32,406 bases of DNA from an uncultured Arenicella sp. (GTDB lineage: Bacteria; Pseudomonadota; Gammaproteobacteria; Arenicellales; Arenicellaceae): NCBI GenBank assembly GCA_937989675.1, contig CALKRK010000147.1:1-32406 (forward strand). The letters run 5' to 3'. The notes below the pieces were generated by a model. It saw nothing but the letters and a program-made list of their open reading frames with translations, searched no databases and was not told where the DNA came from. Each line of letters opens with the position of its first letter. Within the stretch, counting starts at the first letter, position 1. A program made the translations under genes and the position numbers. Of the stretch, positions 1 through 32,406 are shown piece by piece.

Positions 1-1
1 A

Positions 2-697
2 GCCATTGAAAACGTCGATAAGACAGCTGATTCTCGTTTTGAACTTGTTCAGGAAGGTGGCCAGTTATTCATGGTTGATATGCGAGAGTATCCAAGCGAT
101 TTTTCAGCACTAACAGAGGAGGCGTTTGTTCGCTTAACCTGCGGGCCCCGCCGTTTTTTGCCTGAGCCACATGTGCTATCAGTTTATTTTACTCACCCTA
201 CTCCCGATTACCACGAGGAATACAAACGTATTTTCAAATGCCCCGTTCACTTCAACGCCCGTTGGAACGCAATGGAAATTCACCCAGACACACCTAACTG
301 GAAGGTTGCACAAAACCCAAGTTATGTCTTTGGTGTTTTAACACAGCGAGCGAACGACTTGTTGGCGGAATTGGACGCTAGCAAAACATTTCGCGGTGAA
401 ATTGAAACGCTACTGCTATCGATTATTCACCAAGGTAATGTTAGCTCCGACGCCGTTGCTGAACGACTGAATATCAGCCGTCAAACATTATTTAGAAAAC
501 TAAAATTAGAAGGCACAACGTTTGCGTTAGTACTTGATGAATTACGTGAGCGCCTTGCTAAAGAGTATTTAGATGGACGAAAAACATCGGTAAACGATAC
601 CGCTTACTTAGTTGGTTTCTCAGACCCGTCTTCCTTCTCGCGCGCATTTAAACGTTGGACAGGTCAGTCACCCGGGAACTACAGCCATGGGCGCTAG
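2..697 (+). CDS. AraC-family transcriptional regulator, 5' truncated by window edge
   Basis: The reading frame is open from base 2, so the gene begins before the window; the ATG at 71 is internal. About 231 residues are visible, ending in TAG at 695-697. The C-terminal part is a double helix-turn-helix of the AraC type: a first helix pair around NISRQTLFRKLK, then the signature stretch with AYLVGFSDPSSFSRAFKRWTG. The upstream part resembles the ligand-binding half of AraC proteins of the PF12625 (OruR/ArgR-like) type. It should be a DNA-binding activator of a nearby metabolic gene. It faces the HD-domain gene convergently with a 29-bp gap. The ligand cannot be read from the sequence. Confidence 0.88.
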   Translation, partial: AIENVDKTADSRFELVQEGGQLFMVDMREYPSDFSALTEEAFVRLTCGPRRFLPEPHVLSVYFTHPTPDYHEEYKRIFKCPVHFNARWNAMEIHPDTPNWKVAQNPSYVFGVLTQRANDLLAELDASKTFRGEIETLLLSIIHQGNVSSDAVAERLNISRQTLFRKLKLEGTTFALVLDELRERLAKEYLDGRKTSVNDTAYLVGFSDPSSFSRAFKRWTGQSPGNYSHGR

Positions 698-726
698 TGC
701 CTATATCTAGCAAAGAAAGTTACGCC

Positions 727-1449
727 TTACTCATCGAATAAATTCGTCTCTTTAATCTTCTTGAGAAACCCTAACTTCACAAGCCCAGCAATATGACAAT
801 CTGGTTTTCGAGCAACCTGCTCTTCAAGCAGCTCTGGAAACTTTTGTTTGAAGTGCAATCTAGGGTATTGCTCAACAATTTGTTGAATGGTTTTCGCGTG
901 AATTTCATCACCCCAAAGACCAGCCACGTCAACACCTGCACCAAAATGCAATAATGCTAGTTCCGGCCCTCGTTTGTGAGCAATGCCAACGGCAGAATGC
1001 AAGGCAATAGCTTCTTGAACAATCTCAGCACGCGCCTCGGATACCTGGTGCTCTAAGCAAAATTGATGGGCAACCTTAGCGCCTTGCAATTCAAACGAAT
1101 CAGGTCCGTCGTGAGCCTCACAAAGCCCGATATCGTGCATCACGGCGCTGATAAAAAAGGCTTCCAGATCATGTTCAATTTGCCCGCGTTCGGCGATCGC
1201 TTTACCAAAGGCATGGCTCCTTAAGCAATGATTTAACACGAAGCCTGGAGCAAACTCAGCAACGAAGTCTAACGCTTTCTTGCAAAGCGTAGAATCAGGC
1301 ATTTGGTATTTTTCCTTAGCAACGTATTGCACTTCATCTCGTGTAAGAAAGCGTCGTGCTTTACGCTTTATAGCCGCTATATCGCCTCTGATGAATCTTG
1401 TTAAGAGTACAGCACTGTTCGGTTTTGCTAACGATTTAACTATTGTCAT
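727..1449 (-). CDS. HD-domain metal-dependent hydrolase
   Basis: A 240-residue protein with the HD metal-site pattern: His74 (NHCLRSHAFG), His105-Asp106 (VMHDIGL), His151 (ALHSAVGIA) and Asp174 (GVDVAG). The order and spacing resemble the HD subfamily that includes cyanamide-hydratase-like proteins, but the substrate cannot be assigned. There is no signal peptide, so it should be cytoplasmic. The ATG at 1449 is used because the similarity-bearing part extends well upstream of any later Met. It lies 76 bp downstream of the DUF6010-type gene on the same strand and may be co-transcribed with it. A nucleotide phosphohydrolase is an alternative role. Confidence 0.85.
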   Translation of the reverse strand: MTIVKSLAKPNSAVLLTRFIRGDIAAIKRKARRFLTRDEVQYVAKEKYQMPDSTLCKKALDFVAEFAPGFVLNHCLRSHAFGKAIAERGQIEHDLEAFFISAVMHDIGLCEAHDGPDSFELQGAKVAHQFCLEHQVSEARAEIVQEAIALHSAVGIAHKRGPELALLHFGAGVDVAGLWGDEIHAKTIQQIVEQYPRLHFKQKFPELLEEQVARKPDCHIAGLVKLGFLKKIKETNLFDE

Positions 1450-1525
1450 TGGGTATCTTCTATTTAAATTAAAGTGGTTGTCTCCATACTTCGAGAGTCA
1501 GGAGTTCAGTAAACCAATGTGCCAG

Positions 1526-1951
1526 CTAGGTAGCAGCCAGGGCTTTTCTTCTAAATACAGTTGGCGCGCCAAACCAAAACCAAGCCGCAAGAACTAAATC
1601 ACAAACGGCGCACCCCCAAGATGAATTTGGCGAAAATTCGATAATAGGATTGCCCCAATAGTGATGCATAAGGTCCCAGCAGGTGTGCATGAACCAAGCG
1701 AGTGCGATATAGCGATAATTATTTAGGCCTTTGTAGGCGATAAAGCTTGCCACGGTGGTGTAGACAAATTCCCATGGACCAAAACCTCCGTAAGACATAT
1801 AAACCGCACCGGCACCGGCAACAAAAATAGCGTTAAAGCGTTGCCTAGCGGGTTCTGAAACCAGCGACATTAAAAAAATAAACACTATGGCAGGTATAAA
1901 CGGCCCAAAATAATCGGCGGTACTTAAGCCGCTTGTAAGAGTCTCTATCAT
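1526..1951 (-). CDS. DUF6010-type small integral membrane protein
   Basis: A polytopic membrane protein of 141 residues from the ATG at 1951. A TTG at 1978 would add nine residues, but the ATG has a purine-rich GAGAGAG sequence five bases upstream and is preferred. Four hydrophobic segments are visible, with a polar motif HTCWDLMHH in the second half and a WGCAVCD segment before the last one. This His/Trp/Asp/His/His pattern fits the DUF6010 family, whose function is unknown. It is divergent from the GlxA-like regulator with about 70 bp between start codons, so the regulator could control it, which is inference. Confidence 0.75.
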   Translation of the reverse strand: MIETLTSGLSTADYFGPFIPAIVFIFLMSLVSEPARQRFNAIFVAGAGAVYMSYGGFGPWEFVYTTVASFIAYKGLNNYRYIALAWFMHTCWDLMHHYWGNPIIEFSPNSSWGCAVCDLVLAAWFWFGAPTVFRRKALAAT

Positions 1952-2024
1952 CAGTTCTCTCTCATGTATTTGTTGCAATAAAAATTAGATTAATTTCAAC
2001 GGCAGCCTGTTACCATAGGCAGAT

Positions 2025-3014
2025 ATGACTACTAACAAAGAAATAATGCCAAATGAATTAGAACCTCATACCGTTGCAATATTGGTGTTTGATGATGTCG
2101 TAATGGCCGACGCCACAATTGCAGCTGAAGCATTTGCTAGGGTCCGCTTGAGATGCGGAACGTCGCCCTATCGAGTAAAAATCTGCGCAGCACATAAAAC
2201 AATCAGCACTCAGTTTTTCGATTTAGAGGTACCGCATACGTTTGCATCACTGCGCAGTGCCAGTACGATTATTGTCCCAGGCCTAACAACACTGGATACG
2301 CAACCGTGCCCAAAACTACTCAATGCGCTGCGCGGCGCGAAGCATCGAGGTGCGAGAATTGCATCAATTTGCACAGGCGCGTTTATATTAGCAGCCACTG
2401 GTTTGCTAGATGGATTGCGCGCGACCACTCATTGGTCTGTAGCTTCAAAGTTAGCCGAGGATTACCCGGCCTTAGATGTTGATGAAGACGTGCTATATGT
2501 GGATAACGGCAAATTGCTAACGTCGGCTGGCGCGATCTCCGGCATGGACTTGTGCTTGCATATTATACGCAAAGATTTCGGAGCCACTGTGGCAGCCAAT
2601 ACCGCACGCATGTGCGTTATGGCTCCTGAGCGGTCTGGTGGGCAGCGGCAATTTATTAGGCGTGAAATGCCTAAAGCAAACAATGCGTCGCTACAGCCTC
2701 TATTGGAATGGGTTGAAAAAAATCTACGTAATGACCTATCCATCAACGAATTGTCGACCAAGGCTTTTGTTAGCCCCAGAACTTTACATCGACGCTTTAT
2801 GGAACAAATAGGCATTCCGCCAGCTACGTGGGTTCTTCAATGTCGTGTCAGATACGCACAAACGTTGCTAGAGTCCACCAAGCTCTCAATCGATCAGATC
2901 GCTGAAGATGTTGGTTTCGGCTCCTCTGCAAATTTCCGAGACCAGTTTGGTCGCCAGATTGGCATTAACCCCAGCACATATCGCCGCTCATTTGCTAACG
3001 CCAGCATCACGTAG
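2025..3014 (+). CDS. GlxA-family transcriptional regulator (DJ-1/PfpI domain plus AraC HTH)
   Basis: A 329-residue two-domain regulator. Residues 14-190 form a DJ-1/PfpI-type domain with the nucleophile-elbow Cys116 (SICTGAFILA) and the following ATTHW motif. Residues 222-325 form an AraC double helix-turn-helix with DQIAEDVGFGSSANFRDQFGRQIG. GlxA-type proteins sense a small metabolite and activate or repress adjacent genes. The start at 2025 is the first ATG; an ATG at 2046 (MPNELEPHT) is also possible and would not touch the domain. The gene is divergent from the DUF6010-type gene and ends in a stem-loop overlapping the stop codon. Confidence 0.88.
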   Translation: MTTNKEIMPNELEPHTVAILVFDDVVMADATIAAEAFARVRLRCGTSPYRVKICAAHKTISTQFFDLEVPHTFASLRSASTIIVPGLTTLDTQPCPKLLNALRGAKHRGARIASICTGAFILAATGLLDGLRATTHWSVASKLAEDYPALDVDEDVLYVDNGKLLTSAGAISGMDLCLHIIRKDFGATVAANTARMCVMAPERSGGQRQFIRREMPKANNASLQPLLEWVEKNLRNDLSINELSTKAFVSPRTLHRRFMEQIGIPPATWVLQCRVRYAQTLLESTKLSIDQIAEDVGFGSSANFRDQFGRQIGINPSTYRRSFANASIT

Positions 3015-3020
3015 CTGGCG
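2999..3020 (+). terminator. Stem-loop at the end of the GlxA-like gene
   Basis: A perfect 7-bp stem, CGCCAGC paired with GCTGGCG, encloses an 8-base loop that contains the stop codon. It is followed by an AT-rich stretch (CTATTTATATT) rather than a clean T run. It fits a modest intrinsic terminator between the convergent GlxA-like and M48 genes. Confidence 0.4.
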
Positions 3021-3077
3021 CTATTTATATTGCCAAAAATTAAAATCCTTTAGACAAATATCCTATAGATTTTAAAA

Positions 3078-3899
3078 CTACTCTTGCTGTGAGCTAGCTT
3101 GTTTAAACAGTGGTTCGGCATACACGTAATCCTTTTTCAAGCGTTGCTGGCGGTTACCGTGCGATGGGTGTGAGCTGAGAAAGCTTATACCTGCCCCAGC
3201 TCCGAGAACTTCATCAGCTTTACCCCAAACCGTTATTGCATTTTGGGGGTCGTACCCCGACTTCGCCATTAACAGCATACCGATGTGGTCAGCTTCGTGC
3301 TCCATAGCCCGCCCGTAGGATAGCACCACGCCAGTACCTACGGCGGACACACCACTGCCAGCTAACTCAGCGGCATCCATATTGCCCTCAGTAGCAACAA
3401 GTACGGCGATTTGGGCCAAGCCACCTAATATGCCTACGGCCCCGCCCCGCTTTTGCATGGTTCGGTCACTATTATGCCCACCGAGAATATGCGCGACCTC
3501 ATGCGAAAGCACCACAGCAAGCTCTTCATCTTTTGGAAGGCGGCGTAACAATTCATTGTAAACAACAATGGTATTACCACCCATGGCAAACGCATTAACT
3601 TGATCACCCGCTTCCGCGGTGTAAACATCTAACTCTTGTTCAACTCCAGCGTTAGCCGATAGACGATCAATAATATTCTTAACTCGATCATAATCTTCGC
3701 CTGTTTGCGAAAGCTCCACATCCTGCTCAGCCATCATGGTAGCGAGCCTAGATTTATTAGCACTGGCTGTAGAAGCATCTATCGGTTGGTAAGCGGGAAT
3801 CGTCCCGGCCTGAAAGTTTTTAGTGGTGGTTGTGCAAGCAGGGAGAGTGGCTCCAAGTAACAGTAATAAAAATAGCTTTCGCAAGTTTATTAAAATCAT
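3078..3899 (-). CDS. M48-family zinc metalloprotease, outer-membrane lipoprotein
   Basis: The protein has the zincin motif HEVAHILGGH, with the two zinc histidines and catalytic Glu, and the downstream EHEADHIG segment supplying the third ligand. This places it in the M48 family with Oma1/LoiP/YggG-like periplasmic quality-control proteases. The N-terminus is a lipoprotein signal: basic NLRK, a Leu-rich core and lipobox LPAC, with Cys22 from the ATG at 3899. That ATG is preferred because it gives a normal signal peptide; in-frame ATGs at 3920 and 3932 would add 7-11 residues before it. The sequence carries the usual EELAVVLSHE context. It is expected at the periplasmic face of the envelope, degrading misfolded proteins. 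Confidence 0.88.
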   Translation of the reverse strand: MILINLRKLFLLLLLGATLPACTTTTKNFQAGTIPAYQPIDASTASANKSRLATMMAEQDVELSQTGEDYDRVKNIIDRLSANAGVEQELDVYTAEAGDQVNAFAMGGNTIVVYNELLRRLPKDEELAVVLSHEVAHILGGHNSDRTMQKRGGAVGILGGLAQIAVLVATEGNMDAAELAGSGVSAVGTGVVLSYGRAMEHEADHIGMLLMAKSGYDPQNAITVWGKADEVLGAGAGISFLSSHPSHGNRQQRLKKDYVYAEPLFKQASSQQE

Positions 3900-3987
3900 A
3901 TAAACGTCTCTGTTGGTCATTAGTAATTGCATGAGCTGTCACTTACTACAAGATTGTATAACTGCAAGCCACTCATGATAGGGTTAT

Positions 3988-4002
3988 CAGGATTATATCC
4001 TG
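3988..4002 (-). promoter_or_regulatory. Palindromic -10 region and candidate operator upstream of the M48 gene
   Basis: CAGGATTATATCCTG is a perfect 6-3-6 inverted repeat. On the minus strand it contains the consensus -10 hexamer TATAAT (3992-3997). A TTGCAA hexamer lies at 4017-4022, 19 bp upstream, a long spacer for a -35 box. The placement, 53-95 bp upstream of the possible M48 starts, fits a promoter whose -10 box is covered by an operator. No regulator can be named. Confidence 0.4.
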
Positions 4003-4051
4003 CTTTGTCGCGTTGCTTGCAAACTTACTTTAACCAAAACCTTTAAACAGG

Positions 4052-4384
4052 CCTCACGTAAACTCTATCCAGATCAATTACAATTAGACCTTTGTCCAAT
4101 TGCAATTGTGGCAAATCCAATCAGAATAGATCGGCAGCTAAGTAAATGTTAAACAACTGCGCGAAATCGCCCGTCGTCACTCCAAACCTTGATAAAGACA
4201 GGCGAGTTGTTCGAACAGGAAAATTTGGTGATGCGTTTACCCGCATAACGATAGGCATAGTTAAAGACTCAATCAATCAGCTTGGTACTTTGGGCCACAA
4301 ATATGCTTAATGCTTGAAAAGCTCTCTTTTTGAACTAGCCCAGTCAAACATCTAATTAACTGCACTGAAAAACCTCACGTAAAC
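4052..4384. repeat. 12-bp direct repeat CCTCACGTAAAC flanking the regulator's leader
   Basis: Identical copies occur at 4052-4063 and 4373-4384, 321 bp apart, both in the non-coding gap. The second copy lies 34 bp before the start codon of the sigma-54 activator. They could be binding sites for one regulator, or the traces of an excised or inserted element; the sequence does not decide. Confidence 0.45.
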
Positions 4385-4417
4385 AACAAGTAGTTCAACG
4401 CGGCCCTCGGGGGGAAT

Positions 4418-5785
4418 ATGTTGGATTTGATTAACACAGTGATTGTGGCCAGCCGTGACAAAAGTGTCGACACAACACACGTATTATCGATTTTAAAAAA
4501 AATGGGGGCCTCTCCTAAGCAGGTAGCCTATCCAGAGCTGAGCGATTATTGTGATGAACCAATTATCTATTGCAGCCATTCTGAAGATGATCAGCAAACA
4601 GACGCTCTCACCACACCTTATATTCATTGGCAGTCAAACCAACCATCAAAGGGAATATTTTTCGATACATTCGATACAACAGAACAAGACGAAAGCTCAT
4701 CAACTGGAATCACCTTACCACTCGTTGATAGTTTGTATGCTTTATTTCAATCTCATGTTAGGCAGCATGGCCTTCTCTCTCCAGACGTCAAACGCCTTTG
4801 GCACAACGCCATTATCGGTAATTCAATTGAGTTTCAAAGCACTATTGATCTGGCTTCTAGAATTGCGCAAATTGATTGCGACGTTTTAATTCAAGGGGAA
4901 ACAGGAACCGGCAAAGAAGTCATTGCGCGCTTAATACATTACCAAAGCGAGCGCGAAGAATACCCATTCGTGCCAATCAACTGCGGTGCATTTAGCGACG
5001 AGCTCTTACTGAGCGAATTGTTCGGTCATACCAAAGGCGCCTTTACTGGTGCCACCGCCGACCGAGTGGGCCTGATCGAGCAAGCCGAAAATGGCACCTT
5101 ATTTCTCGACGAAATCGACAGCCTATCAGGCAAAGCACAAGTCGCACTGCTGCGCTATCTACAAGATCGAGAGGTTCGCCCACAAGGCAGTAACACTTTA
5201 AAAGTTTGTGATACACGCGTTGTCGCCGCGAGCAATAAGTGCCTAAAAAAACTGGTTAGCGAAGGCAAGTTCCGTGAGGATTTATTGTTTAGATTAGATG
5301 TACTGCATATCGACTTACCACCCCTACGCGAGCGCGGCAATGACATCCACCTACTAACGCAATACTTTATGCGCAAAATTGCTAAGCAATACAATAGTCA
5401 ACCCAAAGCATTCTCACCAAATATGATAAAGACTATGGGTGCTTATGAGTGGCCCGGCAACATACGACAGCTACAAAACATTGTGACACGTTTATTTTTA
5501 CTATCGGACGACTTCGTGATTCGTGTCGCAGGCGCATCAAAACTTGCTGGAGTGGATTGGGGGAAATACCTCACACCGTCGGACACACGAGCACTTGAAT
5601 CAGGCATGCAGAAAGAAAAACGGCGAGTCGTGGAAGCATTTGAGTTGTCTTATTTACGAGAAGTGCTCTCAGCTACGCGAGGCAACGTATCTAAAGCTGC
5701 CAAGATCTCGAAAAAGGAGCGCCGTTCGTTTATTCGCCTGATGCAAAAGTACCAACTTAATCGAGAAGACTTTGTTACACATTGA
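4418..5785 (+). CDS. Sigma-54-dependent enhancer-binding protein, probable T6SS activator
   Basis: A 455-residue AAA+ activator of sigma-54 RNA polymerase. Residues 135-370 hold all the working parts: Walker A GETGTGKE (160-167), the GAFTGA sigma-54 contact loop (207-212), Walker B TLFLDEID (227-234), arginine-finger region FREDLLFR (285-292) and EWPGNIR (344-350). The C-terminus (410-450) is a Fis-type helix-turn-helix (RGNVSKAAKISKKERRSFIR). The N-terminal 130 residues are not a typical phosphorylatable receiver or a recognisable GAF domain and look FleQ-like or degenerate. VasH-type proteins of this class switch on T6SS genes, especially hcp/vgrG units. Position beside a T6SS operon suggests that role here; the link is inferred. 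The ATG at 4418 has a strong GGGGGGAAT ribosome site. Confidence 0.9.
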   Translation: MLDLINTVIVASRDKSVDTTHVLSILKKMGASPKQVAYPELSDYCDEPIIYCSHSEDDQQTDALTTPYIHWQSNQPSKGIFFDTFDTTEQDESSSTGITLPLVDSLYALFQSHVRQHGLLSPDVKRLWHNAIIGNSIEFQSTIDLASRIAQIDCDVLIQGETGTGKEVIARLIHYQSEREEYPFVPINCGAFSDELLLSELFGHTKGAFTGATADRVGLIEQAENGTLFLDEIDSLSGKAQVALLRYLQDREVRPQGSNTLKVCDTRVVAASNKCLKKLVSEGKFREDLLFRLDVLHIDLPPLRERGNDIHLLTQYFMRKIAKQYNSQPKAFSPNMIKTMGAYEWPGNIRQLQNIVTRLFLLSDDFVIRVAGASKLAGVDWGKYLTPSDTRALESGMQKEKRRVVEAFELSYLREVLSATRGNVSKAAKISKKERRSFIRLMQKYQLNREDFVTH

Positions 5786-5810
5786 CGTATTCCCTTCTGC
5801 AACTTCAAAA

Positions 5811-7184
5811 TCAGAATTCAATCCCAACACCAACGCGTAGCAACGGTGTTTTTACATCTGATAGACCCGATGCAACCCCGCTGTAAACATAGCCGTTGAT
5901 TTTCGATAACCGCTTCGATACAGATAAGCCAACGGCATTTTGCCCCTCATAGTGGCCGTAACCTACATTAATAATGGTTTTACCTGGATCACTTGGTATG
6001 GCCGTAACTAAGGAAGCCGTTGACGCTATACCCGCATAAGTTTTTTGCTCCAGCACACTAAACTGAGAACCAAGATCATCAAACTGCGACGACAGATCCG
6101 CCACGTTGACATCACCTACCTGACCTTGCAAGGTACCTACCTGATCTTCCACCACCGTCAATGAATCTTTCACATCGTCAAGGTCTGAGCTGAGGTCTTT
6201 AACGTCGTCACTCAAGTCGTCAAGATCATCACTCACATCTCCGATGCTGTCCTCCAAGTCATCAGAAGTGCTGCTGGACACAACTTCTGTTTCTTCAGCA
6301 AACGCAATCTTGGTTTGCTGCTTCGCCTTAAAGTTTTGTGGTGCGAGTAAGCTTGATTTAGATTTCGAGCCTGTTCTAACCACAAGCTTGCTACTGGGCG
6401 TTGTGCGTAACACAGATGCTGACTTCGACCTAAATTGCGGCACGGTATTCATCGCAAGAGCGGGCTTTGGCAAGCTATTCGACAATCGAGAATAGGCTCT
6501 AGGTTGACTTACTGCGGCGCCATAAAAATCGCTGGTATTTGCCAGCCGTGGTGAGCTCGCAACAGCTCTCTGATAACGATCCAATGTCAATCTAGGTGAC
6601 ACTGTGTTTATATCGCTACGCTCCTCCCATCTGTTAACAGCTACCTTCGCGCGCATGCTGGAAGGCTCGTAAGTCGCTTCTTCGATAGCTTTATAAGATT
6701 TCGATTCTAGAGTCCTTTTCGAGGCACTTTCAACCATCGTCAGCGACGGCTGAAAGTCTTGACTTACCCCAATGTTTGGCGCAACTACCAAGCTGGGCTC
6801 TAACACCGATTTGGGCTGGATAACAACAGCCGCTGCTTTCGACGCATGGCTTTGCCGCTGCTCTAACATTGGTATTACTCTTAGGTCACCCGCAGACACT
6901 ATTTGCCCGGTGGCGTCCATCAGGCGAGTGTAACTCACTTCATTTATCGCCTTTGTGCGCCAATTCGGCGTGACGAGTGTTACTGGGTTACCACGCTCGG
7001 TAAAAAGCACCGCGCCGGATGTACCGGTGATCTGCAATGGCTCTTTCAGCGATCGGTACGACTCCTTAAGTGAGGTATCGCTCTGCTCACAATTCAAACA
7101 AGCCGACGACGAGCCGAATGGCATAACCATCCCAATCGCAATAAGGCCAACAACGAACAAACTCAAAATTATTAAAAATCGCAT
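5811..7184 (-). CDS. Short YadA-anchor (trimeric autotransporter-like) surface protein
   Basis: A 457-residue secreted protein. Residues 1-28 are an export signal (hydrophobic LIILSLFVVGLIAIGMVM followed by small residues). Residues 35-120 form a globular segment with FTERGNPVTLVTP; residues 120-300 are Ser/Lys/Arg-rich linker; residues 305-380 are an Asp/Leu heptad coiled coil (DDLEDSIGDVSDDLDDLSDD). The last 75 residues match a YadA-like beta-barrel anchor (YAGIASTASL through the final GVGIEF), ending in Phe as many BAM substrates do. YadA-like proteins form trimers that place a stalk on the outer membrane. No canonical head repeats are seen, so ligand binding is unclear. It is convergent with the sigma-54 activator, 25 bp apart, and divergent from the SPOR gene. 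Confidence 0.8.
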   Translation of the reverse strand: MRFLIILSLFVVGLIAIGMVMPFGSSSACLNCEQSDTSLKESYRSLKEPLQITGTSGAVLFTERGNPVTLVTPNWRTKAINEVSYTRLMDATGQIVSAGDLRVIPMLEQRQSHASKAAAVVIQPKSVLEPSLVVAPNIGVSQDFQPSLTMVESASKRTLESKSYKAIEEATYEPSSMRAKVAVNRWEERSDINTVSPRLTLDRYQRAVASSPRLANTSDFYGAAVSQPRAYSRLSNSLPKPALAMNTVPQFRSKSASVLRTTPSSKLVVRTGSKSKSSLLAPQNFKAKQQTKIAFAEETEVVSSSTSDDLEDSIGDVSDDLDDLSDDVKDLSSDLDDVKDSLTVVEDQVGTLQGQVGDVNVADLSSQFDDLGSQFSVLEQKTYAGIASTASLVTAIPSDPGKTIINVGYGHYEGQNAVGLSVSKRLSKINGYVYSGVASGLSDVKTPLLRVGVGIEF

Positions 7185-7218
7185 TTCTAAATCCCCATTT
7201 CAAATACATTCCAAAATC

Positions 7219-7314
7219 ATGAAAACCCAGTTACCATGGTTGCTCGTGATCTCGGCTTCGTTAATTTCGAATGCCTGCCGAACACTGATACGGCTATCTT
7301 CATTAACCACGTAA
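7219..7314 (+). CDS. Possible 31-residue lipoprotein-like small ORF ahead of the SPOR gene
   Basis: This ORF reads MKTQLPWLLVISASLISNAC and then 11 more residues before TAA. Basic start, hydrophobic core and an ISNAC lipobox resemble a bacterial lipoprotein signal with an entericidin-like tiny mature peptide. No good Shine-Dalgarno is visible upstream. Its stop lies 16 bp before the ATG of the SPOR protein, and the next gene's AGGTAA ribosome site follows the stop directly, so translational coupling is possible. Chance cannot be excluded. Confidence 0.25.
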   Translation: MKTQLPWLLVISASLISNACRTLIRLSSLTT

Positions 7315-7330
7315 GCAGGTAACTGGATAC

Positions 7331-7801
7331 ATGCGCAAAACGCTTATCATCGTCATTGGCACTATTGTTCTGCTCGCAGGCCTGCTTGGTTACATCATCG
7401 GCACTGAGCCCATCGGTAAGTCGGCCACCGACGAGGAGAACAGCACTTCTGCGGAACAGTCCATCGATAGCAGTGCCGCTGGCAGCCAAGCTAAAGATCT
7501 GCCTAGCTACAATTCTTTGTTGATTACACCGAGCACTAGCCCCTTGCCTCTGAGCCTGCAAGCGGGGGTTTACTACAACACCGTTGCAGCAAACGCGGCG
7601 CTTGAGAAGGTCAAAGAACTCGGTTACAAAAAAGTATCGGTTGCCCAGTTTAGTGATCAAAACAAACAAACGCTTAATGTCGTACTTCTTGGCCCATTTA
7701 ATAACGAAGCCGAACTGCAACTGGCGCAGTATGAATTGAGCACAGCGAACATCACGACACAACGAATAATCACCCCAAAACCTGCCAAAGCCAGCAGCTG
7801 A
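7331..7801 (+). CDS. Membrane-anchored SPOR-domain-like protein
   Basis: A 156-residue protein with one N-terminal transmembrane helix (residues 4-24, LIIVIGTIVLLAGLLGYIIG), a Ser/Ala-rich periplasmic linker (25-75) and a C-terminal SPOR-like fold (78-148). The fold shows LQAGVYYNTVAANAALEKVK, VVLLGPFNNEAEL and a final TQRIITPK, matching the beta-alpha-beta repeats of SPOR domains. SPOR domains bind denuded peptidoglycan, often at division sites. The topology is that of a type II inner-membrane protein. The ATG at 7331 follows an AGGTAA ribosome site. It ends before a GC-rich stem-loop at 7931-7948 and is convergent with the T6SS operon tail. Confidence 0.8.
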   Translation: MRKTLIIVIGTIVLLAGLLGYIIGTEPIGKSATDEENSTSAEQSIDSSAAGSQAKDLPSYNSLLITPSTSPLPLSLQAGVYYNTVAANAALEKVKELGYKKVSVAQFSDQNKQTLNVVLLGPFNNEAELQLAQYELSTANITTQRIITPKPAKASS

Positions 7802-7811
7802 GTTTTTGCCA

Positions 7812-8315
7812 TCATTCACAACAAATGCCCTCGACGACTGGAAAGTTAAAGCCACTCACCGTATATTGAAGCGGTGTTCGATAGCGAGGAATGGTAAATA
7901 AAGGATGAGACAGTTTGACCCCTGGCATACGGCCCGCACAAACGGGCCTTCTACAGTAACGCGCGAGAATGGTTTTTTTCGCCGCCCGGAACCCATGCAA
8001 ACGCCCTATCATGCGCACTCGACTTATTTGCCTCCGTACCGAGGCACGGTATCGAACCACGGCTTGCACGGCGTTGGCGCAGCCGCGTACCACTATCAAC
8101 ACCATCAAGCGCGGTATCACAGTGAGCAGCGTCAACATACGCATTACCATCGCCCACATTTTCATAATCAACATGTGAGAATGGAAACCTGGCGGAGTAC
8201 TACACTGCTTGCTTATCTTTATCAGAGTGACAGGCGCCATCAGAGGTAATAGGCAATAATCACCCTCTGAGGGTGTGGGTATGCGATAGATACAATTTTG
8301 CACGACGGGCTGCAT
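7812..8315 (-). CDS. Doubtful ORF at the end of the T6SS operon
   Basis: A 167-codon frame begins with an ATG directly abutting the previous stop (TAGATG) and has a GAGGGAAAA ribosome-like site, which favours translation by coupling. The predicted product has a Met/Leu/Val-rich segment around residues 48-80 that could be membrane-embedded, followed by an Arg-rich part. It shows no family signature, and the same 500 bp are also largely open in other frames, including a His/Tyr-rich plus-strand frame at 7905-8249. If real, the position suits a small membrane immunity protein for the upstream candidate effectors. Otherwise this is non-coding DNA between the convergent operon ends. Confidence 0.25.
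   Translation of the reverse strand: MQPVVQNCIYRIPTPSEGDYCLLPLMAPVTLIKISKQCSTPPGFHSHMLIMKMWAMVMRMLTLLTVIPRLMVLIVVRGCANAVQAVVRYRASVRRQISRVRMIGRLHGFRAAKKTILARYCRRPVCAGRMPGVKLSHPLFTIPRYRTPLQYTVSGFNFPVVEGICCE
7931..7948 (+). terminator. GC-rich stem-loop after the SPOR gene
   Basis: GGCCCG-CACAAA-CGGGCC forms a perfect 6-bp GC stem with a 6-base loop, followed on the plus strand by TTCT. It lies 129 bp after the SPOR stop and could end that transcript. The T tract is short, so confidence is limited. Confidence 0.4.
8261..8275. repeat. Perfect inverted repeat CACCCTCTGAGGGTG
   Basis: Seven bases each side of a single central T are exactly complementary (CACCCTC / GAGGGTG). It could fold as a 6-bp hairpin with a CTG loop, or act as a dimeric protein-binding site. 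It sits about 40 bp after the last well-supported operon gene on the minus strand, with no T run behind it in either direction. Confidence 0.4.
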
Positions 8316-9383
8316 CTATTTTCCCTCGCTAAACTTGTTGAAAGGACGCGGCCGCAGAACTCGCGCAAACGCTGAATTTTTAACTTTTTTAATGACTCTT
8401 GAGTTCACACCGCCTTTATTTCGTTGAGATGGTTTTACGATACCCCCTCGACGCTTTAGACTCGCAATTTGTCTTCGCTTAGCGAAAACTCCAGTCTTGC
8501 GATAGTGTTTATTTCGGTTTCGCTCTCGCCGAGCTGTATCTGGATGCTCGCCTGGCACATTTGAAGATCCGGCAGGCATATTATGTTCATCTAATGGTCG
8601 GATCAGTGAACTCGCGATCAGTTCTTGAGGAACAAGGCCCACTCGACCTAAATGTTGAGTTGCCTCCATGATTGCTCTGGAACGGTTCGTCATTTCGCCG
8701 CCACGTTCATAGGTGTTTGGATCAAAATGACCACCAATATCCACGTTCTCGGGGCCATGCCCAAAACGCAGATTACCCATCGATCTGGAAATTTGATGAA
8801 TAGAACTATTGAGATGGCCAGTACTGTATGAGCCTGGGCCATGCCGCATCGCCTCAAAAAAGCTAAACATGCTGCTGTCGCGCGCGGTTGTATCGTGGCC
8901 AGCTAAGGCCCCGAAAAACCCGGATATCGCCGCCCTCTGCTTATCAGAAGTGCCGCCACCCTGATGATAAACTGTGAAGAGTGAATGATGTAGGACGCTG
9001 GCGACTGAGCTATCAGCAAGAATGTGATTTCGATTCACACCCAAATCGGACAAATTTGCTTCCCCGGTCGCGCTCATATTGGCAGAAACTCGACGGAAAG
9101 AATCGGTCATTTTGTTTTCGTGGTTAGCCCCATACGCCAACATATTACGAGTGACGTCATTGCCCATAGATTTGCGTGTATAAGTTGCCAGGGACCGGGC
9201 TAGGCCATACCGGTTACCGGCTTGATCTACCATACTATCGAGCGCAATCTGCCTCGATGAACCTTTTGGGTAGGTGTAATCAGGGTTGCTGGCGACCCCT
9301 GAAAATTTACGCGGCATGATAAATGCATCGGACCCCCAGCTATGTCCGTATTTAGCAACACGACGTCTTGGTCTGGAATCCAC
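8316..9383 (-). CDS. Unknown protein with highly basic C-terminus, T6SS-linked effector candidate
   Basis: No family is recognised. The 355-residue product starts at a GTG (9383) with an AGGGAG ribosome site. There is no signal peptide or membrane helix. Residues 117-126 read NRNHILADSS, a polar His/Asp motif in a moderately conserved-looking helical region. His-Gly pairs occur at 181, 209 and 218-219. Residues 284-350 are extremely basic (RRERNRNKHYRK, AKRRQIASLKRR), as in proteins that touch nucleic acid or membranes. It is the last well-supported gene of the T6SS operon, about 100 bp after the clan-CD-like gene. A cytoplasm-acting toxin such as a nuclease is a guess from charge and context only. 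Confidence 0.6.
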   Translation of the reverse strand: MDSRPRRRVAKYGHSWGSDAFIMPRKFSGVASNPDYTYPKGSSRQIALDSMVDQAGNRYGLARSLATYTRKSMGNDVTRNMLAYGANHENKMTDSFRRVSANMSATGEANLSDLGVNRNHILADSSVASVLHHSLFTVYHQGGGTSDKQRAAISGFFGALAGHDTTARDSSMFSFFEAMRHGPGSYSTGHLNSSIHQISRSMGNLRFGHGPENVDIGGHFDPNTYERGGEMTNRSRAIMEATQHLGRVGLVPQELIASSLIRPLDEHNMPAGSSNVPGEHPDTARRERNRNKHYRKTGVFAKRRQIASLKRRGGIVKPSQRNKGGVNSRVIKKVKNSAFARVLRPRPFNKFSEGK

Positions 9384-9425
9384 TATCTAGTCTCCCTGGG
9401 TTTAGCATAGAACTTAGGCCACCCT

Positions 9426-9458
9426 AAAAAAACACTCGAAGTTTGATCAAGAACTCGC
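9426..9458 (-). terminator. Imperfect hairpin with T run between two tail genes
   Basis: On the minus strand CGAGTT and AACTtCG pair around a TTGATCA-containing loop with one bulge, followed within three bases by seven T (9432-9426). It could act as a partial terminator that lowers expression of the basic-tail gene relative to the genes upstream. The bulge and low GC make it weak. Confidence 0.35.
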
Positions 9459-9486
9459 TTTTTCAATTCAAATAAGAACATAAGCG

Positions 9487-10602
9487 CTAACCTCTTGGTA
9501 CCTGAACTCGCGCACGTGATCGCGGCACACTTATTTCAGGCTTTGTCTCGCCGGGCGTAGAGAGCTCAATTTTGGTAAACGGTTGTACTGTGGCACGCAA
9601 CGCCGCCGATACACTCCGCCGCACAGGTATGCGTGGCGCCAGGTGATTCATCATGCCCTGAATAGGTACACCTAAGCGATGTACTCCAACTGCGTTCGGA
9701 TTTACGCGATGTTTAATCGGTGCCTGCCTAGCATCCGGTGCCACGCGAGCTTTGGCGCGCAAGCGAGTAAAGGCATTTTCCATAGCTGGGGTGACAGCGG
9801 CCTGCTTAACTCGTTGTTTAACTTTAGTGCGAAACTGTCCTCGAACCGGGTGCGATGAATTGGTGTCGCCGATAAATCCGCTGACTCTAATTCTCGGATT
9901 GGCGCCCTGCGCGTCGAGCGCGGAAGAAACGCTCTTGGCAAAATTCGGCGGCTCGGGTGGCACCACCCCACCAACCGGATCTCGACGAACCGTTCCTGCA
10001 CTACCACAAGACGATATTCTCACATCCAAGCCATGCGCCTCGGGCGCTTGATTTAGAGGCGCTGGGGGTTTAAGCATGGCGGTGATATGTCGCACACTAT
10101 TCGCAATTTGATCAGCTGTGTGAACCTGTTTGTAGCCTCGTTTAACCGTCAAATTTCTCTGCGTTGGTCCATCATGAATGGTGTTTTGATCAACCTGATA
10201 CTCAACTCGTGTCGATATTGAATTCGCGTTATTCGCATTGCCGTGGCCCTTAACCCAAAGAACATCTGCGGGGCCGCTATCCAGCGCATTATTTCCAGGC
10301 GCTGCGCGCGCGCCGTGGTTTATGACTCTAACAGCATTGTGCGCATTGCGACGCTGCTCCCTAAGACTTCGTAGTTCTCGAGTGCTCAATTTTGCGAGTG
10401 CCCTAGAACTATTAAGTTTACTATCAATGTGTGACACATAGCGTGCTCGCATAACCGCTTGAGCTTCAACTGTATCAACAAATATCGAGCCAGCCGTCAC
10501 TCCGGTCTTATTTAGCTCCTCAAACGCCGCACGCCCGTGCGATGTATCATGAGCCGCTAGCCCAGGTAAGTATACGTGCGTTCTGGATGTTCTAGGGTTC
10601 AT
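9487..10602 (-). CDS. Candidate caspase-like (clan CD) cysteine peptidase, T6SS-linked
   Basis: The 371-residue protein shows the two hallmarks of clan CD peptidases in the right order: a hydrophobic strand ending in His-Gly (ADVLWVKGHG, His120-Gly121) and a second strand ending in Ser-Cys (LDVRISSCGSAG, Cys199). Between them ADQIANSVRHI resembles the helix after the catalytic His. After Cys, FAKSVSSALD and RIRVSGFIGD match the helix-strand that follows in C80/CHAT-like folds. Residues 1-100 and the basic C-terminus (255-371) have no match. No signal peptide is present. The ATG at 10602 has an AAAGGAAG ribosome site. It sits in the T6SS tail, so a proteolytic effector is plausible. No family can be named and activity is untested. 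Confidence 0.6.
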   Translation of the reverse strand: MNPRTSRTHVYLPGLAAHDTSHGRAAFEELNKTGVTAGSIFVDTVEAQAVMRARYVSHIDSKLNSSRALAKLSTRELRSLREQRRNAHNAVRVINHGARAAPGNNALDSGPADVLWVKGHGNANNANSISTRVEYQVDQNTIHDGPTQRNLTVKRGYKQVHTADQIANSVRHITAMLKPPAPLNQAPEAHGLDVRISSCGSAGTVRRDPVGGVVPPEPPNFAKSVSSALDAQGANPRIRVSGFIGDTNSSHPVRGQFRTKVKQRVKQAAVTPAMENAFTRLRAKARVAPDARQAPIKHRVNPNAVGVHRLGVPIQGMMNHLAPRIPVRRSVSAALRATVQPFTKIELSTPGETKPEISVPRSRARVQVPRG

Positions 10603-10645
10603 AAAATTTACTTCCTTTGACGTGCAGACCAGCTGCAGCTATTCG

Positions 10646-10660
10646 CCAAGGCTCGCTTGG
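10646..10660. repeat. Small inverted repeat CCAAG-GCTCG-CTTGG between tail genes
   Basis: A 5-bp stem with a 5-base loop lies in the 96-bp gap between the Ala/Gly-rich and clan-CD-like genes. GACCA/TGGTC arms further out (10627-10631 and 10658-10662) offer a competing longer pairing. No T run follows, so a processing or attenuating structure is as likely as chance. Confidence 0.25.
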
Positions 10661-10698
10661 TCTAACGGCAATAGAGTGATGGCGAAGAACAATAATCA

Positions 10699-11388
10699 TC
10701 AGTTGCGATTCGACATACGGCCATGGATCCAATGGCCTATCGCCGAACCCACGGATATAAATCCACCCGCTGCGGCAACCGTAGGATGGCGAAGTGCACT
10801 CATCGCTGACGCTTGCAAAGCGGCCCTGGCCGTTGGCCTAACAGCCGCACCAACAGCGGCACCAACTGTGCGACCAATGCCTGGTGCGCCGGGGCCGACA
10901 GTGGCGGCACCAACTTGTGTGGCCACACCGTGCCGGGTGTTGTTCCAATATCTGTGCTCTAACCTACCTGACGGCATCATTGCGCGGACTCTGGCGAGAA
11001 AACCGGTAGGCATCTGTTGATGCATCAATCCTTGCATTTCAGCTGATTGGAAAACATCACCAATCCGTGCGGCACCAGCATTTCCACCAATCGTGTGTAT
11101 AGCCGAAATGTTTCTTGCTATGCCCACCGCTGCCGAGTTAGACCCTGCTTGAGCTCTGGCTTGAGTAGCTGCTCGATAGGCGAGTAAGCGTTGCTGAGCC
11201 GGCGGAGTACTTCCGTGCGCTGCATGATATTGTTGGCCCATTCGATACGCCACAAATGCGCCACCAGCAAAACCGCCAGCCGCTGCACCTGTATAGTCTC
11301 GCTGGTCAGCCGGATGCGGGCTAGCAGGCCGCGGAGCCGCGACCTGCGCCCGAATCGCTTCTATCGGGGTAGGATGTTCAGATGCCAT
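10699..11388 (-). CDS. Ala/Gly-rich protein with glycine-zipper segments, T6SS-linked, unknown
   Basis: No family is recognised in these 229 residues. Three weakly hydrophobic, small-residue segments are visible: GAAAGGFAGGAFVAYRMG (about 34-51), GRTVGAAVGAAV (about 172-183) and VAAAGGFISVGSAIGHWI (about 203-220). Such glycine zippers are common in membrane-inserting or pore-forming proteins. The rest is rich in Ala, Arg and His and has no signal peptide. The ATG at 11388 has a strong AAGGAG ribosome site that lies inside the end of the upstream GNAT gene, and the two genes overlap by 11 bp, so they are co-translated. Pore-forming effector, effector chaperone or immunity protein are all possible; none is established. 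Confidence 0.6.
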   Translation of the reverse strand: MASEHPTPIEAIRAQVAAPRPASPHPADQRDYTGAAAGGFAGGAFVAYRMGQQYHAAHGSTPPAQQRLLAYRAATQARAQAGSNSAAVGIARNISAIHTIGGNAGAARIGDVFQSAEMQGLMHQQMPTGFLARVRAMMPSGRLEHRYWNNTRHGVATQVGAATVGPGAPGIGRTVGAAVGAAVRPTARAALQASAMSALRHPTVAAAGGFISVGSAIGHWIHGRMSNRN

Positions 11389-13570
11389 GTCTATTCTCCT
11401 TTTTAGCTGCGGGCTTTTCGAGTTGTATTTGAGACCCTATGTTCAACAGCAAGCTACGTAGAGACTCACTACTTTTTGAGTCAACATCTGACTCGGAATT
11501 GATAAAAAATAGATAGTCCTGGTCCGGCGCTTCTGCGCGCACACTTTGCTGCTTAAAGCCCAGTTGATTCAACGCTGACAGCGAGCGCGAATTGTCTCGG
11601 AACACGCAGGTGTGAAATCGACTAACACCTAATGAATGTCGAGACATAGTAAACAGTAACGTGGCCGCGAGCTGCCCTAAGCCCTGCCCCTGATAATCGA
11701 CACCAATCCAAAAATAAAAGAATGAATCCCGCCCCGATGTGTTTAGCGAAACCACACCTATAAGGCCGAACTCCTTATGCACCACCGCGTAAACATTTTT
11801 TCGCGCATTGTTATGCTGATCATCTAACCAATCAAAAAACGCGGCCTGAGTTTCAAAACTAGGAAGAGATGTCATTACGGCTATGGATGGGTCTCGGTAT
11901 TGATACAAAAATTCTTCGGTATAATGGGCAGCTAATGGCTGCAAACTGATATCACCAGAACGCGCATAACTTTCTGTATAGCCCGTCATGGACTCACATA
12001 AGCTGATGTAGCTCTGAATATGCGCCAGCGTTTCAACGATTATCGGGTTTCTCGGGTCGAGCTGTTGCGCTCGCCTTGCGGCTCTCAACGCGTCAGTCTT
12101 GTCGCCTAAATGCAAGTAAACAAGCGATAGGCGATGCTGCGCTTCGACTAAATCTGGGGATCTTTTGCATACCAGCTCGAGCGCGCTTTTTGCTACAGAC
12201 CATGCGCCTAACTGGATTGCGAGAATGGAGAAATCCAGCACATGTTCAAGGTCACCTTCAAAGAGGTAAACACGTCGCCAAACTTGTTTGAACATTTCGA
12301 CCCACTGCAAACGCTGCCCACTATCAAGTTGTGGTATTGCCTCCCGCAAAGCTCCCATCTGAGAGAACAACAAACAATAATCAAAATGCGTCATCTCCAG
12401 CAAAGTATGCAATTGATCAACGGTTAACGGCTCGCTAGCCCGCAGAGATAAGTTAGAAATCTGACGTACTTCGGCGTCATTGCACGTAAGTAATAAATCT
12501 TGGATTGAGCCTGAAGTATCTACTTGACTATTGCCCTGGAAGCAGATGGCCGCTTTCAATGCTGAACTACCATAACGTTGATTGTAAAAAACGCTTCCAT
12601 TATTTAGTTGCGCATACCAATTCAAAGCATGCCCATTAACGGGTAAAAAATACCGATTGCTCTGACCGAAAAATGGAATAGTTTGTTCACGCACACTTCG
12701 TTCACTATGGAAACCTCTGTCTGCTATTAGGAATAAGCAACTGGAACCGGCTAAGCTTTTGACGTTCTCAATCAATTTAAATGCTTGAGTCGGCATCAAC
12801 ACATTCGCGCTATCAAAGCGCTCCAAATAGCGTTTTAGGAGCGCTGTATTTTTAGGCTTATCTGTCGCCTTTTGCCAATGAAATTCCAGGTCCGAAAACG
12901 GTTCTAAGTTACCTTGACCACCCCATTTCAGATCATCGTTCTTGAGAAAAGACTGGTAACACTCTCCGTAGTGGATGTTGTAAAAGTCTTGCCTCAACGA
13001 ACTAAAAACCGCGTTCGCGATGACAACAAGCGGATTGCCAATACTGCGGGCGCCTAAGGCTAAACGTTGGCTTTTCAATTCTATATATCGGTCTACAAGG
13101 GAGTCAAAACTAATAGGTTCCATGCTGCCCTCTTGTATCCAGTGCGCGAGTGCCGCGTGCTGCCAGTTATCGGAAACGCGCTCCGCTCTAGAATCAGCCA
13201 GTAAGTAACAAGGGCGATACCGATACCACTCGGCATCACTTAGCGTATCTTTTAGTTCATGCAAAACCCGGTTAGCAAATTCTCCCGAATTGGCTTCAAG
13301 TTCAAGAATGTAACAGGGCTCCGCATTATTCAGTTCGCCAGCCTGATCAGCAACGCGCCACTGGTCAGCAATTAAGCGCGCATAACTGCGCGCGAGCGCC
13401 GGGCTCTCTACTTCGTTCTTGAGTATAGCCTCGTAACCGCTACTTAGTTCAGATCGCCATTCTTGAATTGTGTGCCAGACGTTACTATCATCAAAAGGCA
13501 CTAAATCCAATACTTCAGCCCGGTTTTCGTTAGGGTGACCGGCTTCAAATTTGTTTGTTTCTTTGTTCAT
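11378..13570 (-). CDS. Large T6SS-linked protein: degenerate methyltransferase-like, TPR and GNAT domains
   Basis: The 730-residue product appears to have three parts. Residues 55-300 follow the layout of MidA-type SAM-dependent methyltransferases: ILELEANSGEF (88-98) in place of the glycine-rich SAM loop, LVVIANAVFSSL (181-192) and LFLIADRGF (279-287). The SAM loop is poorly preserved, so activity is doubtful. Residues 440-512 contain TPR-like helix pairs (LVEAQHRLSLVYLHLGDKTD, ALRAARRAQQLDPRNP). Residues 540-690 are a GNAT acetyltransferase with the acetyl-CoA loop QGQGLG (627-632) and the terminal N-x-x-S-L-x-x-L-x-x-LGF pattern. It is cytoplasmic. A GGAGGCG ribosome site precedes the ATG, 37 bp after tssA. 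A role in modifying or regulating T6SS parts or effectors is inferred from context. Confidence 0.75.
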   Translation of the reverse strand: MNKETNKFEAGHPNENRAEVLDLVPFDDSNVWHTIQEWRSELSSGYEAILKNEVESPALARSYARLIADQWRVADQAGELNNAEPCYILELEANSGEFANRVLHELKDTLSDAEWYRYRPCYLLADSRAERVSDNWQHAALAHWIQEGSMEPISFDSLVDRYIELKSQRLALGARSIGNPLVVIANAVFSSLRQDFYNIHYGECYQSFLKNDDLKWGGQGNLEPFSDLEFHWQKATDKPKNTALLKRYLERFDSANVLMPTQAFKLIENVKSLAGSSCLFLIADRGFHSERSVREQTIPFFGQSNRYFLPVNGHALNWYAQLNNGSVFYNQRYGSSALKAAICFQGNSQVDTSGSIQDLLLTCNDAEVRQISNLSLRASEPLTVDQLHTLLEMTHFDYCLLFSQMGALREAIPQLDSGQRLQWVEMFKQVWRRVYLFEGDLEHVLDFSILAIQLGAWSVAKSALELVCKRSPDLVEAQHRLSLVYLHLGDKTDALRAARRAQQLDPRNPIIVETLAHIQSYISLCESMTGYTESYARSGDISLQPLAAHYTEEFLYQYRDPSIAVMTSLPSFETQAAFFDWLDDQHNNARKNVYAVVHKEFGLIGVVSLNTSGRDSFFYFWIGVDYQGQGLGQLAATLLFTMSRHSLGVSRFHTCVFRDNSRSLSALNQLGFKQQSVRAEAPDQDYLFFINSESDVDSKSSESLRSLLLNIGSQIQLEKPAAKKENRHGI

Positions 13571-13607
13571 ATACGCCTCCGTAAATCCAAGTAGTTACGT
13601 TTAAAAA

Positions 13608-14729
13608 TCACTGATGACTCACACTTTCATTAGCACTCGCTTCAATGCCCAATAACTCGAAAATATTAAGCTGCCCTTGTTGCTGCACAAATAACTCGTT
13701 GTATAGCTGAGTCGTGTTCATTCGCCCCCAGTCTATTGCCTTATAGATCAGGTATGGGGCCGGGCTGTGGGGGTCATCTACTTTGAGATAGTCGGCGATA
13801 CTCTGTAATGCTGCGTAAGCATCGTTACGATTACCCAGTCCTTGTTCATGGCTCTCGATATGTTCCGGCCGAGAGTCTTCCTGAGTTTCTTCACTAGGCA
13901 CCTCAGTGCCTCTTGGCATCGGCAATCGACCCCTTTGATCTAATTGCTGATAAGCCATACCGGCAACGTCTTCCAGTACGCTGGTAAACCCAGCAAGGCT
14001 GGGTGAATCATTAGCGAGCTTTTCATCCAGCACCCGGCTTAACTCATCAACCGCAAGCAAGGCTAATTCAATATCCGAATAAAGTTGTTGATAGTACTCA
14101 ATTGGGGTCAGATTGATGTTCAAGGCAATTGCATCTAAATCATGCTCCTGATCGCTCGCAATCACCTCTGGATGTGCATTTTGAATCTGCGAATGATGTA
14201 AGGCTAGTTCCCAATCCGCCCAATTGTATTGTCGGTCGGTGTCAGCTCTTTGTGTTAGCGGTATTTGCTTTAGCGTAATCGCCAACTTCATATTCAACCA
14301 TTCAAAAACGTTAATCCGATGTTCAAGCTCACCGTCACTTGCTTGCGGGTAAAGCGAACCCCAAAAAGTTTCAAGCATCTTGCTAATTAATTGGATACTT
14401 GGCGCGATTGCGCCAAAACCCAAACGGCAAGTCTGTGCTTCAAGGAACCACACGGCTAGTTGCACATCTTTACTGTGGTTTTGAATGGCATTTAGCGCTT
14501 CCTGATAGACCGTATTCCAATCAGCTTGACGTAATTCCAGCTCCCAAACGCCTCTCGGCGTACTGTTGTCATCTTGGGTTCGTGCCTCTTGAATTTTTTG
14601 GTAAATCGCGCCCCCAAACAAACTCTCACCTGCCGGACTGTCTGCTGATATTGGTTGCAAAAGCGCTTGTAGCTCGATGCGGTTTTGTGCGTAGAAAATA
14701 GGTTCTAATTCTTGTGCTAATTGGTCCAT
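13608..14729 (-). CDS. tssA: T6SS assembly protein TssA
   Basis: The 373-residue protein carries the ImpA N-terminal domain that defines TssA: LLQPISADSPAGESLF (24-39), then YQKIQEAR, WELELRQADW, SKDVQLAVWFLEAQTCRLGFGAIAPSIQLISKMLETFWGSLYP-type helices, and a DGELEHRINVFEWLN stretch. TssA binds the membrane complex and baseplate, then caps and primes tube and sheath growth in the cytoplasm. The remaining part is Glu/Gln-rich and variable, as usual. The start has a GAGGTGAACC ribosome site 8 bp after tssM. It ends the recognisable core of the operon. Confidence 0.92.
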   Translation of the reverse strand: MDQLAQELEPIFYAQNRIELQALLQPISADSPAGESLFGGAIYQKIQEARTQDDNSTPRGVWELELRQADWNTVYQEALNAIQNHSKDVQLAVWFLEAQTCRLGFGAIAPSIQLISKMLETFWGSLYPQASDGELEHRINVFEWLNMKLAITLKQIPLTQRADTDRQYNWADWELALHHSQIQNAHPEVIASDQEHDLDAIALNINLTPIEYYQQLYSDIELALLAVDELSRVLDEKLANDSPSLAGFTSVLEDVAGMAYQQLDQRGRLPMPRGTEVPSEETQEDSRPEHIESHEQGLGNRNDAYAALQSIADYLKVDDPHSPAPYLIYKAIDWGRMNTTQLYNELFVQQQGQLNIFELLGIEASANESVSHQ

Positions 14730-14737
14730 GGTTCACC

Positions 14738-17700
14738 TCAAAAGGTCGGAGCGGTGGAAGGAAAAATGTCGGGAACGGTTTTCAGTTCGAGCTGCTTGGT
14801 CTTGCTATTGGTGCCGTACACGTCAACGCCTACGATCAGATTAATAACGCTGGGAACCAATTTAGTTTCAGTCGCACTGCTGGTACTGGTTTGTGTTTTT
14901 TTGGTGTTAACAGGAAACAACAACTTGATTGATCCGGACTTGGGCACCAACGTATTGGCGGCGATATTACTTCGATAGCCTTGTAATAAACGCAATAGCG
15001 CCCAATTCCCAGATTCAGGAAAAGTAACGGTGTAATCACCCACTAAATTAACGACACTACTCGGCATAGCTAGTTGATAAGTTGACGTGCTGGCAAGTTG
15101 ATAGGTTGAGGTATTAGCTAGGCGAGCTGTAAAGCTCATATCAGCGCCAAAATTCCAAACCAGCTGATCAGTGCTACCTGGGATCGCGACTTCATTGCCG
15201 TTGGATTGCAAAGATTGGCTGATGATTTGCTCCTCACCAATGGATGGCTTAACAAGCACTTTGAACATCGGTTTTATCGTCAAACTGGCTGTTGAAGTAG
15301 CATTGCCAGTCGACAAATTATCACCAAGAAATTCTGAGACTGTTATCAGTTGGCCAATAAAGTCTCGTGCAGCAACATGACGGGTATCGGCTTGCGCTTT
15401 CAAACTAAGCTCTTTATAAAGAGCTGCACTGAAGGTATCGAATTCAGTAAAGAAATTGTCCACGGCTGCGAAACTGGCATCAACCGCAGTCGCTTTAGAC
15501 ACATCAACGAAAGGAAATTTGCCTTTTAAATTGGCATTAAACTCTGACACAACCCAATCGTAATTTTTGCTCGACTGTGACTCCTTGCTTTGACTGCAAA
15601 ACGCAACAATGGACTCCATCAGTGTCGTCTGCGAATTAGTAAAAATGTCTTCGCCCGGCCCGATCGTCACGTTAGTTGGGCAGTTATCGAGCGTCAGCGT
15701 CATTGAATCGGCAAACATTTTTTCCAACGTCGTTAACGAATTTGTTGGATCTTTTAGCGCATACCTACTCAGTTGCGCCAGAGTTTGCTGCCAACTCTCT
15801 TGCGTGATGCTTTGATTCGCTGTTTGACCCGAATCCAGGTTCAAAAGATAGGCAACCGGATTATTGGCGTAATTCTGCGCGATAAAACTAGCACGTTGGC
15901 TCTGTGATAACAGGTAGTTTTTCAAACTCTTTGCATCGGAAATACCATAGAGCGCACCAATGACAGTAGGCTCACTATCATTAGTAGGCACTTGCGGCAG
16001 GTATAGCCGACTAGCACTAACAAGTTGATCGGACGATTGTAGTAACGACAATGCGGCTTTGGCTGTCGTCGCCTGCCAGGCTTGCGATTCAGCTTGGAAA
16101 CCTAATTGAGAAAGCGCCTCTCTAAGTTGATAAAATAAGTCCATCGTCGAGTTGAAATTTTTCACCTGGCCAAGTAAGTCCTGTTCAAGGCTAGCCACAC
16201 TATTTGCACTTTTACTGGCCACCACAGCCACGTCGGTCTGTGCCCATGCAAGCTCATAATTCATCGCCAAACGAAGCTGCGCGAGAATACCGCTTTGAAG
16301 TACGTAAGCTTTGGCATTGGAGCTTGTTTCTGATGGCAGCTTTAAACCCTCAAAGTTAGCTATGGCGTATCGCTCATACTCTCGATAATAACTAAGCGCC
16401 TTAAGTAAGCGTTGAGTATCCCATATGACTTTATCTGGCGTTTTAGGGGGCAATTGAGAAGTATCCAGAGCCATAAACGCGAGGTTTTGTACGCTCCCGA
16501 AACTTCCCCTCAATGCGACCACCGCCGAGCTAAACCGCAGTTTTTCTTCATCACCCTGAACGGCGACAAAGAGCGGCGTAAGCGCGGCCAGTTTATTGGT
16601 TTTCAATTGTTGATAGAAGACGCTCTCGCAATTGTGTTTGTCGAACAAGGCAATGGTTTTATCGGCGATCGATGCCGCAGCACCGCTCTGCTCATAACTC
16701 CAGCCAGCGTCCACGGCCGTGAGCCGCTGGTACATTTGTTGACAAGGGTTAACACCAACGTCGTCGCCCACCCACATTTTGTCGAGATAGCTAAACCAGT
16801 TTTCCAGCTTCACGTAGTCGTTACCACTTAGCTCATCGCTCTCCGCTGAATCTGCACTCAGATCTGGAAGCATCGATGAACTTTGAATCTGTTTGTAAAA
16901 CGCCGTTGCCTCTTTTTCAACAAGCGACCAAAACAGCGATGATGATGCGTTATCCACACCCGACGAACCATTGGGGCAACGTTTATTAACTCTGTTGTAG
17001 TTGTAGTCTAAGCGTTCGAAGGCTTCTTGGTACAATTCGTTACGACGAAAAAAACCAGCGGCTGGCTTGATACCATAGAGGGCCAATATCAAATTCGAAA
17101 AATCATCTAGGATTGTACCGCTTGAATTTCGAGTCGGCTCAGAGAGGCTGATAAAGGTGCCTCGCGTTTGCTGAAATTCATCTAAGCGATTAAGCCATGC
17201 GCCAGCGTAAGCCCATTGAAAGACACCAGAAGAACGATCAAACACCGCAGAAGGTTCATACAGCAAAAGCGATTTAAAACGTTGCGAGACTCGACATTGC
17301 ATTGCAGGAAACACCACACCAGCCAACTGTTGATCTGATATCCGCTTGACTAACTGTTCATCGGTTGATGAGAACCAAGAAATTGGCAACCCCAAACGCG
17401 AAAAACTTCGAGCGTCAACGTCGCTTAACTGCTCGAGAACTTTATACACCTCGCTGTACCCAGTTCCACTATCAAGTTTAGGCGACTTAATGGTATTCAT
17501 TGTAACGGCAACGTTGTTCAACTGCGCTTTAAGGCTCCAAAGGTTCCACACCCCAAGCAACACTAGGAACATTAAGGCCGCTACACTGACTCGCTTATAA
17601 CGAGTAAGGAGCTTTTCATGCAGCCTCAATCCATGCCCAGTTGGGACTGCGAAATTTGCTTCAGAGGCTATCTTATTTTCCAGCAAGTCGTTAAGAAAAA

Positions 17701-18727
17701 GAGTATCACTTGACTGACTAGACGCGCTATCTTGAGTGCTTTGACCAACGAAGTACAAACCCCTGAATTCAAAACCGTTTTGGTAAGAATCTTGTTTGAA
17801 CAAAGTATTGCAAACCATCTCGACGCGGCTTTTAAGCAACGACAAGTCGTGATCTACCAATACATAATCATCGGCATCAAATAGACCGTTTAGTTGAGAC
17901 GAACGAACCACTTGATTGCGATGAATCGACTTTGCAACTGAGAAAAACGCTCGCTGCACGAACTGTGCCCGATAACGTGAACCAAAATCTTCGTCGCTCG
18001 ACCAGCCAAAAATCTCATCGTGCTGATCTTTGTTCTGACGAGCAAACGCCTGATAACTCGGCAGAACATCACAACCGCTCACCACCACATATATAGGCAA
18101 ATGAAATGGTACTTGTTTATCAACAACTAGCATGCTGTTACTTAGACGTTCACTCAGTTCATCCAGCTGCTCCTCGTTTTTTCCCATCACCTCTGACACT
18201 GGAATCGAAACCAAAAGCCCATCAATTGGACGTTGAGGGCGCTTTCGCGTGATTCGCTCTATCACGCTTTTTAGATTACCAAGCGACGAAATCGAAACAT
18301 CAAGCAAAGTTAGTTGCTTTAGAGACAAGCATTTATCTTGCGAATCGCTCGCGAGCAAATCACGTATATGAGATGGTGGGAGTCGTTTGGTCTTACTCGG
18401 TGGCAAAGAGCCAACTAAAGAAGCTTCAAGGGTAGGATTGAGCACCAAGTACAAAGGTACGTCGTATTGGCCGTGAGCTCGGCTGAACAATTGATGAGCT
18501 ACCGTCGCTACCGTATTCCAAATATCTTTGAAACCGTTTTTAAGTTTGCTAAGTAGGCGCTTCCATAAGCTCTCGTCCGGCGATGACGCCTCACCAGCAG
18601 GAACCTTGAACCAAACCCAAACCAAGGCAATCACGATCAGAAGAACAATTGCTAATACAATCAGTGCCGGATAACTCGAAATTAAACGGCCTGCATCATT
18701 CGCAACTTGTAGGAGCCAGTCTTTCAT
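14738..18727 (-). CDS. tssM: T6SS inner-membrane complex protein TssM (IcmF-like)
   Basis: TssM spans the inner membrane and reaches through the periplasm to TssJ, forming the trans-envelope channel with TssL. The start chosen is the ATG at 18727, which overlaps the tssL stop as ATGA and gives 1,329 residues; a longer frame exists but lacks a reason to be used. Residues 18-42 are a transmembrane helix pair or long helix, and about 377-397 is a second membrane segment. The cytoplasmic part keeps FHLPIYVVVSGCDVLPSYQAF and EIFGW, typical of IcmF proteins. At the P-loop position (90-112, YLVLNPTLEASLVGSLPPSKTK) no Walker A is present, so this TssM should not hydrolyse ATP. Near residues 1,203-1,218 an 8-residue unit (TSTYQLA core) is tandemly duplicated. 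Confidence 0.93.
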   Translation of the reverse strand: MKDWLLQVANDAGRLISSYPALIVLAIVLLIVIALVWVWFKVPAGEASSPDESLWKRLLSKLKNGFKDIWNTVATVAHQLFSRAHGQYDVPLYLVLNPTLEASLVGSLPPSKTKRLPPSHIRDLLASDSQDKCLSLKQLTLLDVSISSLGNLKSVIERITRKRPQRPIDGLLVSIPVSEVMGKNEEQLDELSERLSNSMLVVDKQVPFHLPIYVVVSGCDVLPSYQAFARQNKDQHDEIFGWSSDEDFGSRYRAQFVQRAFFSVAKSIHRNQVVRSSQLNGLFDADDYVLVDHDLSLLKSRVEMVCNTLFKQDSYQNGFEFRGLYFVGQSTQDSASSQSSDTLFLNDLLENKIASEANFAVPTGHGLRLHEKLLTRYKRVSVAALMFLVLLGVWNLWSLKAQLNNVAVTMNTIKSPKLDSGTGYSEVYKVLEQLSDVDARSFSRLGLPISWFSSTDEQLVKRISDQQLAGVVFPAMQCRVSQRFKSLLLYEPSAVFDRSSGVFQWAYAGAWLNRLDEFQQTRGTFISLSEPTRNSSGTILDDFSNLILALYGIKPAAGFFRRNELYQEAFERLDYNYNRVNKRCPNGSSGVDNASSSLFWSLVEKEATAFYKQIQSSSMLPDLSADSAESDELSGNDYVKLENWFSYLDKMWVGDDVGVNPCQQMYQRLTAVDAGWSYEQSGAAASIADKTIALFDKHNCESVFYQQLKTNKLAALTPLFVAVQGDEEKLRFSSAVVALRGSFGSVQNLAFMALDTSQLPPKTPDKVIWDTQRLLKALSYYREYERYAIANFEGLKLPSETSSNAKAYVLQSGILAQLRLAMNYELAWAQTDVAVVASKSANSVASLEQDLLGQVKNFNSTMDLFYQLREALSQLGFQAESQAWQATTAKAALSLLQSSDQLVSASRLYLPQVPTNDSEPTVIGALYGISDAKSLKNYLLSQSQRASFIAQNYANNPVAYLLNLDSGQTANQSITQESWQQTLAQLSRYALKDPTNSLTTLEKMFADSMTLTLDNCPTNVTIGPGEDIFTNSQTTLMESIVAFCSQSKESQSSKNYDWVVSEFNANLKGKFPFVDVSKATAVDASFAAVDNFFTEFDTFSAALYKELSLKAQADTRHVAARDFIGQLITVSEFLGDNLSTGNATSTASLTIKPMFKVLVKPSIGEEQIISQSLQSNGNEVAIPGSTDQLVWNFGADMSFTARLANTSTYQLASTSTYQLAMPSSVVNLVGDYTVTFPESGNWALLRLLQGYRSNIAANTLVPKSGSIKLLFPVNTKKTQTSTSSATETKLVPSVINLIVGVDVYGTNSKTKQLELKTVPDIFPSTAPTF
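15070..15118 (-). repeat. 24-bp tandem duplication inside tssM
   Basis: Two adjacent in-frame units encode NTSTYQLA and STSTYQLA in the periplasmic C-terminal region of TssM. The DNA copies differ at several bases, so the duplication is not brand new. It adds one beta-strand-like unit without disturbing the frame. Confidence 0.6.
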
Positions 18728-19476
18728 CCTGCACCTAGTCCAGCAAAAAACGAGGACGTTAACCACCACCAAACAGCACTGCTAATCGCTAGGTAGACCA
18801 TCAGCGAACCAAACACGATCTTATGCCAATCTGAAAACGGCTCAAGCTTTTTTGCGCTAGATGGGTTAATGATGGAACCATAACCGGATGGGAACAATTG
18901 CTCAGGTATGCGTGCGTAACCAGCCTTGGGCAGCAAGCGCTTACGGATAGTTCGAACTAATTTTTCGTTGCCTCGCAGGCGGCCGCGAAACCCAAGCTGC
19001 AATGACAAAATAAAAACAGCCGCTAGCTTTTTCTCTAAGGTAGTCAATACATCTTTGTTTAATAGCTTGCCTAAACGTCGGTAATATTCGTCGCCAGCAT
19101 ACGATGTCGAAAAGACACCAGCTTCGATCGAGAACTCATGCCAATACTGAGCGCCGAACCAGCGTATCTCAAGTAAAAATATTTCATCAGCCAGAGCGCT
19201 CATTACATAACTCACATCTTGATACGCCGCAAATTCCAACGCGCTGGTATTACTCGCCACGTACTCCATTTGGCTATTGAGCGCAGCCTTTAGATACGAG
19301 GCTAACCGGCGCGTCGCATCGCGTTCGCTAACATCTGCCGGCACCTCTTCATCAGTAATTTCAGCCCAGTCGATAACTCCTTGCATGATCATTCGCTTAA
19401 CCTGATACACACGACTATAGAACTCTTTAAAGAGTTCCATCGTATTGAGGCCTTGCCATTCAAGCATCGCGTTCAT
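18724..19476 (-). CDS. tssL: T6SS inner-membrane protein TssL (DotU-like)
   Basis: A 250-residue DotU-family protein: an N-terminal cytoplasmic helical domain with LASYLKAALNSQMEY, SYVMSALADEIFLLEIRW and FILSLQLGFRGRLRGNE, the last being the family's most typical segment. One C-terminal membrane helix follows (about 222-245, IVFGSLMVYLAISSAVWWWL). The extra OmpA-like peptidoglycan-binding extension of some TssL proteins is absent, so anchoring must come from another protein or be dispensable. TssL links TssM to the cytoplasmic baseplate. The stop overlaps the tssM start (ATGA). Internal Met4 or Met13 are alternative starts. Confidence 0.93.
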   Translation of the reverse strand: MNAMLEWQGLNTMELFKEFYSRVYQVKRMIMQGVIDWAEITDEEVPADVSERDATRRLASYLKAALNSQMEYVASNTSALEFAAYQDVSYVMSALADEIFLLEIRWFGAQYWHEFSIEAGVFSTSYAGDEYYRRLGKLLNKDVLTTLEKKLAAVFILSLQLGFRGRLRGNEKLVRTIRKRLLPKAGYARIPEQLFPSGYGSIINPSSAKKLEPFSDWHKIVFGSLMVYLAISSAVWWWLTSSFFAGLGAG

Positions 19477-19498
19477 ACTGATTTATTTATAACCTCGC

Positions 19499-20848
19499 TT
19501 ACGTTGAATAAAGCCAAATCGATTCAGGCTTATCTTGATCTGACTTCTGACTAGCACTGGTGATAATCAACCTCTCACCAAACCGTATTGACGGGTCGGA
19601 CGCACTGAGCAATACAACCACACGAGCACGTTCGGATTCCGACTCGAAAATAGGCTTAGTAAGCAATTTTCGTTGCGCGCCGAGCAAGCGTTTTTGACCA
19701 ACGCCGCGCAGCATCGACTCGCTGACGATACGCGCAGATTGCACATACTCTTTTAGATGACGCTCACTTACGCCCAGCTCTCCGCGAACTTCAATGGTCA
19801 GCGTCTCACTGTTAGCTGGCTTCTCGAGTTGGATACTGAACTGATCACCTTCAAGATCGAATTGCAGTAGCTTGAAGTGCGACTTAATGGTATTGATCAG
19901 GCTAGCTAGGCATGCAATCACCACATTAAAACTGGCGCGCATATCATTATGATCATAGGGTGGAAATTTTGGTGGCACCGGGTTTGCCGTCAGCTTCACC
20001 AATGCACCTATGGCATTGCAGAAAGTCGAATACGCGTTAAACGGATGAATATCCGCCGATAAAGTAAGTTCCAACGACGGTAAAACTGAGCCCAATATCT
20101 CCGACATCTCTCGCTTTTTGGCACGCGCATCGCGGCTTAAACCTGTAGCGTCAGATTCTGCAATCCCCGAGAGCTGTATCGCTTTTTGTCGTAGCGCCTG
20201 CACCAATCGTTCAAGCGTGGTAAACAAGGCTTCGGAACTACCAACTTTGCGTGAGTGAAAACGTCGGGTCGGCGGCACGTATTCGGTGGTCTTAAACGTA
20301 CCGTCATTTTCTTTGCGAACGCGCGCGATCGGCATCGCCACGTATTTACCCGGCGGAGACTCCCCAACGTAAAGGCCATAACGAGGCCTTAGTCGATACA
20401 CCTCAACCGCGTTCTCCCCGGTGTTCTCATCAACTACCGGCTCAGAACTCTGCATCGAGTCGAAGCGTTGGATCTCAGCACGTTGAAACGCGGCGCCCTT
20501 ATCTCGAATTGGCACAACTAAATACACAGTCGCTACCGACCCACCTAATTCAAGATTAGGCGAATCACCTAAGCTTATCGAAATTTTTGCGTCCAGCTTG
20601 TCGTCATAATTGACGATTAAGCCATCTGGCATCATGCCATATACTGATCGTAAACTAAGCTCTCCAGACAGAAGGCTGCTCTGATCAAACTCAAGGTCAA
20701 CCAAACCCCAATAATAGGGTTCTGACATAGTCAGGTGATGTTGACGCTCTATATCTCGGTAAACCTGATCCTGCTGAAAGTGCTGTGGCGATAACAACAT
20801 ACCTTCGTGCCACTGCACCGGAAACTGACGTTGTTTTACAATATGCAT
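19499..20848 (-). CDS. tssK: T6SS baseplate connector TssK
   Basis: The 449-residue product has the TssK opening VQWHEGMLLSPQHFQQDQVYRD (first half of that string is the family signature), with later segments GLVDLEFDQSSLLSG, LYVGESPPGKYVAMPIARV and a RVVVLLSASDPSIRFG-type C-terminal neck and head. TssK trimers connect the TssF/G/E wedges to TssL and TssM at the cytoplasmic face of the inner membrane. Length is normal for the family. It lies 40 bp after tssJ and 22 bp before tssL, as in many T6SS loci. Confidence 0.94.
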   Translation of the reverse strand: MHIVKQRQFPVQWHEGMLLSPQHFQQDQVYRDIERQHHLTMSEPYYWGLVDLEFDQSSLLSGELSLRSVYGMMPDGLIVNYDDKLDAKISISLGDSPNLELGGSVATVYLVVPIRDKGAAFQRAEIQRFDSMQSSEPVVDENTGENAVEVYRLRPRYGLYVGESPPGKYVAMPIARVRKENDGTFKTTEYVPPTRRFHSRKVGSSEALFTTLERLVQALRQKAIQLSGIAESDATGLSRDARAKKREMSEILGSVLPSLELTLSADIHPFNAYSTFCNAIGALVKLTANPVPPKFPPYDHNDMRASFNVVIACLASLINTIKSHFKLLQFDLEGDQFSIQLEKPANSETLTIEVRGELGVSERHLKEYVQSARIVSESMLRGVGQKRLLGAQRKLLTKPIFESESERARVVVLLSASDPSIRFGERLIITSASQKSDQDKPESIWLYST

Positions 20849-20888
20849 AGTGCTACTCCTGAATCGTTTTTCATAGCTCGATATTGGT

Positions 20889-21389
20889 TCATGATTTTGA
20901 ACTCTCCACCACAGTCACCTTAGATTTACCAAAGGTTAGAGTCGGTTTTTTATACGGCGAAATATCCAAGGTGTAATCAGCGCTTTCCTTTATGTAGTTT
21001 GCATACACCATTACCGTGAAGGCCTTTTGGTAGGGAATTGGAAACTTGCTTTTCTCTTTTTTGGGAATCAGTGTTGGTTGAGAAATGGGCACCAATTCGT
21101 AATTGAAAATAACGAGCTTTCCAGGGTATTGAAGTTGAAACTGCGTCTTCTCGTCGAACCATTTTCTGGCGGTATACTTAGTCAGCTGCGCCACCAATGC
21201 TTCTTCATAAATAAACACAATATCCACCGCTAAGGCGGAGCTCTGGTTCACATCGTCAGTGGCAACTAAGTGTATGCGTTCAATCGCGTTATCGCTGTAA
21301 CGGGGCAATAGAGTTTCCAGTTTCGAACATCCTGCCAAAACAAGGATCAGCACGAACGCCCACAACAACCTAAGAGCTAACCATTTCAT
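20889..21389 (-). CDS. tssJ: T6SS outer-membrane lipoprotein TssJ
   Basis: A 166-residue lipoprotein with signal sequence and lipobox VLAGC (Cys21). The mature part is a small beta-sandwich with NQSSALAVDIVFIYEEALVAQL and a conserved PLP-like stretch replaced by LEPISQPT-type residues. TssJ sits in the inner leaflet of the outer membrane and holds the periplasmic end of TssM. Its start overlaps the stop of the PAAR-like gene by 4 bp (ATGA), so the spike cassette and membrane-complex genes are translated together. Length and position before tssK support the call. Confidence 0.9.
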   Translation of the reverse strand: MKWLALRLLWAFVLILVLAGCSKLETLLPRYSDNAIERIHLVATDDVNQSSALAVDIVFIYEEALVAQLTKYTARKWFDEKTQFQLQYPGKLVIFNYELVPISQPTLIPKKEKSKFPIPYQKAFTVMVYANYIKESADYTLDISPYKKPTLTFGKSKVTVVESSKS

Positions 21390-21784
21390 GTCAGCACCAT
21401 TACCTTTAATTGACTTGGAGATATGGTTAAACCAACCATGTTTCCGGCGGGCCCATTCTGCTCAGTTGGTGACAACATTTTGACCACCGGCATCGCCGTG
21501 GAAAATACTTTGAAGCTACCGATGATGTGCCTCTCGGGCCCCATCATCATTCCAGACGCAACCCCACCTACCACGCCAGCGTTATCGCCATTGCTAATAA
21601 ACGCTGTCGTTAAAAGATTATGGACAGGCATACACTCGATAAACTGATTAAATACGCTGGGTATCGACGTAGAGGTAATCGCAAAGTTCGGATATGGTAT
21701 CGGCACAGGTCCTGCTGGCGTTGGCGTATTACAAACATCAGGAAACGCGAAATGAATGGCCGGAAAGAAAGTATTCTGAAACAT
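21386..21784 (-). CDS. DUF4150 PAAR-like spike-tip protein
   Basis: The 132-residue protein shows the DUF4150/PAAR-like pattern: PDVCNTPTPAGPVPIPYPNFA near the N-terminus (in two parts, PDVCNTPTPAG and PVPIPYPN), then GDNAGVVGGVASGMMMGPERHI and NMVGLTISPSQLKVMVL. These domains are thought to form a sharp cap on the VgrG trimer and carry effectors. No toxin domain is fused to it, so cargo would be recruited by the DUF2169 and pentapeptide partners. It starts 2 bp after the DUF3540 stop and overlaps tssJ by 4 bp. Confidence 0.88.
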   Translation of the reverse strand: MFQNTFFPAIHFAFPDVCNTPTPAGPVPIPYPNFAITSTSIPSVFNQFIECMPVHNLLTTAFISNGDNAGVVGGVASGMMMGPERHIIGSFKVFSTAMPVVKMLSPTEQNGPAGNMVGLTISPSQLKVMVLT

Positions 21785-21786
21785 AT

Positions 21787-22344
21787 CTACCCCATGTTGA
21801 TGCGCTCAGCATCAAGCCTCAAATCCTTGTTCGCCGTGATCACCTGATTCTCGGCATCAATCTGTAGCATTTGTGCCGCGTTTAGTGTCCCCTGATCACA
21901 ACGATGCACCCAGTTTTTCATTACATTTACAACGCTTCCAAAAGCGGTTTGAAACAGGTTTTCACAGGCTAGCTTTATGTTTTTGCAGGTTTCTACACTG
22001 ATCTCCTTTGCGGCCCGAAGTGATGCGGTTTCACGCCCGGTTAACACTAAGTTGTCTGCCGTTAGATTAAGCGTATCTGCGCAATTAAACTCCAACGAGA
22101 CGCTGGCACGTTTGGCGGCTCGAAGCAGGCTAGTAATGAAAACTCCTTCGGTCGTCTCTAGGTAACTCACATAGTCTCCTTGCATCAAACCGATCCCCAG
22201 CCCGTCCGCCGAATAGGCAGCTATATGTTCGTCGATAACGTATACCCCATTCTCACAAGCGCTTATCCAACCGGTTTGTACTGGCGAACCAATCGTCAGG
22301 CCCTGTTGCGTATCGGATTGCACTAGACGGTTAACAGCATTCAT
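21787..22344 (-). CDS. DUF3540 T6SS-associated protein
   Basis: A 185-residue protein with the DUF3540 architecture: an N-terminal small beta domain with GLTIGSPVQTGWISACENGVYVI-type strands, then a long repetitive beta-helical stretch (LNLTADNLVLTGRETASLRAAKEI, GSVVNVMKNWVHRCDQGTLNAAQ, ENQVITANKDLRLDAERINMG read in separate parts). The repeats resemble VgrG-type beta-prism segments, so it may extend or brace the spike. The biochemical role of DUF3540 is not established. Its ATG overlaps the previous stop by one base (TAATG), which implies coupled translation. Confidence 0.85.
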   Translation of the reverse strand: MNAVNRLVQSDTQQGLTIGSPVQTGWISACENGVYVIDEHIAAYSADGLGIGLMQGDYVSYLETTEGVFITSLLRAAKRASVSLEFNCADTLNLTADNLVLTGRETASLRAAKEISVETCKNIKLACENLFQTAFGSVVNVMKNWVHRCDQGTLNAAQMLQIDAENQVITANKDLRLDAERINMG

Positions 22345-23408
22345 TAGATGAGCCCTCGTTGTTGTAGTATAAATTCCGCTTCGATCCGCCCTGGGCTCTC
22401 TGGCAATGGCAGTGCGCCTTCGAGAGCTAAAAGGTTCGAACCTTCACTGATTAGTTGATGAGTATTGATGAATTCCATTTCACAGCCACTGAAGTCACAT
22501 GCGAATAGTTCAGCACGAGCAAGATTTGCTCGATCTAGCTTGGCACTATTAAAACTACACTCCTTTAATTTTGCCGCTTCCAATGTGGCGCCACCCAATT
22601 CACTTGAATCGAACGTGGATTGTGAAATACGAGCTTTCCCAAAGTTAGCGCACGCAAGGCCTGTTTCTTGAAAAACACTTTGCGTAATATCAGCCTTGAC
22701 AAACAATGCCTGTGTCAAATCCGCTTGGGCGAAATCAACGTTAACTAAAGTCGTTTCTATAAACACACTTTGTGTAAGGTTGGCCTTCGAAAATCGACTG
22801 TTCGTAATGTTGCACTCTGAAAAATTACATCTTAAAAAATGAGCCCCTGACATTTCCCAACCGGTTATCGTGCTACCAATAAACATGACTTGTTCAAAAC
22901 AATTTATTTGCATCTTCACGGATGAAAAATCCGATTTAGCCCACGCAACATTTCTCTGCAGACCGCCCACTAAAGACATGCCAAGTAAATTGTTTTCCAA
23001 GAACGCTGTTGTATCAAAAACAACGTTGACCCAACTCACTCCACTGAAATCATTACCAGCAAAGTGGCTCTTATTGACTTTCATTGAATCCAATGAAGAG
23101 CCATTCAGATCACACTTCATAAACGCAGATTGATCTATCGTTCCACCACTCCATTGAACATCGTTCAAGCTGCATTGCGTAAAGCGAGTTTTTACCAGGT
23201 TCGGCTTAACCAGCATCGCACTATCAAGTTGACACTCAACAAAACTACTCTCAATAAGGCCATCGCCTTTTAATGCTGAATTACTAAAATTCACCTTATG
23301 AAAAATTCCACCGCCGAGATCAACATCACTCAGATCCAGATTAGATAGATCAACTTCACTTACTGGCTGTCGGTCTGCGACCGCCATTTTTAACTCATTC
23401 ACGTTCAT
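22344..23408 (-). CDS. T6SS-associated pentapeptide-repeat protein
   Basis: Nearly all 354 residues are pentapeptide repeats of the A(D/N)Lxx type, for example NLDLSDVDLGGGIF, ANLTQSVFIE, ADLTQALFVK, ADITQSVFQE and AKLKECSFNS. They should form a right-handed four-sided beta-helix of roughly 12-14 coils. No DNA-gyrase or enzymatic motif is added. In T6SS loci such proteins travel with VgrG and DUF2169 and are thought to act as scaffolds in loading the spike; that role is inferred. Its ATG overlaps the stop of the larger pentapeptide gene by 4 bp and its own stop overlaps the DUF3540 start. Confidence 0.88.
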   Translation of the reverse strand: MNVNELKMAVADRQPVSEVDLSNLDLSDVDLGGGIFHKVNFSNSALKGDGLIESSFVECQLDSAMLVKPNLVKTRFTQCSLNDVQWSGGTIDQSAFMKCDLNGSSLDSMKVNKSHFAGNDFSGVSWVNVVFDTTAFLENNLLGMSLVGGLQRNVAWAKSDFSSVKMQINCFEQVMFIGSTITGWEMSGAHFLRCNFSECNITNSRFSKANLTQSVFIETTLVNVDFAQADLTQALFVKADITQSVFQETGLACANFGKARISQSTFDSSELGGATLEAAKLKECSFNSAKLDRANLARAELFACDFSGCEMEFINTHQLISEGSNLLALEGALPLPESPGRIEAEFILQQRGLI

Positions 23409-25972
23409 GGGCGCACCTCGATCTTGTCAGGTACGTTTTTAATATTTTTCATATGACATCCATGAAACTGAGCCTCCTTAGCATTGGCTGAAAAGAATTC
23501 GCTTTCCGCCAAATCAGTGTTTTTCCAAATAGATTTACGTAGCAACGACTCAGTAAAATTAGCTGACTTCGCGCTAACATCAAAAAATTGTGCACCCGAA
23601 AAAATACAACGAAATAGCGCGGCGCCATCAAGGTTTGCTGACTGCAAATTGCAATCCATAAAGTTTGATTCTTTAACCGCTGCGTCCTCGAAATTCGTTC
23701 GCGACAGAATGGCTCCCTGAAAACCGACTGTTTTGCCAAACACTTGTGTGAAGTTGCACTCAGACAGGTCACAATCCCCGCCAAATTGAACACGATCTAA
23801 ATGTCCGTTCACAAAGCTGCTTCGTTGAGCTTTTACTTGTGCAAAAATGCTTCTTACTATTTTGGAGCTAGCGAAGTTAGCCCCTTCGGCCGTCACATCC
23901 ATTACCATTACCTGGTACAAATCTGCTTGCGAAATATCGATATTGCATAACGATGTTTGCATGAAACGCGTATTTTTCAATCGACAGCCAATCATTAGGC
24001 TATCGTCCAAACTTGAATCCATAAACGTCGACGATTCAAAATGAGCGCCACTAAAGTCAACCTTTTCCAGCTTAGCTTTAATCGCCATAATGGCGCCAAA
24101 TCTGGCGTTACGAAACTTGGCGTGCTCGCCTTTAACCGCACTAAAGTTAGCGTTCTCGAAACGACAGTCATCAAAGCAGGCCCCATGTATTTTCGCGTTC
24201 GTGAAAACGGCACCTTGCAAATTGGCTCCTTTGAAATTACTCCCGGACAGATCTGCGGACTCAAGTAATGTATCTCGCATATCAAGACCTCTGAAGTCCA
24301 AACCGGCTAGATCTGCACCACAGAGGTCAACACCGCTCAAGGACTTCCCTTTATCGAGCGCGGCGACAACGTGTTCTCTTAGTCTTTTTGCCCCTTTCGG
24401 TGTCACCGAATTAGCACTGCTGCTGTCTTTAGCACTGAGCCTGCGTGCCTCTATTTTTGCCTGCGCTAATTTAAGTAACTCATCGGAGTTATCGGTTGGA
24501 ATCTTTGGCACAAGTGAATCTGAAAACCGTGTTTCTACATCAGCGTCGGGTTTCTCTTTTGGCGCGTCGGACTTAATACCATTTTTCTCCAACGTCTTTT
24601 TTAACTCGGCTACTTTTTGCTCTCCATCACGTTTACAGTTCTGAGCTAATGATTCCAACCCAGCTATTGTTTCCGTTAAATCGACGTCTCCGCGCCTTAT
24701 CGCTGCACTCGAAATAACCGGAACCGCGGGCATTTCTACTTTTACCGGCTTAATTTCGGGCGCGCCTTTGCTAAGCGCCTCCTTATTTAATCTTTCAAGC
24801 ATTGATGCCTGCGCTTTTACGACCTTTTTTTCATGCTCTTGCTCAGCGCACTTTTGCTCAAGGGCCAGTTCCTTCAATTCTGCTTCTGACTTCACCGGCG
24901 TGAGCTGTGAATCATTCATAACGTGTGCCAACGCTGTCTTTTTATTAGTGCGCAGCGCATGCACCTCCTCGTAGTAACTCACAGGCCTAGCTGTATCTGA
25001 AATATTTTCGTAAGCCAGCATTAACGACTCAACATCAAGTGCGTCGCTATCGTCAACATCAACCATCCCGCGGTAAACAAGCACCCCCACATCCTCTTCA
25101 GGGAAAAACCACAATGTGTCGGCCTCGGTCTCAACGGCCTCCAAGCGAGTGGGCGAATTTTTTCGTTGAATAAAAGCCCGAGCACGCAAGGCGGGCAAAT
25201 TCCCGGCTAATAAAGGCTGGCTTCTCGACACACCGACTAATTGAAAGGTTTCATCTCCACGGAGTTTTCCTTCTAACCATTGATCTTGCTGAGTCGTGTT
25301 AAAGATACTCGGGGCATGGTCCGGAGCTAACCCTGGGTAATGTTTATCCAACCACGTCTCATCATAGGTACCCGCTCGTTGTTGCCTAACCGGTGCCGAT
25401 AAATCGATTGGCCCAAAACCAACGGGCTGATAAGACGAATCAATATTGTCAAACTGATCTAGCGATGCGCGTAAATTAGCCAAGGGCACAGTGGCGTTTT
25501 GTTCCAATGGTTTGTCGCGGTCTATAAATCCCTTACCAACAAAATTGTCAGCGAACCCCTTCCCGCCAAAAGAGTTCGACCAATCAAGATTCATCTCTTG
25601 AAAAGACTCTAAAGGCGTTTTATGCCAACCATCATCACCTAACACTAAGCTTTGATTACCACAAACAGTAATCATCTTTTCTAGGTTTTCTCCAACCGAG
25701 AATCCAGCGGTCATCTGCTCTACGGGATTATCCGCAGGCGCGTAGGCTTTGCCACTGAGCAATACTTCAGCTCTGAATTTTGGGGCACCTGCATCCAGTA
25801 TCTCGGCTGCCCCCATTGCCGCTAGTGTTTTCTTCCAACCAAGCTGTTCCGGCAAAACGTGGCCGGACGACAATGAAAACCACATAAGAGGCGACACACA
25901 TAATTGATACCGCCCCTGCAAATACAAAGTACGGTGTATTAGGCCTAACTTAAGAGGTTTGATTATCTGCAT
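23405..25972 (-). CDS. DUF2169 adaptor fused to pentapeptide repeats
   Basis: An 855-residue fusion. Residues 1-310 are DUF2169, with KPLKLGLIHRTLYLQGRYQL at the start, NLDWSNSFGGKGFADN and FNTTQQDQWLEGKLRGDETF. DUF2169 proteins act as adaptors that load effectors or PAAR tips onto VgrG. Residues 365-520 are Lys/Glu-rich and probably helical (EHEKKVVKAQASMLERLNKE). Residues 541-847 are pentapeptide repeats (ADLAGLDFRGLDMRD, ANLQGAVFTN, ANLDGAALFR). It begins 4 bp after vgrG and overlaps the next gene by 4 bp. Fusion of the two domains in one polypeptide suggests the repeat helix positions the adaptor on the spike, which is inference. Confidence 0.9.
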   Translation of the reverse strand: MQIIKPLKLGLIHRTLYLQGRYQLCVSPLMWFSLSSGHVLPEQLGWKKTLAAMGAAEILDAGAPKFRAEVLLSGKAYAPADNPVEQMTAGFSVGENLEKMITVCGNQSLVLGDDGWHKTPLESFQEMNLDWSNSFGGKGFADNFVGKGFIDRDKPLEQNATVPLANLRASLDQFDNIDSSYQPVGFGPIDLSAPVRQQRAGTYDETWLDKHYPGLAPDHAPSIFNTTQQDQWLEGKLRGDETFQLVGVSRSQPLLAGNLPALRARAFIQRKNSPTRLEAVETEADTLWFFPEEDVGVLVYRGMVDVDDSDALDVESLMLAYENISDTARPVSYYEEVHALRTNKKTALAHVMNDSQLTPVKSEAELKELALEQKCAEQEHEKKVVKAQASMLERLNKEALSKGAPEIKPVKVEMPAVPVISSAAIRRGDVDLTETIAGLESLAQNCKRDGEQKVAELKKTLEKNGIKSDAPKEKPDADVETRFSDSLVPKIPTDNSDELLKLAQAKIEARRLSAKDSSSANSVTPKGAKRLREHVVAALDKGKSLSGVDLCGADLAGLDFRGLDMRDTLLESADLSGSNFKGANLQGAVFTNAKIHGACFDDCRFENANFSAVKGEHAKFRNARFGAIMAIKAKLEKVDFSGAHFESSTFMDSSLDDSLMIGCRLKNTRFMQTSLCNIDISQADLYQVMVMDVTAEGANFASSKIVRSIFAQVKAQRSSFVNGHLDRVQFGGDCDLSECNFTQVFGKTVGFQGAILSRTNFEDAAVKESNFMDCNLQSANLDGAALFRCIFSGAQFFDVSAKSANFTESLLRKSIWKNTDLAESEFFSANAKEAQFHGCHMKNIKNVPDKIEVRP

Positions 25973-25976
25973 GGCC

Positions 25977-28277
25977 TTACATCTTTAGCTGAAGTTCTTT
26001 GATGTGTGCTTCCATACCATCAAGCCGTGCTTCCATTTCCGCAGCGGTGTCCACTAAACGCAAGCCACCTCTTACCTTTAAGGTTAATTCGTTTTGTATT
26101 CCAGTGCTAATTCGCATCCCAACAAAAGACACGTTTGTCTCAAAGAGAGTGGCATTAATATTCAGGCCCACGCCAAGCGCACTGTTGGTATTCGATAGTA
26201 TGGTGGCCGAATTCGAGTTAGAGCCACCCACCAAATTAGTATCTGAGCTTCCTCCAGTCATGGCGAACCGAACACTGGTATTCGTAAAACTGTTATCACT
26301 ACTATGACCAATATGGGTGGTTCTATTACTTGTGGTTATCGTCGATTCATCCGTTTGATTACCGACAACTGAGGTATTAGTAGTTGTGTCTGCGTATGAC
26401 TTGCTATGGCTATCTCCGTGACTTTCGTTATAGGTAATTCCTTTGGAATAACTCTTGGACAGGATGCCCGCCTCGCCTTTGTCCGATGCTGAGTAACTGT
26501 AATTGCCACCGAGCGAGTAAGATGCGGATTTAAAATCGCCGCTGGCGTACTCGCCATCTATTTTGCTGATGGCAGCATCCAAGTTGACACTGGACTTAGC
26601 GCCATAACTGATACTTCGGCTATCACCATAACTGGTGGAGTAGTCATCGCCCACACGGGTGTTTTCCATTGTGCCGTTGGGCATAATGTTTTTGCTGCCC
26701 TTTTGCTCGTATATATAACTGATCTGTGGAACATCGGTATCGTCTCTAGAACGGTCGACCATCACCGTGACACCAGCCTCTGGAACCGTGGTCATGGTTT
26801 CTGATAGCTTTACCCAAACCGGGCTATCGGACACATTCAGATCGAGAAAATCGACATACACACCCAGTGCCGTATAAGGCGTGCCATCACCAGAGTAAAA
26901 TGTTTTCACTTCGGGGTCGAAGTTTGGGGTGCCCTTCTCCAGCATCCAATGATTTCGGTATTTTGCTCGCTGATCATTTTTACTGACGACCTGCCCAAGC
27001 ATACTCCCAACATGAGTATTGTTAGTGTTTAGTTCAGTTACATTTCCAGCCGCCAATGCAGCCGTGAATTGGTTGCTGTAACTGCCATCCACACCAACCT
27101 TATGGCTAACGCTTAAGATAACAAAGCGCTGCTTATCTAATTCTGGCCGCATAAGACATACGTCAGGCCGGTTACATTCAGATTTAGCCTGCCGCGCCTC
27201 GAAAACATGCCCAGGTTTAAACTTAGGGCTAGTGCATTCTCCACTTAGCCTGAAGGCTTGAGACTGAACAGTCCACGCGTCTTCTTCATTTAGGCTTATT
27301 GTCAGATCCTTAGTCGTACCAAATTGGAACATTCGATAATGATTCAACAATTTGTCGTCGCCATCACCGTCGGTACACACAAGCAAATCAGCCGGGCTAT
27401 TCTTCTCCCACGCCGCTTGGGGTTCAGCCAATATGTTACAGGTACCGGGTGCGACCATTTTCTGTTCATAACTAAACGACTTTAGGTAATCATCCTCAGC
27501 CAAACTCTCAACTTCGGTGAACGTGTAGTAAATTGGCAGCGGCGTGCTCGTATCGGTTGTGCCTGCCACTGGCAAATTGACGTAGTTCACCGTCCGCTTT
27601 GGGTTGTTCGCAAACACAACCTTGTGATCGAGGTCGTCATGAACAAAGTAGAAATAGCCACCTACTTTATGTAAAAGACTTTGCACATAATCCCAATCTG
27701 ATTCACCCATCTGCATCCAGTCTTGGCTTCGATAAGTGGCCAAGGACCCCAAGCCCTCGGTATCACACGATAAGCCCCACTTGTTTTTTACGATTTCTTC
27801 AATAACCTCTTTTATGGTCATCTGCGAGAACTGTCGGTAATTGTTCACTAGGCTCAAGCGCCAAAGCGCAGGCCGAAGTATGCAACTGTAAACGCCCGAC
27901 TCTCGCATGCTAATTTTGCTAACAATACCGTTGAAAAAAACGGTAAAAGCGGGGTCAGGGTAAGCCGCTTTGTCTCTACCCTCGGGCAAACCCACTCGTA
28001 CTGTCGCGGAACAACCCACAATGTTATTGAAGTCTATGGCTAATGTATTGGCACTTTGACTGAGTTCGTCATTTGCCCGAAACTCAACTTGATATTGAAA
28101 TAGTTGACTAATACTGTCTTGTGCATTCAAGGACTGAATGCGAATAAAACGATCATCTAGGGTAGCCCCATTTTGTCGGATAACCAAGTCTAGGGAGGTT
28201 CGCGGAGGGTCCAAATCGTTTTTAGGGTAGACGTTGTCTACCGGAGTCTTGGGTTCTAAGAATTCAATATTTGCCAT
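25977..28277 (-). CDS. vgrG: T6SS spike protein VgrG (TssI) with Ser/Tyr-rich C-terminal extension
   Basis: VgrG trimers form the puncturing spike on the Hcp tube. Residues 30-400 hold the gp27-like half (GIVSKISMRESGVYSCILRP, LWRLSLVNNYRQFSQ, FSYEQKMVAPG) and 420-540 the gp5-like OB/needle start (SPVWVKLSETMTTVPEAGVTV, SRDDTDVPQISYIYEQKG). From about 540 to 690 the chain becomes Ser/Tyr/Asn/Thr-rich with short repeats such as STSYGDSRSISYG and SASYSLGGNYSYS, compatible with a long beta-prism needle. The last 20 residues form a small amphipathic helix (EMEARLDGMEAHIKELQ). No known enzymatic domain is fused, so toxins must be separate cargo. It lies 13 bp after tssG. Confidence 0.93.
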   Translation of the reverse strand: MANIEFLEPKTPVDNVYPKNDLDPPRTSLDLVIRQNGATLDDRFIRIQSLNAQDSISQLFQYQVEFRANDELSQSANTLAIDFNNIVGCSATVRVGLPEGRDKAAYPDPAFTVFFNGIVSKISMRESGVYSCILRPALWRLSLVNNYRQFSQMTIKEVIEEIVKNKWGLSCDTEGLGSLATYRSQDWMQMGESDWDYVQSLLHKVGGYFYFVHDDLDHKVVFANNPKRTVNYVNLPVAGTTDTSTPLPIYYTFTEVESLAEDDYLKSFSYEQKMVAPGTCNILAEPQAAWEKNSPADLLVCTDGDGDDKLLNHYRMFQFGTTKDLTISLNEEDAWTVQSQAFRLSGECTSPKFKPGHVFEARQAKSECNRPDVCLMRPELDKQRFVILSVSHKVGVDGSYSNQFTAALAAGNVTELNTNNTHVGSMLGQVVSKNDQRAKYRNHWMLEKGTPNFDPEVKTFYSGDGTPYTALGVYVDFLDLNVSDSPVWVKLSETMTTVPEAGVTVMVDRSRDDTDVPQISYIYEQKGSKNIMPNGTMENTRVGDDYSTSYGDSRSISYGAKSSVNLDAAISKIDGEYASGDFKSASYSLGGNYSYSASDKGEAGILSKSYSKGITYNESHGDSHSKSYADTTTNTSVVGNQTDESTITTSNRTTHIGHSSDNSFTNTSVRFAMTGGSSDTNLVGGSNSNSATILSNTNSALGVGLNINATLFETNVSFVGMRISTGIQNELTLKVRGGLRLVDTAAEMEARLDGMEAHIKELQLKM

Positions 28278-28290
28278 TTCGAACCGCCTG

Positions 28291-29343
28291 TTAATGAAGA
28301 GATGTCGGGTTAATCGTTCGGCGTGTCGTCTTTAATGTGTCTTCTTGCACTCCCCCGGCGGTTTTCAGCCAACTATTCAAACCCAAACGCGGGCCATTAG
28401 AAAATTTGGACTCGGGTATGCTCGGTTCGCGAACATCAATAATCGTGTGCAAAACCCACTGCCCATTAGTGGTATAGCGAAGCAATTCAACCAAGCGGTC
28501 ATAATCAGCTTCTCCCGGCATCCAGCTTTCCGCCGTTGCGTAATCGACAGGCCCTATTTCTATCTCGATGGCATTTTGTTGATCCCAGACACGCTTACCC
28601 AACGCAACTTTGTCACCAAGTCGTTGAGGTTTGAGGTTCATTTCTAAGCCCGACTCCGAGCTGCCCGGCGCCATCGCCAACCTCGCGTGATAGGCTTTAT
28701 CTAAGGGTACAAACGCGCCTTGCATGGAACGAATTTTCACTGGCGCTCTCAATAGCGTCGATAAGATTTGATCTACTGATGCCGCAGATGCACGCCCACC
28801 AGCAAGTAAACCAGCAAAGGGTAATAGCGGCGCAAACCGAGCTTCAGTATCACCAACGCGGTTTGAACCCAGTGGTAAACCGCTGACCGTCTTTAAATAA
28901 CGATACAAATTGGATGACGAGCGCGGCCCTTTATGCAGGCCAGCATGAAAACGTTGCTTGATCAGATAGAGCAAGGAGATAAAACGATGCTCAAACAAAC
29001 TCAAAAACGCTTTTAGCTCAGTACGCCCGGCTCGGGCCTCTGCATATACCCATTCGCTGTGCTGCTGGGGCAACGGCCCCAATGGCCCAGACAAGCCAAA
29101 CGTTGCAACAGTCATCTTTGGCCTAGTCGTATCGAATGCAACCTGTGAAATATCATTTGCATGAAACTGATCGCCAGACTCCGTACAGAAGTCGAGCGCA
29201 CGATCTATGCGATCTAACTCAGGCAGATCCGCATCGTCTGACTGCGATAACAAGCGCACCGCTTGATAAAAATTAAACTGCGCTGGATGGTCTCTTAGAC
29301 CATCTCTTACAACAGCGCTTTTTCGCCCGTCATAGGTGGCCAT
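28291..29343 (-). CDS. tssG: T6SS baseplate protein TssG
   Basis: A 350-residue TssG: FNFYQAVRLLSQ (24-35), FDTTRPKMTVATFGLSGPLGPLPQQHSEWV with the family's FGLxGxxGPLP signature, LSLFEHRFISLLYLIKQRFHAG, and FAPLLPFAGLLAGG later on. TssG pairs with two TssF copies and TssE to form each baseplate wedge that docks to TssK. Its start lies inside the end of tssF with a 37-bp overlap, indicating coupled translation. The length is usual for the family. Confidence 0.93.
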   Translation of the reverse strand: MATYDGRKSAVVRDGLRDHPAQFNFYQAVRLLSQSDDADLPELDRIDRALDFCTESGDQFHANDISQVAFDTTRPKMTVATFGLSGPLGPLPQQHSEWVYAEARAGRTELKAFLSLFEHRFISLLYLIKQRFHAGLHKGPRSSSNLYRYLKTVSGLPLGSNRVGDTEARFAPLLPFAGLLAGGRASAASVDQILSTLLRAPVKIRSMQGAFVPLDKAYHARLAMAPGSSESGLEMNLKPQRLGDKVALGKRVWDQQNAIEIEIGPVDYATAESWMPGEADYDRLVELLRYTTNGQWVLHTIIDVREPSIPESKFSNGPRLGLNSWLKTAGGVQEDTLKTTRRTINPTSLH

Positions 29344-31160
29344 GTTTTGAATGCCTCGTCACGTTGATTACTCAATAATTCCAAACTTACAAACGAATTG
29401 ATTGTGGTGTAGAGCGCAAAGAATCGTTGAAAGATTTCTCCTAATAGATACACGCTTGTTTGATCAAGCCGAGCTTCGTCAACCGTCATCGATATTTTCA
29501 TACCCTGGGTAAATCCACGCCAAGCGTCCTTGCCAGTATGAGCCACGCTTTGTTCAGTGCGCAGGTCCAGCACAGAATCGACCAAGGATTGATGGCTCAA
29601 ATTGTCTGGCTCGCAATACATGCGCAGCATGTTCTGAATCATCAGCACATTTTCTCTATCCACAGAATCTGCGTCGTGGGATTGAACCGAGGGCCGCCCT
29701 AGGGTCGAGAAATTCAAAGTCAGATGAGAAACAAGTTCCCATGGCTGTTTACCTCGAACCGCAGGCTCTCTATAACGCGTCGGCTTGGTCACCAATACGG
29801 CATGATTAGCCGGCCCTTCACCAACTAACCGTAGCTGGGTTCCTATTCGCATGTTGCGTACTAAGTCGCGATTGGTGCAAATAACTTCGGCATACACCGA
29901 ATCACTCGCAGGCAAGGAAATATTGAAGCCTTGATCATGAAATGAAATAAATGTCTCAGTACCAGGGAAACGTTTGCGCTCTGGAAAATCACGCCGTGAA
30001 GACCAATAGTCAGTCTCGTCCTCCAGGCGGTAGACATCTTGTTCTGGAAGGAAGGCGGTTATTTCAGTAGATTTACCCTGAACATCGGTACCCACCACTC
30101 GGCGTATGGAATGAATCTCACAAGCTCGGTATTGTCGAATGTCAGGAACAAGTAAATATTCGAATTCTTTCTGGTCGAGCTTGACCGGTTCAGTAACCGC
30201 TCCGTACAAATTAACCAAGGGCACGCAGTTCACCAGCAGGCTTTCTTCGTCAACAATATTTTCTCTGGAGAGATCAATATTAAACAGAAAATACAGATCT
30301 AATTCAGTACCAAGCCCCGTGCTCTGAATGTTCTTCACATCAAAAAACAAGAATTTTTCTGGAAATGAAAAATACTCCTGCAGTAAACGATAGCCTGGAT
30401 GAGAACGTTTTGAATACGGCAATATTGCGTGCTCATTATCGAAGCCTAACCACTTAAGCTCAGCTTGAGCAAACCCGGCCTCCTCCGGTAGCCCGCATAC
30501 CACTGAATCAAGATTACTATGCAAGCGATCGTATAAATTGAAGCACTTGGGATTTTTCTCAGCATTAATAAACAAGCGTAAGTCATCCAACTTAAGGTCG
30601 TTAAAATCAACGCCACTAGTACTCTCTAACTTCAGATGAAGCACTGAACGAACTTCTTTGCCTAATGATTCAATTTCTTCAAAGCGATTGGTCGGCAGCA
30701 AGCGCGATTCCTTTATCGCAACAGGCCACAGCTTAGTATCATAAGCATTGCGCAGGTAGCAATCGTACTCTTGATTGTCGCGCGCTTTTACTTTGCGCTT
30801 GAAAAGGCGCTCACGCTGCAATGGATAACCTTCAGTGAAATCGACCGAATCTGGGAATGGGTTTATCTGAACCACACCCATCGAGGGTACCGGTGTTTCT
30901 AGGTGCGGATATAAATGCTTTAAAAGGTTGGTAGGAACCTCAGGCAAATCGGCATCCATGTTATAACGCAGGCGCGCGGTCATGTAGGCAAACGACTGCA
31001 ATAGCATTTCCACATGCGGATCATCTGAGCGCCCTGAACCAAGCTGTAGCTCATGGGCAACCTCAGAATAGTCTTGCGAAAATAGCTCAGCGCGCTGCCT
31101 GAGTGAGTGCAACTCAGACATGAAATAGTCAATGACCTTTTCGTTTCCAGGCGCAATCAT
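29307..31160 (-). CDS. tssF: T6SS baseplate protein TssF
   Basis: The 617-residue protein starts with the TssF pattern DYFMSELHSLRQRAELFSQDYSEVA, then DPHVEMLLQSFAYMTARLRYNMDADLPEVPTNLLKHLYPHLETPVPSMGV (read in parts), the strongest family signature. Later RVVGTDVQGK, FISFHDQGFNISLPASDSVYAEVICTNRDL and a C-terminal FxRxF-type GEIFQRFFALYTTINSFV complete it. TssF is the largest wedge component and wraps the VgrG hub. The ATG at 31160 lies 12 bp after tssE and gives a normal N-terminus. Confidence 0.94.
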   Translation of the reverse strand: MIAPGNEKVIDYFMSELHSLRQRAELFSQDYSEVAHELQLGSGRSDDPHVEMLLQSFAYMTARLRYNMDADLPEVPTNLLKHLYPHLETPVPSMGVVQINPFPDSVDFTEGYPLQRERLFKRKVKARDNQEYDCYLRNAYDTKLWPVAIKESRLLPTNRFEEIESLGKEVRSVLHLKLESTSGVDFNDLKLDDLRLFINAEKNPKCFNLYDRLHSNLDSVVCGLPEEAGFAQAELKWLGFDNEHAILPYSKRSHPGYRLLQEYFSFPEKFLFFDVKNIQSTGLGTELDLYFLFNIDLSRENIVDEESLLVNCVPLVNLYGAVTEPVKLDQKEFEYLLVPDIRQYRACEIHSIRRVVGTDVQGKSTEITAFLPEQDVYRLEDETDYWSSRRDFPERKRFPGTETFISFHDQGFNISLPASDSVYAEVICTNRDLVRNMRIGTQLRLVGEGPANHAVLVTKPTRYREPAVRGKQPWELVSHLTLNFSTLGRPSVQSHDADSVDRENVLMIQNMLRMYCEPDNLSHQSLVDSVLDLRTEQSVAHTGKDAWRGFTQGMKISMTVDEARLDQTSVYLLGEIFQRFFALYTTINSFVSLELLSNQRDEAFKTWPPMTGEKALL

Positions 31161-31172
31161 TGCAAACTCATC

Positions 31173-31583
31173 CTAAGCATCCGCCGCAGGCAATGCCAGC
31201 GGAATGCGAAACTGTATCGGTGTTTGAGACTCCCTAAGTGTGCCAGCAACGGTCACCATGAGTTTAGTTGGATCGTTATCCAGATAACTGCCACCGACGA
31301 CCGGGCCTAAAAGTCTCGGTTCGTAGGTTTCGATTGCATGGCGCACATTGTCCACCACCTCAGCAACACGACTTGGCTTTGACTCACCAGCAGTGACAAC
31401 ACTGGCTACACCGTAGTCAAGTATGGTTTTGGTGGTATGAGACTTTCCAGATAAATAGGATCGCGAGTTAAGCAGCCGATTTAACTCACCTTCAACCGAG
31501 GCTAACTCCGCGTTACGGCGATCAACCGGACTGGAAAAATCGTCGCTAAGTGGCTTAGAAATTCTGTCAAAGAGTGAGCGCAT
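31173..31583 (-). CDS. tssE: T6SS baseplate protein TssE (gp25-like)
   Basis: A 136-residue gp25/TssE protein: N-terminal SLFDRISKP, then LASVEGELNRLLNSRSYLSGK, ILDYGVASVV, and the gp25 core VRHAIETYEPRLLGPVVGG containing the conserved E-P-R-L. TssE nucleates sheath polymerisation on the baseplate. It lies 16 bp after hcp and 12 bp before tssF. Length is close to family average and no domain is missing. Confidence 0.93.
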   Translation of the reverse strand: MRSLFDRISKPLSDDFSSPVDRRNAELASVEGELNRLLNSRSYLSGKSHTTKTILDYGVASVVTAGESKPSRVAEVVDNVRHAIETYEPRLLGPVVGGSYLDNDPTKLMVTVAGTLRESQTPIQFRIPLALPAADA

Positions 31584-31599
31584 CTTGCTAAATCAATCG

Positions 31600-32184
31600 C
31601 TACTTATACTTAACAAATGCAGATGGACGATTGCGCGCCACACTCCAATTCGCAACTTTTTTACCATTGATCGTGGCGTTTGCGTGCTGCGCTGAGTAAG
31701 TCCACTGAATGTCGGTAAAGTTCAAGGTGAACTGCTCAGTCGCCATATCATTCGGGTGTGACTGACACTCTATCGAACTGACAATGGCATTCTGCAATTC
31801 GATAGTCATGATATTGGCAATCGTATTCGTGTCGTCTTTACCTGGTGCATTACGTAACAAAAATAACTTGGTTGGCGCTTTCGGGTCTCCGCCATCGATT
31901 GGCTTACCAATCAAACACTGTTGATAAAACGCGGTTGAAGTTTTGTCGTAATATTTAACGCAAGTAATGTCGGTCAGCGACGGCCGACCAGACGTTCTGG
32001 CGGAATTACTGACGTCTGTTGTCATTTGTTGCTTCATGCCATAGTGATAAGAAAGCAGCTCAATACACCCATCGAGTTTTACGTCGTCGGGCAGGCCGTT
32101 AACGCTTCCAGCAATCAAGCTTCCGCCTTCGCCAGGGTCGGTAACAATGTCGGTATTACCGGGTTGAAGTAGTACGAGATCCAT
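31600..32184 (-). CDS. hcp: T6SS tube protein Hcp (TssD)
   Basis: Hcp hexamers stack into the expelled tube. The 194-residue product has the characteristic CIELLSYHYGMKQQ, then SLTDITCVKYYDKTSTAFYQQCLIGKPI, and the C-terminal ESxxFxF-like strand EQFTLNFTDIQWTYS. It is longer than the common 160-172-residue Hcp, with extra residues in the loop near 100-125 (GDPKAPTKLFLLRNAPGKDDTN) and at the C-terminus. No toxin domain is fused. A GGTGAAC ribosome site precedes the ATG, 60 bp after tssC. Confidence 0.93.
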   Translation of the reverse strand: MDLVLLQPGNTDIVTDPGEGGSLIAGSVNGLPDDVKLDGCIELLSYHYGMKQQMTTDVSNSARTSGRPSLTDITCVKYYDKTSTAFYQQCLIGKPIDGGDPKAPTKLFLLRNAPGKDDTNTIANIMTIELQNAIVSSIECQSHPNDMATEQFTLNFTDIQWTYSAQHANATINGKKVANWSVARNRPSAFVKYK

Positions 32185-32244
32185 AGTTGTTCACCTATTT
32201 ACTTAGTGCTTTGCACGTATTGTCGTTCACGCATTGACTGTTGG

Positions 32245-32406
32245 TTAAGACGGTAAGTCTGCAACCAAACGAATTGACGTCGTGAGTTCTTCAAGTTGAA
32301 AGTGTGGTTTGAGGAAAACCGTGGCTCGGTACGAACCCGGCCGGCCTGGTACATCCGACACCGCGACCCTAGCTTGGCGCAATGGATAGCGTGCTTTCAC
32401 TTCTTG
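32245..32406 (-). CDS. tssC: T6SS sheath protein TssC, C-terminal part only
   Basis: Translating the minus strand from the window edge gives 53 residues and a TAA at 32247-32245. The segments PLRQARVAVSDVPGRPGSYR and AFLKPHFQLEELTTSIRLVA-like (here TVFLKPHFQLEELTTSIRLV) are the conserved C-terminus of TssC (VipB), which interlocks with TssB in the contractile sheath and is where the ATPase TssH acts on it in partnership with TssB. The N-terminal part lies beyond the right edge. This confirms that the operon continues upstream, where tssB should be found. Confidence 0.92.
   Translation of the reverse strand, partial: QEVKARYPLRQARVAVSDVPGRPGSYRATVFLKPHFQLEELTTSIRLVADLPS

Follow-up and report, generated by a model that had tools for sequence, protein, structure and literature searches.

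Caspase-like toxins that have the T6SS among their delivery routes were described by Zhang et al. in 2012 (PMC3482391), where the Tox-Caspase domains are presented as peptidases with a releasing role and in some cases as toxins themselves. CHAT proteins occur in a variable region of a Bacteroides fragilis T6SS, for which the authors suggest immunity proteins (PMC11854122). RARP-2 of Rickettsiaceae is characterized in PMC11077975 as an effector protease with a His/Cys dyad and minimal analogy to clan CD. On the side of delivery, DUF2169 proteins have been reported as chaperones of VgrG–PIPY spikes (PMC11883445 and PMC13373197).

The protein considered here, P0001, resembles the Tox-Caspase and other clan CD toxin domains in the order of its motifs (H, then C), and the T6SS route is listed for these domains in PMC3482391. 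The scanned Pfam and NCBIfam models, however, detected no sequence similarity of P0001 to them, nor did they reveal a PAAR, RHS or toxin domain in it. By eye, it shares with CHAT domains (PF12770) the strand-HG and strand-S-x-C-x-S pattern; however, its His-to-Cys distance is 79 residues versus 45–58 in the CHAT domains of eight relatives. By its description in PMC11077975, RARP-2 differs in being a T4SS substrate with ankyrin repeats. In the literature searched, no paper was recognised as describing P0001. Given that caspase-like T6SS toxins have already been described, P0001 is at most one more orphan among them.

The window, i.e. the whole stretch of 32 406 nt that was analysed, is a single contig from an uncultured Arenicella sp. 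and contains a T6SS gene cluster running on the minus strand from 32184 down to 11378 (Table 1). The T6SS-operon setting proposed for P0001 in an earlier note, made from the DNA letters alone, was thus borne out by Pfam and NCBIfam matches of the neighbouring genes. With VgrG, a PAAR-like protein and DUF2169, the system is like the DUF2169/PIPY spike systems of PMC11883445 and PMC13373197; P0001 is not among the accessory proteins named in the abstracts of these two papers. The P0001 gene lies on the T6SS strand just beyond the cluster, with 96 bp between it and the upstream ORF 10699-11388; the latter in turn overlaps the TPR-GNAT gene. Three basic orphan ORFs follow the cluster, in the order 10699-11388, P0001 and 8316-9383; past the last of them the minus strand carries a gene for a YadA-anchor protein, and a sigma-54 activator and a SPOR-domain protein are encoded on the plus strand. 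The TPR-GNAT gene sits between TssA and the cargo-like genes both here and in the second genome discussed below (G016), and its acetyltransferase may serve to modify the T6SS or its cargo.

Table 1. Features of the T6SS cluster and of the adjoining basic orphan ORFs (positions in the window)
Feature	Position	Strand	Basis
355-aa basic cargo-like ORF without cysteine	8316..9383	-	Of 21 family genomes, found in this one only; Pfam/NCBIfam: none
P0001, basic orphan protein, candidate cysteine hydrolase	9487..10602	-	Homologue 60% identical in G016; pI 11.5; one Cys
Cys199 codon, candidate nucleophile, GLDVRISSCGSAGT block	10006..10008	-	Invariant; window rank 1 of 371; in the longest identical run
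Candidate general base: codon of His120, within LWVKGHGNA	10243..10245	-	Invariant in homologue; 9-residue identical run 115-123
Cargo-like ORF of 229 aa, basic, rich in small residues, no cysteine	10699..11388	-	Nothing over Pfam cut-off; NCBIfam: none
T6SS-cluster protein, GNAT acetyltransferase domain	11378..13570	-	GNAT over Pfam cut-off; TPR-like repeats below; 37% identical in G016
TssA	13608..14729	-	TIGR03363 over cut-off
TssM (IcmF-like)	14738..18772	-	PF14331 over cut-off; TIGR03348 below
TssL (DotU)	18724..19476	-	PF09850
TssK (VasE)	19499..20848	-	PF05936
Likely TssJ lipoprotein	20889..21389	-	TIGR03352 below cut-off; Pfam: none
PAAR-like spike-tip protein, read as DUF4150/PIPY	21386..21784	-	PF13665; G016 copy, 86% identical, shows PIPY
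DUF3540 protein	21787..22344	-	PF12059 over cut-off
Pentapeptide-repeat protein	22344..23408	-	Domain match
DUF2169 + pentapeptide protein	23405..25972	-	Domain match
VgrG	25977..28277	-	PF05954 over cut-off; TIGR03361 below
TssG, TssF, gp25-like (TssE), Hcp	28291..32184	-	Domain matches

According to the ORF list and the translation of the window, P0001 is a 371-aa protein with an ATG start, preceded by AAAGGAAGTAAATTTTATG, which contains the Shine-Dalgarno-like AGGAAG. The two motifs of the proposed dyad are where the earlier note had placed them, His120-Gly121 within ADVLWVKGHGNANN and Ser198-Cys199 within GLDVRISSCGSAG, and the three segments that it had cited as fitting secondary-structure pieces (ADQIANSV, FAKSVSSALD and RIRVSGFIGD) are all present in the translation. 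Cys199 is the sole cysteine of P0001, while HG pairs occur four times, at 22, 96, 120 and 190. A strict definition, by which three or more of the five residues before each site must be hydrophobic, misses P0001 and is satisfied by 118 of 10 000 shuffles. A looser definition, chosen post hoc after the strict one had missed P0001, detects 96/199 and 120/199 as motif pairs; 452 of 20 000 shuffles of the same residues satisfy it. By itself, the His/Cys motif pair stands out only mildly, and conservation is the stronger evidence.

A single homologue of P0001 was found, a protein of 355 aa (57–60% identity) encoded at the corresponding place in the congener G016, with the TPR-GNAT gene on one side and the YadA-anchor gene on the other. 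The alignment answered the question of invariance in favour of the proposed dyad: H120 and C199 are both kept, with a spacing of 79 residues in P0001 and 70 in the homologue, and H96 and H190 are not conserved; with one homologue, the retention of two residues is in itself weak evidence. The longest identical run of the two proteins is GLDVRISSCGSAGT (residues 191–204), the cysteine block, and among 15-residue windows none outranks the one round C199. H120 is included in the identical run LWVKGHGNA. By blocks, identity is 24/28 in residues 109–136 and 23/26 in residues 191–216, as compared with 15/45 in the linker (61–108) and 48/105 in the tail (263–371). At the same time, H22 falls within the second longest identical run (residues 21–32), and the windows of H18 and H22 rank 9 of 371 versus 51 for H120; conservation therefore does not single out H120, and the N-terminal H18-D19...H22 was considered as a candidate metal site. 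A permutation of conservation along P0001 (0 of 20 000) is given no weight, as the method ignores the block structure of conservation.

Within the family, the P0001 gene was detected in two of 21 genomes (78–99% complete), that of the window (3.58 Mb in 288 contigs, 80% complete) and G016. The same two genomes are those in which TssA and TssK (Pfam model) were detected, so that the association with the T6SS suggested by the earlier note holds as co-occurrence as well. In the genome contigs, viral contigs, plasmids and phages searched, no homologue of P0001 was found. Among whole genomes of 100 relatives, 11 matched at E ≤ 1; the window's genome and G016 were accepted, and the nine other matches were rejected as short (E 0.0097–0.42), five of them with stops inside. 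The order sample (109 genomes) yielded the same number, two, with no further credible member. In the class sample, four of 369 genomes matched, of which two were accepted and two (E 0.002 and 0.004) rejected: one locus (L016), inspected by eye, has no ORF resembling P0001, its longest ORF being what we took for a V-ATPase-like gene, and the other (L015) was dismissed from score and length alone. In the phylum sample (398 genomes) two matched, the window's genome and another with a 56-residue match interrupted by two stops, which was dismissed. A TssF query against genome contigs found no sister operons, and TssK, with matches in 11 of 369 genomes of the class, showed only 25–30% identity beyond G016. 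Judging from these searches, the T6SS of the window and G016 is isolated and lineage-restricted.

The surroundings of P0001 differ between the two loci. Neither of its same-strand neighbours has a match in the G016 locus, and 8316-9383 likewise matches nothing elsewhere in G016; an adjacent immunity gene is thus not evident. Conversely, ORF L012:15647-16708 of G016 has no match in the window's genome (G000). Two plus-strand ORFs are kept in both loci, 7331-7801 (SPOR domain, 48%) and 7905-8249 (50%), and either may be an immunity gene; the latter, a possible one, encodes a His-rich protein of 114 aa with no Pfam match, has the same place in G016 and overlaps ORF 7812-8315. ORF 7812-8315 (minus strand) is 26% identical in its own frame in G016. 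As the pair 7812-8315/7905-8249 and the SPOR ORF are also kept, P0001 is constant only among the basic same-strand ORFs.

The cargo-like ORFs of the two genomes (8316-11388 in the window and L012:11496-16708 in G016) are eight in number and have pI values of 10.4–11.7, as against, in the window, 8.5 for TssG and 4.4–7.8 for 11 other proteins of the T6SS machine and cluster. They contain 4 cysteines in 2626 aa versus 192 in 16 312 aa of 41 neighbouring ORFs (Fisher P = 1.6e-8), in a set that was picked by eye, with overlapping and minor ORFs of both loci omitted. The difference persists with one P0001 copy dropped (P = 6.0e-8) and with ORF 7812-8315 and its eight cysteines added (12 in 2793 aa, P = 1.3e-4); this ORF was left out of the main count as dubious because it overlaps 7905-8249, which is 50% identical in G016. 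Since 13 of the 41 other ORFs also have one cysteine or none, a low count in one protein means little.

The cysteine-bearing members of the set hold one cysteine each: P0001, its homologue, a C26/GATase-like protein and the product of L012:15647-16708. The C26/GATase-like protein (L012:14356-15543), encoded beside the P0001 homologue, is basic, carries a Peptidase_C26/GATase domain (Pfam E 5.6e-9) and is a candidate for an unusual cargo in a T6SS locus. Its single cysteine, C177, lies inside the domain match at ...VLAICGGSRR..., and from the motif we take it to be the GATase nucleophile; a lone cysteine in this set can thus be a nucleophile. The product of L012:15647-16708, an orphan basic protein of 353 aa, has an HG at 248 and its sole cysteine at C276, with partly hydrophobic residues before each; it shows no BLASTP similarity to P0001 and was not found in the 368 other genomes of the class that were searched. 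The cysteine-poor composition of the cargo-like set, with its single cysteines, is indirect support for a catalytic C199.

The earlier note had not recognised the family of P0001, and there was no significant match in Pfam, NCBIfam, PHROGs or PADLOC. With the whole protein, Pfam returned only Phasin (E 0.045, below its cut-off), and with the core none up to E 10; PDB sequences gave no credible match. C80 and CHAT, two of the groups to which the note had likened its layout, fared poorly. For C80, no Pfam match appeared up to E = 1 with the whole protein and E = 10 with the core and with residues 1–265, in searches whose HMMER filters limit weak matches. The layout of Peptidase C80, HG-helix-strand-C-helix-strand, is like that proposed for P0001; however, C80 is an autoprocessing domain of large toxins, and P0001 is a stand-alone protein. 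Kinship to CHAT was not found by hhalign, which gave a probability of ∼1% against the CHAT domains of relatives, at an effective depth of the query of 1.25 (of 11 CHAT loci, eight were used for this comparison and seven for a motif matrix). With the CHAT-derived two-motif matrix, P0001 ranked fifth of 178 ORFs and its score was reached by 44 of 5000 shuffles, but the matrix selects H96 rather than H120, the G016 homologue scores lower still, and a left-out CHAT protein reaches 22 bits versus 7 for P0001. Membership of P0001 in CHAT (PF12770) was rejected on these grounds: no Pfam match, ∼1% in hhalign and a matrix that picks an unconserved His.

Single-sequence AlphaFold2 predictions were of very low confidence, both for the full-length protein (pLDDT 38, pTM 0.19) and for residues 1–265 (pLDDT 37, pTM 0.27), and hence neither support nor refute a caspase fold. 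In the low-confidence 1–265 model a strand (194–199) ends at the Cys and is followed by a helix (220–232) and a strand (238–243); before the Cys there are hairpin strands 131–136 and 155–160 and a helix 163–176, while the strands at 10–11 and 40–41 are just two residues long. A strand before H120 is absent from both models (pLDDT 37–38). The Chou-Fasman average of P0001 and its homologue does place a strand there (114–117); it also places one at ∼91–95, before the unconserved H96, and leaves 163–178 mixed. The predicted secondary structure fits the clan CD order only in part: the strand, helix and strand round the Cys, the hairpin and the helix are in the model, and the strand leading to H120 is not. 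Parts of the order are in this sense weakly supported by modelling. A Foldseek search with the 1–265 model (pLDDT 37) gave a best E of 0.82, with no clan CD entry among the 50 of 167 rows listed; the matches were dismissed as meaningless.

Taken together, P0001 is probably a lineage-restricted T6SS cargo and a cysteine hydrolase of clan-CD-like layout. The full reading, in which the T6SS delivers a cysteine hydrolase whose H120 and C199 form a clan-CD-like dyad, is the one we tentatively prefer and consider quite possible. Its strongest rival, which is possible too, is a T6SS cargo of another fold, without a clan CD dyad between the conserved Cys and His; the cysteine could be a nucleophile of a different kind (e.g. 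in an S-S-C-G-S elbow of a hydrolase), or the protein could act by binding, e.g. of nucleic acid via its basic tail. Such a fold would agree with the lack of positive fold evidence from AlphaFold2 and Foldseek, with the negative CHAT tests, with the better conserved windows of H18 and H22 as compared with H120 and with the pI of 11.5. It agrees less well with the Cys window, which no other surpasses in conservation, with the predicted order round the Cys (a strand that stops at it, then helix and strand as in clan CD, in the low-confidence model) and with the strand that Chou-Fasman alone predicts before H120. In a nucleophile elbow a helix is expected directly after the Cys, whereas the next helix of P0001 in the low-confidence model begins ∼20 residues past it.

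Two further explanations bear on where P0001 acts. As a donor-side accessory protease, it would stay in the producing cell and process or mature variable cargo or T6SS parts, and acting in the donor it would be conserved while the surrounding cargo changes. This is the pattern observed: of the window's three basic same-strand ORFs only P0001 matches the G016 locus, and it is conserved better than TssA (52% identity between the loci), TssM (42%) and the TPR-GNAT protein (37%), although less than TssK (65%), TssL (66%), the TssJ-like protein (64%) and the PAAR-like protein (86%). Its retention while the same-strand neighbours change makes the accessory protease a serious rival; still, we regard it as unlikely, as P0001 is basic and cysteine-poor like the variable cargo-like ORFs and unlike the T6SS machine proteins, and no substrate or cleavage site was identified. 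That P0001 is no T6SS substrate and only an orphan gene set beside the T6SS by chance has in its favour that just two genomes are available, but is highly improbable: the gene occupies the same slot in both, among the 21 of the family it was found only where the T6SS was, and its sequence is under strong constraint.

Under the preferred reading of a delivered clan-CD-like hydrolase, most likely a peptidase, the protein would be laid out as strand-His120-Gly, beta hairpin, helix, strand-Ser-Cys199, loop, helix and strand. Basic P0001 would be loaded either together with the spike (VgrG/PAAR-like/DUF2169) or inside the Hcp tube and injected into a neighbouring cell, which may be bacterial or eukaryotic. 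In the recipient, C199 activated by H120 would cut a target protein; fold, catalysis, proteolytic activity, secretion and target are here all putative. A bolder extension, somewhat unlikely in our estimate, is that P0001 is the first member of a new family of clan CD peptidases and the constant cargo of a T6SS clade that stands isolated, surrounded by swappable basic, nearly cysteine-free proteins, with each enzyme having one nucleophile Cys: C199 in P0001, C177 in the C26-like protein of G016 and possibly C276 in a third protein of G016, which has its own HG/GC layout.

Should the fold not be of clan CD type, P0001 would be an ordinary orphan cargo gene. If the reading is true, the T6SS cargo repertoire would gain a peptidase family that is unrecognised by the scanned sequence libraries, and there would be a testable rule for orphan effectors of DUF2169-type T6SS: a basic, cysteine-poor cargo with a single nucleophilic Cys.
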